From the IMG/VR virus record IMGVR_UViG_3300047409_000248, positions 1 to 64,000 of that record: DNA of 64,000 bases, one strand, 5' to 3'. Both the position numbers and the translations under genes were made by a program. The notes beneath the pieces are model-generated. The model saw nothing but the letters and a program-made list of their open reading frames with translations, was not told the DNA's origin and ran no database searches. Shown here piece by piece: positions 1-64,000 of the stretch; position 1 is the stretch's first letter; every line of letters starts with the position of its first letter. The stretch is from a virus.

Positions 1-1524
1 GACTGGTCCAAGCTCAACCAGCCTCTGGGCTCCATCAAAGGTACAGCCCCGGAAGATACTCCAGTCGCGTTCAAAACTCCAAACCTTAACATCACTGAAG
101 GAGATATCGACCGAAGCATGAATGTTGGGATGGGTTCTGGTCCCGGTATTATGGTCGGCAAATACGGCGCTTTGGCACTTCGTAACCAAGCCCATGAAGC
201 TGGCCAAGCCATGAAGCCTCATCCTGTCTATGCGGCTGAAGATGTTGCGGCGACCAAGAACTTGCGCCCTGAGATGAGAGATGCCGTGATGAACTGGCGT
301 CAGGATGCTCGGGATGCTGCTGGCCAGCAGGCTTTGGAGGCTCGATCTCCTACGACTTCAGATCGCGATATCTGGAGCGCTACTGGCTGGCATCGTGGGG
401 CTGAAGGCGCTGCCAAGAAGGAAATCCCGGATATTGGCGCTAAATTAGTTCCTGTCCCCGGAGATAAAACAGGAAATGCTTTCAGGCTGGAGCATCCGGC
501 TGGGGATTTGCATAAAGTATATGATATTCCTCCGATCCAGTTTGACCCCCTGATGAAACATGGCACAGCTTATGCTGAACCTGAGACAAGGCAGATTGTT
601 ATTGGCGGATCAGACGTAAAAGGCGCCACTTCTACAGCGCTGCATGAAATCCAGCATCTTATTCAACACGCTGAAGGCTTTGGTTCTGGCTCCAATCCAA
701 GGGCGGCGGCTCTTATTGGGCCCATGGAAAGCGAATTATTTCCCGGTCATGTGCCTTCTTGGTGGCAAGGCAAGGATGCCAGAGGTACCGGAAAAGGTCC
801 TGATGAGCTTTATGCTAAAATGGCGCCTCACAAAGGCGCGTCATTCAATATCTATGAACGCGCTGCTGGCGAGGTGGAAAGCCGTAACGTTCAAGATAGG
901 CGAACAAAGAGTTTCAGATATCAATCACACCCAGAAGACACAGAAAGCGTGACGCGCGGACTACAATGGGTGCCTGATCGCGAAAGATTAAAGAGGATCA
1001 TCGAAGGAAAGGCAGAAGGTGGAGCTTTGTCAAATCCGCCGTGGTTCGTCCGCAATGAAGCCCGCTCTCCAAGTGGCATGCTGAAGTCTTCCATTCCGGG
1101 CCGTACCGATAAAATCCCGGTCAATGTCTCTGGCGGCTCTTATGTGTTACCGGCAGATATTCCAAGTGCTTTGGGACAGGGTAACACCATGGCTGGTGGC
1201 TCCATTCTGGACAAGATGTTCACACGCGGCCCTTATGGCATGAACGTCATGAAGTCCAAGGCAGGGACATCTACCAAGATGGCCAGAATGTCGTCTCTGA
1301 CCAAGACCAGAAAGTCTGGTTATGCGGAGGGCGGGGAAACTGAAACCGCTCCCACGCCGATTGTTGCAGCAGGCGGCGAATACATATTGTCTCCAGAACA
1401 GGTAGCCCATATCGGCGGCGGCAATATCGATGCTGGCCACAAGATTTTGGATCAGTTCGTCCTTGGCGTGCGTAAGCAGCATATTAATACTCTGAAATCT
1501 CTCAAACCTCCGAAGAAAGATTAA
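1..1524 (+). CDS. Virion-associated protein with zincin-like HEIQH motif (5' end cut by window)
   Basis: The frame is open from base 1, so the gene starts upstream; an internal ATG at 118 is not necessarily the start. The visible 507 codons contain HEIQH at 643-657, an HExxH motif in the context TALHEIQHLIQHAEG, as in putative peptidase segments of large phage ejection or polyvalent proteins. The C-terminal third carries short Gly-Gly motifs (KAEGG, YAEGG, AAGGEY) that recur in other virion genes of this window. The protein ends Lys-rich. It is followed after 1 nt by a GNAT gene and then by two huge virion-type proteins, so I infer a virion or internal-virion component. Peptidase activity is only suggested by the motif. 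Confidence 0.7.
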   Translation, partial: DWSKLNQPLGSIKGTAPEDTPVAFKTPNLNITEGDIDRSMNVGMGSGPGIMVGKYGALALRNQAHEAGQAMKPHPVYAAEDVAATKNLRPEMRDAVMNWRQDARDAAGQQALEARSPTTSDRDIWSATGWHRGAEGAAKKEIPDIGAKLVPVPGDKTGNAFRLEHPAGDLHKVYDIPPIQFDPLMKHGTAYAEPETRQIVIGGSDVKGATSTALHEIQHLIQHAEGFGSGSNPRAAALIGPMESELFPGHVPSWWQGKDARGTGKGPDELYAKMAPHKGASFNIYERAAGEVESRNVQDRRTKSFRYQSHPEDTESVTRGLQWVPDRERLKRIIEGKAEGGALSNPPWFVRNEARSPSGMLKSSIPGRTDKIPVNVSGGSYVLPADIPSALGQGNTMAGGSILDKMFTRGPYGMNVMKSKAGTSTKMARMSSLTKTRKSGYAEGGETETAPTPIVAAGGEYILSPEQVAHIGGGNIDAGHKILDQFVLGVRKQHINTLKSLKPPKKD

Positions 1525-1525
1525 A

Positions 1526-2083
1526 ATGGGGAACGTAGTAAAGGCTTCACCATCAGTTGTCAGAAAGGCTATTGCGGCGGATATTCCTGAAATATGGCGC
1601 CTGTTCCTTATGGGACATCGTGAGAACGGCATCTTCCCGCTATCGCCGCAGAAGGTGGATTACTTTCTAAACCGGGCGATATATCCCGATCAGGTGCTCA
1701 GCAATGATACGGGACCAAGAGGGCAAATTGCAGTTATTGGAAGGCCCGGGAAGCTGGAAGCTATCGTCTTTGTTATTCTGGGAACTTACTGGTATTCGGA
1801 AGAAATTCATCTGGAGGAATTAATCGTCTATGTGGACCCGGAATATAGGGTCTCAGAACACGCCAAGGCTTGTATCCAATGGATGAAGGACACCGCTGAC
1901 AATCTTGATATAAAGCTCGTTACCGGGATTATGTCTACTGAGCGAACTCAGGCTAAAATCCGCCTCTATGAGAGATATCTGCCAAGAGTTGGGGCATTTT
2001 TTGTCTACCCGATGTCTCCCGAAGTTAAACGCCTGAACCACAACATGGAAAAAGAGTCGTGGCTTGCTGCAAAGCGGGCATAA
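1526..2083 (+). CDS. GNAT-family N-acetyltransferase
   Basis: A 185-residue protein starting at ATG 1526, one base after the upstream stop. The N-terminus (VRKAIAADIPEIWRLF) is a typical GNAT first strand and helix. The core strand LEELIVYVDPEYR leads to a predicted acetyl-CoA loop and helix, and the late segment TQAKIRLYERYLPRVGAFF fits the C-terminal GNAT strands. GNAT proteins among virion genes are common in phages and their substrate is usually unknown; it could acetylate a virion or host protein. Fold assignment is fairly secure and the substrate is not known. Confidence 0.75.
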   Translation: MGNVVKASPSVVRKAIAADIPEIWRLFLMGHRENGIFPLSPQKVDYFLNRAIYPDQVLSNDTGPRGQIAVIGRPGKLEAIVFVILGTYWYSEEIHLEELIVYVDPEYRVSEHAKACIQWMKDTADNLDIKLVTGIMSTERTQAKIRLYERYLPRVGAFFVYPMSPEVKRLNHNMEKESWLAAKRA

Positions 2084-2135
2084 ATGTATAAGCCTATTGG
2101 GGAATTAATAGGGAGGGTTTTCTAGGAAACCCAAA

Positions 2136-5100
2136 TTGGGAAGCAAGGGCTCCAACACCACCACTACCAATCAGGCACAGACGTATACGCCGAATGCTCA
2201 GGTTGGTCAGGCTGGTTCCCAAGCCATTAGTATGGCCCAATCGGCTGCTTCCCAGCCGTTTAATTTGCCTGTGGCGCCGGTCGCTGGATTTAATCAGGAT
2301 CAGCAACAGGCTTTCCAGCAATACCGTGATCTTCAGGGCCAAGCCCAGCCTTATTACAATCAAGCTCAGGGCTTGCTGCAATCCAGCGCTAACCCGCTGA
2401 CTGCCAACGATATCAATCAATATTACAATCCTATGGCCTCTAACGTGCTGGCAAACCTGCACGAAAGTCAGGGCCAGCAGATGAACGATGTCACTGGCAA
2501 GCTAACCCAGACAGCGGGAGGCGTCGGCGCTAGCCGTATTGCGGTGGGACAGTCTGAGTTGGCCCGCCAGCAGCAATTGGCAGAAGGCCAGACCCTTTCC
2601 GGGCTCTATCAGAACGCTTTGGGTGCAGCGCAACAGAATAAACAGATGCAGGGGAATGCGGCCTATGGTCTGACTAATCTGGGCACTACGGCCCAAGGAG
2701 CGGCCTTGCAGGGTGCGGGCGCCTTATTTGGTGCTGGCCAAACCCAACAGCAGCAGCAGCAGCAACAGCTTAATGCCCCCTATCAGAACCAGTTAGCCCA
2801 GCTAGCCTACCCATTCCAGACCGCGCAATACCTCGCAGGCATCACGGGCGGTCTCTCAGGAGCTATGGGTGGCACGACTACGGGACAGGGACAGACTACA
2901 ACTCCAGCGCCAAGCCTCTTAAGCCAGCTTATAGGCGGCGGCACAGCCGCTGTAGGCGGTCTCGGAGCCTCTGGAGCGTTCGGAAATAATGGCTGGCTTG
3001 GCAACGCCATGGGCACTAACGAAGCCTATGGTAACGGCAATGGCGAGTATGGTGGTTCCAGTTCCAATCCGTTGCCGACACTTTCTCCCTCTGATTATGG
3101 CGCCGGTTTTGCAGCGGGTGGTGCGGCTGGCTCTCCCTTGGGCAATCCGGATTGGATGGGCGCTGACCCAACCGTTCCTCAGGTGGAAGTGCACTCTCAG
3201 GCCAATCCCGGAGCCCATTTAGACCTCAATCCAAAACCTGCTAGCAGCGGTAGCGGTGGACCCAATCCCATGGATATCGCCAAAATGGCGATGATGTTCA
3301 TTAATCGTGGCGGGCGTATTCCATCACGGGCGGAAGGAGGCGCAGTTAATCCTGCCAATCCGTTCCAGCATTTCGCTGACGGCGGCGAACTTGATTTCAA
3401 TGATCGCTTTGCTGGCACTGATGCATTGCCTGATTTCGGCGATCGTTTCGGCGATGCTTCAGGAATGGCTCAGCCGGATAGAGGTACTGCGCTAGCGCAT
3501 TATCTTCGCAGCCCGGAAGCATCTCAAGTGGCGCCGCAGGAACTGGCGCGTAGTCAGGCTGAATTTGCCAATCCAAATCCGGTAGTTAATCCTAACGATC
3601 CTGTCCGAATGCCAGATCAAGCCTCAGTGCAGGCTTGGCGCAATAGCGTCGATAATCCTGCTGGTGCCAATCTTAAGCAGGCTGTCAGCGATGACCCCGG
3701 TTCGCTTCCGCCCAATGCCAAACCGACCCAAGGCCCGCCTCCTATGGCAGCGCCACAGGCTCAGGCTTCTGATTATGCTGCTATGCGTAATCCGGTACCA
3801 TTCCCGGATATCGGCCCCGAACAGGATCAAAGCCGTCAGTTCTCCAAGTCTCCTTGGCTTGCTCTTATCAATGCTGGCGCTGCGATGATGAGCGGCACAA
3901 GTCCGTTTGCTGGCGTCAACATCGGCAAGGGTCTTCAGGCTGGCGTGAAGACACTGGAGGATCAGCGTAAACAGACCACTGAAGAAGCTGGCGTCAATGA
4001 ACGCGCCAAGCAACTGATCCAAGCCGCTGAATTCCATCTTGATCAGTACAACAAGATGACGCCGAAAGAGCAGGCTGACGTTCTGGATCGCAAGGAACAG
4101 CGCAACATCCAGAAGGAGCAGGCCAATCTCAAGGGCTGGGTGGCGGGTGTGGAAAACCCTGTCTCTGGCGAGAAAAGCTGGATCAAGCCGCAAACTGGTG
4201 AAATACGCATCCTCAAAGCTGATGGCACCATTGTATCCGGCAATATTAATGACCCATCCTCATTCCAGAAAACCACCACGACTGATGGAGTGGATAAGGA
4301 AAGCAAGCTCCCCAAGGCAGAACAACCTCCTCCTCCAATGGGCCAGCCAGAATTGGCCAGCGATCTCAAGCCTCCGGATGGTGCAGTAAATACATCCATG
4401 TACCGCCTGAAATCTGCTGCGTTGACTCAGGCCAATGCGGAAATGAAGGCTGTTACTGCTCTTCAAACTAAAGAAGCCACCAATATGGGGGCTCAAAAGC
4501 TGTTGATTGACAATAGTAAGCAAGCTTTCGGCACCCTGATGAAAGACCGCGATCAGGATGGGTTCCTGACCAAGCTGGCAACGATGCGCGGCAACAATAT
4601 CGAAGAGCGTATCCGTTATGCGCGCTCCCTGAATGAAGGATTGGTAGCTTCCGGGAAACCTCCTGCTGTCAATCCGCAAAAGCTGGCCGCGATGGAAGTC
4701 ATCAGCAAGGACCAGAACACGCTGGGTATGCTGTTCGCGTCTAACTTAAGCTCTCGTGAGGCTTTCGCTGGCCAGCAGGTTGGTATTGCCTCTACCCCCG
4801 GATTGACACAAAGCCCGTTGGGCATGTTGAGACTTATAGCTGGTTATGATGCCCAGCATCAGTACACGACTGATAAACACGCTTTCTTTAATAATTATAT
4901 CCAGAAGTATGGCGTTGCTACTGGCTGGCAGCAGGCTTTCGAGAAGCAAAATCCGCCTGAGCGTTACATCGTTCGCTCCATGATGGAGAACTTGCCCAAT
5001 CGGCGCGCTGCCGAGAAGCTTCCTGAAGCTGTTAAAATCCTCCGTGAGAATAAAACCAACCCTGATGTCGTCAAAGGCTTTAACAAAGAATACGGCAATA

Positions 5101-5150
5101 CGGCCAGCTATTGGCTGACTGGCAAACTTGATCTGCTGGGGGCTCAGTGA
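2136..5150 (+). CDS. Large internal-virion-like protein with Gln-rich and low-complexity segments
   Basis: A 1004-residue protein. The likely start is TTG 2136, because the frame is closed by a TAG at 2109 and an AGGA at 2124-2127 sits 8 nt upstream. The N-terminal 270 residues are rich in Gln, Ala and Asn and include an eight-Gln run encoded by a CAG tract near 2745-2768. A Gly-rich centre follows, with RAEGGAV and FADGGEL motifs near 3330-3390, and then a helical C-terminal third. Composition, size and position between an HExxH virion protein and another large protein suggest an ejected or internal virion protein. There is no enzymatic motif. Its stop overlaps the next start (TGATG). Confidence 0.7.
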   Translation: MGSKGSNTTTTNQAQTYTPNAQVGQAGSQAISMAQSAASQPFNLPVAPVAGFNQDQQQAFQQYRDLQGQAQPYYNQAQGLLQSSANPLTANDINQYYNPMASNVLANLHESQGQQMNDVTGKLTQTAGGVGASRIAVGQSELARQQQLAEGQTLSGLYQNALGAAQQNKQMQGNAAYGLTNLGTTAQGAALQGAGALFGAGQTQQQQQQQQLNAPYQNQLAQLAYPFQTAQYLAGITGGLSGAMGGTTTGQGQTTTPAPSLLSQLIGGGTAAVGGLGASGAFGNNGWLGNAMGTNEAYGNGNGEYGGSSSNPLPTLSPSDYGAGFAAGGAAGSPLGNPDWMGADPTVPQVEVHSQANPGAHLDLNPKPASSGSGGPNPMDIAKMAMMFINRGGRIPSRAEGGAVNPANPFQHFADGGELDFNDRFAGTDALPDFGDRFGDASGMAQPDRGTALAHYLRSPEASQVAPQELARSQAEFANPNPVVNPNDPVRMPDQASVQAWRNSVDNPAGANLKQAVSDDPGSLPPNAKPTQGPPPMAAPQAQASDYAAMRNPVPFPDIGPEQDQSRQFSKSPWLALINAGAAMMSGTSPFAGVNIGKGLQAGVKTLEDQRKQTTEEAGVNERAKQLIQAAEFHLDQYNKMTPKEQADVLDRKEQRNIQKEQANLKGWVAGVENPVSGEKSWIKPQTGEIRILKADGTIVSGNINDPSSFQKTTTTDGVDKESKLPKAEQPPPPMGQPELASDLKPPDGAVNTSMYRLKSAALTQANAEMKAVTALQTKEATNMGAQKLLIDNSKQAFGTLMKDRDQDGFLTKLATMRGNNIEERIRYARSLNEGLVASGKPPAVNPQKLAAMEVISKDQNTLGMLFASNLSSREAFAGQQVGIASTPGLTQSPLGMLRLIAGYDAQHQYTTDKHAFFNNYIQKYGVATGWQQAFEKQNPPERYIVRSMMENLPNRRAAEKLPEAVKILRENKTNPDVVKGFNKEYGNTASYWLTGKLDLLGAQ

Positions 5151-7198
5151 TGGCTGACAACCCCATGGATTTCTTCAATTCCCTGAGTGCTCCTCCAGCG
5201 CCAGAAGCCGCTCCTCCTGCTTCTGGTCTTAAGCGCGTGCAAATCACCAAAGATGATCCTGCCAGCTTCTTTCAGGATATCGCAGAACCAGAAGCGCCCA
5301 AGGGAGATCAATATGGCCAACTGGAAACTATTGGGCGCCATGGTTTCCAAGGTCTCACTATGGGCTTCGGCGATGAGATGCGTGGTCTAGCCAAAGCTGG
5401 CGGGGATGAATATGGCGTTCCTACGCCAACCAATATGATCAAGGGTCTAGCCAAGATGGGCTATGAAAGGCTCTTCAGCGATGAACATCCCGCTGCCGAG
5501 ACTTATAAAAAGACCCGAGATGAGGAGAGAAAGGCTCTGGAGGAGTCGCATACTCAACATCCCATTACTTCTACTCTTTCTGATGTTGCTGGCTCTCTGG
5601 CGGTACCGGGCGGCGAATTACTCCAAGCGGGAAAACTTGGCGCCAGAGCTTTGCGCGGCGCGTTGGTATCGGGTGTTCAGGGTGGCATTCGTGGTGCGGG
5701 CGAAGCACCTGAACTAGAAGACGTTCCCAAGAGCACCGCGATGGGAACAGCCATCGGCGCTACGATAGGCGCTCCAGTAAACGCTCTTTTGGGACCTCGT
5801 GGAGCAAATATAAGCCAGCAGGCCCTGAAGCAGGTAGCTGACAGGTACGGCGTCCAACTACCCTACTACATGGTCTCGGACAGCCCCGTCGTGCAGTTCT
5901 ATGGCAAGGGCATGGATCAACTTCCCTTCGTGGGTGGCGCCATCACCAAGGCGGCTGATCGCGCCAAGGAAGGCGTAAAGAATATCCGTGATAAGATCGT
6001 AGAACAGGGAACCGGCGCGCCGGGCGCTACACCTACTGAAGCCAGAACCTTGGCCTCTCAGGCTGCGGAAGCGGCCCGGGATGCCTTTGTGCAGGATGCT
6101 AAGAAGGTATCTGAGAAAAACTACAATGCCGTAACCAACGCGATGAGCAATCCTAACTTCCGCGCGCCGCCCATGAACATGATGACGGAGATCGCGGATC
6201 AGGCTGCCAAATTGCAGCAATATGGCGGTTCTCCCGGTGGGGTTCTCCAGAAGGCTGTTGATGCCGCTCAGGTTCGTGGTGGCTTGACCTATGAAGCTCT
6301 GAAAAACCTCAGGACTGATCTCTACCGTAACTATCGCACCATGGAGGGGCGGGGAGGGATCGATTACGCCGATTACGTAAAGATCATCGGCTCGATCACC
6401 AAGGACATGGAAAACATCATTCATCAAGCTGGCGGTCCAAAGGCTGTGAAACTCTGGGAAAGCGCCAATGCACAGCACGGCATCGGTAAGGATATCGGAA
6501 AGGAATTGGAGACGGCAATTGGCAAAACGGCAAATGCTGCGGACACTTCTCCAGCGGATACAATCTTCCGCAACCTGAGTTCTGTCAGACCTAATATTGG
6601 TGAGGTTAAGACGCTAAAGAACACCATGAAGCCGCAGGAGTGGGAAAAGGTTCAAGCCGCTGCGGTCGCCAAGATGGGTGCCGATGAGGCCGGTAATTTC
6701 AGCATCCAGAAGTTCATCTCAGCCAACAGCAAAATGGCTGATGCCGGACGTGATGTTCTGTTTGGCAAAGCTGGAACCACGTCCCGGGATGCCTATGATG
6801 CTGTGCTCAAATTGGGTTCTGCGGTACAGAATGTGGAGCGTTTCGCTAATCCATCCAGAACGGCTCCGATGATGCTTGGCGCTGGGGCCGCACTACAGGT
6901 ATGGAATGACTGGGGAGAAGGTAAGTATTTCAAACCAGCCGCTGAGCTTGGTACTGGACTGACACTGGCTGCCATTTTGGCGCGTCCAGCAACCGCCCGC
7001 TCAGCCACAGCCTTCTCCAAGGCAATGGATAAATATCTTGGTACTCCTGCAATGTGGACCGCTGGAAAGGTACCAAGGGCAGTAGAAGTTGCGGCTAGGA
7101 ATTTTGCAATTTCATTAGCTAATTCAACTGGTTCTGATAAAAAGAAGATGATCGACTCGTTTGTGGCGGCTACGCCACTCTGGCTACAGGGGCAATAA
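5150..7198 (+). CDS. Large internal-virion/ejection-like protein
   Basis: A 682-residue protein. I chose ATG 5150, which overlaps the upstream stop in TGATG, over a GTG three bases earlier. After a Pro/Ala-rich start, residues about 140-220 form small-residue-rich stretches (GARALRGALVSGVQGGIRGA and GTAIGATIGAPVNALLG) that could insert in a membrane. The remainder is long, helical and Ala/Gln/Lys-rich. Together with the two preceding genes it forms a set reminiscent of the three ejection proteins of short-tailed phages; that parallel is inference from size, order and composition. Its stop overlaps the next ATG in TAATG. Confidence 0.68.
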   Translation: MADNPMDFFNSLSAPPAPEAAPPASGLKRVQITKDDPASFFQDIAEPEAPKGDQYGQLETIGRHGFQGLTMGFGDEMRGLAKAGGDEYGVPTPTNMIKGLAKMGYERLFSDEHPAAETYKKTRDEERKALEESHTQHPITSTLSDVAGSLAVPGGELLQAGKLGARALRGALVSGVQGGIRGAGEAPELEDVPKSTAMGTAIGATIGAPVNALLGPRGANISQQALKQVADRYGVQLPYYMVSDSPVVQFYGKGMDQLPFVGGAITKAADRAKEGVKNIRDKIVEQGTGAPGATPTEARTLASQAAEAARDAFVQDAKKVSEKNYNAVTNAMSNPNFRAPPMNMMTEIADQAAKLQQYGGSPGGVLQKAVDAAQVRGGLTYEALKNLRTDLYRNYRTMEGRGGIDYADYVKIIGSITKDMENIIHQAGGPKAVKLWESANAQHGIGKDIGKELETAIGKTANAADTSPADTIFRNLSSVRPNIGEVKTLKNTMKPQEWEKVQAAAVAKMGADEAGNFSIQKFISANSKMADAGRDVLFGKAGTTSRDAYDAVLKLGSAVQNVERFANPSRTAPMMLGAGAALQVWNDWGEGKYFKPAAELGTGLTLAAILARPATARSATAFSKAMDKYLGTPAMWTAGKVPRAVEVAARNFAISLANSTGSDKKKMIDSFVAATPLWLQGQ

Positions 7199-8148
7199 TG
7201 GTAGACCCAACAACCACTAATATGGTTCTTGCCCAGCCGCTTCGTGGCTCGGACGTTGGCACATGGGATGTGCCGGTCAATGTGAATATGGGAATTCTAG
7301 ATCAGGCTTTTGGTGGCGTCACCACTCTGGCCCTGTCCAGCGCCTCCATTACACTTGCTGCGTCGCAAGCGCAGAACGCCATCATCAGGCTAACTGGAAA
7401 TCTCACTGCAAACGTATCTATTACCCTTCCGTCTATCTACAAATTCTGGACGATAGACAATCAGCTTGTGAACAGTCCATCCAGTTTCGCCGCCACTCTA
7501 GTCTCGACATCTGGCGCCAGTATTATTGGCCTTCCTCCATCCATTCAGGATGTTTTTTATGATGGTATTAATGTCAATTACCGCAATCTAGGTAATGTCG
7601 GAGAATATTGGGACTATGCCGCTGGAACAATCCCAACTTGGGTTACACTCAGCACCAAGCCGCCGTATTTGAATTGCAATGGTACAGCCTTCAGTTCTGC
7701 TACCTATCCAATTCTTGCAAATCTTCTTGGCACTACTACCCTGCCAGATCAAAGGGGCATGCCACGATACAGCCTGAACCAAGGAACATCTCGATTAAAT
7801 TCATCCAACGCTGGTGTTGATGGTAATACCATATTCGCCACCAAGACTACTGTTACCGTTACGATAGGAACATCCAACTTACCGTCCTATACCCCATCTG
7901 GGTCATTATCATTAGGCTCAGGAACATTGACGGGTACGGCAAACTTTGGTGGGTCTCCGCTTATTAGCGGTGCTGGTAGTGGCGTTGGTGGCGGCGGCGC
8001 ATTTGGCGTTGTCAGTGGGACTAATGTTGCCATATCAGGCAATCCTTCTGGATCGTTCATCGGTAATAATAATGGCGGCGTCAGCAGTCCACTCGCCACT
8101 GTAGCTACAGCGCTTGTTAGCGGCATCACCATGATAAGGGCAGCATAA
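7198..8148 (+). CDS. Tail fibre/receptor-binding-type protein with phage tail collar domain
   Basis: A 316-residue protein. Residues about 155-200 match the phage tail collar pattern: a Cys/Asn-Gly-Thr strand, then FSSATYPILANLLG, then LPDQRGMPRYS. The C-terminus is Gly/Ser-rich (GAGSGVGGGGAFG) as in collar-domain fibre tips. The N-terminal part (DVPVNVNMGILDQAF) is a common virion-attachment start in fibres. It is translationally coupled to its neighbours on both sides by 1-nt overlaps. It likely sits at the tail tip; the receptor is unknown. Confidence 0.8.
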   Translation: MVDPTTTNMVLAQPLRGSDVGTWDVPVNVNMGILDQAFGGVTTLALSSASITLAASQAQNAIIRLTGNLTANVSITLPSIYKFWTIDNQLVNSPSSFAATLVSTSGASIIGLPPSIQDVFYDGINVNYRNLGNVGEYWDYAAGTIPTWVTLSTKPPYLNCNGTAFSSATYPILANLLGTTTLPDQRGMPRYSLNQGTSRLNSSNAGVDGNTIFATKTTVTVTIGTSNLPSYTPSGSLSLGSGTLTGTANFGGSPLISGAGSGVGGGGAFGVVSGTNVAISGNPSGSFIGNNNGGVSSPLATVATALVSGITMIRAA

Positions 8149-8690
8149 TGGTAGCCAGCAACTTCAAACCATCGTTAGCCGCTGTTCTGAAATCAGAAGG
8201 CGGTAATGACGATGATCCGCAGGACCACGGCGGGCGCACCTCGCGCGGTATTATTCAGCGTGAATATGATGCTTGGCGGAAAGAACACAATCTTCCCGTC
8301 AAGGACGTTTGGACAGCCACCCAGCAGGAAATAGAGACCATCTATCACGACGAATATTGGTGGCCCTATTGCGATCTTCTGCCGGTTGGGGCTGATTATC
8401 TTCTGTTCAATATGAATGTGAATGCTGGCCCATCCCGTGGCGCCAAAATATTGCAGCAGGCGCTGGGAGTTAATGCTGACGGACGTATTGGCCCCGTTAC
8501 CCGGGAAGCTATCCGCAATGCTGATCCTGCCAAGCTGATCCAGCGCTATTCAGACGCAAGCAGGGCTTTCTATCTTGGTCTCCATCAGCCAAGGTTTACC
8601 AATGGGTGGCTCAATAGAGTTAAGTTTGTGCAAGCAACGGCTCTTGGAATGATTAAAACTCAGGTCGCATCACAGGAAATAAAGTCATGA
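8148..8690 (+). CDS. Endolysin: GH108 N-acetylmuramidase with C-terminal peptidoglycan-binding domain
   Basis: A 180-residue protein. The N-terminal region has the GH108 signature: a helix ending in SEGG (the Glu is the expected catalytic acid), followed by DHGGRTSRGI and the YHDEYWWPYCD segment. The C-terminal half (LQQALGVNADGRIGPVTREA) is a PG_binding_3-type segment. It cleaves the glycan backbone of murein at the end of infection. There is no signal peptide, so it needs the holin encoded immediately downstream with a 4-nt overlap. Confidence 0.92.
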   Translation: MVASNFKPSLAAVLKSEGGNDDDPQDHGGRTSRGIIQREYDAWRKEHNLPVKDVWTATQQEIETIYHDEYWWPYCDLLPVGADYLLFNMNVNAGPSRGAKILQQALGVNADGRIGPVTREAIRNADPAKLIQRYSDASRAFYLGLHQPRFTNGWLNRVKFVQATALGMIKTQVASQEIKS

Positions 8691-9019
8691 ACCCAGAACA
8701 AGCCAAAGGTACTGTCCGCTGGATTATTACTACCTTTGGACCATTCATTATCCAGAACGGGTGGGCATCAGCATCGACCCTTGAGATGATTGGCGGCATT
8801 ATCGTCACAGTGGCGCCGTGGATATGGTCTCTATTTACTCATACCGAGAAGAACGCGGTTACGGTGGTTGACGCCATCGCTCAAAAACCTGAGTCTTCGG
8901 TCAAGGCCGTTGTAATGGAACCGACGCAGGCAGGCCGCGAAATCGCAGACTCAATCCCGGGCAATACCACTGTGGTAGCCGGAACCCCAGCAGCAACCAG
9001 CATAGCAAAGGCTACGTAA
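8687..9019 (+). CDS. Holin (Pam3 gp28-like)
   Basis: A 110-residue membrane protein overlapping the endolysin gene by 4 nt (ATGA). Two hydrophobic segments lie at residues about 11-30 and 37-53, followed by a soluble Ala/Thr-rich tail with VDAIAQKPESSVKAVV. This layout matches small holins found beside GH108 endolysins. It would permeabilise the inner membrane and release the muramidase. The position makes the call stronger than the sequence alone. Confidence 0.8.
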   Translation: MNPEQAKGTVRWIITTFGPFIIQNGWASASTLEMIGGIIVTVAPWIWSLFTHTEKNAVTVVDAIAQKPESSVKAVVMEPTQAGREIADSIPGNTTVVAGTPAATSIAKAT

Positions 9020-9436
9020 ATGCGGAAAATCATCATAGCTCTGACTTTATCGCTAGCTCTCGCTGGCTGCGTCAAAGGTCCGGGTGGGACCAATATCTTC
9101 CTGCCGACCGCTAGTGTCACCAATCCACTTGGGCCGACCAGCCTCTATGATCTCAAGTCAACCTATGCCATCGCACAGGCTGGCGCTGATCTCTATGTCC
9201 AGCGTTACCGCGATGGCTTCCGATGCACCAAGACGAAGCTGGAAAGCGTATCCAATCTTTGCTCCCGGCGTTCCATTGTCATAAAGATGCAGAATGCTGA
9301 TCGCTCGGCTGGAATTGCCATTGGCAAGGTGGAAGTCTTTATCCGAGATAATCCGACGATTGACGCAAGTTCGTTGCTGTCAGCCGCGCAGTCTGCCGTA
9401 ACAGCCTTTTACCAAATCCAGCAAGGAAACCCATAA
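9020..9436 (+). CDS. Lipoprotein, possible outer-membrane spanin
   Basis: A 138-residue protein that starts directly after the holin stop. The first 20 residues are a signal peptide ending in the lipobox LAGC, so the mature protein should be lipidated on Cys17. Two further Cys (in FRCTKTKL and NLCSRR) may form a disulfide in the periplasm. Position within the lysis cassette suggests an outer-membrane spanin subunit, with one of the following membrane proteins as partner, but it is longer than typical o-spanins and the role is an inference. Confidence 0.7.
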   Translation: MRKIIIALTLSLALAGCVKGPGGTNIFLPTASVTNPLGPTSLYDLKSTYAIAQAGADLYVQRYRDGFRCTKTKLESVSNLCSRRSIVIKMQNADRSAGIAIGKVEVFIRDNPTIDASSLLSAAQSAVTAFYQIQQGNP

Positions 9437-9675
9437 TGGAAACCGCAGCAATCATCGCGATCATCGAACAGGTGATCGGCGCCGCAGTAACGCTAGCTCC
9501 TAATGCCATCAAGCTGGAACAGGTCATTGAACCCCTTGCAAAGGGGATTTGGGATCATCTGGTCAACAAGAAGGTCATCACTCAAGCAGATATCGATGCC
9601 CTGAATGCCACTATTGCGGCGACATCGGCTCGTATCCAAGCTCCGCTTCCGCCAGCGCAAGATGATGACGTGTAA
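9436..9675 (+). CDS. Small conserved-type phage protein, function unknown
   Basis: A 79-residue protein coupled to the lipoprotein gene by TAATG. It is predicted helical, with a weakly hydrophobic N-terminal half (TAAIIAIIEQVIGAAVTLAP) and a soluble end. It resembles small lysis-cassette proteins of other phages only in position. No motif was recognised. Confidence 0.65.
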   Translation: METAAIIAIIEQVIGAAVTLAPNAIKLEQVIEPLAKGIWDHLVNKKVITQADIDALNATIAATSARIQAPLPPAQDDDV

Positions 9676-9700
9676 AGGTTGATATAAGTGGCAGAAAAAA

Positions 9701-10114
9701 GTGAAACTCGATCATTACCTTGAAGGGAGGCTCTATGAGTGGTCAGTGACCATCTCAATGATCCTTCTTTCGGTCGAGTCCTTTTTCTGGCCGCAAACCC
9801 TACAATTCTCAGCATTCTCTGGCTTGATGCAGGTTATGACGGGACCATTCGTCACTGCATTCATGGCGGGCGTAGGTATTATCCGCGCCGCCGCATTGCT
9901 TCTTAATGGTCATGCCATTAAGGGCAAGAAGGTGGGACCGCTACTTCGTAGCGTCATGGCTGTTGTATGCGCTACAATGTGGGTTCAGTTCTCCTTCGCC
10001 CTATTTGAATTATCCATCAATCAAGGTAGACCTTCCCCGGGCTTGCCGTTCTGGACCGTATTCGTTTTCAGCGAACTATATGTAGCATATAGGGCGGTCA
10101 GGAAAAATGATTGA
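9701..10114 (+). CDS. Integral membrane protein, four predicted TM segments
   Basis: A 137-residue protein from GTG 9701; no ATG fits this frame near the start. Hydrophobic segments lie near residues 16-33, 45-67, 81-104 and 113-130. Downstream genes are a membrane-anchored coiled coil and a tail-anchored coiled coil, so the trio may form one envelope complex in the lysis region. No family was recognised. Confidence 0.65.
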   Translation: MKLDHYLEGRLYEWSVTISMILLSVESFFWPQTLQFSAFSGLMQVMTGPFVTAFMAGVGIIRAAALLLNGHAIKGKKVGPLLRSVMAVVCATMWVQFSFALFELSINQGRPSPGLPFWTVFVFSELYVAYRAVRKND

Positions 10115-10421
10115 CGAAGTAGGAAAAGCACTTGGCCCTTGGCCGATACTTCAATTCGTCTTCGGTCTAGCCGTTCTTTGCTTCGGTGCCATTGCGATAT
10201 TCAAGGGCCTGAGTAGCGAGAAAAAGAGTGACGCCATGGAGGACAAGAGAATTGAATGGGAGGCCATGGAGCGGCTTCGCTCGATAGATGAGAACACACA
10301 AAAGATCGCTGATAACCAAAGGGCTATGCTGGAGAATGTTCGTGGAGCTACGGACCAGATCAGGGGCTTGACGGAACAGATGAAAGCTCTGGCCGCAGCC
10401 ATTTGGAACAGGGGCGTATAA
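10107..10421 (+). CDS. N-terminally anchored coiled-coil membrane protein
   Basis: A 104-residue protein. One TM helix at residues about 12-33 (ILQFVFGLAVLCFGAIAIF) is followed by a charged coiled coil to the end. An i-spanin has this architecture, so this is a candidate partner of the upstream lipoprotein. It overlaps the upstream gene by 8 nt and the next ATG by 1 nt (TAATG). Confidence 0.66.
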   Translation: MIDEVGKALGPWPILQFVFGLAVLCFGAIAIFKGLSSEKKSDAMEDKRIEWEAMERLRSIDENTQKIADNQRAMLENVRGATDQIRGLTEQMKALAAAIWNRGV

Positions 10422-10957
10422 TGGCTAATGGTGAAAAAGTCGTGGTCACTAATCCAGACCCGACAGAAGCTGTTAAAGAAGCGTTAACGCTTGCGATTAA
10501 AAATTTATCTGACCAAGTTGCCAACCAGTTTGATGCAAATGATAAAGCAGTCATCCTTGCGCGCGATGAACTTGCATCACAACTTAGCGCGATGATTGTC
10601 ACTATCGATGGTAAGTTTGCTGCCAACAAGGATTTGGTCGACCAATTGGCCAAAGCCAATGCGGTTGCTCTGACTGCGGCGCTGAGCACTCAGAAGGAAA
10701 GTGCCGCCAAGAGCGAGGTGGCGGTTGGAGATATGCTCAAGCAGTTACAGGCTTCGTTCGAGACCGCGAACCGCACCACGAATGAGAAGATTGACCGGCT
10801 GACCTCCAGAATGGATACCGGAGAAGGGCGTGGGTTCGGCACTGTAGAAAGCAAGCATGATCGGTTTGCTGATAAAGGACAGGCGCTGACTATTGTAGCG
10901 ATAATAATCGCTGGGGCGGCTCTCGCCTATTCCATCTTTGGACATTTTAAGCCATAG
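10421..10957 (+). CDS. Coiled-coil protein with C-terminal membrane anchor
   Basis: A 178-residue protein from ATG 10421, overlapping the upstream stop; an in-frame TTG at 10403 is less likely. Residues about 15-130 are heptad-like (VKEALTLAIKNLSDQVANQF and later segments). The last 25 residues form a TM helix (ALTIVAIIIAGAALAYSIFG). The topology mirrors the preceding gene, whose TM is N-terminal, so a paired complex is plausible. Function unknown. Confidence 0.66.
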   Translation: MANGEKVVVTNPDPTEAVKEALTLAIKNLSDQVANQFDANDKAVILARDELASQLSAMIVTIDGKFAANKDLVDQLAKANAVALTAALSTQKESAAKSEVAVGDMLKQLQASFETANRTTNEKIDRLTSRMDTGEGRGFGTVESKHDRFADKGQALTIVAIIIAGAALAYSIFGHFKP

Positions 10958-11040
10958 AAAAAGACCTTCTTGTCAAGACTTTAACCTCACTATCTATCAT
11001 GTTAGCCACCCTTACCTAAATCAGGCAGGGGTTCTTCCTT

Positions 11041-11394
11041 ATGAAGAAGATCATCATCACCACGATCTTTCTATTACTCACGTCAGCCGCACAAGCCCAG
11101 ATCATCTCCCATCCCAGTGGATGCCCTCGCAGGGCATTCTGTGGCTGTGGCGCTGCGGTGGAAGTATTCGGTAGGCCAATAAGGGACCTCTGGCTGGCAG
11201 CTAACTGGTTCCGCTTCCCAAGAAGCCATCCAGCGCCCGGGATGGCGGCGGTACGGCGCCATCATGTGTTTGTGTTGCGCCAGCACGTCGCTGGTAACGT
11301 CTGGCTGGTCTATGACGCCAATTCAGGTCGGCATCAGACCCGTGTCCACACTCGATCCCTGAGCGGATACGTGGTAGTAAATCCACGTGGCTAA
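11041..11394 (+). CDS. Small secreted protein of a rhizobial/phage family
   Basis: A 117-residue protein with a signal peptide (residues 1-20, cleavage near AQAQ). The mature part has a CGCGAA motif near the start and ends VHTRSLSGYVVVNPRG. I recognise this pattern (RHHVFV, then VYDANSGRHQTRVHTRSL) from uncharacterised secreted proteins of Rhizobiales and their phages, and it recalls papain-like CHAP folds: Cys, then His, then Asp/Asn. Periplasmic location is likely; the activity is unproven. Confidence 0.7.
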   Translation: MKKIIITTIFLLLTSAAQAQIISHPSGCPRRAFCGCGAAVEVFGRPIRDLWLAANWFRFPRSHPAPGMAAVRRHHVFVLRQHVAGNVWLVYDANSGRHQTRVHTRSLSGYVVVNPRG

Positions 11395-11611
11395 AATCTT
11401 TGTATTAATCCTGTTGCTGGGTAGTGATTCAGCACAAGCGGCTGACTTTGAGGAACCAAAAATACCGTCTCGGTTCACATGCGCCATCGTCAAGGCGCTA
11501 TACAAAAAGTACTCAAAGCAATACTCGCAGGTAGATATGGAAAACTACCTGCGAAGTAAGCATATACCGGAAGAGAAGATAGAGAGTGCTAGACGGTGCT
11601 TGGCGGCGTAA
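11387..11611 (+). CDS. Small secreted or periplasmic protein
   Basis: A 74-residue protein from GTG 11387, overlapping the previous gene by 8 nt. The signal peptide (IFVLILLLGSDSAQAADF) ends near residue 19. The mature 55 residues contain two Cys (FTCAIVK and ARRCLAA) that could pair. The end converges with and slightly overlaps the minus-strand gene at 11589. Function unknown. Confidence 0.6.
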   Translation: MAKIFVLILLLGSDSAQAADFEEPKIPSRFTCAIVKALYKKYSKQYSQVDMENYLRSKHIPEEKIESARRCLAA

Positions 11612-11762
11612 CTGCCGTGGTCAGCGCCGTGTTGTTGGTCTCGATCTGGGTAGCCGCCGCATCGATAGCAGCCTGATCGTTGGCGGCAAGAGCGGCTACA
11701 ACGGCAGCCACAGCTTCGGTATTGGCCGCAACAGCGGTATTAAGACGGGTAAGGTCAGCCAT
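11589..11762 (-). CDS. Short Ala-rich helical protein
   Basis: A 57-residue protein from ATG 11762, chosen because GGAG precedes it closely; a longer frame exists upstream but lacks a ribosome site. The sequence is a regular Ala/Asn/Thr heptad repeat (MADLTRLNTAVAANTEAVAA), so a small coiled coil is expected. It is the last gene of the long leftward transcription unit. Many phages carry a short TRLNxAV protein like this of unknown role. Confidence 0.6.
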   Translation of the reverse strand: MADLTRLNTAVAANTEAVAAVVAALAANDQAAIDAAATQIETNNTALTTAVTPPSTV

Positions 11763-11858
11763 GATGATCTCCAAGAGTTCGCGGTCAGTCCGCCAAAACC
11801 ATCGGCGGTAAAGCCTGAGGTATCGTACCATTAGTCCCTCCTGCTGTCAGCTACAACA

Positions 11859-12257
11859 TTATGAACCTGATATAGTTGCAGCTACAGCTTGGGCGTAATC
11901 CAGTTTTCTATCAAGCTCCTTGACGTGACGCTCATGCCCAATAAGTGCGTCATCCTTGGTGGAATAGCGCTCGCAGGACATCTCCTCGCCCATATCACAC
12001 ACACAATTGCCAGCATCGCCCGGCTTTTCCCAACGATGGTCATCGAAGACCATTGTCTCAAACAGGATCGGGGGGCCTTTTCCTGACCAATTATGGTCAA
12101 TACCGAGAAAGACGGTCGAAACAAGATAACCATCTCTTTCGTACTGTTTTATGACAGTATTATCATGGTTCTCAAACCAAGTACCCCATACCCGCAAGGG
12201 TACATCTTTTGGGATGCCTTCTTCGTCCAGTATCCAGCGCTTGATACGATCAATCAT
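11859..12257 (-). CDS. Conserved hypothetical phage protein
   Basis: A 132-residue protein. I recognise the pattern GIPKDVPLRVWGTWFE, then GPPILFETMVF, then ERYSTKDDALIGHERHV, from small uncharacterised proteins encoded by many phages of Gram-negative bacteria. No enzymatic motif is evident. It overlaps the next upstream gene by 8 nt in a run of tightly packed leftward genes. Confidence 0.7.
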   Translation of the reverse strand: MIDRIKRWILDEEGIPKDVPLRVWGTWFENHDNTVIKQYERDGYLVSTVFLGIDHNWSGKGPPILFETMVFDDHRWEKPGDAGNCVCDMGEEMSCERYSTKDDALIGHERHVKELDRKLDYAQAVAATISGS

Positions 12258-12456
12258 CGCAAGCCGCCTCCGCCCAGCTAGCCAGCATCACCGGCAGTCC
12301 ATACTCTCCATGTAAGTCGGCGGGCTTCCATTCCTCTTCAACCTCAGAGGCTAAATCCTCTTGCATGCGAACAAGCTCGCCGCAGAACTCCATTAGTTCT
12401 CCATAGCTCATCTCCAAGATGAGGGCTGCGATTTTGGCCTTCCTTGATTTATCCAT
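12250..12456 (-). CDS. Small acidic protein, function unknown
   Basis: A 68-residue, strongly acidic helical protein (EDLASEVEEEW). The stop of the upstream AAA+ gene and this ATG share one base, so the two are translationally coupled; it may act with the ATPase. No family was recognised. Confidence 0.62.
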   Translation of the reverse strand: MDKSRKAKIAALILEMSYGELMEFCGELVRMQEDLASEVEEEWKPADLHGEYGLPVMLASWAEAACDD

Positions 12457-13712
12457 CAGTGCCTTACTCCAAATCCCATAGAGCGGACCTTACCGCCCTT
12501 ACCCTGATTGAATAGCTCGGCAATGGTGTACTCGCGCTTCTCCATGGGGATGGGAAGACTGGCCGCCTTGGCCGCCGCCTGAGCCTCAGTCAGGTTCAGG
12601 GCGCGAGTATGCAGAACCCCAAAGCATCGTCCCGGACGCAGTAGCGCCTGATCTACCCGGGTAAAATCATTCAGGTTGGTGGTAAACACCAGCTTCTTAT
12701 TGGGAAGCTTGATCAGGCCGTCCGAGACGTTCAGGAAGCGGGACATCATGTCATTGCCATCCCGCTCCCGGTCAGACAGGATGGTATCGGCATCCTCGAT
12801 GATCAGGACATCGCCGTCTTCATCAAACAGGAAGCTCTGGAACACCTTATCGTTACGCATCAGGGCCTCATCATAGATAACGTGAGCCGTCAGCTTGTGG
12901 TCCACGATCAGATGGCGCAGCAGCGTGGTCTTGCCGGTGCCGGGAGGGCCAGACAGCATCAGGATGCTCTCCGGAGCCGCCAGATATTCTTCCAGATATT
13001 TGGCCGGATCACCCAAGTCCGGGTAGAATTCAGGACGCAGAACGGTCTTATTGGGCGGCAGATGCATATCCCGGGTGACAGGACCATGCTGTTCTTGGGT
13101 CCACCATTTGATCTGGGATAACTGGGTATTGTCCAGAGAGGACTCGATCTCATTCTGGACGGCCTCAACAGCATCAGGATGACCTAGTATCTCTATGCCG
13201 ATATCATAAACACCAAGAGAAGATTTTCCTCTGCGGATATTGTTGGTGGTGGCTTGAATGAGAATGGGATACTTGTCGTGCTTGCCGGTCACAATCACAT
13301 TATGTCCTCCCCACGGCATGACAGCGCGAGCATTCTTAAGAGGCGCCTTCAAGCGCTCAATAATGCTGGCCATGGAATTTTGCTCTTTATCCAGACACAC
13401 GCTTACCTTAGCGCTCAGGATATCCGTGGCATTATCCACGATAAACTTCTGAGTGAATTGATGCCAACTGGAGCCATCCACGACGGTAGAATGGCCCATA
13501 TCCATTAGCTTGCCGATATCAGTCACTGACTTTTTCCCTCTTGTGATCTCTGTAATTCCCGCTGAGGCTCTGCCTGCTGTCCACCAGCCTTGTGGAGCAA
13601 CGCATTCTTCCAGAAATATTTCTTTATAGTGTTTGTATTCTTCTTCATTCCATACGGACGGAAGAGCACCTATGTTCTCCGTATCGTCTTCCCACTCATG
13701 GTCCTCTTCCAT
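12456..13712 (-). CDS. AAA+ ATPase
   Basis: A 418-residue protein. The N-terminal 220 residues are unrecognised. The C-terminal half is an AAA+ core: Walker A GPPGTGKTT at about residue 250, Walker B DVLIIEDAD at about 297, sensor-1 type LVFTTN and an arginine-finger context LLRPGRCF. This arrangement is close to BCS1/FtsH-type AAA domains and to ATPases found in many phages. The substrate is unknown; remodelling of a protein complex is the generic expectation. Its start overlaps the end of the HNH gene by 43 nt. Confidence 0.85.
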   Translation of the reverse strand: MEEDHEWEDDTENIGALPSVWNEEEYKHYKEIFLEECVAPQGWWTAGRASAGITEITRGKKSVTDIGKLMDMGHSTVVDGSSWHQFTQKFIVDNATDILSAKVSVCLDKEQNSMASIIERLKAPLKNARAVMPWGGHNVIVTGKHDKYPILIQATTNNIRRGKSSLGVYDIGIEILGHPDAVEAVQNEIESSLDNTQLSQIKWWTQEQHGPVTRDMHLPPNKTVLRPEFYPDLGDPAKYLEEYLAAPESILMLSGPPGTGKTTLLRHLIVDHKLTAHVIYDEALMRNDKVFQSFLFDEDGDVLIIEDADTILSDRERDGNDMMSRFLNVSDGLIKLPNKKLVFTTNLNDFTRVDQALLRPGRCFGVLHTRALNLTEAQAAAKAASLPIPMEKREYTIAELFNQGKGGKVRSMGFGVRH

Positions 13713-14047
13713 CCTGACGCTCTCGATCCCGGAAATGGCCTACTCTTCCTTAGTTTTACACCCAGATGTTTGGCTTTTTTATGGTAGATGCGGGATTTTT
13801 CCGCAACATCTGCTTTTGTTTTGATCTTGTCGCAGGCTTCGTGAATAGGACGAAGGTTACTCTCACGATTTTCCCCACCGTTAATCAGCGCAATAGTGTG
13901 GTCACACACCCATCGTTTGGCGACAATCTTGATGGTGCAAATGCCACAGATGCCGCCATGGTTAGTAAAAATCCTAATGCGAACGCGAGGAGGAATGGCC
14001 GCGTCATCATTCTTTCCAATCCATTCCTCATCCAGACTTCTGCTCAT
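13670..14047 (-). CDS. HNH endonuclease
   Basis: A 125-residue protein from ATG 14047, preceded by AAGGAG at 4 nt. It has the classic HNH layout: CGIC zinc-type pair near residue 38, CDHTIALINGGENRESN (the H-N core) and HEACDKIKTKADV. It is probably a free-standing HNH nuclease, either packaging-related or homing. Lying between unrelated genes with a 43-nt overlap into the ATPase fits a mobile insertion. Confidence 0.85.
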   Translation of the reverse strand: MSRSLDEEWIGKNDDAAIPPRVRIRIFTNHGGICGICTIKIVAKRWVCDHTIALINGGENRESNLRPIHEACDKIKTKADVAEKSRIYHKKAKHLGVKLRKSRPFPGSRASGWKRTMSGKTIRRT

Positions 14048-14075
14048 CGGACTCCTTGCCTGATCGCCAGAGTAA

Positions 14076-14165
14076 TTAGAAAACAACCCAGCAAAAGATG
14101 CCGATGACCCCGATCAGCAGTGGGGTCATGGCGATGAATATCAACCAGTTCTTTAGTGTGCTCAT
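14076..14165 (-). CDS. 29-residue single-TM peptide
   Basis: ATG 14165 is preceded by GAGG at 6 nt and opens a 29-codon frame. It encodes MSTLKNWLIF followed by a hydrophobic helix (IAMTPLLIGVIGIFCWVVF) running to the stop. It fits the gap between two real leftward genes without overlap. Hydrophobicity and the ribosome site are the only evidence. Confidence 0.5.
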   Translation of the reverse strand: MSTLKNWLIFIAMTPLLIGVIGIFCWVVF

Positions 14166-14234
14166 TCACTACCTCGGACAGCCGGCCTGATCGCTATTGT
14201 GGCATCTCTGCGATGGTCTCATGTGTTTCGCTTT

Positions 14235-14384
14235 CTACTGATGACCGTCGAAGTCGGCCTCTAGCCACCGCATCAAATCTTCGAAATTGTCGAATGTCTT
14301 CGCGGGCGGCTTCTTCGCGGCTTCCAAAAGCTCTTTAACAAAGTCGGGGCCATATTTCTGAGGTTCGTCTTTCTCGCGGGGCAT
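14235..14384 (-). CDS. Small charged protein, function unknown
   Basis: A 49-residue protein from ATG 14384, chosen over an upstream ATG because AGGAG lies 8 nt ahead. It is hydrophilic (MPREKDEPQKYGPDFVKELL) and ends NFEDLMRWLEADFDGHQ. No family was recognised. Confidence 0.52.
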   Translation of the reverse strand: MPREKDEPQKYGPDFVKELLEAAKKPPAKTFDNFEDLMRWLEADFDGHQ

Positions 14385-14406
14385 CCCCGGTCTCCTTGCC
14401 TGATCG

Positions 14407-14592
14407 CTAGTGCGGGTCCGTTGGGCCAAACCAATCCTCGACCGCCTTCTGGATGGTCATGGCGAGGTCGTGGCAGGCATTTTCATGAGCCGTGAAGCCG
14501 CCTCGGGCGCTCGAATGCTCGTCAGGCGGAACATCCTTCAGGAAATGTTCGGCTAGTTCGTAGCAGGCTGGATCATAATTCTTGGTGCCCAT
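14407..14592 (-). CDS. Small conserved-type phage protein
   Basis: A 61-residue protein from ATG 14592 (GAAGG at 7 nt); a further in-frame ATG lies at 14643. The sequence NYDPACYELAEHFLKD resembles a small protein seen in rhizobial phages and prophages. No motif points to an activity. Confidence 0.6.
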   Translation of the reverse strand: MGTKNYDPACYELAEHFLKDVPPDEHSSARGGFTAHENACHDLAMTIQKAVEDWFGPTDPH

Positions 14593-14667
14593 TTTGATAC
14601 CTTCGCGGATCATCGTTGTTGAAAAGATACGTCTAAGTTTCATTGTTTCGGAGTGTTTGAATGATCG

Positions 14668-14943
14668 CTACATTCCCTTAGGCTTACGGTATACACAAAG
14701 CAGCTTGGGTTTATACCCACGTAATATGCAAAGGTGATCCCGGTTATCTTTTGACCAGCGAAGGCGTGGATCAGTATAAGACAATATGCCGAAATTCTGT
14801 ACGATTACACCATCCTTTCCTTCTTCAACTGTTCCATCAGGAACAGGAGAACAATGCTGTTCATCACAGCAAGATAGCTCATACCATTCATGAGCGGCAG
14901 CAGGGCCTCCTAGAAGGATCAGGATCGGAAGGAACCACTTCAT
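14668..14943 (-). CDS. Secreted Cys-rich protein
   Basis: A 91-residue protein from ATG 14943. The signal peptide is residues 1-17 (FLPILILLGGPAAA, cleaved before HEWY). The mature part starts HEWYELSCCDEQHCSPV and holds further Cys (HLCILRG and KLLCVYR), the pattern of a small periplasmic family I know from Bradyrhizobium-like genomes and phages. The disulfide-rich fold is inferred; the role is unknown. Confidence 0.68.
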   Translation of the reverse strand: MKWFLPILILLGGPAAAHEWYELSCCDEQHCSPVPDGTVEEGKDGVIVQNFGILSYTDPRLRWSKDNRDHLCILRGYKPKLLCVYRKPKGM

Positions 14944-15260
14944 TTCTTCTTCCAGAACTTGCTGCGCTTGGTGTATTTGCGTTTTCCTTTGGTCGAAGTC
15001 TTTTCCACCTTGATCTTCTTGACCTTGGTTGGCTTGGCAGTAGGGATGCCGCTTTCTATAAAGCTGCATGCTTTCTCAGCAACATTAATCAGCGCATCGC
15101 CATCGAAACCACGCCGGATGAACTCCACAGTAATGCTTTCGCGTCTGCGAAGCGCTTCGCTATAAACTTGGCCTTCCAGCCAGTCGATGCGGGATTGAGT
15201 TGCTTTCTCATACTGGGCTGCTGTGTATTCGTTTTCTTTCTCTCTTTCGGATTTGGTCAT
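14940..15260 (-). CDS. Hypothetical protein with basic tail
   Basis: A 106-residue protein with a helical acidic N-terminal half and a very basic C-terminus (KVKKIKVEKTSTKGKRKYTK), suggesting nucleic-acid contact. It overlaps the downstream gene by 4 nt and the upstream gene by 4 nt, so it belongs to the recombination-block operon. Confidence 0.6.
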   Translation of the reverse strand: MTKSEREKENEYTAAQYEKATQSRIDWLEGQVYSEALRRRESITVEFIRRGFDGDALINVAEKACSFIESGIPTAKPTKVKKIKVEKTSTKGKRKYTKRSKFWKKK

Positions 15261-15586
15261 AGGCGGCTTTCTGCTCTGTGTGTTGCTTCCTGAGACATGA
15301 GTTCTTGAAAACGCATCCTCAAGAACTCCATTTGAACTTTGTATAAATTAGCTTGTCGTCTGGCTTCCACCATCTTGGTAACGTGATCTTTCCACTGAGG
15401 GGAAGACTTAACCAAGACCTCTGCACGATTTACAGCAAGCTTGATGTTCTCGCTGATCAGCTTGCTTGTCATGTCAGCGAAGTATGCGCTCTTGGTCTCC
15501 TCCAGAAGCGATGCGGCAGCGTCTGCGTCAACCCACAGGTTGGCCGCCGTCCTATATTGTTCCGATATGGGCTGGTTGTTGCTCAT
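15257..15586 (-). CDS. Helical protein next to the Erf recombination block
   Basis: A 109-residue protein from ATG 15586, which overlaps the upstream stop in TGATG and has GGAAGG ahead. It is predicted entirely helical (AANLWVDADAAASLLEETKS, later EARRQANLYKVQMEFLRMRF). Proteins of this type lie beside single-strand annealing genes in several phages, without known function. Confidence 0.66.
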   Translation of the reverse strand: MSNNQPISEQYRTAANLWVDADAAASLLEETKSAYFADMTSKLISENIKLAVNRAEVLVKSSPQWKDHVTKMVEARRQANLYKVQMEFLRMRFQELMSQEATHRAESRL

Positions 15587-16053
15587 CAATCCTTCCGATG
15601 AAGTTCCAGATGATGAGGTTTACAAAGCCACCTAACCTCTAACGGTTTAGAATAATCATCATGATGAGCTTCTGCCCTCTTACCGCATTTCTCACATTGC
15701 TGTCTGGAAAGCTTTCCATCACGGATCGCGTTTCCAACTTTTATATGAGCACTCCTCTTATCGCGATTGGCCGCAAGCCACTTTTCTTTATCTCGCTTTC
15801 TAGCCTGAGTCCATTCAGGATCGATACCGTATTTATTTTTATAATTCGCTCTAACTTTTTTCTTTCTGGAATCAGTGCGGCCTCGGACGCGATCATACTT
15901 ATGGATATCTTCCAGATTTAGCTCTCGATGCTTCATAACTCTAGTCTTAACGCAATCCTTGCATTTATTAAGATGGCCATCCGCCATCTTCTTGTGGACA
16001 TAGAAGTCCTCAAGATTTTTAACTATACCGCAAGAGTTGCATTTCTTCTTCAT
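15586..16053 (-). CDS. HNH-type nuclease with N-terminal zinc ribbon
   Basis: A 155-residue protein. Residues 5-35 hold CNSC and CKDC pairs around DFYVHKKMADGHLNKC, a zinc ribbon. A basic linker follows, then a second module with CEKCGKRAEAHHDDYSKP and LCKPHHLELH, an HNH-like metal site. The same HHDDY module occurs in the gene at 35534, and the same zinc ribbon in the two endonuclease VII genes. It probably spreads by homing; it interrupts an otherwise recombination-dedicated operon. Confidence 0.8.
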   Translation of the reverse strand: MKKKCNSCGIVKNLEDFYVHKKMADGHLNKCKDCVKTRVMKHRELNLEDIHKYDRVRGRTDSRKKKVRANYKNKYGIDPEWTQARKRDKEKWLAANRDKRSAHIKVGNAIRDGKLSRQQCEKCGKRAEAHHDDYSKPLEVRWLCKPHHLELHRKD

Positions 16054-16373
16054 CTAAACTCTGGAGCGAATGGGATGTCGTCGCTATCCAAATCGTCTGG
16101 TTTACGAGCATCTGGTCTGACTTGTGGCGCTGGCCGCTTGAACTTGTTGACTGCTGGCGTGAACGAACCTCCAGTACCTGTTCCAGCATCGATCTTGGCC
16201 TGACCTCGCTTATCTTCAGATACCTGAAGATACTGGTTGCCAGCCGCTGAAGTCTTTTCCCAGAGAGATATGGCATGTTTGACGCCATCGATCTCTATAA
16301 CGCCAGAGAAGACTGGTCCGTTGGGGGCGTCCTTGCTGAACAAGGCGCCACTGATGCGATATTTCCCGGTCAT
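16050..16373 (-). CDS. Probable single-stranded DNA-binding protein
   Basis: A 107-residue protein. The N-terminal 60 residues read as a small beta-barrel (YRISGALFSKDAPNGPVFSG, then HAISLWEKTSA). A Gly/Pro-rich linker and an acidic tail DDLDSDDIPF follow, the hallmark of bacterial SSB C-termini (DDDIPF), here extended by four residues. It lies directly downstream of the Erf annealing protein with a 4-nt overlap. Role in recombination or replication is inferred. Confidence 0.65.
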   Translation of the reverse strand: MTGKYRISGALFSKDAPNGPVFSGVIEIDGVKHAISLWEKTSAAGNQYLQVSEDKRGQAKIDAGTGTGGSFTPAVNKFKRPAPQVRPDARKPDDLDSDDIPFAPEFR

Positions 16374-17260
16374 GCTTTGGTCTCCTCTTTCTTCAGGTCA
16401 TTGATGGCCTTGATGATGGACATGCTCAGATTGGCAAAGGTCTTGGGAGCATCCTTCTCCATCTGGCCCAGCGCCGTCTGGTTCAGTTCGCGCCACATCT
16501 CAGCCATCTCTGAGTTAGGGCTCTCCTTGATTGACGCGATCAATTCCTTGCCAAAAGATACCCAGTCGCTGCCAGTCTGGTTGGCGTTCATTCCAATCAC
16601 AATCTTATACGGCCCCTGAATTGTGGTTATCGCTACTCCGTCACCGGGCGGTTCATTTGTCGGCAAGCCGCTCTTGATTTTTATACCAGTTGATATCGGG
16701 TCTTCTTTCATTACATCAGGCTTTGGAGCAATTGGCTTGCGATCCTGAACCTGATTTATAACATTACCATCTGCGGCGTTGGCATCGTCATCTTCTTCTG
16801 CCGCAATGCCCAAGAGGCTTGTCAGTGAGTACCGGCGCATGAAAGTCAGAGCCGAACCAAATTGTTGGTTGCCGCCACCATCAAACAATAGCGGCGTCTG
16901 GCAAGCGATCCACTGCCCAGAACCATGCATGAGCCGAGTATCCAGAATGTACGTACCCTCATCCAGCTTCATGATTTGTGTAAACCACAGACCATTCTCT
17001 GTCAGGGGCAATCTGACCATATCGATGATATGGTCCAATGTGGCGTAGCGAAATGAATAACCTTGTCCGCCAGATTTGGGCGTGACCTTGACTTCCCGGT
17101 TTCGCTCCGGAGACCTGATCTTGGCTTGAGCCAAAGCCAGCGCCTGTACAAGCTGTTCGATGTTCTCGGAGCGAGTTGGATCAGTCCAGCGGGGTAATAC
17201 GGATACTTCCATTTTTGGCTCGCTTGGCTTGTAAACCACGTCCGTAAATGCGTCTGACAT
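16370..17260 (-). CDS. erf: Erf-family single-strand annealing protein
   Basis: A 296-residue protein. ATG 17260 has an AAGGGG upstream; a later ATG at 17212 is possible. The ERF core is clear: residues about 35-160 with IEQLVQALALAQAKI, FRYATLDHIIDMVRLPLTENG, MHGSGQWIACQTPL and FGSALTFMRRYSLTSLLGI followed by an acidic EEDDDAN stretch. It anneals complementary single strands during phage recombination, partnered by the YqaJ exonuclease encoded just upstream with an 80-nt overlap and probably by the SSB-like protein downstream. Confidence 0.92.
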   Translation of the reverse strand: MSDAFTDVVYKPSEPKMEVSVLPRWTDPTRSENIEQLVQALALAQAKIRSPERNREVKVTPKSGGQGYSFRYATLDHIIDMVRLPLTENGLWFTQIMKLDEGTYILDTRLMHGSGQWIACQTPLLFDGGGNQQFGSALTFMRRYSLTSLLGIAAEEDDDANAADGNVINQVQDRKPIAPKPDVMKEDPISTGIKIKSGLPTNEPPGDGVAITTIQGPYKIVIGMNANQTGSDWVSFGKELIASIKESPNSEMAEMWRELNQTALGQMEKDAPKTFANLSMSIIKAINDLKKEETKA

Positions 17261-17981
17261 CTGCTGGTACCATCCCCTTGATTGCTTCAACTGACTTTGC
17301 GAATTTCTCAGCATGGCCTCTGTTCAAGAGCCAATCATCTGCTGCTTCAGCATAGGCATTGTTTGTGGTCAAATTAAGTTCTCGCATTTGTTCGTGCGGG
17401 ACATAAATCGGCGCTGGTTCGATGATAACCGGCTCCGTCATCATCCAGACGTGGTTCATGAACCTGTTAGCCCGTGCCATCAATTCGTCAGCGTAGTCTT
17501 TGTCGTAATTGACGTACTCGACATATGGCTCAGCAGCGCCAGCAATGATGGAGATCGCGCACTTGTTGCTCTTGGTGCATTCCATCTGCCATGTCATCTG
17601 CGGGAAGTAGCGCTGAATAATTGTTTCAGTCTTTTCCCATCCTCCCACATGTTTAGTTTCCACTGGGCATAACAAAACCGGATCGAACCCGTCCAAGGTA
17701 GCGGCAGCCCAGTCATGGTCAGGATGTATAACCACCTCGCCACGGCGAGTAAGAGATACCCCGTGCTTTTTCTCGTACCAATCAAGGTTCAATCCCTCCG
17801 TAACTTCGCCCAATCTCACGGGCCAGTTGTCACTGAAGTCTGGCTCGACATAGCCGGGATCGCCAACCATCTCGCGCCAGAGGTTCATGATGCGCTCCTT
17901 GTCACCAGAGACAAGAGAGCCGATAGAGGAAGCCGTTAGCTTCCCCTGCCTAGCCGCTTTCTGTTCAGGAGTGAGTGCCAC
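17181..17981 (-). CDS. YqaJ-family recombination exonuclease
   Basis: A 266-residue protein from GTG 17981. It has the lambda-exonuclease-like nuclease motifs: RLGEVTEGLNLDWYE (Glu), AATLDGFD (Asp), VETKHV (the E-x-K pair) and QMTWQMECT (Gln motif). It should digest one strand of double-stranded ends to supply substrate for the Erf annealing protein, whose gene it overlaps. The pairing of YqaJ with an SSAP is well established in phages. Confidence 0.92.
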   Translation of the reverse strand: MALTPEQKAARQGKLTASSIGSLVSGDKERIMNLWREMVGDPGYVEPDFSDNWPVRLGEVTEGLNLDWYEKKHGVSLTRRGEVVIHPDHDWAAATLDGFDPVLLCPVETKHVGGWEKTETIIQRYFPQMTWQMECTKSNKCAISIIAGAAEPYVEYVNYDKDYADELMARANRFMNHVWMMTEPVIIEPAPIYVPHEQMRELNLTTNNAYAEAADDWLLNRGHAEKFAKSVEAIKGMVPADVRRIYGRGLQAKRAKNGSIRITPLD

Positions 17982-18177
17982 GGATTTTCGTTACCTTATC
18001 CATAATATTCTTGGCAAATTGCTCTGCATGATCCACATCCATGCCGAACCACGCCACTTCTGTTCCGAAGTGGACAACGATCTTTTCCTGATCAATGCCA
18101 ACTCTAATTACTAATTCCCCCTCATCATCGTCATTAAGTTTTCCTTGAGGAAAATTACCTGTCGGTCCTGCTTTCAT
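17965..18177 (-). CDS. Small conserved-type phage protein
   Basis: A 70-residue protein whose core (LVIRVGIDQEKIVVHFGTEV, then AWFGMDVDHAEQFAK) is a beta-rich pattern that I associate with small proteins near recombination genes in rhizobial phages. It overlaps the YqaJ start by 17 nt. Function unknown. Confidence 0.62.
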   Translation of the reverse strand: MKAGPTGNFPQGKLNDDDEGELVIRVGIDQEKIVVHFGTEVAWFGMDVDHAEQFAKNIMDKVTKIRGTHS

Positions 18178-18178
18178 T

Positions 18179-18646
18179 TTATGATCTCCCGGATGCAGTT
18201 GCGAGTTTTGGTAGTTTGAAATCTTTCTTCTGGCGGTCCCTGATCTTGATCTCCATCAGGAACCAGAGAGCAATATTGGCGAAGTTAGCTGCCAATTCCA
18301 AATAGCCAGCACCCTTGATGGTATCCGTGATAAGGAAAGTCCCATTGAAGAAGAGAAAGAATGTTCTAACGTAGAAGCTACCGCGCCCACCGGCCAGTAC
18401 AAGTCTATTGTAAGCTTCTGGTCCCTTATTCTGGAGGATATATCGAGGCAGTGAGATCAGCGTGCTACATAAGAATACCATGGCGCCGATCCACATGCTC
18501 TGGCGCTGGATGCATGACAGAACAACAATGGTCATATCCAGAAAGATGAACGTCGCCACGAACATCCCTGTCCAGTCAAAGACCCAGAGATAGAGATCAT
18601 TGATCCGGGCGACTAACCAAGCATCAGCCTTTTTGTAAATCTCCAT
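18179..18646 (-). CDS. Polytopic membrane protein
   Basis: A 155-residue protein from ATG 18646 (a longer frame would overlap the upstream gene). Four hydrophobic segments lie near residues 18-40, 47-68, 90-108 and 115-135, and the C-terminus is basic and cytoplasmic-looking (KIRDRQKKDFKLPKL). No transporter or holin signature was recognised. Confidence 0.65.
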   Translation of the reverse strand: MEIYKKADAWLVARINDLYLWVFDWTGMFVATFIFLDMTIVVLSCIQRQSMWIGAMVFLCSTLISLPRYILQNKGPEAYNRLVLAGGRGSFYVRTFFLFFNGTFLITDTIKGAGYLELAANFANIALWFLMEIKIRDRQKKDFKLPKLATASGRS

Positions 18647-18650
18647 GGCG

Positions 18651-19805
18651 TCATGCTGCCTTTGACTTCTTGACAAATTTACCGTTCTCGCGAATGGCTC
18701 CACGCCGCCGCGCCATGCCTTCCTTTCGGCCAGCAGCCCGAACACTAGGGAGATCGGAGCGTTCGATCAGACGATTGATCTTCTGGCCCTTGTTCATATG
18801 ATCGACCATCAGACGATAGAGTAGATCAGCCGCCGCTCCACCACCAGCAGAAAGCTTCTGAATAGTGGGATCAGTCAAAGGAAACGCCTTCAGCTTCAAG
18901 CGCTGCTTGGCGTCAATCACCAAACGATTTTTATCCCAGAAGTTTTCATGAAGTGTAAATACCTTGGCAATCATGTTGAGGAAGTTCGCTCGCAAATGCG
19001 TCGTCAGGTCTACATATTTGACGCCTTTGATACCCCAGATTTCATCGATCACTTCATAGAAGCGATAGATGTTATCGCGCAAAACCTGAATGCCGACTTC
19101 ATCAGCCACCCGAGCCAGCAATGGTGGGATCAAGGTAACGGAAGTAGTCGGCCCTACAGAAGCAATACCTCTAGATAGGTGCAGCGCCACCTTGCAGTAG
19201 GAAGAGGCCGTCATAAGCTCGTTGCGGCTCATGCGTTGGTTCCAGCAAACACGCCCATAAAGCGCAAAACTGGGATCATTGTGCGTGAGGCCATAGAGCG
19301 TAAGCAGCCCGTTACTTTCCTCGCGAGCATTGCGAAGAATGATATTGGGAGACATCGCAGTGCGGCGGACATTCAGCAACGTAAAGAGTTCCTTCTCACT
19401 CTCACGCGTGGTGCTGAAGCGAACTTCGGCGCCAATCCTGATAGAGGCGATATCGTCTGGATTATTGACGGCATACTTGCGGAGCGCGCTTACCCGCTGG
19501 AGACCGTCGATGATATAAACATCATCCTCCAGATAGAACATCTGGCCGCGCGTCGTAAACTTCTCGCCACGCATGCCCAGCATAATGTCAGGCAGGCGCG
19601 TATGGTTCTCTACTGCGGCGTAGATAGATGATTTCTGCTTGTTGGCATGCTCCAGAATTTCCCGCTGGTAATCACCAACACGAAGCTCCAGAAGTGCAGC
19701 CAGATCAAGCCAGCCGTGTGCAACAATAGTTCCGTCACCCTTGTCATCCAGAGTAGCGTTCTGGAGGCGAACGGCAACGATCTCCCTCTCATGCTTGGCA
19801 GCCAT
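18651..19805 (-). CDS. ParB/DGQR-like domain protein
   Basis: A 384-residue protein. Residues about 40-125 contain RVGDYQREI and YIIDGLQRVSALRKYA, the ParB/Srx-like nuclease-fold signature (DGxQR/DGLQR). The remaining helical part (residues 150-340) recalls the long DGQHR/DUF262-like proteins. The C-terminus is basic (MARRRGAIRENGKFVKKSKA). Its leader carries AAGAGGGAAA, the strong ribosome site used across this phage. A DNA- or nucleotide-acting role is likely but unproven. Confidence 0.72.
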   Translation of the reverse strand: MAAKHEREIVAVRLQNATLDDKGDGTIVAHGWLDLAALLELRVGDYQREILEHANKQKSSIYAAVENHTRLPDIMLGMRGEKFTTRGQMFYLEDDVYIIDGLQRVSALRKYAVNNPDDIASIRIGAEVRFSTTRESEKELFTLLNVRRTAMSPNIILRNAREESNGLLTLYGLTHNDPSFALYGRVCWNQRMSRNELMTASSYCKVALHLSRGIASVGPTTSVTLIPPLLARVADEVGIQVLRDNIYRFYEVIDEIWGIKGVKYVDLTTHLRANFLNMIAKVFTLHENFWDKNRLVIDAKQRLKLKAFPLTDPTIQKLSAGGGAAADLLYRLMVDHMNKGQKINRLIERSDLPSVRAAGRKEGMARRRGAIRENGKFVKKSKAA

Positions 19806-20031
19806 AGTGTTTCCCTCTTTGTATAAATCGAATAGCGCTAGCCGATATAGTTACCGCAACTATTCTCTATGCCTGACTGGGAGCGACCCACTTGGTGCAC
19901 CAATCTATATCGCAGGGTTAGTGGCGGCGCGTTGGAAAGGAACCGAGCCTTTCTCGGGGAATGTCCTCAGGTTACATTCCGACTGTCATCTCTCCCGGCT
20001 TTTCCTCCCCCGGGACGGCCTTGCGCCAAAC
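19806..20031. other. Intergenic stretch, no gene supported
   Basis: These 226 bp between two leftward genes hold the AAGAGGG leader of the ParB-like gene and a GC-rich segment (about 19960-20015) able to form short CCCGG/CCGGG stems on the minus strand. Frames crossing it lack coding character. A small RNA or processed spacer is possible, but I see no promoter-terminator pair that proves it. Confidence 0.35.
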
Positions 20032-20466
20032 TTATTCAGTGCTGAATTCCCGCACGCCTTCTATCAGATGATAGGGCGGACGCTTGTTCTTTACCACCTT
20101 CTTCTTTCCGTTGGGCGCCTTGGTCTTACTTTGCGTTTTTCCAGAACCACGGTGCGAAGGCTGCATCGGAGATAGCACATATACTCCGGGCATGAAATTG
20201 GTGCCACGATCAAACGCGACAATCTCCAGCCGCATGCTTTCAGGTGTATGATACCGAAACCACTTGTTCCTCACCTTCAAATAGGTTCGGCTTTTGTAGA
20301 CACGAACCGAAGTACATTTCGGTACCTGCCGCAAGCAAGCTCTGGCAGCGGCGCAACTGGAAGGCTCTTTAGACTTTCCAGCATTGATATCCTGACGGCT
20401 GATCTCGATCACAACGCGTGACTTTGCGTCATGAACCGGCATCCCGTCGATCTTCAAATTCTTCAT
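20032..20466 (-). CDS. Conserved-type basic phage protein
   Basis: A 144-residue protein starting MKNLKIDGMPVHDA and rich in basic residues. It has a CAAARACLRQVPKC pair of Cys and a beta-rich centre (SVRVYKSRTYLKVRNKWFRY). I recognise the pattern from uncharacterised phage proteins. It is the first gene after the strongest leftward promoter candidate in the region (20501-20528), and its ribosome site is TTAGAGGGAA. Confidence 0.66.
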   Translation of the reverse strand: MKNLKIDGMPVHDAKSRVVIEISRQDINAGKSKEPSSCAAARACLRQVPKCTSVRVYKSRTYLKVRNKWFRYHTPESMRLEIVAFDRGTNFMPGVYVLSPMQPSHRGSGKTQSKTKAPNGKKKVVKNKRPPYHLIEGVREFSTE

Positions 20467-20500
20467 CTAATTCCCTCTAAGTAAGGTTTCGATCCCACAC

Positions 20501-20528
20501 TAAATACACATTGGGTTTGGCATGTCAA
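20501..20528 (-). promoter_or_regulatory. Sigma70-type leftward promoter
   Basis: On the minus strand TTGACA (20523-20528) and TATTTA (20501-20506) are separated by 16 bp. The promoter points at the gene starting at 20466 and probably drives the leftward run towards 11.6 kb. The -35 overlaps TTTGGCATGTC (plus strand 20516-20526), an 11-mer repeated at 22477-22487, and flanking CCCAATTTGGG-type symmetry suggests operator control. Confidence 0.65.
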
Positions 20529-20541
20529 GCCCAATTTGGGT

Positions 20542-20652
20542 TTAAGGGCAATAGCCATCCAGCCAGCATCCTAATTGTACAGTAGCGATCAGAAGAAAGA
20601 GAATTCCCAGCGCAACAATCAAAGTGCCGCCAAATGTAGTGTTGCGGATCAT
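20542..20652 (-). CDS. 36-residue membrane peptide
   Basis: ATG 20652 overlaps the upstream stop in ATGA. The peptide has a short N-terminus (MIRNTTFGG), one TM helix (TLIVALGILFLLIATV) and a short Cys-containing tail (GCWLDGYC). It is small and hydrophobic and was probably missed by length cut-offs. Function unknown. Confidence 0.55.
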   Translation of the reverse strand: MIRNTTFGGTLIVALGILFLLIATVQLGCWLDGYCP

Positions 20653-21035
20653 TTGGGCTTTCCATCTGTCGATGTGTCCGAGTGGGTACCAGCCCCGCCG
20701 AGATCCAACGTCACCGATGGATCACTCTCTCCCGAGGGTAGAGAGCCTATGCGAAGCGGGGCTGATTGTGGTGTCGATGAGAGCGCAACAGCGACGAGCA
20801 CCTGTTGCAGGATCATGTCCTTGTAGGCCACATCATTTGTGATGAGCGCGGTTTCTATCCGGGCGAGACAAGCATCATCTAGCGGTCTTTGGGCATGACC
20901 GGCAAACTTCTGTAGGTAATGAGCGGCTTCACCTAGAGCATTTCGAACGTCAGCGCTGGGCATATCCTCTTGCAGATAGATCAGCGCCTGCGCCAACTCA
21001 TTCAGTCTCGCGGTCTCAGGAGAAATCTGGTTCAT
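20649..21035 (-). CDS. Hypothetical helical protein
   Basis: A 128-residue protein with a helical first 90 residues (LNELAQALIYLQEDM, then AALGEAAHYLQKF-like segments) and a disordered tail. It is the first leftward gene opposite the Cro-like repressor, and its leader has the phage ribosome site AAGAGGGAAA. The position facing the repressor suggests early expression under repressor control. Confidence 0.6.
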   Translation of the reverse strand: MNQISPETARLNELAQALIYLQEDMPSADVRNALGEAAHYLQKFAGHAQRPLDDACLARIETALITNDVAYKDMILQQVLVAVALSSTPQSAPLRIGSLPSGESDPSVTLDLGGAGTHSDTSTDGKPK

Positions 21036-21108
21036 TTCATTTCCCTCTTGTGTTGATCGTCAGTATACATTATGGGTATTGGTAGAGGCTTGGCAAGAGG
21101 ATATTAGC

Positions 21109-21306
21109 ATGCGACTTCGCGAATGGATGGATAAGACAAATACGGATGTTCTGAAGTTCGCAGAATTAACCGGATCATCAGTGCATACTGTAAAGAAGTG
21201 GCTGAAGAACCGAGAAAAAGACGGTAGAACACCAAGACCAGCCATGCAGGCCAAGATAAGGGCCGTAACCAAAGGTGATGTAATGCCCAATGATTGGGTG
21301 GCATAA
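21109..21306 (+). CDS. Cro/CI-type helix-turn-helix regulator
   Basis: A 65-residue protein from ATG 21109 (AGAGGA at 7 nt). Nearly all of it is a helix-turn-helix: MRLREWMDKTNTDVLKFAEL, then TGSSVHTVKKWLKN as recognition helix. It is transcribed divergently from the leftward block and in an operon with the GcrA homologue, which overlaps in TAATG. A Cro-like switch between the two directions is the natural reading. Confidence 0.78.
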   Translation: MRLREWMDKTNTDVLKFAELTGSSVHTVKKWLKNREKDGRTPRPAMQAKIRAVTKGDVMPNDWVA

Positions 21307-21824
21307 TGGCCGCCAAGGGCTCCAAGGGAGTATACTACGGCGATACGCCGTGGAACGAACGCACAATTAGTCATTTGAAATTATGGTGGGAACAAGGTTT
21401 AACGGCCACTGAGATTTCTATAAAGTTCTCTGAGATGGAGTATTCTATTACCAGAAACGCGGTAATAGGTAAGGCGCACAGGATGAGCTTCAAGCAGCCC
21501 CCACGGGGTATTTCCCCCAAGGCGCCACGACAGCGCCCCCGGAAGCGGATCATTTTGCCGCCAGCGGACCCGCGCGCCAAGGTCTGGTCCAGCAAGAAGA
21601 CCAAACTGCCCACCATCATCCAGACTAATATTCTGGATATGGACAACCCGGGCATCTCGATCATGGAGCTTCGAGATGATACCTGCCACGCCATTGTGCG
21701 GGACGGTACCTTCAACGCGCTTGCTACATACTGCGGTGTGAAGACGGAAGATAAAAGTTCTTACTGCCCAGCCCATGCTGAGCTTTTCTATCAGCCGCCT
21801 CAGGAACGTTCCCGTAGGCGCTAA
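21306..21824 (+). CDS. gcrA: GcrA-family cell-cycle regulator homologue
   Basis: A 172-residue protein from ATG 21306. The N-terminal 45 residues match the GcrA DNA-binding region (WNERTISHLKLWWEQGLTAT, then ITRNAVIGKAHRM). The C-terminus keeps the GcrA Cys/His block (DDTCHAIVRDGT, ATYCGVKTEDKSSYCPAHAE). In Caulobacter GcrA binds sigma70 and activates promoters with CcrM-methylated GANTC. A phage copy could redirect host RNA polymerase or host cell-cycle genes. It is coupled to the Cro-like gene. This is the best host marker in the window. Confidence 0.85.
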   Translation: MAAKGSKGVYYGDTPWNERTISHLKLWWEQGLTATEISIKFSEMEYSITRNAVIGKAHRMSFKQPPRGISPKAPRQRPRKRIILPPADPRAKVWSSKKTKLPTIIQTNILDMDNPGISIMELRDDTCHAIVRDGTFNALATYCGVKTEDKSSYCPAHAELFYQPPQERSRRR

Positions 21825-21915
21825 CGAGGCAGAGAAACGGCGGCTCGTTAATGGGGTTTACTCCGCGTCGTGACAGGTAGGAAAGACTCCCAACCCATCC
21901 TCAAAGGAACCATCC

Positions 21916-22380
21916 ATGCCCATTTCTCTCGGCGAGAAGACGACATCCATATTCAGTCAGTTACCGCTGGCATCCCTGAACAAACCTAACGGTTTATGCA
22001 CGTCTATCGTGGATGTGGATACGACTGACTTCGCGCCGGGGTGGTACAGCTTTTCAGGGAATTTCATGATCGCGGTATGGATTGGCCACGTCATGTACAC
22101 GCATCACATCGATATCGGAACCAGCCTGACGCCAGAGACTGCGCCAGCGGGCGGGGCTGGATTGGGCAACCACGATCCGGTTCAAGGCGATGCTGGCCCC
22201 GGAGGCAATGCGGTGACACTGCTTAAGCCGGTTGGTACCCGCCTCATCAAGATCGATAACCCGGGCATCCAGCATGTCTATCTACGCGCCCAAGTATACC
22301 ATAACGGCGCTAACATCGATGGCACCAATGCCTGTTATGGGTCTGGCTGCCTGAACTGGCACAAGATCGCGGAACTTTAA
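21916..22380 (+). CDS. Hypothetical beta-rich protein
   Basis: A 154-residue protein with beta-strand-like alternation, Gly-rich turns and an HHIDIG segment, ending GSGCLNWHKIAEL. There are AAAGGA bases before the ATG. The composition resembles small virion or decoration proteins, but it lies away from the virion genes beside the regulators. Its end overlaps 99 nt of the convergent minus-strand small gene. Confidence 0.6.
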   Translation: MPISLGEKTTSIFSQLPLASLNKPNGLCTSIVDVDTTDFAPGWYSFSGNFMIAVWIGHVMYTHHIDIGTSLTPETAPAGGAGLGNHDPVQGDAGPGGNAVTLLKPVGTRLIKIDNPGIQHVYLRAQVYHNGANIDGTNACYGSGCLNWHKIAEL

Positions 22381-22446
22381 TATAATAGGACGCTCTTCGC
22401 CCCTAAGCAGCCTGATTAATTCCATAATTTCTTCTTCATCGCTCAT
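22282..22446 (-). CDS. 54-residue acidic/helical protein, convergent overlap
   Basis: ATG 22446 follows a perfect AAGGAGGGAA ribosome site. The first 23 residues (MSDEEEIMELIRLLRGEERP) look strongly coding. The rest is antisense to the end of the gene at 21916-22380. The ribosome site and leader make a real gene likely; the true functional part may be only the N-terminal helix. Confidence 0.5.
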   Translation of the reverse strand: MSDEEEIMELIRLLRGEERPIILKFRDLVPVQAARPITGIGAIDVSAVMVYLGA

Positions 22447-22460
22447 CTGGGTTCCCTCCT

Positions 22461-22489
22461 TATTTGGAAGCCCAGATTTGGCATGTCCA
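22461..22489 (-). promoter_or_regulatory. Possible leftward promoter/operator with repeated TTTGGCATGTC
   Basis: On the minus strand TGGACA (22484-22489) and a weak CAAATA (22461-22466) are 17 bp apart. The plus-strand 11-mer TTTGGCATGTC (22477-22487) is identical to that at the promoter 20501-20528. A perfect TGAGCAATATTGCTCA inverted repeat lies just upstream (about 22502-22517). An operator shared by two leftward promoters flanking the Cro-like gene is plausible. Confidence 0.4.
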
Positions 22490-22590
22490 GAGATTTAAGT
22501 CTGAGCAATATTGCTCAACAGCCCCTACAAATATCAGGAGGCTTGGCAGGAAAGGGCGGCAAGTCATCCACTTGGCTGGGATGATCCCGG

Positions 22591-23034
22591 CTATTTACTA
22601 CCTTTGAGGAGTTGAAAGTTGGAACCTTGAATGATCCCTAGCCCTCCCCCGAACAAGGCCCGTTCCGCGACCACCAAGATCGCAATTAGAGCAAGTGCTC
22701 CAATGACATACTTTATGGGTACAGAGAGATTACCGGGCGCCAAGAAATCTATCACCATGTAGATGATATATAAAACCACCATCACTACGATAAGACCGAT
22801 AGCGAACTCGATTACAGCTACTGGCGTAATGGCCATGACGCCGCCGCCGCCAAATAAAACGCCTTTTATAGCAACCAGAAAGACCAATAGTGCAGTGCCG
22901 CCAACAGCATATCTGGCAATCAGCTTGAAGCGTTCGTCTGGCGCGATGAAGTCCAAGGCGAGAAAAATCAGGTAAACAATTATACACAACCCGACTACGG
23001 CTATCAGAAAGTCCATCAAGCCTGAGCCTGTCAT
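22591..23034 (-). CDS. Four-TM membrane protein built from an internal duplication
   Basis: A 147-residue protein with GGAGGGAA ahead of the ATG. Two halves of about 60 residues align: FLIAVVGLCIIVYLIF...LDFIAP...GVLFGGGG, and FAIGLIVVMVVLYIIY...IDFLAP...ALFGGGLG. Each half has two TM helices with the conserved DFxAP turn and LFGGG end. This is a tandem duplication of a two-TM unit. It could be a holin-like or pore protein; no named family was recognised. Confidence 0.7.
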   Translation of the reverse strand: MTGSGLMDFLIAVVGLCIIVYLIFLALDFIAPDERFKLIARYAVGGTALLVFLVAIKGVLFGGGGVMAITPVAVIEFAIGLIVVMVVLYIIYMVIDFLAPGNLSVPIKYVIGALALIAILVVAERALFGGGLGIIQGSNFQLLKGSK

Positions 23035-23075
23035 GGCGCATTCCCTCCGGGGGTGAAACTGTATAACAATACACC

Positions 23076-23456
23076 ATGGACCCGAAAAGTTCCCGTATCA
23101 CTTTGGACCTCTCCCTTCCACCCAGCGTCAACCGTTTGTGGAAGGTCAGCAATGGCAAGCTGTATCGCTCTCCGCAGTACATGCAATGGCTCAAGACGGC
23201 TGGGGTAGAACTTATCAGCCAAAAGCCCAAACTACCCTGCAAAGCCATCTCTGGCCCTTACAGCATGATCCTGAGATTGAAGCTAGGCGGCGCTAGCGAT
23301 CTGGACAATCGCATCAAGGCTGTGTCCGACCTGCTACAGGCGCACCAAATTATTCAGAACGATAATCTTTGTAGAAAGCTACTTGTGCTTTGGGATGAAA
23401 ATCTACCAGTAGCGTGCAGGGTGACGATTAGATCAATCCCTAGCCGTATTGACTGA
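23076..23456 (+). CDS. rusA: RusA-family Holliday junction resolvase
   Basis: A 126-residue protein starting with the RusA beta strand (ITLDLSLPPSVNRLWK). It contains the catalytic GASDLDNRIKAVSDLL motif, with acidic residues and the Lys expected for metal-dependent junction cleavage. It resolves recombination or replication intermediates before packaging. Its start lies head-to-head with the membrane gene at 23034. Confidence 0.9.
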   Translation: MDPKSSRITLDLSLPPSVNRLWKVSNGKLYRSPQYMQWLKTAGVELISQKPKLPCKAISGPYSMILRLKLGGASDLDNRIKAVSDLLQAHQIIQNDNLCRKLLVLWDENLPVACRVTIRSIPSRID

Positions 23457-23638
23457 CGCATATCTGTCATGCAGAATTCGCATATCAGACGAGCGGCTTC
23501 AGAAATGAAGCGGCCCCCGGTGCGGAGGGAAATCACACACCGAGGGCCAAACGCAAGTCGCGGGATACGGAAGCGCGCCCTGCTTACTGGGTAATATACC
23601 TAGTCGCATTCCGTTCCACAAGAGAGGATACGGAATGT
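23457..23638. other. Intergenic leader of the replication genes
   Basis: These 182 bp hold an imperfect GC-rich inverted segment (CCCCCGGTG ... CACCGAGGG, about 23513-23545) and AGAGAGGA before the next ATG. No convincing sigma70 promoter or gene is visible. It may be a leader RNA or an origin element next to the replication initiator. Confidence 0.3.
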
Positions 23639-24409
23639 ATGTCTGATATCTCCCAAAAGCTTTTTGAAATCGCCAGCATCGATCCGACCAGTTCCATTGG
23701 AATTGCTGTCAAGCAGCTTGCTGAGATGCAGGCAAAAGAGGAGCACAGAAAGGCTTCCCAAAGGGAGCGAACTAGGCGCTGCGTGGCCAAGGCAAACGTT
23801 AGCCTAACGGTGTGTGAGCCTAACGTTAGTTTAACGGTGGAGGCTGAAAACACCAATAAAATCAATACAGGAGACCGTTATCCTAACGTCGATGAGGTAT
23901 ATATATATAATACTATCCCTAGTAATAGTGTATTAGTAGTAGAAGAAAGTAAGAAAGAAGGAAGTAAGAAGAAGAGAGTAATATCGCGCGCGCGCGAGGC
24001 TGAGTTCCAGATCGAATTCGATGGAACAATCTGGCCAATGTACCCCAACAAGGTTTCAAAAAAAGACTCGCTGAAAGCATATTGCGCTGCACGCGAGAAG
24101 GTTCCCCTCCAGACCATTGCGGATGGTCTCCAGCGCTACATCTCCACAAAACCAGAATACCAAGATTGGTCGCACCTAGCGACATGGCTCAACAAGGAGC
24201 GATGGGAGGATGTCCAGAATGCCAACAGAGCTAACAAAACCAGAACCATGGCAGTTGCCCATTCGACTAGCGGAAGTGGCATGTTGGCCGCTCTGGGTAG
24301 AGGAGCGGCGCGTGTCCTTGAAGACGGTTTATCGAAACGGAGCGAAGATACCCCCGGCGTTTTTGCCTTCCCACCTATTGCCCACGCCAGAACAGCGAGC
24401 CGAAATTGA
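23639..24409 (+). CDS. Replication initiation (O-like) protein
   Basis: A 256-residue protein. The N-terminal part is charged. Residues about 125-190 hold the phage replication-protein pattern: FDGTIWPMYPNKVSKKDSLK, then a region ending LATWLNKERWEDV (a WLN-RW signature common in primosome-type phage proteins). The last 66 residues overlap the next gene by about 190 nt in another frame. It should load the host helicase with the following protein. The polypurine stretch 23935-23995 encodes a Lys/Arg-rich linker. Confidence 0.7.
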   Translation: MSDISQKLFEIASIDPTSSIGIAVKQLAEMQAKEEHRKASQRERTRRCVAKANVSLTVCEPNVSLTVEAENTNKINTGDRYPNVDEVYIYNTIPSNSVLVVEESKKEGSKKKRVISRAREAEFQIEFDGTIWPMYPNKVSKKDSLKAYCAAREKVPLQTIADGLQRYISTKPEYQDWSHLATWLNKERWEDVQNANRANKTRTMAVAHSTSGSGMLAALGRGAARVLEDGLSKRSEDTPGVFAFPPIAHARTASRN

Positions 24410-24854
24410 AAAATTCAGACAACATATCCTGACTAGGTTCCCGATGTATCTTGGCCCAGAGAGCGCTGCCAAGACTATGGCCACTATATCCAAGATGATC
24501 ATGGTGCTTGCTAGTAAGTCTGGTGGGGATGACGCTATGGAAGCTAGGGGAGAAGCCTACATGATGGCGCTGGAAGATATCCAATCATGGGCTGTAGAAG
24601 AGGCTGCGCGGAAGTGGTATCGCGGGGAATATGGATCAGAATATGATTATAAGTGGATGCCTGACCCAGCTACAATTCGATCTCTTGCCCATCAAGAGGC
24701 TTATAAAGTTCGTTCTGCCTTAGTGCTGGCAATCGATATTGGACTCGCCCAACCTCTTTTGGAAGAGCCGGATTACAGCGATGAATATCGCGCTAAAATG
24801 CTTGAGAAGCTTTCTCATCTAAAATTAGATTTAAAGGATAGTGAGATAAACTAA
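24219..24854 (+). CDS. Putative helicase-loader/P-like replication protein
   Basis: A 211-residue protein. ATG 24219 is preferred because GGGAGG lies 9 nt upstream; an ATG at 24210 is in the same frame. The body is helical (LLPTPEQRAEIEKFRQHILT, then EAARKWYRGEYGSEYDYKWM, PDPATIRSL). Position after an O-like initiator and size suggest a loader or replication accessory protein. It overlaps the previous gene by about 190 nt in the +1 frame, which is unusual. Confidence 0.6.
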   Translation: MPTELTKPEPWQLPIRLAEVACWPLWVEERRVSLKTVYRNGAKIPPAFLPSHLLPTPEQRAEIEKFRQHILTRFPMYLGPESAAKTMATISKMIMVLASKSGGDDAMEARGEAYMMALEDIQSWAVEEAARKWYRGEYGSEYDYKWMPDPATIRSLAHQEAYKVRSALVLAIDIGLAQPLLEEPDYSDEYRAKMLEKLSHLKLDLKDSEIN

Positions 24855-25084
24855 TGAAATATTATACAGGACCGATCGAAGAAGTTCGCCCCGGAGATAT
24901 ATTAACCGCTGAGCGCCAGCTTGAATATCGTGAATATATGGCCAAGAAACATAATATGAAAAATATTAAACTGTGGGGACCTAACGAGACCTACAAGGAT
25001 AGCGGCGCTAGACCTTTCGCCGTTAATATCTCTCCTGCTAAGCCTCTTCCTAAACAACCAGAAGAACCTAACCCGTTTGAATGA
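24854..25084 (+). CDS. Small hydrophilic protein
   Basis: A 76-residue protein coupled by TAATG to the previous gene. It is charged throughout and ends KPLPKQPEEPNPFE; a DPNPFEEG end occurs in the protein at 36338. Its 3' end overlaps the convergent minus-strand gene by 17 nt. Function unknown. Confidence 0.58.
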   Translation: MKYYTGPIEEVRPGDILTAERQLEYREYMAKKHNMKNIKLWGPNETYKDSGARPFAVNISPAKPLPKQPEEPNPFE

Positions 25085-25340
25085 ATTCCATGGCGCTGGT
25101 GATTTCTTCTTCCGAGAAATCGCTAGGAGTTTCAGCCCGGCCATACCAAGGCCTGTCAATTGTCCAATCTGGAGCTTGATACATCACTGTCCAGCCATTA
25201 CCTAAATCCTCGCAATGCCGCATACTGCCTTCTGGCAGTATGGTATCCAAAGCGTACAATCTCTTTCCATCCTTTGAGACTTTGTGTGCATATCTCTGGT
25301 TCATGGTAGAAATTCGATTGATGATCCATTCTTCAACCAT
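25068..25340 (-). CDS. Small accessory protein with shared C-terminal helix motif
   Basis: A 90-residue protein with GGAGATAATCA before ATG 25340. The middle is beta-rich and aromatic (NGWTVMYQAPDWTIDRPW). It ends FSEEEITSAMEFIQTG, one of ten copies in this window of a short C-terminal helix motif (acidic cluster, I/Y-x-x-A-x-E-I/L/F-I/M). The body is unlike the other carriers. Function unknown. Confidence 0.62.
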   Translation of the reverse strand: MVEEWIINRISTMNQRYAHKVSKDGKRLYALDTILPEGSMRHCEDLGNGWTVMYQAPDWTIDRPWYGRAETPSDFSEEEITSAMEFIQTG

Positions 25341-25809
25341 TGATTATCTCCATGGCGCGTTCAATACCTTCTTCGGTAAAGCCATCATCAGTGATTACTA
25401 CACCCCATGGAAATACATCATGCGCCGTTAATGCCTTCTCTGAGTTCTCAAATTCAAACATTGTTGGGGTTTCTAATCTAGTTGCAAACTGATATGGATG
25501 ATGTCTGTTATTATGACCCGATATCTGTACCTGTGTGAGAACAATCATTCTCCCGCGCGGAGTCATGACTTCCTTATGATCCCAATATTGGGTATTGCGA
25601 GGAATTTTCTCCCAATCCTCCGGGATATCCCAGATACGATTGGGGTCATTAATATCGCCATAGATGAACACTAGAACCCAGTGTTTTCGCCCATCCGGTC
25701 CCATCACCACATAGCTGCGCTCGATTACTGCGTGGTTTATCCTTTCCATGTTAGAAACAAATGCAGTTTCTTCTGGCGTGAGATGTATTGGATGTAGGAT
25801 TGTGCTCAT
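25333..25809 (-). CDS. Accessory protein with shared C-terminal helix motif
   Basis: A 158-residue protein, first gene of a two-gene leftward unit, 27 nt downstream of the promoter candidate 25836-25864. The N-terminus is MSTILHPIHLTPEETAFVSN. The body includes an NHAVIERSYVVMGPDGRKHW beta stretch. It ends GFTEEGIERAMEIING, a member of the C-terminal motif set. It is distantly similar in plan to the 27185 gene (MSIYHPIFDDEKRVWNLL start), suggesting paralogy. Confidence 0.62.
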   Translation of the reverse strand: MSTILHPIHLTPEETAFVSNMERINHAVIERSYVVMGPDGRKHWVLVFIYGDINDPNRIWDIPEDWEKIPRNTQYWDHKEVMTPRGRMIVLTQVQISGHNNRHHPYQFATRLETPTMFEFENSEKALTAHDVFPWGVVITDDGFTEEGIERAMEIING

Positions 25810-25835
25810 AACGGCCCCTGTAGTATCCTGCTGCC

Positions 25836-25864
25836 TAGATAAACCCAGATTGTGTCACTATCAA
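25836..25864 (-). promoter_or_regulatory. Sigma70-type leftward promoter
   Basis: On the minus strand TTGATA (25859-25864) and TATCTA (25836-25841) are exactly 17 bp apart. The predicted start falls about 20 nt ahead of the ATG at 25809. The spacer contains CCCAGATTGTGTC (plus strand), similar to the TTTGGCATGTC element upstream of other leftward genes. Confidence 0.6.
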
Positions 25865-25873
25865 GGATGATCC

Positions 25874-26377
25874 ATGGGAGTGCTTCGTAACATAGACGAT
25901 GAACGGTTCTGCCAACTGGTAGTCTCAGGCCGCGACCCCGCAGATGCCTATACCGACACTGGAGGGCTGTCCAAGAACCCTAGCTACGCCGCCGATCGCA
26001 AGATGCGAAAGCTGGTCATCCGGAAGCGGCTGGAGGAATTACTCGACGTAGGGGCTCGCAAGGCCATGCTGAGCCGGTCCCAGATACTCCAGAGGATGGT
26101 GGAAGATTGGGATTTGTCTCGAAAGCTAGGTCAAATGGCAGCCGCAGCAACAAATGCAAAATTAATAGGGATGGAGACTCATAAAATGTTCGTTGAACGC
26201 AAGGAGATAGGAGGTGCTGGGGATTTTGATCAAAAAACCGCCACAGAGTTGTTAGAGTTTATCAAACATGAGATTTCAGAGCTTGGCCTTGGCGCTGAAG
26301 AGATCAAACAACTTGGTATAAATATTGAACCCAATGTCACCATCTTGCCTCCATTGAAGAAGACTGGTACGGAATGA
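25874..26377 (+). CDS. terS: Terminase small subunit
   Basis: A 167-residue protein. The N-terminal half has the small-terminase HTH pattern: CQLVVSGRDPADAYTDTG, then YAADRKMRKLVIRKRLEELL. The rest is helical. It recognises phage DNA at packaging initiation. It is about 24 kb from the large subunit, an uncommon separation. It overlaps the following endonuclease VII gene by 4 nt. Confidence 0.75.
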   Translation: MGVLRNIDDERFCQLVVSGRDPADAYTDTGGLSKNPSYAADRKMRKLVIRKRLEELLDVGARKAMLSRSQILQRMVEDWDLSRKLGQMAAAATNAKLIGMETHKMFVERKEIGGAGDFDQKTATELLEFIKHEISELGLGAEEIKQLGINIEPNVTILPPLKKTGTE

Positions 26378-26916
26378 AAAAATGCTCATGTTGCCAAATA
26401 CTTAAACAAGAAGATGAATTTTGGAGAGTTCGTAAAGGCCAACCAAAACTACAGAATAAGTGCAAGGCCTGTGGCACAGCCATGACGCGAGAATGGCGCC
26501 GTAAAAATCCAGAACGCAGCGCCGAACTTAGCATGTGGGCCAAGAAAAACCCAGATAAAGTTCGATCCAAGCTTCTCCTGAAGCTTTACGGCCTAACTCC
26601 CGCTGATTGGGATCGAATGTTGGCTGACCAAGATGGCGGCTGCGCCATTTGCGGCGATAATGAGCCAGCCAGAGGGTTCCACGTAGATCATTGTCATAAG
26701 ACTGGGCGCGTCCGTGGCTTGCTCTGCACCAACTGCAATCATGGTATTGGGAACTTTAGTGAGGACCCCAAGACGATCTTGGAAGCGGCCCGCTATGTCA
26801 TGAGGGACCAGCTTATCAAGCTAGATGCGCCGGTTCCAATGGATGATAACCAAGCCGCAGAATTCCTGCGAGATATAGAAGAGGGAAGAGCCATTCCGGT
26901 TGTGAAGAGGAACTAG
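26374..26916 (+). CDS. Recombination endonuclease VII with zinc ribbon
   Basis: A 180-residue protein. Residues 4-33 hold a zinc ribbon (CSCC and CKAC around DEFWRVRKGQPKLQNKC). The nuclease core follows: CAICGDN, FHVDHCHKTGRVRGLLC and NCNHGIGNF, the His/Asn-metal motif of the T4 gp49 family. It can resolve branched DNA during packaging; coupling to TerS fits that. A paralogue lies at 27578. Confidence 0.88.
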   Translation: MKKCSCCQILKQEDEFWRVRKGQPKLQNKCKACGTAMTREWRRKNPERSAELSMWAKKNPDKVRSKLLLKLYGLTPADWDRMLADQDGGCAICGDNEPARGFHVDHCHKTGRVRGLLCTNCNHGIGNFSEDPKTILEAARYVMRDQLIKLDAPVPMDDNQAAEFLRDIEEGRAIPVVKRN

Positions 26917-27188
26917 CTTTCTATAAATTCTATTGCCTTGGTGATATCTTCCTCGTTGAATTCTTCCTGAGATAATTCAGCAATTAAATCCTCAGGAAAT
27001 GTACCATTCCATCTATTCCATTCAGGAGACGCATTATCGGGGTATCGATGCGTGGAATACCATTTATTTATTCCTTCTATGGTTACTAAGAACCAACCAC
27101 GTTTGGTTTTGTACCAAGTCTGTTCTTGGTGGTTCCACGAAGATAAATCCTCTTCTCCCGTCAAATCCCATACGCCTTCATAGTTCAT
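26913..27188 (-). CDS. Small accessory protein with shared C-terminal helix motif
   Basis: A 91-residue aromatic-rich protein (WDLTGEEDLSSWNHQEQTWY). It ends EEFNEEDITKAIEFIES, nearly the same tail as the 25068 protein. The stop overlaps the convergent endonuclease gene by 4 nt. Together with the 27185 gene it copies the plan of the 25068/25333 pair. Function unknown. Confidence 0.62.
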   Translation of the reverse strand: MNYEGVWDLTGEEDLSSWNHQEQTWYKTKRGWFLVTIEGINKWYSTHRYPDNASPEWNRWNGTFPEDLIAELSQEEFNEEDITKAIEFIES

Positions 27189-27553
27189 GATCTTTCCTCC
27201 TCTATTTCATCCATGATGATCTGAGCCAACTCGATATCTTCCTCATCGAATTCTGGCGTCATGAAAGATGACGGCGCAATGATGTGCGGCGCTATGTAAC
27301 TATCCCAGAACGTTGGGGGTATTCCCTCCACTTTTGGTTCTCCAACAGCACCACCATCATAGAGTTCAGTGGCCATGTATTCGTTAATAGCATTTGGGAC
27401 ATTATGCCTAAAGATGAGACCTTTTTTAGTTAGGTGTATGGAAATATACTCAGATGCGCAGCAAAATATTCTTGCATATTCTTCCACGCTTATATCACTC
27501 AGCAAATTCCATACCCTCTTCTCATCATCGAATATTGGATGATAGATGCTCAT
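27185..27553 (-). CDS. Accessory protein with shared C-terminal helix motif
   Basis: A 122-residue protein with the AAGAGGGAAA ribosome site. The N-terminal MSIYHPIFDDEKRVWNLL recalls the 25333 protein. It ends EFDEEDIELAQIIMDEIEEE, the longest version of the tail among the minus-strand carriers. It is coupled to the next gene by ATGA. Confidence 0.62.
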   Translation of the reverse strand: MSIYHPIFDDEKRVWNLLSDISVEEYARIFCCASEYISIHLTKKGLIFRHNVPNAINEYMATELYDGGAVGEPKVEGIPPTFWDSYIAPHIIAPSSFMTPEFDEEDIELAQIIMDEIEEERS

Positions 27554-27577
27554 TGTGTTTCCCTCTTGTTGTCCTAT

Positions 27578-28066
27578 ATGGCCCTTACGATGCCTACAGG
27601 AATCAGAACAGCACCTCCCATTTATGGGAGGAAGATATGCGCCAAGTGTGGCGAAGAAAAGCCTATCGAGGATTTCTATAGAGAAAGAAATCCTTGCCGG
27701 GCTTGCCGCTATAAAGCCTCCAATGCATGGAGATTGAATAATCTAGAAAAAGTAGCGGCTCAAACGCGGGCATGGCACAAGCGTAATCCGGAACGTAGCA
27801 GCGATATGTATCGTCGCCGAAAATATAAAAATTTAGAGTGGGGTGATTTCGACCGGATGCTCAAGGAGCAAGATAGCAAGTGTGCCATTTGCGGTATAAC
27901 CGACCCAATGGGGCGTGGAGGTTTCCACATAGATCATTGCCATAAAACAGAAAAGATACGTGCGATACTTTGTCATAACTGCAACTTGGGAATAGGTAAT
28001 CTCCAGCACGACCCGCGTATTTTGCAGGCCGCGCTGGAGTATTTGTTGAAGCATAGCGACGAATGA
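27578..28066 (+). CDS. Recombination endonuclease VII paralogue
   Basis: A 162-residue protein. I start at ATG 27578; the frame runs further upstream into the minus-strand leader, so an ATG at 27590 is also possible, and neither has a strong ribosome site. The zinc ribbon (CAKC and CRAC) precedes a core nearly identical in motif to the 26374 gene: CAICGIT, FHIDHCHKTEKIRAILC and NCNLGIGNL. Two copies suggest duplication or homing. Confidence 0.82.
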   Translation: MALTMPTGIRTAPPIYGRKICAKCGEEKPIEDFYRERNPCRACRYKASNAWRLNNLEKVAAQTRAWHKRNPERSSDMYRRRKYKNLEWGDFDRMLKEQDSKCAICGITDPMGRGGFHIDHCHKTEKIRAILCHNCNLGIGNLQHDPRILQAALEYLLKHSDE

Positions 28067-28068
28067 TT

Positions 28069-29280
28069 TTACTTGTAACTTACTGTCCTGCCATAGGGAG
28101 CTTTGGCGCCAGAGTTGGCCCAGTCTACCCAAACTACGGGAAACTCAGGCTGTGGACCAAAACTGGAGGTCATCATGTCCGTGAGGAAGATGCAGCCGAT
28201 GACATCGGACATCTCACCAACGGTCTTCATAGCGGTATCGAAGTTAGTCCCACCACCACCACCAGCATTCCAGCCCTTCAGGTCTTCTGAGGACTTGGCT
28301 TCCAGTGTGTTCTGGATGCGGGTATCCACAGAGATAAGCGTGACATGGTTGATCAGGTTCTGATCCAGAAGGCTTGCAGCCTCCTCGCACATTTCTTGGA
28401 TCATCTGCTGGCTGACTGAGCCAGAGACATCCAAGCACATGACCAGCTTGAACACCTTGTCATTTCCGTTCCCGGGAAAATATTCATCATTCCCAAGGCG
28501 GCGCCGGTTGGGCCGTGTCCAAACGCGAGTGGTGTTGGACTTGGCATCGCGAGACATATCCCGGATCAGGTCTTTCCAATCGATTTTCTCTTTCGGGAAA
28601 AGGTCTTGGATCAGACGCTGAAGATTACCGGGCATGGTACCGGGCGGGGATTTCTCGATAGCTCCCGCGACGGAATTCTTCCATTGGCGCTCGCCCTGTT
28701 CCTGTTCTTGCTCTGATGTCTCGTCAGAGAACATGGAGCCGGGCTTTTCTTGTTCTCCCTCTTGGCCCTCGCCTTCGCCTTCCCCGTCGCCATCTCCATC
28801 CTCAGGCTGGCCTTGACCCTGACCTTTGCCCTTCTGTTTCTGCTTCTGCTTTTCTTGTTTTTCTTCCTGCTGTTGCAGGAGTTCATAAACAGCCTCAGGT
28901 GATAGTTTGCTGAACTTATCATCCCTCAAAGCATCTTCAGGGAGCTTGAAATAGTCTTCCACGACCTTATTGGCCGGGAAAGAACAGGACTGGTTCCAGC
29001 GCTCCTCCTGACGATAGCGACGGCGGGAAACGTGCAACATCGCGCAATGCAGCACCGTCTTGAGCAGGATACCTTCCAGAAACTTGTCGGCTTCGCCATC
29101 TTCCACGAAATCAGGATTGTAAAAGATATCGATGCCGTTGGTCCAGACGGTTTGATGTTTCTTGCTCTCAATGATGTTTGCACCAAACAGGATTGATGCA
29201 AAGAACGGATTGCGCTTAGCCACGCGTTCCCGCGCTATAAGCATTCGTCGCATTGCAGTTGGTTTCAGAATGTTGAACAT
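28069..29280 (-). CDS. VWA-domain protein with degenerate metallopeptidase-like region (DUF2201-type)
   Basis: A 403-residue protein from ATG 29280, with AAGAGGGAAACC upstream. The N-terminal 110 residues match the DUF2201 peptidase-like segment, but the HExxH position reads KTVLH; the later H and WNQSC parts remain. A long Gln/Glu/Gly-rich linker follows (residues 140-215). A C-terminal VWA domain has the MIDAS motif DVSGSVS and LTDM. It pairs with the MoxR-type ATPase directly upstream, as in RavA-ViaA and CobS-CobT type chaperone systems. The leader is one of the repeated two-hairpin leaders. Confidence 0.82.
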   Translation of the reverse strand: MFNILKPTAMRRMLIARERVAKRNPFFASILFGANIIESKKHQTVWTNGIDIFYNPDFVEDGEADKFLEGILLKTVLHCAMLHVSRRRYRQEERWNQSCSFPANKVVEDYFKLPEDALRDDKFSKLSPEAVYELLQQQEEKQEKQKQKQKGKGQGQGQPEDGDGDGEGEGEGQEGEQEKPGSMFSDETSEQEQEQGERQWKNSVAGAIEKSPPGTMPGNLQRLIQDLFPKEKIDWKDLIRDMSRDAKSNTTRVWTRPNRRRLGNDEYFPGNGNDKVFKLVMCLDVSGSVSQQMIQEMCEEAASLLDQNLINHVTLISVDTRIQNTLEAKSSEDLKGWNAGGGGGTNFDTAMKTVGEMSDVIGCIFLTDMMTSSFGPQPEFPVVWVDWANSGAKAPYGRTVSYK

Positions 29281-29290
29281 TGGTTTCCCT

Positions 29291-29348
29291 CTTTGAGCGA
29301 GATTGCTCAATACTGGAGTGGATTTCACCACTCCAGAGTTTAGCAATC
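29291..29348 (-). promoter_or_regulatory. Two-hairpin leader of the VWA gene
   Basis: In the RNA, GATTGCT (29342-29348) can pair with AGCAATC (29301-29307) around the hairpin CTGGAGTGG/CCACTCCAG (29313-29336). The same middle strand can instead form TTGAGC/GCTCAA (29293-29310), next to the AAGAGGG ribosome site. It occupies almost the entire gap between the genes. Confidence 0.7.
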
Positions 29349-30386
29349 TTATTTGCCGCTGCCTTCCAGCAACAACTCCTTGAGTTGCGGGATATTCGCA
29401 AGAGACTTATCCCGGCTCATGGCGTCATGAACGCACATGGAAGCGACATCCGGCAACAGTCTTGCCAGATATTTGGCGAACTGCGCCGCGTTCTTGGCCG
29501 TCATGTTGCGAGCGATGGTGCCGCCCATCAGATACTGAAAGTGAGCATCTGCGGGAAGCTTGGCCTTGACCGGATCAGCTAAGATATCCGCGATCTTCGG
29601 CAGTCCTGCTGCCAAGCGATCAAGGAAACTCTCGAACTGACGGCTAAAACCCTCGCCCAAGATAGCCAGCGCCGCGTTGCCCAGAACCGTTTTCAGGGTT
29701 TTCTGGTCCAGTCCCAGCGCATCACTATCCTTAAGAACCTTATTGAAGTTCTCAAGACTGCGCGGCGTTGGAAATGCAGCATGATTGACATCCACCTTAT
29801 GGACCAACTCAGGACGAAGCTGGAGAAACGCGATCAGGCGCTTGTCCCAGCCCCATTCCTTGGTCTTTTCGATGAAGCCCGGCTCATCTACTTCCACAAG
29901 GATATGCGCCATGCGATTTTCAAGAGGCTTGAGCATCTTGTTATCGCCACCACCATCCTCGCGGGTATTGGAGCCCAGAATGATCCGGTTCTGCTTGGGA
30001 AGCGGATAGCCGCCGCAAGACCGATCCAGAACCAACTGGTAAGTCATCTGCTGAAGCTGGACGCTGGCATGACCGAATTCGTCATAGAACATGACGTGCA
30101 TATTGTCGTCTTCTTCCGGGACGAACGCGGGCCGCGTCCAGTATGTGGCCATCTTCTCGCGGTCAATCAGCGGCATGCCCGTGCCATCCACAATATCCTT
30201 TGTGGAAAGCCTAGTGTCATGCAAACGAGACTGGGGACCAAAATCACTCCTGACCTTGGTCATGATCTCGGTATTGATGACCGCAGACTTGCCGACGCCC
30301 GTTGGTCCCTTGATCATTACCGGAACGTTGGCGTGGATCAGGGGATACGCGACTTCGGCAAGCTTGGTAATTTTGCACTTTAACAT
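29349..30386 (-). CDS. MoxR-family AAA+ ATPase
   Basis: A 345-residue protein from ATG 30386. Walker A GPTGVGKSAV lies at about residue 28, Walker B VMFYDEFGHA at about 100, sensor-1 IILGSNTREDGGG at about 135 and an Arg-finger context PLENRMAHI. MoxR ATPases work with VWA partners to remodel or activate substrates; the partner is the next gene. A phage could use the pair to disarm or mature a host or phage complex. Confidence 0.87.
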   Translation of the reverse strand: MLKCKITKLAEVAYPLIHANVPVMIKGPTGVGKSAVINTEIMTKVRSDFGPQSRLHDTRLSTKDIVDGTGMPLIDREKMATYWTRPAFVPEEDDNMHVMFYDEFGHASVQLQQMTYQLVLDRSCGGYPLPKQNRIILGSNTREDGGGDNKMLKPLENRMAHILVEVDEPGFIEKTKEWGWDKRLIAFLQLRPELVHKVDVNHAAFPTPRSLENFNKVLKDSDALGLDQKTLKTVLGNAALAILGEGFSRQFESFLDRLAAGLPKIADILADPVKAKLPADAHFQYLMGGTIARNMTAKNAAQFAKYLARLLPDVASMCVHDAMSRDKSLANIPQLKELLLEGSGK

Positions 30387-30400
30387 CAAGGTTTTCCCTC

Positions 30401-30457
30401 TTGTAGAGCAGGATTGCTCAATAATGGGCTGGGATTAGCCAGCCCATAGTTTAGCAA
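30401..30457 (-). promoter_or_regulatory. Two-hairpin leader of the MoxR gene
   Basis: Hairpin 1 is TGGGCTGG/CCAGCCCA (30425-30446), flanked by TTGCT and AGCAA that can extend it. Hairpin 2 uses GAGC/GCTC (30406-30419) and abuts the ribosome site. The outer strand overlaps the stop codon of the upstream gene. Confidence 0.65.
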
Positions 30458-30630
30458 ACTGGTATCTTGAGACTTTTAGAGAAGCCATCGAGCTTTACTA
30501 TTAGCTCATTGGCTTCTTTATGATAGCCAGCGCAGAAAGACCACCAATTGATCTCTGCGATGGCTTCCGCAATTACTCGGCGAGTAATCTCTATATCGTC
30601 TTGTTGCGGATCGCCTTGACCATAAGCCAT
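30451..30630 (-). CDS. 59-residue protein
   Basis: ATG 30630 lies after GAGGAGGGCCACTAA, whose Shine-Dalgarno also encodes the end of the upstream peptide. The sequence is helical (ITRRVIAEAIAEINWWSFCA) and ends SKSLKIPVC. No family was recognised. Confidence 0.58.
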   Translation of the reverse strand: MAYGQGDPQQDDIEITRRVIAEAIAEINWWSFCAGYHKEANELIVKLDGFSKSLKIPVC

Positions 30631-30729
30631 TTAGTGGCCCTCCTCATTTGGAGATTTGTGTAAACGCGTGACTGAAGCAATCAACGCGATTGCCATGCCA
30701 AGCGCATACAGGATGAACAAGATTTCCAT
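30631..30729 (-). CDS. 32-residue membrane peptide
   Basis: ATG 30729 follows TAGAGGGAAT. One TM helix (ILFILYALGMAIALIASV) precedes a short cytoplasmic end in EEGH, where the codons form the ribosome site of the next gene. One of several micro-membrane peptides in this phage. Confidence 0.55.
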   Translation of the reverse strand: MEILFILYALGMAIALIASVTRLHKSPNEEGH

Positions 30730-30798
30730 ATTCCCTCTATCTCGCACTTTCTACAAAGCACGTTTATTGGGCGATTTTATGGCGCCCAATAGACTTAC

Positions 30799-31719
30799 TC
30801 AGAGATCGTATTCTGCTGCTTCTGCAACCATCTCAGACACTTCAAGATCAAGAGTGTCCAATTCCACGACTTTGGCTAGGATATCTTTGCCGCGAATAAT
30901 AGCGTCTTTACGGGAATAGGAACTATCCCGCAATTCACTGGCGGTAAGATGTCCCAATCTTGCAATCGACCGCGCTAGCAGTTTGATGTCTTCACTCTCA
31001 GTAATATTCATATCCCTGAGAAGTTCTGATATCTCCCTGCAATTGTTCACAAGACTATCGCGGATCAGCTTGCCATCGGCTGTTGATTTATAGCTCTCCA
31101 ACCTATCGACAAATATCCCCACGATTTCCTTGGCGCGGTTTACCATGGTCATGGCGGCCTCTTTCAGCCTCGTTTCAATCTCCAGCGACATCTGGCTGGT
31201 CGCTTGCGCTACAGCCTCTTTCGCTATGTCAGCCACGAAATGGCCGGTTGAAGGCATTGGCCAATACGTGAGCTTGAACCGGAACATATCCTTTGCCTTG
31301 TTGGGACTGGGATATTCAGTGCGATCAAACAAATCGCCTAGTTCTCGCTCGCTATCGGCTATCAGTGCAGGATAAACTTGCAAATACTCATCCCATGCCA
31401 AGCGTAATTCGTGCTCAGCATCTGAGATTTTCCTTGTGAATTCATCATGCACCGCGACCGGAAGCAATCTGGTTTTGTCATCGCCCCATGGTAGAGAGTA
31501 TTTGTAAACAATTTCGCGTACCCTCTGCGATGCAGCAACAACGGCTTTGACCTTGGCATGCCTACGGTCGATAAGGAACTTGCTGGCTTTTGCGCGCCGG
31601 TCATGAAGATTGAACTTTCTTTCCACATATCCGGTTGCTGTCTTGTCGCGCCGTTCACCCAGCAATCCGCCATTTATAATGGTCACAGAAACAAGCATTG
31701 CAGATTTGGCTAGGTCCAT
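30799..31719 (-). CDS. DUF3150-like protein of the MoxR/VWA module
   Basis: A 306-residue helical protein. The pattern (YSLPWGDDKTRLLPV, then a long helix with LRLAWDEYLQVYPALIAD, YPSPNKAKDMFRFKLTYWPM) fits DUF3150 proteins, which neighbour MoxR-type ATPases and CobT/VWA proteins in phages and plasmids. It was placed by pattern and context, not by a search. It probably acts with the two downstream genes. Confidence 0.62.
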   Translation of the reverse strand: MDLAKSAMLVSVTIINGGLLGERRDKTATGYVERKFNLHDRRAKASKFLIDRRHAKVKAVVAASQRVREIVYKYSLPWGDDKTRLLPVAVHDEFTRKISDAEHELRLAWDEYLQVYPALIADSERELGDLFDRTEYPSPNKAKDMFRFKLTYWPMPSTGHFVADIAKEAVAQATSQMSLEIETRLKEAAMTMVNRAKEIVGIFVDRLESYKSTADGKLIRDSLVNNCREISELLRDMNITESEDIKLLARSIARLGHLTASELRDSSYSRKDAIIRGKDILAKVVELDTLDLEVSEMVAEAAEYDL

Positions 31720-31730
31720 TTGAATGTTTC

Positions 31731-31793
31731 CCTCTTATAGAACGCTCGTTTGGCGCTCATCACTGAGGCTCTAAAGCCTCAGGACATGAACGT
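31731..31793 (-). promoter_or_regulatory. Two-hairpin leader of the DUF3150-like gene
   Basis: Hairpin 1 is CTGAGGC/GCCTCAG with loop TTTA. The outer GTTCAT and ATGAGC pair across a small internal loop. Hairpin 2 (AGCGC/GCGTT, with one G-U pair) reuses the ATGAGCGC strand and abuts TAAGAGGG. Confidence 0.65.
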
Positions 31794-31990
31794 CATTTCT
31801 CAACCATGAGAAAGGTGGCTTTCCCATCCGATATTTGGATTATCCCGAGTTTATCGGGATGATCGAATACTTCAGCGCTATCTGGGTTGATCCAGGTTCG
31901 CTCAAATGCCGTCCAGCTAGCAGCTAGCAATCCTCCGATGAAAGCTAATTCGGCCTCTTTTGTCTCGAAAGACAGTTGATAGGCTATCAT
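31793..31990 (-). CDS. 65-residue protein
   Basis: ATG 31990 overlaps the upstream stop in TGATG. The protein is half helical (MIAYQLSFETKEAELAFIGG) and half beta (KLGIIQISDGKATFLMVEK). No family was recognised. Confidence 0.58.
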   Translation of the reverse strand: MIAYQLSFETKEAELAFIGGLLAASWTAFERTWINPDSAEVFDHPDKLGIIQISDGKATFLMVEK

Positions 31991-32388
31991 CAGTGCAGTG
32001 TCTTGCCGTCTTTGCGCGGAGATTTCTGCACACCACAATCGCAAATATGATCGTGGCATTGGTCCGCTACCATTCCGAAATTATCCTCGCTGATATGGCC
32101 CATTTGCGCGGCCATGATCATGAAAGGTCTGATTGCTTCAATGGGCAATCCGATGGCTTTGCGAATTCGCTTTGCCTTGAAGATGGCATACTTGCCAACC
32201 TTAGTCGGAGCTTCGTCCATCTGCTTGGTTTCAGCGAAAAACGGCATGATAAGAAGATACCGCCAGAAGGTTTCCGCGTTGCTTTCCCATTGCGGGAAAA
32301 ACTCAGCCAGCTTGCGCTTGCTGAAAGTCACACCATTGACCCTGAAGGCCGCCGATGTCTCGTTACATTCGATGCACATGACAGGCAT
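31990..32388 (-). CDS. Small zinc-binding-type protein
   Basis: A 132-residue protein. CIEC near the N-terminus and CHDHICDCG near the C-terminus could bind zinc together. The centre is helical (FFPQWESNAETFWRYLLIMP). The leader is a two-hairpin leader. Function unknown. Confidence 0.6.
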   Translation of the reverse strand: MPVMCIECNETSAAFRVNGVTFSKRKLAEFFPQWESNAETFWRYLLIMPFFAETKQMDEAPTKVGKYAIFKAKRIRKAIGLPIEAIRPFMIMAAQMGHISEDNFGMVADQCHDHICDCGVQKSPRKDGKTLH

Positions 32389-32399
32389 GGTTAAATCTC

Positions 32400-32463
32400 C
32401 CTCTTGTAGAGCATAATGCTCTATGCTGCGCTACGTGATTTGTACATAGCGCAGTGAAGAACA
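32400..32463 (-). promoter_or_regulatory. Two-hairpin leader of the 31990-32388 gene
   Basis: Hairpin 1 is CTGCGCTA/TAGCGCAG (about 32426-32454). GTTCT and AGAGC flank it and can pair. Hairpin 2 is the perfect TAGAGC/GCTCTA (about 32407-32423) immediately before the ribosome site GAGGGAG. Confidence 0.7.
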
Positions 32464-32607
32464 TTAGACATATTCGTGGAATTGCGTTCCGTATTGCTCC
32501 GCGACCTGTTCTTTGGTCAGCGGTGGATTGCGCTTTTCGTGGATCATCTGCTTATAATTGAGCGCATAGTAAGTCACCCAATTAGCTGCATGTGGATATC
32601 CTACCAT
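32464..32607 (-). CDS. 47-residue hypothetical protein
   Basis: ATG 32607 has AAGGA 11 nt upstream. The product (MVGYPHAANWVTYYALNYKQ, ending EQYGTQFHEYV) has the aromatic-rich look of a real small phage protein. A separate ATG further upstream opens only ten codons (MANLRPYRAF) in another frame behind a better ribosome site, which may be a leader peptide or indicate a frameshift. Confidence 0.45.
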   Translation of the reverse strand: MVGYPHAANWVTYYALNYKQMIHEKRNPPLTKEQVAEQYGTQFHEYV

Positions 32608-32664
32608 TTGGAACGGCGTCCTTGGCCGCTTCAGAAGGCGCGATATGGGCGTAGGTTGGCCATT

Positions 32665-32940
32665 TTAATGGCCCTCCTCAAACGTATCCACAAGCTCAAA
32701 ACCGGCCTCATCAAGCTCCATCGTCATATATGTTATGGGCTGGTTGATGGTTTCGGCATAAGCTTTGACGGTTTGATCTGGCGCGCAGAATATTTCATCT
32801 GCCGCTGTTTCCAGCAGTTGTTGATTTTTAATGAACCAACCAGCGCCAGCGATTTCAGCCTCATCGCGGTTTTTGGCTTCCACCTCAATCTCAATTCCGA
32901 TTGCTGCGGAGGCTTCAAAATGCACTTTAAATTTTGGCAT
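32665..32940 (-). CDS. Small alpha/beta protein
   Basis: A 91-residue protein starting MPKFKVHFEASAAIGIEIEV and ending in EEGH, where the codons supply the downstream ribosome site. The pattern of a single beta-alpha-beta unit is plain; function unknown. It has a two-hairpin leader. Confidence 0.62.
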   Translation of the reverse strand: MPKFKVHFEASAAIGIEIEVEAKNRDEAEIAGAGWFIKNQQLLETAADEIFCAPDQTVKAYAETINQPITYMTMELDEAGFELVDTFEEGH

Positions 32941-32950
32941 GGTTTTCCCT

Positions 32951-33003
32951 CTTATTGAGCGTAATGCTCATCACTGAAGCCCGTAAGCTTCAGGACATGA
33001 GCA
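32951..33003 (-). promoter_or_regulatory. Two-hairpin leader of the 32665-32940 gene
   Basis: The clearest case: GCTCAT and CTGAAGC pair with GCTTCAG and ATGAGC across a small internal loop. The ATGAGC strand can alternatively pair with the following GCTCA, which touches AATAAGAGGG. Hence GCTCAT, ATGAGC and GCTCA occur in order as competing partners. Confidence 0.75.
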
Positions 33004-33117
33004 CTAGATAAAACAGGCTATGATAAAGCCTATACTGCCAAAGCCTATTGTAAGGGTCAGGCAGTCAAAGATTGCAGTGCGGAATTCCGCTTCTTCCTGC
33101 GTCATGATATGAGCCAT
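33004..33117 (-). CDS. 37-residue membrane peptide
   Basis: A hydrophilic start (MAHIMTQEEAEFRT) precedes a TM helix (CLTLTIGFGSIGFIIACFI) to the stop. It overlaps the 33102 peptide by 16 nt in another frame. Function unknown. Confidence 0.48.
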   Translation of the reverse strand: MAHIMTQEEAEFRTAIFDCLTLTIGFGSIGFIIACFI

Positions 33118-33182
33118 ATCATTCCTGCGGCCCAGAGCGCCATATAGACGCCCCAGAACGCAACCAGATATTTGTCAATCAT
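33102..33182 (-). CDS. 26-residue membrane peptide
   Basis: ATG 33182 overlaps the upstream stop in ATGA. MIDKYLVAFWGVYMALWAAG and a few more hydrophobic residues make a single TM helix. Too short for certainty; the coupling is the main support. Confidence 0.42.
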   Translation of the reverse strand: MIDKYLVAFWGVYMALWAAGMIWLIS

Positions 33183-33373
33183 GAGCTAACCCATGATGCG
33201 CCGCAGGCCAGATAGAATTGCTCCGCGTGAAAGTTGGCATTGGTATCGCCAAGCCGGTCAGCGAAAGCCTTTGCGACTTTCTGCTTTTCAGCTTGTTCGA
33301 TGTCCAAGCCATCAATCGTTGCGGCAATCAACTCGAAATGCCGTCGCTGCATTGATGTTTGATGTCTTGCCAT
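33179..33373 (-). CDS. 64-residue hypothetical protein
   Basis: ATG 33373 lies after AAGAGGGAAAACACC. Basic start (MARHQTSMQRRHFELIAATI), then helical; ends ACGASWVSS. The longer frame upstream runs through the hairpin leader and is rejected. Function unknown. Confidence 0.62.
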   Translation of the reverse strand: MARHQTSMQRRHFELIAATIDGLDIEQAEKQKVAKAFADRLGDTNANFHAEQFYLACGASWVSS

Positions 33374-33385
33374 GGTGTTTTCCCT

Positions 33386-33442
33386 CTTGAAGCTTAAGCG
33401 CTTCGTGCTGCACCTATTGCTAGGTGCAGTGTCGAAAAGCTT
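33386..33442 (-). promoter_or_regulatory. Two-hairpin leader of the 33179-33373 gene
   Basis: Hairpin 1 is CTGCACC/GGTGCAG; TTCG and CGAA flank it across an internal ACA/CA loop. Hairpin 2 is the perfect GAAGC/GCTTC stem with GCTTAA-rich loop, directly before AAGAGGG. The outer strand overlaps the stop of the upstream gene. Confidence 0.7.
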
Positions 33443-33689
33443 ATTCTGCGGCTTGCAATTCACGCGTGCTGCGCTTGATGGCAGCCCGAACCGAATTCAA
33501 CGCTCCGAAAACCTTGGATTTAATTTCCTTGTTTCCGATTGCGTTGGCATGCGGCCAAGCGAGTTCAAGCGCAGTCTTTGCAGCGCCGAATTCACCGTTG
33601 CGGATAAGACGCTCTGCGGTAGAAAGATGCAGGGTCAACGTGACTTTGTGACTGTCGCGCTCTGCATCGTTCAATTGCCTTTTTGCCAT
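33441..33689 (-). CDS. 82-residue helical protein
   Basis: MAKRQLNDAERDSHKVTLTL start, with two further helices (AAKTALELAW and GALNSVRAAIKRSTRELQ). It looks like a small TPR-like or helical-bundle protein. It has a two-hairpin leader and the phage ribosome site. Function unknown. Confidence 0.62.
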   Translation of the reverse strand: MAKRQLNDAERDSHKVTLTLHLSTAERLIRNGEFGAAKTALELAWPHANAIGNKEIKSKVFGALNSVRAAIKRSTRELQAAE

Positions 33690-33705
33690 GGTATTTCCCT
33701 CTTAG

Positions 33706-33751
33706 AGCGGAATGCTCTATGACGCTCTCCGTAGAGAGCGCTTAGAACACT
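33706..33751 (-). promoter_or_regulatory. Two-hairpin leader of the 33441-33689 gene
   Basis: Hairpin 1 is CGCTCTC/GAGAGCG with a TACG loop. GTTCT and AGAGC can extend it. Hairpin 2 is TAGAGC/GCTCTA with loop ATTCC, next to AAGAGGG. Confidence 0.68.
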
Positions 33752-33930
33752 CAATCAGCGTCGTCAGTCTTGAGCGGGGAAGCGTAGTAATATTGTTCGT
33801 TCTTTGCGTACAGGAACGCTCCGAGCTTGACGACTTTAACGCCGCCGCGCTTAAGCGCCACTTCCATCGTATCGCCTTCAGCCATACGAATAGGAGATTT
33901 AACCGCCCAAACCTTTGCAAATTGTGCCAT
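33751..33930 (-). CDS. 59-residue beta-rich protein
   Basis: MAQFAKVWAVKSPIRMAEGD start, then a Gly-Gly turn with VKVVKLGAFLYAKNEQYYYA. A small barrel-like protein is likely. The ribosome site is AGAGAGGGAAAACAC. Function unknown. Confidence 0.6.
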   Translation of the reverse strand: MAQFAKVWAVKSPIRMAEGDTMEVALKRGGVKVVKLGAFLYAKNEQYYYASPLKTDDAD

Positions 33931-33940
33931 GTGTTTTCCC

Positions 33941-34000
33941 TCTCTTGAAGCAAAATGCTTCGTGCTGGAGAGTGGTTAAGCTCTCCAGTGTCGAAACACT
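33941..34000 (-). promoter_or_regulatory. Two-hairpin leader of the 33751-33930 gene
   Basis: Hairpin 1 is CTGGAGAG/CTCTCCAG. TTCG and CGAA flank it through an ACA/CA internal loop exactly as in the 33386 leader. Hairpin 2 is GAAGC/GCTTC with loop ATTTT next to AAGAGAGGG. Confidence 0.7.
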
Positions 34001-34002
34001 CG

Positions 34003-34512
34003 CTAAAGACAAGCGCCAGCTTTGATCCGGAAGCGAGCGGAACTAAATCCGCCAGATACAGGGTCAGTGATTACCAGTTGACCGTCCTGGCGAAGCATCC
34101 AATTTCCGCTGTGCAAATCGCCGCTAAGATTGTTACGGCGAAGTTCAGCGACATATTCAACGATATCCGTTGCTTCGCATTGGCCGCGATTAAAGATATT
34201 ATTGAAGACACGCGCTTGTGCTGTTCTAGCACCATGTTCGTATTTGAGTTCACTCATGGTGCAGATAAGGCGTTCCATGATAGCCACGTAAAACTCATCA
34301 TGGAATTTCAGGCTGTAGACCTTGGGAGCGAATTTCCCAGCGTGGCCGTTATTCGTGGCCCATTGGATATAGGAAGGCCATTCGTCCAGTTCCCCAACCT
34401 TAATCACCTTATCGAAGGCGTTAGGAATGGAGTAAACCTTGGAATAAAGGCCGCTCCCTATCTGGAGACATCCAAGCTCTGCCAGTCTTGCCTGATATTC
34501 GCGTTGGTTCAT
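34003..34512 (-). CDS. T7 gp0.7-like protein kinase
   Basis: A 169-residue protein with a minimal kinase fold. It has a Gly loop IGSGLYSKVYSIPNAFDKVI ending in VIKVG (the conserved Lys), a hinge YVAIMERL, a catalytic loop SGDLHSGNWML and a metal loop ITDPVSG. The order and the phrases GLYSxVYS, VIKVG, HSGN and ITDPVS match the kinase domain of T7 gene 0.7 as I remember it. T7 gp0.7 phosphorylates host RNA polymerase and RNases and shuts off host transcription. Here the protein is kinase domain only. A two-hairpin leader precedes it. Confidence 0.82.
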   Translation of the reverse strand: MNQREYQARLAELGCLQIGSGLYSKVYSIPNAFDKVIKVGELDEWPSYIQWATNNGHAGKFAPKVYSLKFHDEFYVAIMERLICTMSELKYEHGARTAQARVFNNIFNRGQCEATDIVEYVAELRRNNLSGDLHSGNWMLRQDGQLVITDPVSGGFSSARFRIKAGACL

Positions 34513-34600
34513 GGTGGTTTCCCTCTCTATGGCAGTTGAAAATTGCCTAACCGGCTAGACTAAACGCCTAGCCGAAATAATGTGCTGAGGTATTCTAATA
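34513..34600 (-). promoter_or_regulatory. Two-hairpin leader of the kinase gene (variant)
   Basis: Hairpin 1 is CGGCTAG/CTAGCCG. Hairpin 2 uses GGCA/TGCC around a longer loop, with a GAGAGGGAAACC ribosome site. The outer-strand complementarity seen in the other leaders is weak here. Confidence 0.55.
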
Positions 34601-34816
34601 CTAAGCTCCGATACGCCATATGTCAGAAGTGACATTATGGTGGTCGATTGCGCCGCATGATTTAAGCCCGGCTTTCACCGGGATACGAAAATCGTTTGGC
34701 CTTGTTTTCCATGTCTGAGTTTTGCCATTGCGGCGGCATTTCCAATAGTTCCCGTTGCCCATACGGGCATAAAGCGAACCATTGTCCAATGCCGTTTCAA
34801 GTGCTTCCTTTGTCAT
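34601..34816 (-). CDS. 71-residue basic protein
   Basis: MTKEALETALDNGSLYARMG start, followed by NYWKCRRNGKTQTWK, a beta-hairpin with basic and aromatic residues that could bind nucleic acid. This is the first gene of the leftward early block, next to the divergent hub. Its leader contains a weak GGC/GCC stem. Function unknown. Confidence 0.58.
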   Translation of the reverse strand: MTKEALETALDNGSLYARMGNGNYWKCRRNGKTQTWKTRPNDFRIPVKAGLKSCGAIDHHNVTSDIWRIGA

Positions 34817-35533
34817 GGTATGTAATCCCTCTTTCGGCTAAATTGCCTAATAGCTAAAGAGGCTTAGCAGGGTAGGAAGTCGGAAAATGAATTCCGGCTA
34901 ACCACACTGCCAAGCCTCTAAAGCCAAAAAGCCAGCTTTCTAGGGCTAGCTGGTAGTAGAGAGAAAAGGGTATGGAACAGCTTGTTACGGCTGTTCCCCA
35001 TGTTGCCAAGTGCAATGCTTGGTATCATCCCCCCATGCCAACCTGCTCAATGAGACTTACGGCGCGATCCGGGGATAGGTAGCTTATGACGACCAGACGA
35101 TGCTGGCGCTACTGTCCCGCCTTGCTAGGCAATGGAAAGAGGAGTTTTAGGCGTTCTAGCCCGATTTTTATCCCCGCCATGGTTACTCTCGCTCCGCTAC
35201 ACGGGAACGCTATGCCCCTATCGCGTAAGCTACCCTAGCCATAGTCCAGAAAGGGAAATTGCTCGCAAGTATTGCCTAATGAGGGCTGGATCGCTGGAGG
35301 TTGTCTGTCCCTCCTTGGACGGCATATGGCGCTTGCTACGCCTGCCGGGACTAGGGCCTAATCGACCTAGTGGCTGAATGCGCTCTATCAAATCTCCATC
35401 TCGTTAACCTGAGATAAAGATACGCCTTTGTAGCAATCCAGTTAGTGGGTTAGACGCATGGCTGGTATGCGCTGAGATCATAACGCTTGCTAAGTGTAGC
35501 TAATCAATGCATTATTGCATGGCAGGTATGCAC
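34817..35533. other. Non-coding divergent region with serial hairpins
   Basis: No convincing gene in 717 bp. In the first 165 bp four stems follow one another: AGGCTTAGCAG with CTGCCAAGCCT (34860-34870 and 34907-34917, with an inner CGGAA/TTCCG), CCAGCT/AGCTGG (34932-34953), GGAACAGC/GCTGTTCC (34974-34997) and CCAAG/CTTGG (35006-35022). The rest has no clear structure. The leftward early block ends here and the rightward block starts beyond, so promoters or an origin are expected. I could not pick one promoter with confidence. Confidence 0.5.
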
Positions 35534-35845
35534 ATGACGCAGCAATGCTCTAATTGCCAATCAATCCACGATGCATCTGGGCGCTACTGTAAGCCTTGCC
35601 GAGCGGCTTATATGCGAAATTATCGCCGCATCAATCCTGCCAAGCCATCGCACGAGCAACGCTCTAAAGCCATCTGTAGGGCTACCGCTAACGTCTACAA
35701 ACGTAGAGGCAAGATAACCCTAGAACCATGTGAGCATTGCCTAGCTGATAAAGTCGAAATGCATCATGACGACTATACCAAGCCCCTAGTCGTCAGGTTC
35801 CTATGTGTCCCATGCCATAGGGCGCTGCATTATCCCGGACCATGA
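35534..35845 (+). CDS. HNH-type nuclease with zinc ribbon
   Basis: A 103-residue protein. ATG 35534 has AGG at 7 nt; ATG 35507 is an alternative. The N-terminal ribbon has CSNC and CKPC pairs. The C-terminal HHDDYTKPLVVRFLCVPCH is the same module as in the 15586 gene. It is isolated inside a non-coding region, as homing nucleases often are. Confidence 0.75.
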   Translation: MTQQCSNCQSIHDASGRYCKPCRAAYMRNYRRINPAKPSHEQRSKAICRATANVYKRRGKITLEPCEHCLADKVEMHHDDYTKPLVVRFLCVPCHRALHYPGP

Positions 35846-36337
35846 ATAACGGGCGAAAGGGTAAGGCAATCGACCTCCCTCGCGTTGTTCCACGTGTAAC
35901 CCACATGCACATGCGAGTCATTCGCATATAGCCACATGCGAACCACTAGCAACAAGCCTCATGCCAATGAGATATGCACATAGCGCATAGACCCATGCGT
36001 GCTAAGCATATGATATTCCACAAGTTCCCACCCCCTCCCCCATGCATAGCAGCTAGCTCATCCAGATAAGAACAGTTCGCATCAAGCCTCATGCCAAGCA
36101 CCTATGCACTACAGCATTGCACCTATGCGCCCATAGGAGGGCTAGTCGATAATGATAGTCATTCGCAAAAGGGTACCTTGGGGTCGGCCAACCCGCCTAT
36201 AGGATCGCCCCGCCCAGTCGGAGCCTTCTCGGCCATTCGACCTTTATGTAAAATTTTATAGAAGACCCTTCTTGTATCGTAAGCGGTGTAAGCATATCCT
36301 GTAAGGATTGTAAGTACTGCATGTAAGGGAGCGTAAT
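35846..36337. repeat. Repeat-rich non-coding region, possible origin
   Basis: A 15-mer CAAGCCTCATGCCAA occurs at 35953-35967 and 36083-36097, each followed 5-6 nt later by TATGCAC. Many ATGCAC, ATGCG and GCATA words crowd 35900-36140. TGCGA/TCGCA forms a stem at 35912-35926 around GTCAT, and GTCATTCGC recurs near 36160. No gene fits. Iteron-like origin or a regulatory hub are the main readings. Confidence 0.45.
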
Positions 36338-36700
36338 ATGGATACTGAGACCATTAGAATGGCTATAGCTAGGGTGAGGCGTGGCTCTACTAACCGTGAT
36401 GTTTTGGACGTTTGTGATTTTGCGGAAAAATGTTTGGGCTCGAAACCCAAGTTGTCCGAGCTTGAGCGTAAGGAGAAGGAGCGGGAGTATATGAAGGGGT
36501 ATCGAGCTAGGCTGAGAATGAAGAGGCTGGCCAAGGAGGGGGATCGTATTGAGCAACGATCCTTGGTCAGGGCGGTGAAGGATGGGAAGCTGGAGACGAT
36601 AGACCGGATACGGCGGATGGTGGCGGACCAGCAGGCGCTGGCATCGGTTCCCCGGTTCCCCAAGGATGAGGACGATCCCAATCCATTTGAGGAGGGTTAG
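36338..36700 (+). CDS. Basic helical protein
   Basis: A 120-residue protein, very rich in Lys, Arg and Glu (KEKEREYMKGYRARLRMKRL). It ends DPNPFEEG, where the final codons form the GAGGAGGG site of the next gene. First gene of the rightward accessory block. Possibly nucleic-acid binding; no family was recognised. Confidence 0.6.
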   Translation: MDTETIRMAIARVRRGSTNRDVLDVCDFAEKCLGSKPKLSELERKEKEREYMKGYRARLRMKRLAKEGDRIEQRSLVRAVKDGKLETIDRIRRMVADQQALASVPRFPKDEDDPNPFEEG

Positions 36701-36835
36701 ATGGCGACGGTAAAGAAGGGGATACTGAGCAGGGCTCAGGAATGGTGGAAGCATTTGAGGGGGACCAAGCGTCCTTTCTGGAAGAGGGAGAGGAAGGCGG
36801 CGAAGCGGGATATTTCCAAAAGACTGTCTGAATAA
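36701..36835 (+). CDS. 44-residue highly basic peptide
   Basis: ATG 36701 follows GAGGAGGGTTAG directly. The peptide (MATVKKGILSRAQEWWKHLR and further Lys/Arg) is strongly basic, reminiscent of small host-take-over or DNA-binding peptides. Function unknown. Confidence 0.55.
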   Translation: MATVKKGILSRAQEWWKHLRGTKRPFWKRERKAAKRDISKRLSE

Positions 36836-36894
36836 GAACACAATCTGTACCTAGAGTGTGATCGGGTTAGGCCACATTAGAGAGGAGGTGTGTG

Positions 36895-37182
36895 ATGAAG
36901 ATCACAACGACGTTTAATGATCTGGTTCAGGCCAATGCCGAGTGTGCGGGTATTATTGTGAAGCAGATGGAAGAGATTGAGAGTCTGAGGGATGCTCTTC
37001 GGATGATCGTGGAGTGGAGTAAGGCATACCCGTTGAGTGTATTCCCGGAACCTGACTTGATAAAGGCCAGCGCTCTACTAGAGGCTGGCGGGCAGACGTT
37101 GGATGCCATTAGTGCCCATGCGATGCGGCATGTGGTGGAGGGTGTGGGGGAGATCGCCAAGGGAGCCCTGAAGGAGGTTTGA
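36895..37182 (+). CDS. 95-residue helical protein
   Basis: ATG 36895 is 6 nt after AGGAGG; an in-frame GTG lies 3 nt earlier. It is fully helical (ECAGIIVKQMEEIESLRDAL, then AISAHAMRHVVEGVGEIAK). A GAGTGTGATC element upstream recurs before the 38264 gene. Function unknown. Confidence 0.6.
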   Translation: MKITTTFNDLVQANAECAGIIVKQMEEIESLRDALRMIVEWSKAYPLSVFPEPDLIKASALLEAGGQTLDAISAHAMRHVVEGVGEIAKGALKEV

Positions 37183-37183
37183 G

Positions 37184-37357
37184 ATGATCCATGATGTGGA
37201 TGACCAGATGGAGATGGAGCGGGCTTTGCGGGAGTGGCAGGCTGCGCGGAGGGCGATCTTTGTTTTTCCGATGACGACGCCTGCCAGCCCTGAACAACTC
37301 AGGCTATGGGAGCGGCTGGGGAATGCGGAAGATGCTCTGATGAAGATTGAGGTCTGA
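37184..37357 (+). CDS. 57-residue helical protein
   Basis: ATG 37184 lies one base after the upstream stop and GAGG precedes it. The sequence (MEMERALREWQAARRAIFVF, then EQLRLWERLGNAEDALMKI) is a helical hairpin. Too short for the usual cut-off but well packed in the operon. Function unknown. Confidence 0.55.
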   Translation: MIHDVDDQMEMERALREWQAARRAIFVFPMTTPASPEQLRLWERLGNAEDALMKIEV

Positions 37358-37358
37358 G

Positions 37359-37649
37359 ATGGCAAACCAGCACATCCGATCAGAAACCTTCCTGCGCTGG
37401 GGCGATATACTGGATCGGGCTTATCGGTTGGATAACCACGATGAGGTCTTGGCCGAATTTAACCACCGCATTAGTGCCATTGATCTCCAAGGAGGTCATC
37501 CACGGGATGCCAGTGACGAGCGATACGCATTGTGTACCCGTGTGATGCAGGAGGTGATGGGAGAGAAGGAAGTTGAGGTAACGCTGGATGCCCAAGCAGA
37601 CGAGTATGAGGAGTGCATGCGTGCACAGGAACTGATGGAAACTCTCTGA
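37359..37649 (+). CDS. Accessory protein with shared C-terminal helix motif
   Basis: A 96-residue protein from ATG 37359. Helical body (LRWGDILDRAYRLDNHDEVL), with an alpha/beta look in the middle. It ends QADEYEECMRAQELMETL, of the same C-terminal motif class as nine other products. Its stop overlaps the next ATG (TGATG), and the next protein carries an almost identical tail. Confidence 0.64.
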   Translation: MANQHIRSETFLRWGDILDRAYRLDNHDEVLAEFNHRISAIDLQGGHPRDASDERYALCTRVMQEVMGEKEVEVTLDAQADEYEECMRAQELMETL

Positions 37650-37999
37650 TGGCAAAGATGGCAAATCTGAATACATTTACAGGCATCATTGAGCATATCA
37701 GGCCATACATTCGGCATGAAGCGGAAGCCACTGGCGTCTTTATGAATACCCAGATTAATTATTGCGATGACACGTTATTTCTGAGTGCTGTCTACGAGAA
37801 AAATGAGAACCACAGCATCCTCCTTACCAGAGAGGAGGTAGAGCAACGGCGCTGGATGCCTCTGGTCGAGGAAAGAGTGCGCGCTGCCATCCAAGCGGTC
37901 AAGCCTGACATCTCTCTTTCCTGCCAAGCCGACGAATACGAGGAGACCATGAAAGCAGAAGAGATCATAGAAGAGTTAACGCCGGTCGGGGCCAAATAA
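37649..37999 (+). CDS. Accessory protein with shared C-terminal helix motif
   Basis: A 116-residue protein from ATG 37649. The body (FTGIIEHIRPYIRHEAEATG, NYCDDTLFLSAVY) differs from its neighbour. It ends QADEYEETMKAEEIIEELTP, matching the 37359 tail at 10 of 16 positions while the bodies do not align, so the tail appears modular. Coupled both sides. Confidence 0.64.
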   Translation: MAKMANLNTFTGIIEHIRPYIRHEAEATGVFMNTQINYCDDTLFLSAVYEKNENHSILLTREEVEQRRWMPLVEERVRAAIQAVKPDISLSCQADEYEETMKAEEIIEELTPVGAK

Positions 38000-38211
38000 T
38001 GAGCCGCATATCCAAAAAGAAAGAACGGTCTTGGCGACTTCGCAAGAAGCGTTGGAAACTCCAGCCCAAGGATTACGACAGGCGAGACGATACGATGGCT
38101 ATCGTGGCTGCCGATCTGGCTGATTGGCAATGGAAGGCTCTCCCTGAAGAGAGCAAGGAGATTTACCGCGCCAGAGCGGAAAAGGCCTTTTCTGTCTTCT
38201 CCTCAAAATAG
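37999..38211 (+). CDS. Small basic protein
   Basis: A 70-residue protein starting MSRISKKKERSWRLRKKRWK. The basic head and helical end (KEIYRARAEKAFSVF) suggest nucleic-acid or ribosome contact. TAATG coupling to the previous gene. No family was recognised. Confidence 0.58.
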   Translation: MSRISKKKERSWRLRKKRWKLQPKDYDRRDDTMAIVAADLADWQWKALPEESKEIYRARAEKAFSVFSSK

Positions 38212-38217
38212 ACTTAA

Positions 38218-38246
38218 TTGAGTGTGATCTGATATTCACAAACATA
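38218..38246 (+). promoter_or_regulatory. Weak rightward promoter candidate
   Basis: TTGAGT (38218-38223) and AACATA (38241-38246) are 17 bp apart, ahead of AAAGAGGGAAAACAC and ATG 38264. The spacer holds TGTGA ... TCACA symmetry. The word GAGTGTGATC here also occurs near 36853. The -10 is poor, so treat as tentative. Confidence 0.33.
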
Positions 38247-38263
38247 AAGAGGGAAAACACTAC

Positions 38264-38815
38264 ATGGCTAACGAACCCAAGATCGGTCAGTTGCTGACCA
38301 GCCATCTCGCTGACCGAGATGCAATCCATATCGCGGTGGCGCCCGTGATCGCAGCGGAAGAACTGCGTCCGGGACAGCACGTTGGCTTTGTCAAAGACGG
38401 AGACACTACTGTTGTTGGTCCGAACGCCAACTCTCTTATTGGCATCATCGATCCATATCTGGATGAGATCGTTCATCCCGGTGCAGCCTGCTGGCTGTTC
38501 CTGTATCCGCAGACGATTACCTCGCTGCGCCATAACTGGACGCATCCAGCCTTTGGCGAAAAGAAGCCCGTCATTTCAAGTTCTGAAAGGTGGCTTAGAG
38601 ACTTCGCCGATGAAGTTGATGCTGACTATGATGAAATGATGCATGTTGCGTCTACTCATTGTACCGGCAATAAAGACCGTTGGCCTGACTACTTAATTGA
38701 TGGCGGCAAATGGGAAGGCACGAGCACACCAGAAGAATTCTGGACGCATTTCACTGCCGTAACCGGCAAGACGCCAACCGATGGCCCGACTGGCATATTT
38801 TCCTGTGGCTGCTAA
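38264..38815 (+). CDS. Conserved phage protein, DRDAIHIAVAPV family
   Basis: A 183-residue protein with the AAAGAGGGAAA ribosome site. I recognise the pattern DRDAIHIAVAPV, then IGIIDPYLDEIVHPG, WLFLYPQTITSLRHNWTHPA, as a family widespread in phages of Gram-negative bacteria and without known function. The end FFSCGC-type (GIFSCGC) is also typical, so the stop at 38813 appears genuine. Confidence 0.75.
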   Translation: MANEPKIGQLLTSHLADRDAIHIAVAPVIAAEELRPGQHVGFVKDGDTTVVGPNANSLIGIIDPYLDEIVHPGAACWLFLYPQTITSLRHNWTHPAFGEKKPVISSSERWLRDFADEVDADYDEMMHVASTHCTGNKDRWPDYLIDGGKWEGTSTPEEFWTHFTAVTGKTPTDGPTGIFSCGC

Positions 38816-38818
38816 GCC

Positions 38819-39064
38819 ATTGGCACCAAAGGATCATCTTCTATTAATTATAGCAAACCGTTCCAGACCAAGGAAGGTTGGGATGAATTCAATCGGCGCG
38901 TGGCATTGCTGCATAACTTTGCCACCCCGGGCCAAGCCTCCGGTATTATGCGTGAAGTTCAGATATGGGAAAACAACTTCACGGGCTCTTACCTGCAAGA
39001 ACAGGAATACAACGAGATCATGAAGGCCAATGAGCTTTACATGAAACTGTGCGAGAAAGATTGA
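38819..39064 (+). CDS. Coding segment with motif tail but no canonical start
   Basis: The frame directly after the stop of the previous gene, and in the same frame, is coding-like for about 80 codons (YSKPFQTKEGWDEFNRRVAL, ATPGQASGIMREVQIWENNF) and ends QEYNEIMKANELYMKLCEKD, one of the C-terminal motif tails. There is no ATG; candidates are ATT 38819, GTG 38900 or translation through the TAA at 38813. I give the ATT as outer limit only. Confidence 0.5.
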   Translation: MGTKGSSSINYSKPFQTKEGWDEFNRRVALLHNFATPGQASGIMREVQIWENNFTGSYLQEQEYNEIMKANELYMKLCEKD

Positions 39065-39074
39065 GGGAAAGACA

Positions 39075-39338
39075 ATGGACGAGTTCGACAGACTAGGTTT
39101 CAACCAGTTGCCTCCATCCGGCAAGACAGCCCTTGATCAGATGAAGGCATTGATCGATGACAGCGCAGGGCCAGCCGATGTTGGCGTAGCTGTTTCCTTG
39201 GGGCTGGGGTATCTTCTGGCTGTCTCCAATGAGCCGGAAGATATCCTCAAGGTAACGATCATGACCGCTATGAAGGTCAAGCAGATCATGGAGGCCGGGA
39301 TAGAAAAGGATCGCTCCGATGCCCAATGGTCCAACTGA
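39075..39338 (+). CDS. 87-residue helical protein
   Basis: ATG 39075 follows GAGGGAAAGACA. The body (TALDQMKALIDDSAG, VAVSLGLGYLLAVSNEPEDI) is helical, with a TAMKVKQIMEAGIE segment that loosely echoes the shared tail but is not terminal. Function unknown. Confidence 0.6.
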   Translation: MDEFDRLGFNQLPPSGKTALDQMKALIDDSAGPADVGVAVSLGLGYLLAVSNEPEDILKVTIMTAMKVKQIMEAGIEKDRSDAQWSN

Positions 39339-39585
39339 CCGTCATGAACAATACGACAGCACTCAGGATTTACTGAAACGTATTAAGGCGCAGAGTTCTT
39401 ACCAACAAAAGCAGGATCGCATCCTGCAAGATATCGCTCATGAGAAGCGTCTCAGAGTTTTAGAGGCCGAAGCTATAGCTGTAGTGGACAGGAAGCTATC
39501 CGAAGTCGAGAGGGAATACTTGGAGACCATCAAGGCCCAAGAGATCATGGATCAGATCGATGAAAACCGCAAAAGAGATGCTTGA
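39319..39585 (+). CDS. Coiled-coil protein with shared C-terminal helix motif
   Basis: An 88-residue protein overlapping the previous gene by 20 nt. One long coiled coil (STQDLLKRIKAQSSYQQKQD, RVLEAEAIAVVDRKLSEV) leads into EREYLETIKAQEIMDQIDEN, a motif tail followed by a short basic end. Function unknown. Confidence 0.62.
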   Translation: MPNGPTDRHEQYDSTQDLLKRIKAQSSYQQKQDRILQDIAHEKRLRVLEAEAIAVVDRKLSEVEREYLETIKAQEIMDQIDENRKRDA

Positions 39586-39892
39586 TAGCGTTGCCGGGTT
39601 TGCCCTGAAGATGGAGTGGATTATAGGAACCTCTCTGGTGATTTTCTGGTTCACCATCGCGGTTGTCGGGTTCGCTTTTGTATTTGAATATTTCCATAGC
39701 AGGTCCCTTCAGCGCCATCGGGCGATACTGGAGGATGAGTACGAGCGAGCGCTTATCTATCATAAAGCCCGGGAGAAAGAAAAAGAACTGGAGCAACGCC
39801 AAGCCATTCTGGAAGAGACTGACAGGGAATACATGGACGCAATACGAGCGCAGGAAATTATAGAAGAGTTGGAAAAGGGAAACATCAAATGA
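39560..39892 (+). CDS. Membrane-anchored coiled coil with shared C-terminal helix motif
   Basis: A 110-residue protein. TM helix at residues about 20-42 (WIIGTSLVIFWFTIAVVGFA). A cytoplasmic coiled coil of about 50 residues (REKEKELEQRQAILEETD) ends in REYMDAIRAQEIIEELEKG. This version shows the tail can be displayed from the membrane. It overlaps the previous gene by 26 nt. Confidence 0.64.
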   Translation: MKTAKEMLDSVAGFALKMEWIIGTSLVIFWFTIAVVGFAFVFEYFHSRSLQRHRAILEDEYERALIYHKAREKEKELEQRQAILEETDREYMDAIRAQEIIEELEKGNIK

Positions 39893-40401
39893 GCTATGGC
39901 GAGTTCTTTCTCTATATCACTGCTGGCGCCTTCTGGGGCATCGTCGGTTTTACAAATGGCCGCAACCTGTATCGGCGCTGGAAAGCCCCGCGCCAAATGT
40001 CCAAGCTGGATGATATGATCTCCAGACTTAAGCAGGAAGCCCAAGAGGCTATGGAGGCGATGAAGATAGAGATCAAGCAGACCCCTTCCACTCCAGAGAC
40101 CCACGTCCTGTCATGGCGCTACAAGGGCGAGCTACAGCAGGTCAAGATCGTTATCGACCCGGCTCTGGATACCGCCATTGAAGGCAGCAGGGAAGAGTTT
40201 GAGCAATTGGTTAAAGAGGGTGATGCCGGGAAGCTTCAGGACCTTCTGGATGGTCTGGCCAGCAACGATGCCAAGGATAGGATTTCCGCTCAGGACATCT
40301 TCGTGTTTTCCAGAAAGGCTGTTGAGCAAATGAAGATGGCCGATATGTCCCCGGACGATATCGTCACCAAAATACTGAAAGCCTCTGGGAGGATGGATTA
40401 A
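39889..40401 (+). CDS. N-terminally anchored hypothetical protein
   Basis: A 170-residue protein. Residues 6-22 (FFLYITAGAFWGIVGFT) are a TM or signal-anchor. A coiled coil (DDMISRLKQEAQEAMEAM) and a small alpha/beta domain follow. The C-terminus (AVEQMKMADMSPDDIVTKIL) is helical but not the motif. Coupled to the next gene by TAATG. Confidence 0.58.
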   Translation: MSYGEFFLYITAGAFWGIVGFTNGRNLYRRWKAPRQMSKLDDMISRLKQEAQEAMEAMKIEIKQTPSTPETHVLSWRYKGELQQVKIVIDPALDTAIEGSREEFEQLVKEGDAGKLQDLLDGLASNDAKDRISAQDIFVFSRKAVEQMKMADMSPDDIVTKILKASGRMD

Positions 40402-40892
40402 TGGGCTGGTTTACCTTTGCCGATGAGGCAGTAGCCAAGCTGTTCCAGCAGCATAAGCAGGAATGCATTGACCGAAAACCCAAAACAGATACTCTCCAGC
40501 CAGATCAACCGGCTGGAGATACTTCCATGGCAACAGTTACGATGACGACCAATCTTACTCCCTACGCCGCAAATACCGGAGTCGTAGCGCTCCCCAGCAA
40601 TAGCGGTCCTTATTATACTTATACGCCTGCTGGCCAGCTTGGCGCTGGCCAATATGTTGGCGCCGCGAATGCTGTCTACGCCTACGGTAATTCTCCACAA
40701 TACGTGACCGCTGCTTATCCGGCCGGTGGTCTTCATGGCATGGCGTGGCCTATCGCAACTCTTGCCAACAACGGACAATGGTTTGAAGCGGCTCAATTGG
40801 GTGCCCAGCCGATCCAACCAGTAGATCGTTCCGAATTCTCCGAAGAGGAAATCTCTCAGGCAGAAAAACTGATGGAGGAACTGAGTGCCTAG
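40401..40892 (+). CDS. Low-complexity protein with shared C-terminal helix motif
   Basis: A 163-residue protein. A short helical head is followed by a Tyr/Gly/Ala/Asn-rich centre (residues 50-125: YTPAGQLGAGQYVG, AVYAYGNSPQYVTAAYPAGG) resembling virion or prion-like segments. It ends RSEFSEEEISQAEKLMEELS, the same tail as the proteins near 25-27 kb on the opposite strand. Function unknown. Confidence 0.62.
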   Translation: MGWFTFADEAVAKLFQQHKQECIDRKPKTDTLQPDQPAGDTSMATVTMTTNLTPYAANTGVVALPSNSGPYYTYTPAGQLGAGQYVGAANAVYAYGNSPQYVTAAYPAGGLHGMAWPIATLANNGQWFEAAQLGAQPIQPVDRSEFSEEEISQAEKLMEELSA

Positions 40893-41352
40893 AGGGCGCC
40901 CCAAAGGCCCTATCATGGCCAATGAATTCCAGAACCTGTCCCAGCGGCTTCGTTGGCTGCGGCAGAACCAGAAGCCATACATGACCCAAGAGCAGCTAGC
41001 CTATGCGTCCGGGGTTAGCGTGCAGTTCATCCGGCTTTACGAGACGGGCGGTCAAATCCACATGGGGACAGAAACCATCCAGAAGCTGGCCTCTGCCCTT
41101 GGATGCCGCTTCTCTATTCGTCTGAAGAGACTAAGCAGTCGAGAGACAATGGAGTTCCCGGCTCCAAGTGCATCTTTGCCATCCGTCCCAAAACGGAAGG
41201 GTAAAATTTCGGTGCAAGCCCGAACGCAGGCCGAATTACGCGAATGTTCTCCTTGGACAGTTTTTCACCAGCGGAAACAGGAGCGGTTACGTAAATCGAG
41301 CGCCGGAACTGAAGGTTCGCTGCCTGCGAAGGTGAAGAAGAGGGCCGGGTAG
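40885..41352 (+). CDS. XRE-family helix-turn-helix protein with antisense-overlapping tail
   Basis: A 155-residue protein from GTG 40885, preceded by GGAGG at 6 nt. Residues 18-80 form an HTH_3 domain (NLSQRLRWLRQNQKPYMTQE, SGVSVQFIRLYETGG). The last 80 residues lie antisense to the end of the NeuB-type gene (41114-41352) and look composition-driven, so the native C-terminus may have been replaced when the sugar cassette arrived. Confidence 0.68.
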   Translation: MPRGRPKGPIMANEFQNLSQRLRWLRQNQKPYMTQEQLAYASGVSVQFIRLYETGGQIHMGTETIQKLASALGCRFSIRLKRLSSRETMEFPAPSASLPSVPKRKGKISVQARTQAELRECSPWTVFHQRKQERLRKSSAGTEGSLPAKVKKRAG

Positions 41353-42166
41353 CCTCCCATGCTTCCCTGCACGCCGTTACAAGAGCCCCAAACTCCATAG
41401 GCTCCAGACTAAAATGGCTATCTGGGCCGCCAGCACTGCGGCTAAGGCAGAGGTGCTTCTCGACAATGCAGGCACCAAAAGCGATAGCAGCAGCAGAGAC
41501 CCCGACACCAAGAGTATGATCTGATATTCCAACAACATGTCTTCCTCCCAGAAGACTACTCAACTGTCCCAACCTTGGTAGGTTGGACTGACTGGCGCTG
41601 GCCGGATAAGCACTGATGCAGTGCAATAAGGCTACATCAGGATTTGCGGAAAATCTATTGATGGTATTCAGTGCATCTCGGATTTCCTGAGAGCCCCCCA
41701 TTCCAGTAGATAGGATGATTGGTCTGTCAGTTTCTGCCGTAGCTTGGATGAGCGGCAGATCAGTAAGCTCAAAACTCGCGATCTTGTAAGCAGAAACATT
41801 GAGCCTTTGCAGCAAGTCAATTGCGGTCTCATCGAATACCGACGCGAACACCTCGATCTTTCTAACAGACCTAGCGTAATCGAAAATTCTCTCAAACCAC
41901 TCTGGGGGAGTATGAGCCTCCCGATAGAGATCGTATAAAGTCCTTCCCTTCCATGGACCGTCCTTGATAAGGAAATCATCTCTGTCACTCTTCATGGTAA
42001 TTGTATCAGGCGTGTAACACTGAAGTTTGACCGCATCAGCGCCATTAAAATAGGCATTATCAATCAGGCGATATACGTTATTGATGTCACCATTATGATT
42101 GCCAGAAAGCTCAGCAATCATATAGGGCGACTGATCCGGCCCTATCTCTCTGGTGCCGATCCTCAT
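41114..42166 (-). CDS. pseI: NeuB-family nonulosonate synthase (pseudaminic acid synthase-like)
   Basis: A 350-residue protein. The NeuB barrel is clear: MIAELSGNHNGDINNVYRLI, GADAVKLQCYTPDTIT, SAYKIASFELTDLPLI, ILSTGMG, LLHCISAYPA, VGISDHTLG and a C-terminal SAF domain (FRRSIYVTAPVSAGE). PseI condenses phosphoenolpyruvate with a 2,4-diacetamido-trideoxy hexose; Asn/His in the GNHNG motif are typical of PseI rather than sialic acid synthase. Last gene of the leftward operon, 4-nt overlap with the small gene upstream. Confidence 0.9.
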   Translation of the reverse strand: MRIGTREIGPDQSPYMIAELSGNHNGDINNVYRLIDNAYFNGADAVKLQCYTPDTITMKSDRDDFLIKDGPWKGRTLYDLYREAHTPPEWFERIFDYARSVRKIEVFASVFDETAIDLLQRLNVSAYKIASFELTDLPLIQATAETDRPIILSTGMGGSQEIRDALNTINRFSANPDVALLHCISAYPASASQSNLPRLGQLSSLLGGRHVVGISDHTLGVGVSAAAIAFGACIVEKHLCLSRSAGGPDSHFSLEPMEFGALVTACREAWEATRPSSSPSQAANLQFRRSIYVTAPVSAGEKLSKENIRVIRPAFGLAPKFYPSVLGRMAKMHLEPGTPLSLDCLVSSDE

Positions 42167-42378
42167 TTCTTCTCCAGATCGCGCGGGATATAATCCTCTG
42201 TGGCCATGGCTCGCATCAGGCGGGATATTTCGAGGTCCATGACGAGTATCTTCCCCATGACTTCCTTGGTGGATTTTGGATCAGCCCTCATGGCAATCCG
42301 AAGTATCTCCATCCAGTTGTTGTTATTGTATGACCTGACACGTTCGATCTGGTCCAGAAGATGCTCATCAGTGATCAC
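42163..42378 (-). CDS. Small helical protein inside the sugar cassette
   Basis: A 71-residue protein (MITDEHLLDQIERVRSYNNN, then LRIAMRADPKSTKEVMGKIL). It overlaps its neighbours by 4 and 11 nt. It is not a known sugar enzyme and may be a phage filler gene caught within the operon. Function unknown. Confidence 0.6.
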   Translation of the reverse strand: MITDEHLLDQIERVRSYNNNNWMEILRIAMRADPKSTKEVMGKILVMDLEISRLMRAMATEDYIPRDLEKK

Positions 42379-43489
42379 TTAATCTCCTCCTCAATTCATC
42401 TAGATGTTCCAGCTTGATATCATAGGAGCATGTCTCGATCAGCATCAGCTTGCCGAGACTGCGATAGACATCGGTATCCAGAAGCTCCATCTGGCGCTGC
42501 GGAGTAAGCCACTTGTTGCTAACCGTCATGGTCAGCAGGTTACCATGATAGCCAAGCGAAACCGGGATGGGATTTCTAGCCCTAATCCAATCTACTATGG
42601 TGGAAGGATTGTATTCCTCACTGGGATCAACCAGCATCGAGAAGGCGTAATAGGTATGGTCGCAGCCCGCTCTGGGCTTGGGAACACCGAGAAATTCAAA
42701 TCTGGAAAATATCTCAGCAAGATGGCTGGCAATCAGTTGCCTGCTGGCAACGATGCGGGGAAGTTTCTTGAGTTGTTCTCGCCCTACGGCTGCGGTCAGT
42801 TCTGTCATGCGAAGATTAAGCCCGGGAGTTTCCTGATGACGGCACTCACCATGATTGATGGCGTCATGTAGCTTCATAAGGAGATCGCCATCCTTGGTCA
42901 TTACCATGCCGCCCTCTCCGGTCTGGATATGCTTGTGTACGTTCAGGGAGAACACGCCCATATGGCCGATGGTGCCGGTAAACTCCCCGTCCTCGCGCGC
43001 CATGATCGCCTGAGCGTTATCCTCAATCAGGATAATACCGCGACTGTCACACATGGAACGCAACTGCTTGAGCTTGGCTGGATGGCCGAACATATTGGTG
43101 GCGATCACGGCTTTGGTGTTTTCCGTAATCTGCCTGCCGACATCATTGGGATCAAGGCAGAACGTTTCGGGTTCGATATCCGCCAGAATGATCGTGGCTC
43201 CCAGCACCGCAGGCGCACAGGCGGTTGCTGACATCGTGAAGTAGGGAACGATCACTTCATCCATCGGCCCTACACCAGCCGCCATACAGGCTGCCAGCAA
43301 ACCAGACGTGGCTGAATTACAGGAGACGGCATATCCGCCAAAGGCGCTTTCCCATTCAGCCTCGAATAATGTTACCTCCGCGCCTGCCTTGCTGCTGCTT
43401 GCTACAAAGCCTGACAGGTTGCCGCTGCGGATCACCCGCAAGACGGCCTCTTCTTCCTCTTTGCCGATGGTCAAAAACTTCTGGATCAT
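42368..43489 (-). CDS. DegT/DnrJ/EryC1 sugar aminotransferase (PseC position)
   Basis: A 373-residue protein. PLP-fold markers: CNSATSGLLAACMAAGVGP, DEVIVPYFTMSATA, ILIEDNAQAI, and the lysine motif NVHKHIQTGEGGM. It aminates a 4-keto nucleotide sugar, the expected step after the 4,6-dehydratase encoded upstream. Coupled by ATGA to a 44-residue gene. Confidence 0.88.
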   Translation of the reverse strand: MIQKFLTIGKEEEEAVLRVIRSGNLSGFVASSSKAGAEVTLFEAEWESAFGGYAVSCNSATSGLLAACMAAGVGPMDEVIVPYFTMSATACAPAVLGATIILADIEPETFCLDPNDVGRQITENTKAVIATNMFGHPAKLKQLRSMCDSRGIILIEDNAQAIMAREDGEFTGTIGHMGVFSLNVHKHIQTGEGGMVMTKDGDLLMKLHDAINHGECRHQETPGLNLRMTELTAAVGREQLKKLPRIVASRQLIASHLAEIFSRFEFLGVPKPRAGCDHTYYAFSMLVDPSEEYNPSTIVDWIRARNPIPVSLGYHGNLLTMTVSNKWLTPQRQMELLDTDVYRSLGKLMLIETCSYDIKLEHLDELRRRLSDH

Positions 43490-43620
43490 TTCTTTTTCTT
43501 TTCTTCCAGCTTATCGATTAGAGATAATATGACTGCGCTCTCAGCCGCCCTCAACTCTTTGAGAACCTCTATCCTCCCCTTGAGTGACCTGATAATCTTT
43601 TTGTAAGTTTTCTTCTTCAT
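43486..43620 (-). CDS. 44-residue Lys-rich peptide
   Basis: ATG 43620 overlaps the dehydratase stop (ATGA) and its own stop overlaps the aminotransferase start (ATGA). The peptide (MKKKTYKKIIRSLKGRIEVL, ending LIDKLEEKKKK) is helical and basic. The double coupling makes it likely to be translated. Function unknown. Confidence 0.58.
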   Translation of the reverse strand: MKKKTYKKIIRSLKGRIEVLKELRAAESAVILSLIDKLEEKKKK

Positions 43621-44534
43621 AGGTAGGTCCGCAATTGCTCTATGGTCAGGAATTTGGTGTTGGTGTCGCTGGAGTACCGGAAACCCGGCTTGACGTTGTT
43701 GCTGATATCCGGGTTCAGGATGTATCGATCATGAGCTTCCAGCGCCAAGTAGCTCTCCTCCTCCGTCATCAGTACCTCATGCAGCTTCTCGCCCGGCCTG
43801 ATGCCAACGATCTTCATGCCGAGATCAGGCGCCATCGCGGTTGCCAGATCAACCACGCGCATGGAGGGAAGCTTGGGGATGAATATCTCACGGCCCTTCA
43901 TCATCGAGAGGGATGAAAGGACAAGTTCTACCGCCTGATCCATCGTCATCCAGAAGCGTGTCATGCGAGGGTCCGTGATCGGTAGTTCCTGCTTTAGCCT
44001 ACTAAGCCGGTCAAATAGAGGAACCACAGAACCCCTAGAACCAACAACGTTCCCATAACGGCAGACAGAATAATTACATCGTCCAGCACTGACATTATTT
44101 GCGGCGACAAGGATTTTTTCTGCGGCGAGTTTAGTCGCTCCGTAAAGGTTAAGCGGTGATACAGCTTTGTCAGTAGACAAGCCGATAACACGGTCCACAC
44201 CAGCAGCAAGACTAGCCCGACAGACATTTTCGGCTCCATGGATATTGGTCAGCACGCACTCGAACGGATTATATTCCGCAATCGGCACCACCTTCATGGC
44301 AGCCGCATGGATTACAGTATCGATCCCGTTCATGGCCATTTGAAGGCGTGGCTGGTCGCGGACATCGCCAATGAAGAAGCGCAGGCGCTGATCATCGAAC
44401 TTCCGCGCCATATCCTCCTGAAGATGCTCTCCGCGCGAGTATATGACGATGCGATCCGCCAGCTTGTCATCCAGCAGCCGCTTGGTGAATGCCTGCCCAA
44501 ACGATCCAGAACCTCCCGTAATAAGAACCCTCAC
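43617..44534 (-). CDS. pseB: UDP-GlcNAc 4,6-dehydratase (inverting), PseB-like
   Basis: A 305-residue extended SDR enzyme. It has the nucleotide loop TGGSGSFGQAF, FFIGDVRD, VIHAAAMKVVPIAEYNPFEC, catalytic STDKAVSPLNLYGATK and YGNVVGSRGSV. The MKVVPIAEYNP phrase is characteristic of PseB and FlaA1-type dehydratases. It converts UDP-GlcNAc to a 4-keto-6-deoxy sugar, the first step of pseudaminic acid synthesis. Confidence 0.92.
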   Translation of the reverse strand: MRVLITGGSGSFGQAFTKRLLDDKLADRIVIYSRGEHLQEDMARKFDDQRLRFFIGDVRDQPRLQMAMNGIDTVIHAAAMKVVPIAEYNPFECVLTNIHGAENVCRASLAAGVDRVIGLSTDKAVSPLNLYGATKLAAEKILVAANNVSAGRCNYSVCRYGNVVGSRGSVVPLFDRLSRLKQELPITDPRMTRFWMTMDQAVELVLSSLSMMKGREIFIPKLPSMRVVDLATAMAPDLGMKIVGIRPGEKLHEVLMTEEESYLALEAHDRYILNPDISNNVKPGFRYSSDTNTKFLTIEQLRTYL

Positions 44535-44875
44535 TTAACCTCCAAAATCTCTACGCCAGCTTTTCGGGCCTTATTGATCATATCAGCGGTGCCGTTTCCG
44601 CCCGGGAAGGCGACTACCAAATCAGGGCCCCACGTCAGCATATGTGCATTTCGTATTGGACCTGCGGCTAGTCCATGCGTATCCCAGTCAGCGTAACTTA
44701 CGTATCTGGTAATTTCGGGCTTGGTCTTGGCCCAATCACTGGCAAAGGTATCAACTCCTTTGGCGCCACCATGAATGAGATCAGTAAACTTATGGATGGA
44801 ATGCAGGGCATCCAGCGCCTTCGATACTTGCGCTGGACTCCTGAAGTTCCTGCCACCACAGACCAGAACTCTCAT
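44531..44875 (-). CDS. YspA-like SLOG protein (DUF2493)
   Basis: A 114-residue protein. The Rossmann-like SLOG motifs are evident: MRVLVCGGRNFRSPAQV, LIHGGAKGVDTFASDWA and DLVVAFPGGNGTADMINKA. The family binds nucleotides or derivatives and often has no assigned reaction. Its presence inside the sugar operon with 4-nt overlaps suggests a nucleotide-sugar or precursor-sensing role. Confidence 0.85.
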   Translation of the reverse strand: MRVLVCGGRNFRSPAQVSKALDALHSIHKFTDLIHGGAKGVDTFASDWAKTKPEITRYVSYADWDTHGLAAGPIRNAHMLTWGPDLVVAFPGGNGTADMINKARKAGVEILEVK

Positions 44876-45072
44876 TTGTGCTCTTTTACCAAACCAAGGA
44901 AATCAAGAAGTTGATGGCGTCCATCGGCACGCTTAGTGTGCTCTTGCGCCTTGGCAACAGTAGCATCTGCTTTGGCTTTGGTATTTTGCATGGACGCAAA
45001 GGTGAGGAAGCCTACGGCCCCTACCATAGTTACAAAGCCCGCGATCCAAACAATCATTGTCCTGCGATCCAT
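44872..45072 (-). CDS. Small membrane-anchored protein
   Basis: A 66-residue protein from ATG 45072 (TGATG with the upstream stop). One TM helix (MIVWIAGFVTMVGAVGFLTF) is followed by a charged soluble tail. It may tether the pathway to the membrane; no family was recognised. Confidence 0.58.
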   Translation of the reverse strand: MDRRTMIVWIAGFVTMVGAVGFLTFASMQNTKAKADATVAKAQEHTKRADGRHQLLDFLGLVKEHK

Positions 45073-47054
45073 CACCTAACTCCCTTGGCTGCAACCAGAC
45101 CACCATCCAGATGTTCTAGGATGTCAGAGCCTACGGCTTCTTCGATCTTCTTGAGGGCTTCGTGCCATCCGCCGATGATGCGTAGAAATTCAGACTGCCT
45201 GTGGACAGCACTTAGATTATGGCTTCCGATAATCAACACACCAGCCTTAGCCATCTCCTGAATGAACAGGGTCTGGATGCCATTGTTCTTGAACTTGATG
45301 CGATTGAGTTCTGGTAGCCCATAAAGACTGATGAAGTCTTCAAGGCCATAATCGCCGATGATCTTGTTCAAAACCGACCGCAAATTAATGCCATCTAATT
45401 GAAGCTTTTCATGAACCAAATCCCGCTCCAGCTTCTCAATGGTGGCGATAGCTGCTGCGATGGAAAGCGTCTCGCCAAAGAAAGTCCCGGAATAACTAAT
45501 CTCTGGCATATGCTTCATATACTTCTCCAGACCAACCAGCGCCGATATGGGCATGCCGTTAGCCATGGATTTGCCGAAACATGCCAGATCAGGAATGACG
45601 CCCAGCGAAGCCTGTAGACCACCCAGACCACACCTGAAGCCGGTAATGATCTCATCGAAGATCAGGATGATGCCACGATCAGTGCAATCAAGCCTCATTT
45701 GCTTCAATTCCTGTGGAGAATAGAATTCAGGCTCCACAATGCAGGCAGCAATCTCACCTGAAGGAGTTATCTGATCAAAGGTACAGCTATTGGCCTTGAC
45801 CCCATCCGGGATGCCATTATTGCGTATGGTATGAGCCATACTCCAATCGTGCCAGCCGTGATAGCCTCCCACCATGACCTTATCGCGCCTCGTCACATGC
45901 CGAGCCAGTCTTACTGCTGCTGTAGTGACATCAGAGCCGTTCTTGCCGAACTTCACCATCTCAGCACAGGGGATATGCTTAGTCAGGATGGAGGCAAGTT
46001 TTTCCTCCAGTGGTGTCGCAAGACTAAAACTAATACCAGAATTAAGCTGATGCCTAATAGCTCCGTCCACGTCTGGGTCACGATACCCAAGTATGTTAGG
46101 CAGAAGGGCACCGACGCAATCAACATAATCATTACCATCCACATCAAATACATAGGCCCCATCTCCATGGGTAACGAACAGTGGCGCTGCGCCCTCCGGG
46201 AACATCAGCTTGCTCTTGCTGAAAGTTTGAGTTCCGAGAGGTATTAAGCTCTCAGCAGCGCTCAGCAATGCCTTGGAGTTCGAGTAGGATCGCTTGACAC
46301 TACCCTCGCCAGCTAGCGCTTCATAGAAGCGTTCGTTGCGGGAGTATTTCGCGTTGATCTTTCTAATCCACGGCTCCTTATCAAGGATTGACAGGATTTG
46401 TAGATAGCTGGGTGGCGTGCCGCTATCCCCAAGCATCTTCGCGACTTCCCGAACGAAGTCATAATCCTCCGGACTATCGAGAACCCATCTCTCCCGAACC
46501 AGATCAGGAACGCCGCAGACAAGGTTAGCCGCCAGAAAACGATAACGGTTTCGGACCATAAATCGCGTAACAGTATCCCGATCAGTTGGCCGCACTGCTT
46601 CACGATTTGCCGCCTCCAGAGCATCTTTGGTGAACACTTCCACATCAAGGCCATCCGGGTAAGTGGGAGGATCAGTGTTAGTAGCATAGTCAGCATTCCT
46701 CATAGTGCGAAGCCGAATGACTTCACCGATAACGGCTGGATCAAGGAAAGGGCAATCAGCGGTCAGGCGCACGATGATATCGGCACCAGTAGCACTCAAT
46801 GCCGCCAGATAGCGCGAGAGTACATCCGTCTCGCTGCCTCTGACGACATTGATACCGCGTTTGGATGCCCACTGAGCAATGGCATCATCCTGAGGGAGGG
46901 TGGAAGTCGCGACAACCACCTCATCCACGCCCGGGGCACGGCGGGCAGCTTCTACCACCCATTCAATGGTCGGTCTACCCGCAATGTCCATCAATACCTT
47001 GCCCGGCAGACGGGTTGATCCCATGCGGGCCTGAACTACAGCTACGGTCTTCAT
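45072..47054 (-). CDS. Fusion of SpsF-type cytidylyltransferase and class III aminotransferase
   Basis: A 660-residue protein. Residues 1-230 are a cytidylyltransferase: VVQARMGSTRLPGKVL, VVVATSTLPQDD, LTADCPFLDP and TYPDGLDVEVF. Residues about 255-650 are a GSA-aminomutase-like PLP enzyme: FVTHGDGAYVFDVDGNDYVD, ILIFDEIITGFR and the lysine motif CFGKSMANGMPIS. The first half would make a CMP-nonulosonate; the second moves an amino group on a precursor. No gap or stop separates the halves, so the fusion is real. Confidence 0.9.
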   Translation of the reverse strand: MKTVAVVQARMGSTRLPGKVLMDIAGRPTIEWVVEAARRAPGVDEVVVATSTLPQDDAIAQWASKRGINVVRGSETDVLSRYLAALSATGADIIVRLTADCPFLDPAVIGEVIRLRTMRNADYATNTDPPTYPDGLDVEVFTKDALEAANREAVRPTDRDTVTRFMVRNRYRFLAANLVCGVPDLVRERWVLDSPEDYDFVREVAKMLGDSGTPPSYLQILSILDKEPWIRKINAKYSRNERFYEALAGEGSVKRSYSNSKALLSAAESLIPLGTQTFSKSKLMFPEGAAPLFVTHGDGAYVFDVDGNDYVDCVGALLPNILGYRDPDVDGAIRHQLNSGISFSLATPLEEKLASILTKHIPCAEMVKFGKNGSDVTTAAVRLARHVTRRDKVMVGGYHGWHDWSMAHTIRNNGIPDGVKANSCTFDQITPSGEIAACIVEPEFYSPQELKQMRLDCTDRGIILIFDEIITGFRCGLGGLQASLGVIPDLACFGKSMANGMPISALVGLEKYMKHMPEISYSGTFFGETLSIAAAIATIEKLERDLVHEKLQLDGINLRSVLNKIIGDYGLEDFISLYGLPELNRIKFKNNGIQTLFIQEMAKAGVLIIGSHNLSAVHRQSEFLRIIGGWHEALKKIEEAVGSDILEHLDGGLVAAKGVR

Positions 47055-47884
47055 TCTAATCCTGCTTTCTGTCTCGCTTGCATCACAATTTCCAGTGCGG
47101 CTACTCCATCAGCGCCATCAGCCAATGGTCCGGGATCACCACCATCAACGGCCCGAAGGAATGCGCTCATCTCATCAAGGTAGACCTGATCCCAATTATC
47201 CTTGGTCAGGCTGTATCTTGCAGATTTATTCGAACCGATTATTTCAAACTGGCGTATCTCAGGATCGGTGATATAATCCGCTGCAATCTGAACATTCATC
47301 TCATGCTCAATGGACGAAGCTTCGATCAGGCAAGATATATCCTGCCCTTTGTTCATAACAGCAAGGCACTCACTAACATGCAGATTACCTAGCAGATATC
47401 TTGCGATATCAATCTCATGAGAAGCCCAGTTTCGGATCACCCCATCCCTGAGATATTCCGGCTTTTCGTTTTTTTGCCTGACCTCAAATGAGGCGTGCTC
47501 CAGCCTGCCAAAATATCCTCGTTCTATCTTTTTCTTGGCTTCCTGAACCACCGGATGGAAACGGCACATGAAGCCAGTTGCAACAACCAGATCAGGCTTT
47601 GCCCTTCTGGCGCCCATGATTAGTCCAGCGATAAAGGGCGGGCTATCAAATCCAATAGGCTTCTCAACAAGTACGTGCTTACGAGCGCCAAGGACATCTA
47701 TAAGGTCTGAGGCATGCGCCTTGGTGGGAGACGCAATGATCACAGCATCAGCTTCATGGATGACATCTACTCGCCGCATGGATAGCTGCTCAGGGTCATA
47801 GGCGATAACCTGATGACCCAGCAGCATCAGGTTGCGGGCGTGTCTTGTGCCGATGGAGCCGAGTCCGAGAATTCCGACAAGCAT
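47051..47884 (-). CDS. Gfo/Idh/MocA-family oxidoreductase
   Basis: A 277-residue protein with an N-terminal NAD loop (VGILGLGSIGTRHARNL) and the family signature HVLVEKPIG. The C-terminal part (ASHEIDIARYLLG) fits the substrate domain. It oxidises or reduces a sugar hydroxyl or keto group. It could supply a modified nonulosonate or precursor. It overlaps the methyltransferase upstream by 58 nt. Confidence 0.88.
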   Translation of the reverse strand: MLVGILGLGSIGTRHARNLMLLGHQVIAYDPEQLSMRRVDVIHEADAVIIASPTKAHASDLIDVLGARKHVLVEKPIGFDSPPFIAGLIMGARRAKPDLVVATGFMCRFHPVVQEAKKKIERGYFGRLEHASFEVRQKNEKPEYLRDGVIRNWASHEIDIARYLLGNLHVSECLAVMNKGQDISCLIEASSIEHEMNVQIAADYITDPEIRQFEIIGSNKSARYSLTKDNWDQVYLDEMSAFLRAVDGGDPGPLADGADGVAALEIVMQARQKAGLE

Positions 47885-48501
47885 GGAAATGCAGCCTTCT
47901 GATCTTTCTTGAGAAGCCAGACAGCGGTGCCGTCCGGCATGGCGTTCTTTGCAACAAGCTTATAGGCAGGATTGGCTAGCCAGAGTTGGCTCCAGTCCAT
48001 TTTATATGTGAGCAATCCATCTACATGCTTGTTTGGGACAGAATGAGGAAACTCTGGGTCAAAATCATGAATAATGATGTAGCCGCCATCTTGCAGGATA
48101 TTGTTGCCTTGGGTCGCGATCTCGAAATGCTCTTCGGGATCACAAACATAAAGGCAAAAACCATAGATGATTAAGCTAAATGCATTTGCTTGATATGGAT
48201 GACCAGTGACGGTCCCACGATCTATATGAATATTTGGGAAGCGGGCCTGTCCATTTGAGATCGCCACAGCGGATGGATCAAGCCCACAGCACTCCCAGCC
48301 ATAATAATTTCTAAGATTTTCTAATCTCCAGCCATTAGAACAGCCAAACTCAAGGACACCTCTGCCATGAGATGGCAGCACGCTCTGCTTCATTATGGCG
48401 AAGACTGGATCATGAGCTTCTTCGTCCTGCATCTTCCAGAAGTTACGGTTGAACCAAGCGTCTCCTTCGCCCTCTGCAAAGATATCTTCCTGCTTGCCCA
48501 T
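47827..48501 (-). CDS. Class I SAM methyltransferase
   Basis: A 224-residue protein from ATG 48501. Motif I is GVLEFGCSNGWRLENL, followed by CCGLDPSAVAIS and FSLIIYGFCLYVCDPEEHF. The family is common in sugar-modification operons. A role in methylating the nonulosonate or a peptide is inferred from context only. Confidence 0.82.
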   Translation of the reverse strand: MGKQEDIFAEGEGDAWFNRNFWKMQDEEAHDPVFAIMKQSVLPSHGRGVLEFGCSNGWRLENLRNYYGWECCGLDPSAVAISNGQARFPNIHIDRGTVTGHPYQANAFSLIIYGFCLYVCDPEEHFEIATQGNNILQDGGYIIIHDFDPEFPHSVPNKHVDGLLTYKMDWSQLWLANPAYKLVAKNAMPDGTAVWLLKKDQKAAFPCLSEFSDSAPSAQDTPAT

Positions 48502-49313
48502 CACGTTTTCTCCGGAATGTTCTCCAGAATGATCATATAGTTTGGAGAACAGGCGTAATGATCACCCATGTTAGGCAATTTTGAGGCAATTTCATTGATG
48601 GGGTGATCATAGGATGGCTCTTTGCCCTCAAGGGCAGCTAGTTTGGCATAAACTACCCTTGAGAGCAGATAGTAGAGGTTTCCGATGTTCTCCGACATCA
48701 CCAAGGAGAAGAGTTTGCCGATGTTGTCGGCTATAAACGTGGAGAATTCCTTCTCTGGAAGGTAAAAGTTGTGCCAGCGCTGTTCAATCGGCGGCAAATC
48801 GACCATTTCACGGACCTTGTTGAGCTTATTGAGCCCATCCGTGATGTTTTCGACCAAAATCAGGTTGCCATCCTTCTCCAGAAGCTTCCGCATCTGCAAA
48901 ATGCCGAGTTTTTGCTCTTCCCAGTTGGCCAGATTGATCAAACAGCGCGTGCTGATCACTGCACCGAAGCGCAATTGTTGTAAATTGGGATGCCGAGAGA
49001 TCGAAAGCACGTCACCAACGAAAAAAGTCACGTTAGAAACGCCAGCGGCAGCCTTCTTGGCCTCTTCGATCATCTTTTCGGAGTAATCAACGCCGATCAC
49101 GATGGCTGTAGGATTGGCCTTGGCGATCTCCAGCGTAGAGAAGCCGTTACCGCACCCGACATCTAGGATGGTATCTGGCTCCATAAGCTTCAGGACTTCC
49201 AGAATGCGCTTGATCTCGACGTTGACGCGGTAGAAATGATCCGGCGCCGTAGCCAGATCACTCTCGCCATGCTGTTCAGCCTGTTCGTCCCAGAACGTCT
49301 TTACATCAGTCAT
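48501..49313 (-). CDS. Class I SAM methyltransferase
   Basis: A 270-residue protein with motif I TILDVGCGNGFSTLEIAKA, an acidic loop VIGVDYSEKMIEEAK and post-I FGAVISTRCLINL. A C-terminal extension of about 90 residues has no recognised domain. It is unlike the neighbouring methyltransferase beyond the core, so the two probably act on different positions. Confidence 0.85.
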   Translation of the reverse strand: MTDVKTFWDEQAEQHGESDLATAPDHFYRVNVEIKRILEVLKLMEPDTILDVGCGNGFSTLEIAKANPTAIVIGVDYSEKMIEEAKKAAAGVSNVTFFVGDVLSISRHPNLQQLRFGAVISTRCLINLANWEEQKLGILQMRKLLEKDGNLILVENITDGLNKLNKVREMVDLPPIEQRWHNFYLPEKEFSTFIADNIGKLFSLVMSENIGNLYYLLSRVVYAKLAALEGKEPSYDHPINEIASKLPNMGDHYACSPNYMIILENIPEKT

Positions 49314-49819
49314 AGAAGCCTTCCAAATCTAAAGAGTGGATACCTGATACCGCCCTCATCCATGAAATGATCATGGATATGAGCCTCCATGGGCATCTGC
49401 ATCTTTGCAAAGAGTATGACCATGCCGGTGTTTAGAGGGTGGCAGCCGCCTTCTATCTTCTGAACGCCATTAACTCCCAGCCAATCCATGATGCCTTGCC
49501 AAGCCTCTGCGCCGTATCCCTTGCGCCATTCAGACTTTTCACCAAGCATGATGCCGATCTCAGCCCTCTTGTGAGGCCAACAGATGTTTGTGGAGATGCT
49601 GCCAATAGGAGTGCCGTCGTCAAACTTCTGGATTTCCCACAGATGATCAGAGTAGCCATCGAAAGACTCGAAATATTTCTTCTGGCTATTCTTGGTATGA
49701 TTAAGGAACCGCTGTTCGCTAAATTCAACAACATAAGGGTCAGTAAGCCATCGAAGATAATGATCAAATCCGGATGGATCAGTTAACTTCAATCGAGCCG
49801 TTATCAGGACCGGAGTCAC
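49310..49819 (-). CDS. GNAT acetyltransferase, PseH/RimJ-like
   Basis: A 169-residue protein: LITARLKLTDPSGFDHYLRW, GSISTNI, AEIGIMLGEKSEWRKGYGAE (acetyl-CoA loop) and WLGVNGVQKIEGGCHPLN. In pseudaminic pathways PseH acetylates the 4-amino group made by PseC; that is the likely role by context. It is the first enzyme gene of the operon after two small phage genes. Confidence 0.82.
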   Translation of the reverse strand: MTPVLITARLKLTDPSGFDHYLRWLTDPYVVEFSEQRFLNHTKNSQKKYFESFDGYSDHLWEIQKFDDGTPIGSISTNICWPHKRAEIGIMLGEKSEWRKGYGAEAWQGIMDWLGVNGVQKIEGGCHPLNTGMVILFAKMQMPMEAHIHDHFMDEGGIRYPLFRFGRLL

Positions 49820-49998
49820 TTCTTGACCCTCTTTGCTTCCGGAGGGGTCATCTCGATAGCGTGCTCTGTCAGCGTGAGCATGCCTTCCAACAGCACCATC
49901 ATGTGCTTGGAATTGGCATCGAACTCGCCAAGCTTCTTCCGCTCCAGATGCGTATCTGAGATAGAATGATAGAGTTCAATCAGGTCTTTGCGCTTCAT
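49816..49998 (-). CDS. 60-residue helical protein
   Basis: MKRKDLIELYHSISDTHLER, then a helix (KHMMVLLEGMLTLTEHAIEM) and a basic end. Overlaps both neighbours by 4 nt. Not a sugar enzyme by sequence. Function unknown. Confidence 0.58.
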   Translation of the reverse strand: MKRKDLIELYHSISDTHLERKKLGEFDANSKHMMVLLEGMLTLTEHAIEMTPPEAKRVKK

Positions 49999-50258
49999 GC
50001 CTTCACCTTGTTTGTCTTGAGCATGGCAGTGAATATTGAAATATCGGTCTTGACCGCAGGCTTGAACCTAGATCGGTGCCACCAGCCTTCCACACCACCA
50101 ACCTTCAGGAAGATTTCCCGATACCCCTCTCGGATATCGATAATGCGGTAAGCTTGCCCTTTGACGAGATACTTTCCTGCTTCTCCCCCGCATGGAGTTG
50201 GTTCTTTGTTTTCCCGATCTGTCTTTATGCAGATCACTTCCTGCCCGACCTGAAACAT
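49995..50258 (-). CDS. Small SH3-like protein at the head of the sugar operon
   Basis: An 87-residue protein from ATG 50258 (AAGGAG at 6 nt). The start MFQVGQEVICIKTDRENKEP and the VKGQAYRIIDIREGYREIFL segment, with GWWHRSRFKP at the end, fit a small SH3-like barrel of phage type. It probably predates the cassette insertion. Function unknown. Confidence 0.62.
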   Translation of the reverse strand: MFQVGQEVICIKTDRENKEPTPCGGEAGKYLVKGQAYRIIDIREGYREIFLKVGGVEGWWHRSRFKPAVKTDISIFTAMLKTNKVKA

Positions 50259-50287
50259 CGTCATCTCCTTCGTCCACCCAGAACGTA

Positions 50288-50315
50288 TTGACACATTGCG
50301 GCGCAATTATGTTAT
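50288..50315 (+). promoter_or_regulatory. Late promoter candidate for the terminase operon
   Basis: TTGACA (50288-50293) and TGTTAT (50310-50315) are separated by 16 bp. The spacer holds the small palindrome TTGCGGCGCAA. The expected start point falls about 3 nt before ATG 50325, and no Shine-Dalgarno is seen, so the terL message may be nearly leaderless. Confidence 0.5.
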
Positions 50316-50324
50316 CAAGTCCAT

Positions 50325-51929
50325 ATGGACCAAGCTAAAATTGCTCAAATAGCCAAGGCGACCGCCAAGCTTCGTGAGAAAATGGAAGCGGCGGCTTATG
50401 AAAAGAGCCTGATCAGTTTCGTTGATTATGTCTGGCCAGTGGTTGAACCGGCCATCCCATTCGTCAAAGGCTGGGCCATCTCGGCAATTGCCGAACATCT
50501 GGAAGCCGTTACCCATGGCGAGATCAAGCGCCTCCTGATCAACGTCCCGCCCGGCTTCTCCAAGTCATTATTAACAGATGTGTTCTGGCCCGCATGGGAG
50601 TGGGGACCGCAAAACAAGCCATGGTATAGATATGTCTGCGCTGCATATTCCAACCATTTGACAGAACGAGACAATATGCGGTGCAGAAACGTGGTGATGA
50701 GTGATCGTTACCAGCGGCTCTGGAGTTCTCGTTTCAAGATTTCCAACGATCAGTTCACCAAGGTCAAATTCGCCAATGACCAGACCGGCTGGAAGCTGGC
50801 TACTTCGGTCGGAGGTATCGGTGTCGGTGAACGCGGAGACAGGTTCATCATCGATGACGCCAACAATACCATGATGATGGAGTCAGAAGCCGTCCGCGCC
50901 AACGTCAATATGTGGTTTACGGAAGTCGTCCCTGATCGCCTCAATAACCCGTCAAAGTCGGCAATTGTCGTTATTCAACAGAGGCTTCATGAGGAAGATG
51001 TCTCTGGTGTGGCTATCTCCAAGGAACTTGGATACACGCATCTGATGATCCCGATGCGATATGAGCCGAGTCGCCATTGCGTCACTGTTCTTGGTAAAAA
51101 TCATGTTGGCGAAGATATCCAATGGGAGGACCCCCGCGTAGAAGAGAACGAACTGGCGTGGCCGGAACGGTTCCCTGATGAGGTCTGCGACCAGCTAGAG
51201 CACGCCAAAGGCCCCTACGCTTGGGCGGGCCAGTACCAGCAGACCCCAGAACCCCGTGGCGGCGCCATTATCAAGCGGGACTGGTGGCAGCTATGGGAAG
51301 AAAAGAGTTATCCCCGGGTAGAATTCATTCTGGCTTCGCTGGACAGCGCCTATACTGAAAAAGAGGAAAATGACCCTTCTGCCATGACGTTTTGGGGGGT
51401 TTTCCGGGATGAAATCGGCAATCCCAAGGCTATGTTGCTTCATGCTTGGGAAGAGCGCTTGGCCCTGAATGACCTTGTTCAGCGGGTTATTGAAAGCTGT
51501 ACGGTTGATCAGCGCAAATTAACCACTGGTTATCCCCGATATCGGGTCGATAAGCTCCTGATTGAGAGCAAAGCCAGCGGCATCTCGGTTTCTCAGGAAA
51601 TCCGGCGTCTGGTTGGTTTTACAGGACAATTAGGCATCGAATTGGTTAACCCTACTCGACAAGGCGATAAGGTCGCTCGCGCCCATAGTATCGTGCATTT
51701 ATTCTCGGAAGGTATGATTTACGCTCCGGACCGGGAATGGGCCGATAAAGTCATCGATCAATGTGCTTCTTTTCCTAAGGGCTCCCATGACGATTTGGTT
51801 GACTCGACAACCATGGCCCTCAGGTACTTGAGGGAAATGGGTTTTGTACTCAGGAAAGATGAGTATCAATTTGAGGTGGATGAAAAGATGGCTTATAAGC
51901 GGATACAACAAGCACTCTACCCCGTGTAG
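50325..51929 (+). CDS. terL: Terminase large subunit
   Basis: A 534-residue protein. ATPase: a Walker A-like RLLINVPPGFSKSLLT near residue 80 and Walker B RFIIDDANN near 180. Nuclease: ILASLDSAYTEKEENDPSAM near 345, a conserved LIESKASG and HDDLVDSTTMALRYL near the end. It pumps DNA into the prohead through the portal encoded next and cuts concatemers. TerS is encoded 24 kb away. Confidence 0.95.
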   Translation: MDQAKIAQIAKATAKLREKMEAAAYEKSLISFVDYVWPVVEPAIPFVKGWAISAIAEHLEAVTHGEIKRLLINVPPGFSKSLLTDVFWPAWEWGPQNKPWYRYVCAAYSNHLTERDNMRCRNVVMSDRYQRLWSSRFKISNDQFTKVKFANDQTGWKLATSVGGIGVGERGDRFIIDDANNTMMMESEAVRANVNMWFTEVVPDRLNNPSKSAIVVIQQRLHEEDVSGVAISKELGYTHLMIPMRYEPSRHCVTVLGKNHVGEDIQWEDPRVEENELAWPERFPDEVCDQLEHAKGPYAWAGQYQQTPEPRGGAIIKRDWWQLWEEKSYPRVEFILASLDSAYTEKEENDPSAMTFWGVFRDEIGNPKAMLLHAWEERLALNDLVQRVIESCTVDQRKLTTGYPRYRVDKLLIESKASGISVSQEIRRLVGFTGQLGIELVNPTRQGDKVARAHSIVHLFSEGMIYAPDREWADKVIDQCASFPKGSHDDLVDSTTMALRYLREMGFVLRKDEYQFEVDEKMAYKRIQQALYPV

Positions 51930-51954
51930 GTCAGCTTGTAGGGGTACACTATAG

Positions 51955-54609
51955 ATGGCGGCTGGTCTTACCAATCTTGATCCAATCGATGTAACGGGTT
52001 CTCCCCCGTCTAATCCCTTTTCCAAGCCGCAAACTGTTGAATTAAATCAGCCTGATAACGTGGTGTCTATGAACGGGGGCGTCCAGCAGGTAAAAAATCC
52101 TGATGGCTCCGTTACCTTTGACTTTAGTCCTAAGGTTGCTCCCTCCGAAGACGACAAGGACGATTTCTACCGTAATCTGGCCGACGATATCGAGGAGGGA
52201 GAGCTTGATCGTATCTCCGCTGAACTGCTGGATGGCATCCAGATCGATATTCAGTCCCGTAGAGAATGGCTGGATACCGGGGCTCGCGGCATAGAATTAC
52301 TTGGTTTTAAACTGGAAATCCCGACCGGCGAGGCTACCGGAGAGGGCATTTCCAAGGTCCGACACCCTCTTCTGGCTGACGCTGTACTGAGGTTCCAAGC
52401 TAATGCCCGTGGCGAGCTACTTCCTTCTGGAGGCCCGGTAAAGGTCCGAAATGACACTACTTTGGGTCCTAAGTCCCCTCTCCAGCAAACGCCACCGCCA
52501 CAACCTCCTCCGCAGCCGCCTCAAATGGGCCATAATGGTGGTCCACCGATGGGTGGTCCCGGGGCCGCACCTCCGGGGCCGTCCGCAGGAGGCCCGCCGC
52601 CTCAACCCCCACCGACAATGGCAGGTGGGCCTCCTGCACCCAATCAGTCCCCGGGCATGCAAAACCCAGCCCTAAATGCGGCTGGGCCACAAACTGCCCC
52701 TGCTCCGGGGGCACCTCCTCCTACTGGCATGATGCAGCCGCCAGCGCCTGCTATTCCGGATGGCCAGAATGATCCTGCCGATGAGATGGCGCAGGCTCTG
52801 GAGACGGACTTCAATCATTACCTGACAGCGGTAGCTACCGAATACGTGCCTGACACGGATCGGATGCTATTCTGGGTGGGCGCGCGAGGACAAGGGTTCA
52901 AGAAGGTCTACAACTGTCCTTTGAGAAATCGTCCGGTTTCAGAAAGCGTGGACGCTGAAAATCTGGTGGTGAATAATGCCACGACGGATTTGGATAATTG
53001 TGGACGCATCACGCACATTATCAAGATGCGTCCCTCTACATTGAAGAGGATGCAATTAGTCGGCGCCTACCGCGACATCGATCTCGTCTCAGCCCCAGCC
53101 TACGTACCCCCGACGCCAGTTGACCAAGCCAAGAACGAAATATCAGGCATCACTCCTCAGGCTCAAAAACCGCAAGACGCTGAGCATGAAATCTATGAGT
53201 GCTATTGCGAACTGGATATCTCGGGTTTCGAGCATAAGAATAAGGGGAAGATAACGGGATTAGCCGTTCCTTATGTGGTGACAGTCCACAAGGAGAGCCG
53301 CAAGGTTCTACAGGTTCGCAGGAACTGGGAAGAAAAAGACAAGCTCTGCATTGCCAAGCAATACTTCGTCAGCTTTCCCTTCGTTAATGCCACTGGCTTC
53401 TATGGTATTGGTCTTATTAACATTCTAGGTAATACGACTGCTGCGCTGACAGCGGCTTGGCGTGAATGTCTGGATGCCGGGATGTTCGCCAATTTCCCCG
53501 GCTTTGTGTTCCAGAAACAGTTTGGGCGCCAGCTAACCAACAACTTCCGCGTCTCCCCCGGTGGCGGCATTGGGCTTGATACAGGCGGCATGCCAATCAA
53601 CCAAGCCGTCATGCCACTTCCCTATAAGGATATCGGCGCAGCCTTTGCTGCCTTCATCCAGCACATGGAGGAAGTCGGTCAACGGGTAGGTGGCGCTGCG
53701 GATATCAGCATTGGCGAAGGCAAACAGGATGCGCCTGTCGGGACTACGCTAGCGCTGATCGAACAAGCCACCAAGGTTATGGATGCAGTGCACAAACGAT
53801 TGCATGCCTCTCAGGCCAAGGAATTCATGCTGCTAAAGGATCGTTTCAAGGAGGACCCGGAAGCGTTCTGGCGGTTTAACAATCACCCCGCGATGCCTTG
53901 GAAGAAGTCTCAGTTCCTGAAAGCCCTTAATGACTGCAATCTTGTTCCGGTGGCTGATCCGAATAACCCGACCAGCATGCATCGGATTGCAAAGGGTGCG
54001 GTTATTCAAGCCTTGGCCTCTGCCAAACCGCAACTATACGATCCGATTGCTGTCGATGTACGCACCATGCGTATTGCTGGCATTGATCCGCAGGGGCTAT
54101 TCCGTCCAACGCCTGCCGCGCCGCCTCCCGATCCGGGGATGATAGCCGCACAAGCCAAGATGCAGGCTAACCAGATGCAGCAGCAGGCCCAGATGGCCCA
54201 GATGCAGCTTAAGCAGCAAATCCAGCAGATGCAGTCTCAGGACAAGGCGGCTGATCGTGAAAGCCGCGAGCGCGTCGAACAGATGAAGATCGTGCTGGAG
54301 CGCCTGAAGATCATCGAAGAGCGCATCATCCATGGCGATCAGGAACAGGGCGGCGATCACGACGCTCTGGCCAAGGCTGCCGAGCTAATCATGCAACAGC
54401 ACCAGCACAACAGCCAGCTTCAGCATGACCAACAGTCCCAGCATACTCAACTAGCCGTGGACGATGCCCAGCATCGTCGGGAACTGGAGCATGAGCGCCA
54501 GATGGCCCTGCTTGATCATGGAACCAAGGTTCATATCGCTGGACTGAATAACGAAGCCAAGATCGAAGCCGTTAAAGCAAGACCAAAGCCGACATCAAAG
54601 GGGAACTGA
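51955..54609 (+). CDS. Portal protein with Pro-rich insertion
   Basis: An 884-residue protein next to TerL. The portal core is recognisable from ISAELLDGIQIDIQSRREWL through KVRHPLLADAVLRFQANARG to the clip and wing parts (TEYVPDTDRMLFWVGARGQG, VNATGFYGIGLINILGNTTA). Residues about 170-275 are a Pro/Gly-rich disordered insert (QMGHNGGPPMGG). The last 180 residues are a Gln/Met-rich coiled coil (QAKMQANQMQQQAQMAQMQL). The portal is the dodecameric gate for DNA. Confidence 0.88.
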   Translation: MAAGLTNLDPIDVTGSPPSNPFSKPQTVELNQPDNVVSMNGGVQQVKNPDGSVTFDFSPKVAPSEDDKDDFYRNLADDIEEGELDRISAELLDGIQIDIQSRREWLDTGARGIELLGFKLEIPTGEATGEGISKVRHPLLADAVLRFQANARGELLPSGGPVKVRNDTTLGPKSPLQQTPPPQPPPQPPQMGHNGGPPMGGPGAAPPGPSAGGPPPQPPPTMAGGPPAPNQSPGMQNPALNAAGPQTAPAPGAPPPTGMMQPPAPAIPDGQNDPADEMAQALETDFNHYLTAVATEYVPDTDRMLFWVGARGQGFKKVYNCPLRNRPVSESVDAENLVVNNATTDLDNCGRITHIIKMRPSTLKRMQLVGAYRDIDLVSAPAYVPPTPVDQAKNEISGITPQAQKPQDAEHEIYECYCELDISGFEHKNKGKITGLAVPYVVTVHKESRKVLQVRRNWEEKDKLCIAKQYFVSFPFVNATGFYGIGLINILGNTTAALTAAWRECLDAGMFANFPGFVFQKQFGRQLTNNFRVSPGGGIGLDTGGMPINQAVMPLPYKDIGAAFAAFIQHMEEVGQRVGGAADISIGEGKQDAPVGTTLALIEQATKVMDAVHKRLHASQAKEFMLLKDRFKEDPEAFWRFNNHPAMPWKKSQFLKALNDCNLVPVADPNNPTSMHRIAKGAVIQALASAKPQLYDPIAVDVRTMRIAGIDPQGLFRPTPAAPPPDPGMIAAQAKMQANQMQQQAQMAQMQLKQQIQQMQSQDKAADRESRERVEQMKIVLERLKIIEERIIHGDQEQGGDHDALAKAAELIMQQHQHNSQLQHDQQSQHTQLAVDDAQHRRELEHERQMALLDHGTKVHIAGLNNEAKIEAVKARPKPTSKGN

Positions 54610-54610
54610 G

Positions 54611-54850
54611 ATGCCTGAAGTTAAGGAAGTTGTAGGGACCAATCTGTTACTTTATACAAAGTTTGAGCCAAAGTTCCAAATAGGTGATACAGTTAGGCTG
54701 AAAAGTGGCAGTCCCTTGATGACTGTCGTGGCATGTGACAACACAGAAGTTCAGGTTCATTGGTATGTTGGCGATCAGCTAAATGGTGCCAACCACCCTA
54801 TTCAAGCAGTAAAGGGAGCGGGGCGGAAGAGTCACCATGTTAACGGCTGA
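54611..54850 (+). CDS. YodC-like DUF2158 protein
   Basis: A 79-residue protein with the pattern FQIGDTVRLKSGSPLMTVVA, the DUF2158 core (small SH3-like barrel). The role is unknown, though such proteins occur in phages and bacteria. It overlaps the HNH gene by 14 nt. Confidence 0.75.
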   Translation: MPEVKEVVGTNLLLYTKFEPKFQIGDTVRLKSGSPLMTVVACDNTEVQVHWYVGDQLNGANHPIQAVKGAGRKSHHVNG

Positions 54851-55316
54851 TATAGCTAGGAAGATTTGGTCTTACGATACTGACACGGGTTTCTTCTTTT
54901 GGAAGGAGAGTCCTAAGTATGATGTTTTGGTTGGTACTAGGGCTGGGTATTTTGACGGTAAATACTGGCGCTTAGCTTACAGAGGTAAGCGCTATAAAGC
55001 CTCTCGCGTTGCATGGTTATACACTACTGGTGAGTGGCCAAAAGATCAGATCGACCACATCAATGGTGATAAACTAGATGATCGTATTATAAACTTACGG
55101 AATGCTACCAACGCCCAAAACTGCAAAAATAGAAATTTAAGGTCTGATAATACATTGGGGGTTAAAGGCGTGCATCAAACCAAACGTGGGTTTGTTGCTC
55201 AAGTTGTGGTAAACGGTGTTCACGTCTTGAATAAGACCTTTGGAACGCTAGAAGCAGCCCAAGAAGCCTATATCCGCACAGCGCGTGCGGCTCATGGCGA
55301 ATACGCAAGGGTATAG
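54837..55316 (+). CDS. HNH-AP2 homing endonuclease
   Basis: A 159-residue protein. Residues about 50-100 form an HNH_3 nuclease: YKASRVAWLYTTGEWPKDQI, DHINGDKLDDRIINLRNAT. The C-terminus has an AP2-like DNA-binding segment (GVKGVHQTKRGFVAQVV, FGTLEAAQEAYIRTA). It is a classic free-standing homing nuclease inserted among virion genes. Confidence 0.9.
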   Translation: MLTADIARKIWSYDTDTGFFFWKESPKYDVLVGTRAGYFDGKYWRLAYRGKRYKASRVAWLYTTGEWPKDQIDHINGDKLDDRIINLRNATNAQNCKNRNLRSDNTLGVKGVHQTKRGFVAQVVVNGVHVLNKTFGTLEAAQEAYIRTARAAHGEYARV

Positions 55317-55320
55317 GAAA

Positions 55321-55788
55321 ATGCATCCATTCAAATCTCAGGCTGAAAGCTCGAACAAGAGCAAGCGGTCTTCCATCAACGCCCCTGCCAAGACACTGCC
55401 TTACTTGGCAATGAACGGAGCCTATAAGGACGTTAAGTCCTCCACGGGCAATCTCCAGCAGCATAAAGACCAGAACGCAGCGCCGGGCATGAAGCGTGGC
55501 GGGCGTCTGGATAAGGGCAAGCGCGGTAAATCAAAGATTGTGCGTGATCTGGTTCAGGCTACTCCTCCCTCGCCGGAAGATATGATCACTGCACAAGCTG
55601 GGGCGGGGGGTCTTTCCCCACCTTCCGCTCCAGCATCTCCTATGCCTCCTCCCCAGATGCCGATGCGGAAGAGCGGCGGCGCTGTTAAGAAGGCCGATGG
55701 CGGCTCCGTCAAACTTGGTAAGTATCCCATTGATGCAGGCGCCATGACCGGCGTGGCCCGTGTGGAGCTACAAAAAAAGTCTAAATAA
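55321..55788 (+). CDS. Virion-associated protein with Gly-Gly motifs
   Basis: A 155-residue protein from ATG 55321. A basic N-terminal half holds KRGGRLDKGKRGK. A Pro-rich linker follows, and then KSGGAVKKADGGSVKLGKYP near the end. The same small GG motifs recur in other virion genes. It is probably disordered and structural. Coupled to the next gene. Confidence 0.62.
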   Translation: MHPFKSQAESSNKSKRSSINAPAKTLPYLAMNGAYKDVKSSTGNLQQHKDQNAAPGMKRGGRLDKGKRGKSKIVRDLVQATPPSPEDMITAQAGAGGLSPPSAPASPMPPPQMPMRKSGGAVKKADGGSVKLGKYPIDAGAMTGVARVELQKKSK

Positions 55789-55973
55789 TGGATACGCTAT
55801 TCGAGAGGGAGCTTGCCAAGCGTTTGGCTGAAGTAAAGCAAGGTAAAACAGATAGCTTTACACAAACTGTCTTGACACAAGACGAGTATCACCGGCAAAT
55901 GGGATACTTTCAGTGTCTCCGCGATATCGAAGCATTGTGCGAAGAAATCAGGAGCGACCTACGCAAAGGATGA
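55788..55973 (+). CDS. 61-residue helical protein
   Basis: MDTLFERELAKRLAEVKQGK start, then a helix ending CEEIRSDLRKG. TAATG coupling to the upstream gene. Small proteins like this often sit between portal and scaffold genes; function unknown. Confidence 0.6.
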   Translation: MDTLFERELAKRLAEVKQGKTDSFTQTVLTQDEYHRQMGYFQCLRDIEALCEEIRSDLRKG

Positions 55974-55982
55974 GGTATTCTA

Positions 55983-56399
55983 ATGGGGAAAATTGAGGCA
56001 GTGCCGACCTTCCGGATGCTGGACCACGTTAGCGATCCGATCAAAGCCGAGATCATCAAGGACGTAGGTGACATCTCCGAAGTGGAGGTCATGTATAACT
56101 ACGTTCTGCTTGGTATCTACGTCCGCCCAGAGAAAACCCAGTCTGGTCTCTATCTGGCTGATACCACTCGCAAAGAGGACGTTTATCAGGGCAAGACTGG
56201 ATTGGTCCTGAAGGTTGGCCCGACCGCCTTCGTTGATGGCCCTGACATGGATTTCGCTGGCCAGACTGTACAGGTCGGTGACTGGATCGTGCTTCGCCCC
56301 GGTGACGGCTGGCAGGTAAAGGTTGGCAAGCGCGATTGCCGCATGGTCCCGGATACCAGCATCAAGCTGAAGGTCCCCAAGCCCGACATGATTTATTGA
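55983..56399 (+). CDS. GroES-like co-chaperonin fold protein
   Basis: A 138-residue protein. The stretch YVLLGIYVRPEKTQSGLYLA followed by YQGKTGLVLKVGPTAF and VQVGDWIVLRPGDGWQ follows the GroES/gp31 pattern (KTxSGLYL mobile loop, barrel, GD-V turn). Phage co-chaperonins adapt host GroEL to fold the capsid protein, and this gene lies immediately ahead of scaffold and capsid. The fold call is by pattern. Confidence 0.78.
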   Translation: MGKIEAVPTFRMLDHVSDPIKAEIIKDVGDISEVEVMYNYVLLGIYVRPEKTQSGLYLADTTRKEDVYQGKTGLVLKVGPTAFVDGPDMDFAGQTVQVGDWIVLRPGDGWQVKVGKRDCRMVPDTSIKLKVPKPDMIY

Positions 56400-56406
56400 G
56401 GTCGAT

Positions 56407-57483
56407 ATGCCCAGACTTAAGCCCCCGCCGAACCAGAAAGAAGACCCCAAGACGCTTGAGGTAGAACTTGAGCCTGATGGGACAGTTGTTCTGGATGAGA
56501 ACGAAGAGAACATTCAGGAATTAGCTACCGATACCGATGAGCAAAAGGCTGCCAAGCGAGATGCAGCCCGGGAATATCGCCAGAAGAAGAAGGAAGATGA
56601 GGAAGCGCTAGCTGCCTCCAATTCCGATCTCAAGAGGCAGCTTGACGAAATGAAGGCTGCGGTAGAGGAAAGCCGCAAGCAAACTCAAGCCGCTCAAACC
56701 CGCCAAGCCGAACTTGATGCTAAGATCAGGGAACGTGAGCAAGAAAATCATCAATATCTCTCCCGCGCCGAAGAAGCTGAGTATCAGTCTGTCCTTACTG
56801 CCATGGCAGCCGCTGAAGGAGAGGCTGAAAGCAGCAACCGCGATCTCGAAGCCGCCCTTACTGATGGAGATCATAAAAAGGCCGCCGATGCACAACGCCG
56901 CATCGCAAGGGCAGAGGCCAAGCTGGTTCAGCTTGAAGAAGGCAAGGATATTCTAGAGCGGCGCAAGTCTCAGGCAGCAGCAAGGGCAGAAGAAGCCCGT
57001 AAAAATCCTCCTGCACCGCAAAATCTATCAGTAGAACAACAGATTGACGCCGTTAATGCCCTCCTGCCAAGCCAGAAGGCGTGGCTCAAGGAACATTCTG
57101 ACTCTTGGACCGACCAGCGCAAGAATATGCGTCTTCAGGGTGCTCATGTAGAAGCTGAAGATAAAGGTCTCCAGCCCGGCACCAAAGGATACTTTGAGTA
57201 TCTGGAAGAGCGTCTTGGCTACAAGAAGCCTGATCCGACAAATGATGACGATGATGACGATGATGGTCCGGATCAAAACAAGCGTCGTCAGGAACGGAGA
57301 ACTCTTGTGTCAGCGCCAGTTTCCAGAGACGCAAAAGACAATAGCGGCAAGTCCAAAACCAAGATCACGCTTAGTGAAAAGCAGCTTGAGGCTGCCCAAA
57401 TCGCTGGTGTCGATCCGCAGACCTATGCCCGCAACCTGATGAAGCTGAATGCCATGAAAGAGGATGGTTATTATGACAACTGA
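56407..57483 (+). CDS. Scaffolding protein
   Basis: A 358-residue, highly charged protein: a long coiled coil (residues about 55-200, AREYRQKKKEDEEALAASN, ERRKSQAAARAEEARK), an eight-Asp run near 280 and a basic end (KRRQERRTL). Length, charge and position between portal and capsid genes fit a head scaffold. No protease domain is seen. Confidence 0.78.
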   Translation: MPRLKPPPNQKEDPKTLEVELEPDGTVVLDENEENIQELATDTDEQKAAKRDAAREYRQKKKEDEEALAASNSDLKRQLDEMKAAVEESRKQTQAAQTRQAELDAKIREREQENHQYLSRAEEAEYQSVLTAMAAAEGEAESSNRDLEAALTDGDHKKAADAQRRIARAEAKLVQLEEGKDILERRKSQAAARAEEARKNPPAPQNLSVEQQIDAVNALLPSQKAWLKEHSDSWTDQRKNMRLQGAHVEAEDKGLQPGTKGYFEYLEERLGYKKPDPTNDDDDDDDGPDQNKRRQERRTLVSAPVSRDAKDNSGKSKTKITLSEKQLEAAQIAGVDPQTYARNLMKLNAMKEDGYYDN

Positions 57484-58009
57484 ACCAAAGAAGCGTGGCC
57501 GTCCTGCTGGCTCTGTCAATAAAGCCAAACCCGCCCCGGTACGGGCCAATTCACGCCTTCCCAGCGATTTCGTCTACACTCTTGATGAAGATGATGATCG
57601 TCTGAATGGCCCCATTAATAGCGGTGAAGCAAAAATCCCGGATGGCATGAGCTATCAGTGGGTTACGGACAGCATTTTTGGCCAGCTTCAGCCGCAGCGC
57701 CGTTCTCGTTTCGAACGCAAGGGCTGGATGCCTGTCCCCGCTGAGCGCCATGATGGCGTCTGGACCCCGCGCGGCGCCAAGGGTGAGATCAACGTGGATG
57801 GTCTGGTTCTTATGGAGCGCCCGGCTGAATACACCAAGATGGCTCACGATCATGACAAGCGTAAAGCCCGCGAACAAGTGCTGATTAAGGAACAGCAGCT
57901 TCGTGGCGGCGATGTCGGCGTTACGCTGGATGGACGGCATCAGAGCGCCCTGAATAGCAATCGCATCAGCAAGAGTTATGAACCGCTTCTACAGGTCCCG
58001 GATGAATGA
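57473..58009 (+). CDS. Head-region protein with AT-hook-like start
   Basis: A 178-residue protein from ATG 57473 (11-nt overlap with the scaffold). The N-terminus MTTEPKKRGRPAGSVNKAKP contains KKRGRPAG, an AT-hook-like DNA-binding motif. The middle (YQWVTDSIFGQLQPQRRSRF, then ERKGWMPVPAERH) is conserved-looking. It may bind DNA inside the head; function unknown. Confidence 0.65.
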   Translation: MTTEPKKRGRPAGSVNKAKPAPVRANSRLPSDFVYTLDEDDDRLNGPINSGEAKIPDGMSYQWVTDSIFGQLQPQRRSRFERKGWMPVPAERHDGVWTPRGAKGEINVDGLVLMERPAEYTKMAHDHDKRKAREQVLIKEQQLRGGDVGVTLDGRHQSALNSNRISKSYEPLLQVPDE

Positions 58010-58015
58010 AACTTG

Positions 58016-58036
58016 ACGACAATTTAATTATGTCGT
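58016..58036 (+). promoter_or_regulatory. Inverted repeat in the capsid leader
   Basis: ACGACA (58016-58021) and TGTCGT (58031-58036) flank an AT loop, overlapping a TTGACG at 58013. It lies in the 176-bp gap before the capsid-region genes, which also has AAGGAG before ATG 58186. A promoter element or RNA stem boosting capsid expression is possible; no good -10 is seen. Confidence 0.4.
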
Positions 58037-58185
58037 AAGTGTGTCGATATTAAGCCTTTGATAAGGCGAGCGTGCCGCTCAAACCTACCCATCACGCGCC
58101 GTGATGGCTTCTGTCAGTCAAGCAGAGCTTGCTGGCTTCACACAAAGCAGGATGGTCCTGCCGAGTATGAAAAGGAGCTATCACT

Positions 58186-58788
58186 ATGGCAAATATCGCT
58201 GCCCCCTTTGGTTTTCGTCAGCTTCGCCGCCTCGATGGTGGCGCTCCGACTGCTGGCTTTGAGACCGTTACCATTCTTTCCTCGGATACCAACCTGTACT
58301 TCACGGGTGATCCGGTCGCGTCTGCCACCGATGGCAACATTACCCTCCCCACGTCTGGCGCTGTCCAGATCAGGGGCATCTTCATGGGCTGCGAATATTA
58401 CAACGCGTCCGTGAACCGCATCGTCTTTGGCGCCTATTTCCCGGGTAACGTCAGCGCTGGCAACATCATCACCGGCTGGGTCTGTACCGATCCGGATATG
58501 CTCTATATCGCCCAGTGCTCCACCAACGCAGTTGTTGGCTCCAGCCGCAAAAACGAGAACATCGCCTTCAGCGTAGCCACTTCTTCGCTGGGTAATACCC
58601 TGAGCGGTGTTTCGGCAGTCAGTCTCTCTACCGACATTGGAACCAGTTCTTCGTATCCTTTCAGGATTTACGACTTCTATTCCAACTACGCACCTCCCGG
58701 CACCAACGGAACAGACAACACGTCAGCCGGTCAAATTCTGGTTGTCGCTCCGAATAACTTCGACCGCAACAACCTCGTCGGCGTCTAA
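58186..58788 (+). CDS. Head decoration-type protein
   Basis: A 200-residue beta-rich protein (MANIAAPFGFRQLRRLDGGA, later ATDGNITLPTSGAVQIRGIF). AAAAGGAGC precedes the start. Position directly before the major capsid gene and the Ser/Thr/Gly-rich beta composition fit a head stabilisation or decoration protein. Not proven. Confidence 0.68.
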   Translation: MANIAAPFGFRQLRRLDGGAPTAGFETVTILSSDTNLYFTGDPVASATDGNITLPTSGAVQIRGIFMGCEYYNASVNRIVFGAYFPGNVSAGNIITGWVCTDPDMLYIAQCSTNAVVGSSRKNENIAFSVATSSLGNTLSGVSAVSLSTDIGTSSSYPFRIYDFYSNYAPPGTNGTDNTSAGQILVVAPNNFDRNNLVGV

Positions 58789-58810
58789 CGGACCTTAGGA
58801 GTAGACCACT

Positions 58811-59725
58811 ATGCCCGTCGCACTCGCTCAAATTCGTGATCTACTCATTCCCGGTCTCTGGGGGGTCAGTGGCAAGTACGATCAGATCGAACGCCAGTGG
58901 CCCAAGATTTTCAAGCAGACCAACTCACAGATGGCTGTGGAGCGACGTGCTTCCATGCGCTATCTTGGTCTGGCCCAGTTGAAGCAGGAAGGTGGTCCCA
59001 CCTCCTTCGACAACGCGGCGGGCGAGCGATACGTCTACAACCAAGAGCATCAGGAAATTGGTCTGGGTTACGCGATTACCCGCAAGGCCATTGATGACAA
59101 CCTCTACAAGTCAGAGTTTGGCCCGTCCAACGACGGCTTGATGTTCTCCTTCGCCCAGACGGAGGAAATCTACGGCGCCAACGTCCTGAACAGCGGCACC
59201 ACCTTCAACGCCTCGGTAGGCGGCGACGGTAAGGCACTGTTCGATCCGGCCCATCCTATTGATGGCTCCACGATTTCTAACAAGCCTTCTGTGGACGTGG
59301 ACCTGAACGAAACTTCGCTTCTGAATGCCGGCATCCAGATCAGGTCTACTTGGCGAGATAACGCTGGCCTGAAGATTTATGCTCGCGGCAAGAAGCTTGT
59401 TATCCCGGTAGGGCTTGAGCCGGTCGCCATCCGCCTGTTCCGCAGCGAACTTCGCCCCGGCACGGCAACCAATGATGTCAATGCCATCATGGGCATGAAC
59501 GATAGCTTCAAGGAAGGCTATATCGTCAATGACTATCTGACTTCCAACTTTGCGTGGTTCCTTGTCACCAACGTTGACGGCCTGATCTTCATGAACCGCA
59601 AGCCTTATGAAATGGATATGTCGGTGGAATTCACCACCGATAACCTTCTGGTCAAGGGCTACCAGCGTTATAGCTTCGGCTATTATGACTGGCGCGCAAT
59701 CTGGGGCACGTTCCCGACTTCGTAA
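58811..59725 (+). CDS. Major capsid protein
   Basis: A 304-residue protein. A helical start (LAQIRDLLIPGLWGVSGKYD) is followed by a HK97-like core pattern with YNQEHQEIGLGYAITRKAID, a spine-type helix and VDGLIFMNRKPYEMDMSVEF, ending FGYYDWRAIWGTF. The region, size and abundance-style ribosome site (TTAGGAGTAGACC) support the call. It resembles Mu gpT-like major head proteins. Confidence 0.83.
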   Translation: MPVALAQIRDLLIPGLWGVSGKYDQIERQWPKIFKQTNSQMAVERRASMRYLGLAQLKQEGGPTSFDNAAGERYVYNQEHQEIGLGYAITRKAIDDNLYKSEFGPSNDGLMFSFAQTEEIYGANVLNSGTTFNASVGGDGKALFDPAHPIDGSTISNKPSVDVDLNETSLLNAGIQIRSTWRDNAGLKIYARGKKLVIPVGLEPVAIRLFRSELRPGTATNDVNAIMGMNDSFKEGYIVNDYLTSNFAWFLVTNVDGLIFMNRKPYEMDMSVEFTTDNLLVKGYQRYSFGYYDWRAIWGTFPTS

Positions 59726-59738
59726 AGGATAAAACCAG

Positions 59739-59879
59739 ATGATTTCGGTCTTTAACACTCTGCCGGTGATTGGTGCAGTTCAGGCGGTATCGTTTAATAC
59801 CACGATTACCAGAGCGACCACGACTACGGCAGAGACGCTTAACGAATGCATCTGGATGCTACAGGCTGGTGGATATTAA
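59739..59879 (+). CDS. 46-residue hypothetical protein
   Basis: ATG 59739 follows AAAGGATAAAACCAG. The sequence (MISVFNTLPVIGAVQAVSFN, then TTITRATTTT) is beta-like and ends ECIWMLQAGGY. It looks like a small virion-region protein. Function unknown. Confidence 0.55.
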   Translation: MISVFNTLPVIGAVQAVSFNTTITRATTTTAETLNECIWMLQAGGY

Positions 59880-59891
59880 GGAAACGAGACT

Positions 59892-60218
59892 ATGGCACAA
59901 TCGGTAACTCTTTCTTCGGTCGGCACTGCCACCATTATCCTTAACCCGGTGTATAAAAGCACCAGTGTTATGCTTACTGGCGGCGGAAGCTCAGCGGGAA
60001 CTGTCCAGATCGAGATGACCTTGGATGATCCCACCATCGCTGGTGGACCTTCTTTATCTTGGGGTCTACTTAGCTCTGGCACGGCGATGCTGTCTTCTAA
60101 CGTGTCCTCACTGGTTTATACCGTGCTGTCGCCAATTGGCGGGGTTCGCATCAACTCGTCAGCAAACGGCGGTCTCGGCACGTGGACGCTGAAGGCCCTT
60201 CAGGCGGTTACGGCTTAA
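59892..60218 (+). CDS. Small beta-rich virion-region protein
   Basis: A 108-residue protein, Ser/Thr/Gly-rich (MAQSVTLSSVGTATIILNPV, VLSPIGGVRINSSANGG). It is likely a beta-sandwich. It has similarity in style with the 60656 product (VxxTVTSLSSSYVVF end). A decoration or tail protein by context. Confidence 0.62.
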   Translation: MAQSVTLSSVGTATIILNPVYKSTSVMLTGGGSSAGTVQIEMTLDDPTIAGGPSLSWGLLSSGTAMLSSNVSSLVYTVLSPIGGVRINSSANGGLGTWTLKALQAVTA

Positions 60219-60228
60219 GGAGATAGAG

Positions 60229-60477
60229 ATGGCTAATCGTCATAAGGCTAGCGGCGGCAAGGTATCGGGCGGCATCAGCAAAGCTCAGGTTGATTACGGC
60301 AATCCTGACGTGCTCAAGGAAGCCAAGGCCAAGAAACGTGGCGGTTCCTGCGGCAAGGCGATGGGTGGCAAGTCCAAAGGCCGTCTGGATAAATATGCAC
60401 GCGGCGGCAAGGTGGGTGGTGATTGCACCAAATCCCCTTTTACGTCGGCATACGTCAAGACGAACGGGGACGCGTAG
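60229..60477 (+). CDS. Gly/Lys-rich virion-region protein
   Basis: An 82-residue protein after AAGGAGATAGAG. It is a repeat of GGK and KGR elements (GGKVSGGISK, MGGKSKGRLDKYARGGKVGG). The last 18 codons overlap a coding-like frame in -1. TCC CCT TTT at 60433-60441 is a C-CCT-TTT slippery heptamer context, so part of the ribosomes may shift to make a longer fusion with the next frame. Confidence 0.6.
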   Translation: MANRHKASGGKVSGGISKAQVDYGNPDVLKEAKAKKRGGSCGKAMGGKSKGRLDKYARGGKVGGDCTKSPFTSAYVKTNGDA

Positions 60478-60656
60478 AAAAGGCTGGCGGCGGCTGGATC
60501 AAAGGCACCGTCAAACATCCCGGCGCTTTCACTGCATCTGCCAACAAGGCTGGTAAATCGGTTCATGAGTATGCTGAAGAAAAGAAGCATGCATCCGGGA
60601 CCTTAGGCAGGCGCGCAAGACTGGCTCTTACTTTTGAAGGCATGCATAAGAAGTAA
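60423..60656 (+). CDS. Possible frameshift extension: GWIKGTVKHPGAF-type domain
   Basis: The coding-like part starts around 60480 (KAGGGWIKGTVKHPGAFTAS) and continues to a basic end (GTLGRRARLALTFEGMHKK), a pattern seen in small phage proteins of similar length. The only start in the frame is a TTG at 60423, without ribosome site. It is therefore best read as the -1 extension of the 60229 gene or a weakly started overlapping gene. Confidence 0.52.
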   Translation: MHQIPFYVGIRQDERGRVEKAGGGWIKGTVKHPGAFTASANKAGKSVHEYAEEKKHASGTLGRRARLALTFEGMHKK

Positions 60657-61006
60657 TGGGCAACCCGGTCTACATCTCGATCACTTCCTCCAGCAGCGCT
60701 CCTACGCGCGCTGTAAACCTTGATACGTCCCAATCTCCGTTCAATGTCTCTGTCGGCGTTGTCTTTGGCTCTACCAGCCTGACAGCCGCTTATGGCGTTG
60801 AGTTCACCATGGATGACCGGCAATATCTGGATGCTATCGGCTCAACGAGAGCACTTAGCTGGCTGCCGGATGCCAACCTGCCTGCTGGAACGTCTTCTGG
60901 TGCTACCTCCAACTATATGTTTCCAGTAGCCGCTGTCCGATGCACTGTGACCTCGCTTTCATCCAGCTATGTGGTCTTTCAGGTCATACAGGGCGGTAGA
61001 GCGTAA
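60656..61006 (+). CDS. Beta-rich virion-region protein
   Basis: A 116-residue protein coupled by TAATG. It begins MGNPVYISITSSSSAPTRAV and ends TSLSSSYVVFQVIQGGRA. Beta-rich, Ser/Thr-rich, no motif. Likely a tail or head decoration. Confidence 0.62.
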   Translation: MGNPVYISITSSSSAPTRAVNLDTSQSPFNVSVGVVFGSTSLTAAYGVEFTMDDRQYLDAIGSTRALSWLPDANLPAGTSSGATSNYMFPVAAVRCTVTSLSSSYVVFQVIQGGRA

Positions 61007-61018
61007 CAAGGGGGCGCC

Positions 61019-61510
61019 ATGGCTGTCTCCTTAGACGCAAAAGGCAAAGTCGGCGGTGGCGTTACCTTAACCGGATATACAGTTCAACTTGGTGGTTTGG
61101 GGCTCACCCTCACCAGTGAGGGCGTAAGCCTGATCCCGGTCAATGCGGCTTGGTTTGGCCCCAGCGGCACCCTAAGCCTTTCCAATACTCTGGTGAATGT
61201 TCTCTCCAGTGTCGGCACTGTGGTTGGTACACTTTCTGTGTCTGGCGGCTCTACCCGGGCGTATACGTTTACACTGGTGAATGATCCCAGTGCCTTCTTC
61301 TCTGTCGGCGGGTCGACACTTTCTGTGAGCGCAGCGCTGAGTGTGGGTACGGACACAATAACGGTTCGTGCCAGCGATACTGGAACGTCCGTCATCAATG
61401 GCGCGTTTGCTATTACGATATTCAGCACCGCATCAGGAGCGACTGGCTCTTTGTCCTTCAATAATGTAAATAACTCTATGTATTTCCCATTACTGGGAGG
61501 CATAGGCTAA
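61019..61510 (+). CDS. Beta-sandwich virion protein (Ig/cadherin-like)
   Basis: A 163-residue protein. The middle (STRAYTFTLVNDPSAFFSVG, then LSVGTDTITVRASDTG) is like cadherin/Ig repeats seen on phage surfaces. It ends NNVNNSMYFPLLGGIG, a C-terminus shared with the next small gene. ATG of the next gene overlaps its stop. Confidence 0.65.
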   Translation: MAVSLDAKGKVGGGVTLTGYTVQLGGLGLTLTSEGVSLIPVNAAWFGPSGTLSLSNTLVNVLSSVGTVVGTLSVSGGSTRAYTFTLVNDPSAFFSVGGSTLSVSAALSVGTDTITVRASDTGTSVINGAFAITIFSTASGATGSLSFNNVNNSMYFPLLGGIG

Positions 61511-61674
61511 TGGCCAGTATCTCTCTGGTGGTTAATTCCAGTATTGGCACTATCACCTTCTCGGCTAGTGGGACGTTTATTCTTATCCCGTTGCCTAAAA
61601 CTACTAATACCATGGGGATGCGATTTAACTTGGCAAGTAACTCGATGTACATTCCTCTGATGAGGCTAGGATAG
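61510..61674 (+). CDS. 54-residue virion-region protein
   Basis: ATG 61510 overlaps the upstream stop (TAATG). Beta-like (MASISLVVNSSIGTITFSAS). It ends NLASNSMYIPLMRLG, the same terminal motif as the preceding protein (NSMY-F/I-PL). Its small size suggests a shortened paralogue. Confidence 0.58.
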   Translation: MASISLVVNSSIGTITFSASGTFILIPLPKTTNTMGMRFNLASNSMYIPLMRLG

Positions 61675-61678
61675 AAAA

Positions 61679-63118
61679 ATGGCCGACAATATCACTGTCT
61701 TAAATTCTACCGGAGGTACCTTCACACTCCGTATGACGGATGTTGGCGGCGGTATCCTTACCAACAACTCCATCCCGACCAGCACGTCTGGTTCGCCTAT
61801 GTCGGTGCAGGCTGGCGCTGCGGTAACTTCCACGGCGCAAGGCGCTGCGGTGGTGGTGATCTCCTCGCTTTCTCCAAAGCATCTTGTAGAACCATCTTCA
61901 GCCATTCAGGTCACGTTGACCAGTAATACGGTGGCGGTTTCCTCTGCTACCGTAACTCTCTCTTCTGTGGCCACGATTACTCCATCTTCCGTTCTAACCA
62001 TTACCCCGTCCAGCAATCTGACTGTTGGCAGCGTTTCTTCCGGGGCTGTATCCCTGATATCGGGCGCCAATACGGCTAATATCGTTGCAGGCGCCAGCGC
62101 CGTTACCTCCACCATGAGCGCCTTGGTAGTGGCCTTGTCTACGCTGGGCAACTTCAGTGTAACAACCAGCAGCCAAATCCAGATAACCAATGGCACCGCA
62201 ACGGCCAACGTAGTCGCTGGCTCCAGTGCCGTGACTTCGACCATGAGCGCTCTTGTTGTGGCGCTGTCCACTCTTGGTAACTTCTCGGTCACGACCAGCA
62301 GTCAAGTCGGTATTATTGGCGGCACGGCTGGCGCCAATACGGCTACTGTGGTTGCAGGCTCCAGCGCTGTCACTTCTACCATGGCGGCCCTTGTGGTAGC
62401 CATCTCTACGCTGGGTACTGGTCAGAGCATCAGCACGATTACGTCGATGACTTCTGGCACGGTGGTTATTTCCAACGGCGCCAATCTTGCTAACGTTCTG
62501 GCTGGATCTTCTACTGTAACCTCCACCATGGCATCCTTGGTGGTTGCGCTTTCTTCCAATGGCGCAGGTATTATTGCCACGGGCACGCCAACCACTCCAT
62601 CGTCTCAGTATATTTCGGCGGTGGTGGTTGGGGATTTGCTAACTGGCGCCGCTAATTCTTCTGCCAGCAACCCGGTTGCTATCGGCGGTATCTATAACTC
62701 TACTAATCCAACCAGTGTTACCTCTGGTCAGCGTGTTCAGGCTTGGATGGATAAATCCGGCAAGCAAATCGCTGTAGGCGCCTTGCGTGCTCTCAAAGGG
62801 ACGCAATCAACCATCATCTCATGTGCTACGACTGAGACAAACATTACTGCTACCAGTTCTGGCGGCAATCTGATCGATATTTACGGCCTGATGGTCGCCA
62901 ATGGCAGCACTGGTCAGGTCCAGACAGTTACCATCAAGGATAGCTCTGGCGGCACGGTACGTGGCACGGTGATAGTCCCCTCTCTGGACACAAGAGGCTT
63001 TATGCTTGCGGTTGACTCAGCTTGGGTTCAATCGGCTTCCAGCCAAGCTTGGACCGCGACCCTAAGCAACTCCAGCGGAGTGGTTTCCATCACCACCATG
63101 TATGTTACCAACGTCTAA
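61679..63118 (+). CDS. Repetitive fibre/decoration protein
   Basis: A 479-residue protein. After a beta-rich head, residues about 125-300 are four repeats of about 40-48 residues with the core VVAGSSAVTSTMSALVVALS followed by TLGNFSVTTSSQ in the first two. The C-terminus (NLIDIYGLMVANGSTGQVQT, VTIKDSSGGTVRG) is a compact domain that recurs in phage head-fibre or decoration proteins. A surface-exposed fibre is likely. Confidence 0.72.
   Translation: MADNITVLNSTGGTFTLRMTDVGGGILTNNSIPTSTSGSPMSVQAGAAVTSTAQGAAVVVISSLSPKHLVEPSSAIQVTLTSNTVAVSSATVTLSSVATITPSSVLTITPSSNLTVGSVSSGAVSLISGANTANIVAGASAVTSTMSALVVALSTLGNFSVTTSSQIQITNGTATANVVAGSSAVTSTMSALVVALSTLGNFSVTTSSQVGIIGGTAGANTATVVAGSSAVTSTMAALVVAISTLGTGQSISTITSMTSGTVVISNGANLANVLAGSSTVTSTMASLVVALSSNGAGIIATGTPTTPSSQYISAVVVGDLLTGAANSSASNPVAIGGIYNSTNPTSVTSGQRVQAWMDKSGKQIAVGALRALKGTQSTIISCATTETNITATSSGGNLIDIYGLMVANGSTGQVQTVTIKDSSGGTVRGTVIVPSLDTRGFMLAVDSAWVQSASSQAWTATLSNSSGVVSITTMYVTNV
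62066..62570 (+). repeat. Coding tandem repeats with diversified codons
   Basis: Four protein repeats of about 40-48 residues are encoded here. The two best-conserved units are near-identical in protein but differ at many third positions. The repeat is in-frame and part of the 61679 gene. Confidence 0.7.
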
Positions 63119-63130
63119 TGGAATTAAAAA

Positions 63131-63823
63131 ATGCTCATGGGAATGATAGATGGCAAGGTGACTGTTGCCAGCGCCGGTGGCGGCGCTGCTGTTTTGGCTG
63201 TTGGCGGAACTAACTCTGGGGGTATTACTGCGGCACCTTGGACTGCTGGCACGTTTTCATTTTCTCCCGGCCTTGCTGTTGTAGGATTGGTTACTGGGCG
63301 TAGCGGCGGTTTTGCAAATATATCTGGCGTTACCATTAGTGGCATTGCGGCAAGCAGCATTGGAGGAGGGACGGCTACCAACGAATTTACAGTATCACTC
63401 TGGCAAGCGGCTGTTTCAAGCGCTGGAACCGTTGTCGTTACCAGTACTGGGGCAAGCATAAGCAATACATGCATTTGCGCGTGGTCACTGACTGGATTGG
63501 GGAGCAATACCGCTACCCAGCTTATCAGCGCTGATAATTACACTTCTCCTCACAACGATCCCCAATCCTTGGGCGCCTTGACAGTCAATACTGGAGGTGT
63601 TGGCGTCGTCTTTATCGGCGCAGACTTCAAGAGTAGCGCAGTTAATCCCACGATTTGGGCAAATGCCACTAGAGACTCCACTACTGAAAACAGTGATGGC
63701 AACTTCTCCATAGCTGGCGCCCATGTGACTGGTGCTAGCACAGCCGTCATTACAGCTACCGCAACTTCGACTGGTTCTGCCGATTGGAATTTCAACGGTA
63801 TGCAAGCAGCCTCTTGGGCTTAA
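63131..63823 (+). CDS. Beta-rich tail/fibre-region protein
   Basis: A 230-residue protein, Gly/Ala/Ser/Thr-rich (VASAGGGAAVLAVGGTNSGG, later IFIGADFKSS-type strands). It ends STGSADWNFNGMQAASWA. The pattern (NDPQSLGAL, then VGVVFIGADF) is common in phage surface proteins. Ribosome site is weak. Function unknown. Confidence 0.62.
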   Translation: MLMGMIDGKVTVASAGGGAAVLAVGGTNSGGITAAPWTAGTFSFSPGLAVVGLVTGRSGGFANISGVTISGIAASSIGGGTATNEFTVSLWQAAVSSAGTVVVTSTGASISNTCICAWSLTGLGSNTATQLISADNYTSPHNDPQSLGALTVNTGGVGVVFIGADFKSSAVNPTIWANATRDSTTENSDGNFSIAGAHVTGASTAVITATATSTGSADWNFNGMQAASWA

Positions 63824-63828
63824 TGTAA

Positions 63829-64000
63829 ATGGCAGGCTTCCTCCTATTAGGTTCCGCAGCAGGATCAGGCGCATCTGGCGCCATCTCGCAACAAAATCTT
63901 CCTATCGGCGGCATCGGTCTGACGCGCGGTATGACGATGGCGGCAGATGGCACGCTACTGACGTGGAACGATAGCACCGGACCATATAAGAACACCACGG
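63829..64000 (+). CDS. Virion protein, cut by the right window end
   Basis: ATG 63829 opens a frame that runs to the end of the window without a stop (MAGFLLLGSAAGSGASGAIS, then GLTRGMTMAADGTLLTWNDS). The start resembles phage tail or fibre proteins with a Kelch-like turn. It presumably continues well beyond the window. Confidence 0.55.
   Translation, partial: MAGFLLLGSAAGSGASGAISQQNLPIGGIGLTRGMTMAADGTLLTWNDSTGPYKNTT

Follow-up and report, generated by a model that had tools for sequence, protein, structure and literature searches.

The window analysed here comprises bases 1-64000 of a 74,179-bp IMG/VR virus record and carries a leftward early block on the minus strand (34816 to 28069), in which gaps of approximately 60-115 nt are found ahead of 11 genes. 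The second early gene encodes a mini protein kinase related to T7 gp0.7 (motifs: G-loop GSGLYSKVY, VIKVG, DLHSGN and ITDPVS), and an early trio encodes a DUF3150-like protein, a MoxR ATPase and a VWA/DUF2201 protein. The initial annotation had described nine of the gaps as filled by a common layout of two hairpins; all nine gaps and their stems are present at the places claimed, but two further hairpin leaders (gene starts 30729 and 34816) had been overlooked.

Eight of the leaders (genes starting at 29280, 30386, 31719, 32388, 32940, 33373, 33689 and 33930) follow one plan, composed of the upstream stop codon, arm a, an upper stem, arm b, arm c, AAGAGGG and the ATG. The leader of gene 33930, for example, reads AGTGTTTCG aca CTGGAGAG..CTCTCCAG ca CGAAGCATT tt GCTTC AAGAGAGGG. 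Arm b (GAAGC...) has two complementary partners, arm a and arm c, and the two pairings exclude each other: the a:b pairing extends hairpin 1 through a 3x2-nt internal loop and across the stop codon, and the b:c pairing forms hairpin 2. The two hairpins first described correspond to the upper stem and to b:c, but the a:b pairing had been missed in eight of the nine leaders, and with it the mutually exclusive pairing of arm b and the embedded stop codon. In the leader of gene 31719 arm c is weak, without an exact complement of arm b. The single layout proposed for the nine leaders thus holds for eight, whereas the leader of gene 34512 belongs, together with that of gene 34816, to a second class (a hairpin plus TTAGGCAATTT..GCC) without arm a. 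The heptamer AGAGGGA occurs 26 times in the window (9 expected); AAGAGGG is the general Shine-Dalgarno (SD) motif of this phage and is therefore, contrary to the first description, not part of the leader signal. None of the leaders has a T-run after a stem, as expected of an intrinsic terminator or attenuator, which agrees with the earlier statement that they are not ordinary terminators. The features are as follows, with scores from the covariance model (CM) R1 described below.

34817..34930, minus strand: class II, ahead of the first early gene (34816); a long, imperfectly paired hairpin spans 34858-34919 and is followed by TTAGGCAATTTAGCC; a similar second hairpin is found in L002:3346 and L004:2822
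34513..34603, minus strand: class II, ahead of gene 34512; a hairpin at 34552-34574 is followed by GGCAATTTTCAACTGCC at 34531-34547; no arm a; no CM match
34003..34512, minus strand: mini protein kinase related to T7 gp0.7, second early gene; PHROG 15752, E 1.1e-17; 29% identity to T7 gp0.7, E 2e-9
33931..34003, minus strand: leader of gene 33930; arm a 33992-34000; upper stem 33981-33988 / 33965-33972; arm b 33954-33962; arm c and SD 33938-33951; CM R1 57.5 bits, E 3.5e-15
33963-33964, minus strand: predicted nick in the loop strand of the leader of gene 33930
33690..33753, minus strand: leader of gene 33689; arm a 33744-33751; upper stem 33734-33740 / 33723-33729; arm b 33711-33718; arm c and SD 33697-33708; CM R1 34.2 bits
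33374..33443, minus strand: leader of gene 33373; arm a including stop codon TAA 33433-33443; upper stem 33423-33429 / 33408-33414; arm b 33395-33405; arm c and SD 33382-33393; CM R1 55.7 bits, E 1.2e-14
32941..33006, minus strand: leader of gene 32940; arm a 32997-33005; upper stem 32987-32993 / 32974-32980; arm b 32963-32971; arm c and SD 32947-32960; CM R1 45.2 bits
32389..32467, minus strand: leader of gene 32388; arm a 32458-32465; upper stem 32447-32454 / 32426-32433; arm b 32415-32422; arm c 32408-32412; CM R1 45.1 bits
31720..31795, minus strand: leader of gene 31719 (DUF3150-like); arm a 31786-31791; upper stem 31776-31782 / 31763-31769; arm b 31755-31760; weak arm c 31740-31745; CM R1 41.8 bits
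30730..30801, minus strand: leader of a small gene (start 30729) with an atypical layout of two hairpins, 30783-30791 / 30765-30773 and 30755-30761 / 30744-30750, from sequence and fold; no CM match
30387..30460, minus strand: leader of gene 30386 (MoxR ATPase); arm a 30453-30458; upper stem 30439-30447 / 30424-30432; arm b 30413-30418; arm c and SD 30396-30410; CM R1 15.8 bits, E 0.016; orthologous leaders exist
29281..29351, minus strand: leader of gene 29280 (VWA/DUF2201); arm a 29342-29347; upper stem 29328-29336 / 29313-29321; arm b 29302-29307; arm c and SD 29287-29298; CM R1 23.0 bits, E 1.1e-4
28069..31719, minus strand: early trio; DUF3150-like 30799-31719, MoxR ATPase 29349-30386, VWA/DUF2201 28069-29280 (Pfam DUF2201)

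Covariation and alternative pairing

The architecture was evaluated in a structure-blind manner on all ATG starts preceded by an AGAGGG-type SD, both in the window and in four relatives identified through the similarity of their ATPase proteins. The upper stem and the a:b pairing were present in 32 of the 48 leaders, where dinucleotide shuffles predict approximately 1.7, and 30 of the 48 had all three arms (approximately 0.06 expected). For the early block of the window, a:b and the upper stem were found in 8 of 11 leaders, compared to 0.37 in dinucleotide shuffles, with arm c present as well in 6 (0.03 expected); none of the 13 SD-preceded genes elsewhere in the window displayed the architecture. 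Covariance model R1, built from 30 sequences, recovered eight copies within the window at E<=0.016 and gave no match with a credible score outside the early block.

Among 114 distinct rows, 95.6% of the 1792 cells of a:b and the upper stem were paired, compared to 69% after shuffling and 32-48% when slid by 1-3 columns, and two-sided changes numbered 461 versus 130 in the control; sequences picked by pattern or CM lean towards the model, but those of the structure-blind 48-leader test do not. The upper-stem, a:b and b:c pairings all covary, and the leaders represent a real, strongly covarying and undescribed RNA family. The earlier claim that pairing and not sequence is conserved is borne out by this covariation, but needs to be qualified, as part of the sequence (the lower stem GUUUCG/CGAAGC and the ACA/CA loop) is kept in a large subset of the copies. 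Across the 106 non-redundant copies described below, Watson-Crick pairs occupy lower-stem offsets -1 and -3 in 105, against 79 expected by base composition, and each of these offsets has two main solutions; offset -4 is Watson-Crick in 76 (45 expected), offset -2 is often A.C (38), and the stem continues over the stop codon. Pair +1 is U.G in 93 copies and pair +2 is U-A in all 106; the internal loop is 3x2 in most, with ACA/CA in 40, and the elements have on average 18.5 bp in addition to this loop. Selection for dissimilar upper stems within one genome was also considered and rejected, stems being slightly more alike within than between genomes.

A b:c Watson-Crick run of at least five was found in 74 of the 106 elements, compared to 2.4 after shuffling, and a run of at least four is absent in 12. 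GCTTC serves as arm c for 58 of the 80 GAAGC arms and for none of the 26 other b arms, 15 of which have their own exact complement. The three arms thus change together, which is the signature of two real, mutually exclusive helices. The minimum free energy fold of the intact leader pairs a with b in 93 of 106 elements; when arm a is blocked, arm b pairs downstream in 95, and 96 of the would-be 3' cleavage products hold it within a hairpin. Unlike in a translational riboswitch, the SD is not masked in either state: its mean unpaired probability is 0.55 in the intact leader and 0.61 with arm a blocked, with a change above 0.2 in 14 of 93 cases.

Distribution and associated genes

A search with the pattern GTTTCGRCAYTG...CANYRCGAAGC matched 27 viral contig stretches and 21 genome contigs, the latter including three Bradyrhizobium genomes; 18 of the 21 genome-contig matches, as well as three viral ones (L033, L037 and L039), were discarded as chance, having no CM match. 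CM R1 gave 155 matches in the fetched loci, corresponding to 106 copies once duplicates and antisense echoes were removed, which are distributed over about two dozen phage contigs and the three Bradyrhizobium genomes; a prophage-like region of Bradyrhizobium elkanii WSM2783 (L057) is an example of a cultured carrier. The folding, covariance model and phage search that the initial annotation had recommended yielded a family of more than 100 members in which all three pairings covary. The element was found in 17 of 20 records searched whole, with up to 10 copies per phage, arranged in tandem on the same strand and confined to a single early block. It is present in 3 of 399 genomes in the family of Bradyrhizobium, and is therefore mainly phage-borne. 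The copies are always in mRNA sense and directly 3' of a stop codon, which starts 4 or 5 nt 5' of arm a in approximately 77 of the 106, and arm b is typically 24-35 nt from the next ATG. The proposal that the early block has its own signal for control or processing at the level of RNA is upheld by the covariation, by the restriction to one early block per phage and by the conserved U.G wobble (93/106), which argues for an RNA-level and not a DNA-level element. No Rfam 15 family reached its gathering score, the sole match being a sub-threshold mir-449 on another hairpin; a literature search with the motif letters yielded unrelated papers only, among those listed, and BLAST revealed no relatives among phage isolates.

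A second lineage is associated with Planktothrix. Planktothrix phage Pra-JY27 and Synechococcus phage MinM2 carry the DUF3150-like/MoxR/VWA trio, and the gaps of Pra-JY27 hold TGACCCTCGC ACC CGCGAGCC..GGCTCGCG TA GCGATGGCCA, with the stop codon in the lower stem, the same A.C mismatch, a 3x2 loop and a varying upper stem; in some copies arm b (GATGG) is able to re-pair with a downstream CCATC. A sequence-free scan of Pra-JY27 found four copies in which TGA occupies exactly the first position and the loop is 3x2, and one more with a 4x3 loop; the same scan of T7, CRP-901, Pkon1, phiFa and MW202675 found scattered chance matches only. CM R1 has no match in Pra-JY27, and the architecture is therefore conserved beyond sequence. 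A scan of IMG/VR for the Planktothrix variant found none. The same architecture with unrelated sequence suggests that the element is old, or that it arose more than once.

The early trio clusters in 9-10 of the 17 carrier records. The gp0.7-like kinase was found in none of the other 16 carriers, which makes it at most a candidate partner of the element; a T7-type kinase as its general partner was rejected on this ground. The T7 kinase raises the catalytic efficiency of RNase III 7.4-fold (PMC4858673). RNase III (PF14622) was found in none of the 17 carrier records, with positive controls, so that a phage-encoded RNase III was rejected and any RNase III acting on the element would be the host enzyme. 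N4-like hairpin promoters, considered because the ATPase matches N4-like phages, were also rejected, the other hallmark proteins being without a match.

Function of the leaders and comparison with known systems

The leaders are best explained, and we hold this with moderate confidence, as intercistronic mRNA-processing elements at which an RNase III nick would be followed by a handover of arm b. Before any cut in the polycistronic early RNA, arm a, in which the upstream stop codon lies or to which it is adjacent, would pair with arm b to give about 10 lower bp, the asymmetric 3x2-nt loop and an upper stem of about 8 bp, i.e. an interrupted duplex of about two turns, comparable in size and kind to the T7 early sites that RNase III nicks. 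Host RNase III would nick the 3' strand of the internal loop, leaving the upstream mRNA with a 3' end consisting of its stop codon and hairpin 1, which may confer 3' protection. The downstream mRNA would start with arm b, which, once released, would pair with arm c as a 5'-terminal hairpin before an open SD. The terminating ribosome, positioned at the stop codon in the lower stem, may strip arm a off arm b, and the exchange would be favoured because a:b has the conserved U.G where b:c has C-G. The long early message would thereby be split into single-gene messages, each with a protective hairpin end; 5' stem-loops are known to impede RppH and stabilise mRNA (PMC3997798). The computations establish the anatomy, the covariation of all three arms, the embedding of the stop codon, the confinement to the early block, the unmasked SD and the geometric likeness to T7 sites; the enzyme, the position of the nick, the handover in vivo and the protective purpose are what we infer. 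Several features count against processing. The elements have no T7-type sequence consensus; the kinase is confined to the window phage among the 17 carriers; a b:c run of at least four is missing from 12 of the 106 elements; the invariant U-A and near-invariant U.G of the lower stem weigh against RNase III because this enzyme has little sequence specificity, and another protein could recognise them; and a nick in one strand leaves a 10-bp a:b duplex that needs displacement. In a more tentative formulation, each cistron boundary may be a three-strand exchange device of an undescribed phage RNA class, in which the stop codon, a conserved lower stem with fixed defects (A.C, U.G and the 3x2 loop) and a re-pairing arm would serve as signals for the terminating ribosome and for either a nuclease or some unknown factor, to give single-gene mRNAs hairpinned at both ends.

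A translation-coupled RNA switch ranks next, although we regard it as unlikely. A ribosome at the embedded stop codon would cover arm a, upon which arm b would flip to arm c and tune the next start, with no cleavage; the stop codon at -4/-5 from arm a in most copies, the location of arm a wholly inside the footprint of a terminating ribosome and the conserved a/c exchange are all in its favour. However, neither the SD nor the AUG is appreciably masked in either state (see above), and the conserved internal loop and T7-like geometry are unneeded by such a switch. It is less probable still that the element is the binding site of a phage or host RNA-binding protein, acting in antitermination as at HK022 put or lambda nut, or in translational control. 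The loop and U.G would be its recognition features, and the U.G and U-A at fixed places, together with the ACA/CA loop, do resemble a recognition code, but loop and lower stem vary among the copies of one phage and are wholly replaced in the Planktothrix phages. Moreover, put and nut sites are limited to one or two places close to promoters and do not recur at each gene junction, and the gene clusters examined contain no small protein common to all carriers.

Static mRNA-stability hairpins, serving as 3' and 5' nuclease barriers like REP/BIME with neither cleavage nor switching, would account for the strong hairpins flanking every cistron and for the copies without arm c, but leave unexplained why one arm is kept for two partners and why the internal loop is fixed; we consider this improbable. 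DNA-level structures, either cruciform operators or promoters formed by single-strand hairpins, as known from N4-like phages, are the least probable. The relatives of the ATPase and VWA proteins in N4-like phages and the hairpin ahead of each gene are consistent with them, whereas stems made of DNA would be destabilised by the G.U wobble and A.C mismatch conserved here, the elements are always in mRNA sense right after a stop codon, promoter-like sites are not above chance, and N4 early promoters are few and have short stems. A PF00940 profile search gave no match, its control giving none either.

The processing model would link stop codon, ribosome and nuclease in one 60-nt element; it provides a testable model for early-transcript division in phages outside the T7 group, and the element is potentially a compact tool for operons whose genes end on separate, protected mRNAs.

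Several known systems share features with the element. Attenuator and riboswitch hairpins also have a middle arm common to two mutually exclusive stems, but the element is without their terminator T-run, SD masking, ligand domain or Rfam match. HK022 put and lambda nut are likewise located on phage early RNA and consist of paired hairpins with an internal loop; unlike the element, they are promoter-proximal and few, without a mutually exclusive arm and without stop-codon anchoring. Stabilising 5' stem-loops of the ompA and papA type also place a short 5' hairpin just before an open SD (PMC3997798), whereas the 5' hairpin of the element forms only once arm b leaves the other hairpin.

By analogy, the closest known parallel is provided by the RNase III sites between the early genes of T7, which divides its early RNA with this enzyme at R0.3-R1.3. 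When folded around their cut positions, R0.3, R0.5, R1, R1.1 and R1.3 each display an upper stem of about 9 bp that an internal loop separates from a lower stem, with the cut beside this loop on the 3' strand. T7 sites and the new element share their location between genes of a polycistronic early RNA, the mRNA sense and a hairpin of approximately 18-20 bp with an internal loop, spanning about two helical turns; the window phage further has the gp0.7-related kinase in its block. The best CM R1 match in T7 (8.3 bits, E 0.39) lies inside a coding region and the T7 sites were not recognised; with no homology to the T7 consensus, the element is therefore classed as working like these sites and not as their homologue. 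T7 keeps the upper-stem sequence and varies the lower, the new element does the reverse; its loop is 3x2 and that of R1.1 4/5, it has the stop codon inside the lower stem, occurs in up to 10 copies per phage, carries arm c in about 70-90% of its copies, and its cleavage is predicted from sequence and folding. R1.1, which has an asymmetric 4/5-nt loop, is cut at one bond, giving 47- and 13-nt products, and RNase III of the alphaproteobacterium S. meliloti also cuts R1.1 (PMC4858673, PMC6121014). The 3' product of R1.1 refolds into a 5' hairpin (GATTGACC..GGTTAAT), a possible precedent for the handover proposed here.

Variant leaders of the early genes

A second class of leader consists of a hairpin followed by TTAGGCAATTT..GCC and is devoid of arm a, the partner of arm b in hairpin 1 of the main class; in several relatives, such leaders precede the first early gene or the first two.

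34513-34603 and 34817-34930, window: second-class leaders (also at L002:3346 and L004:2822, in two other leader-carrying loci)
34851-34926, minus strand: hairpin preceding the first early gene, containing TGGCAGTGTGGTTAGC
near 3861, 5856 and 9372, L003 (a further such locus): three leaders with an additional third hairpin

The third hairpin of the L003 leaders is placed between the SD and hairpin 2. TGGCAGTGTGGTTAGC resembles insect miR-34, and the hairpin containing it gave an Rfam mir-449 match (E 6.7e-5) whose score lies far under the mir-449 gathering score; this likeness is taken as a coincidence.

Neighbouring regions

34930-35560, minus strand: approximately 600 nt lying upstream of the early block and containing no clear gene
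42368-49313, minus strand: sugar biosynthesis cluster

The former, closed by a terminator-like hairpin (34951-34930), is possibly a non-coding RNA. The latter, which is kept by close relatives, encodes a DegT-type aminotransferase, a Polysacc_synt_2 epimerase, a GFO/IDH/MocA oxidoreductase and a methyltransferase, and is probably involved in the modification of surface polysaccharide.

Comparison with known phages

34003-34512, minus strand: mini protein kinase gene
564-1464 and others, L123 (Planktothrix phage Pra-JY27): gaps with the element architecture

The window phage is not T7-like; its mini kinase and the N-terminal part of T7 gp0.7 are related. The Pra-JY27 gaps share the architecture of the leader element, but their lower-stem sequence is unrelated and they additionally carry the palindrome GGTTCAG-N-CTGAACC.
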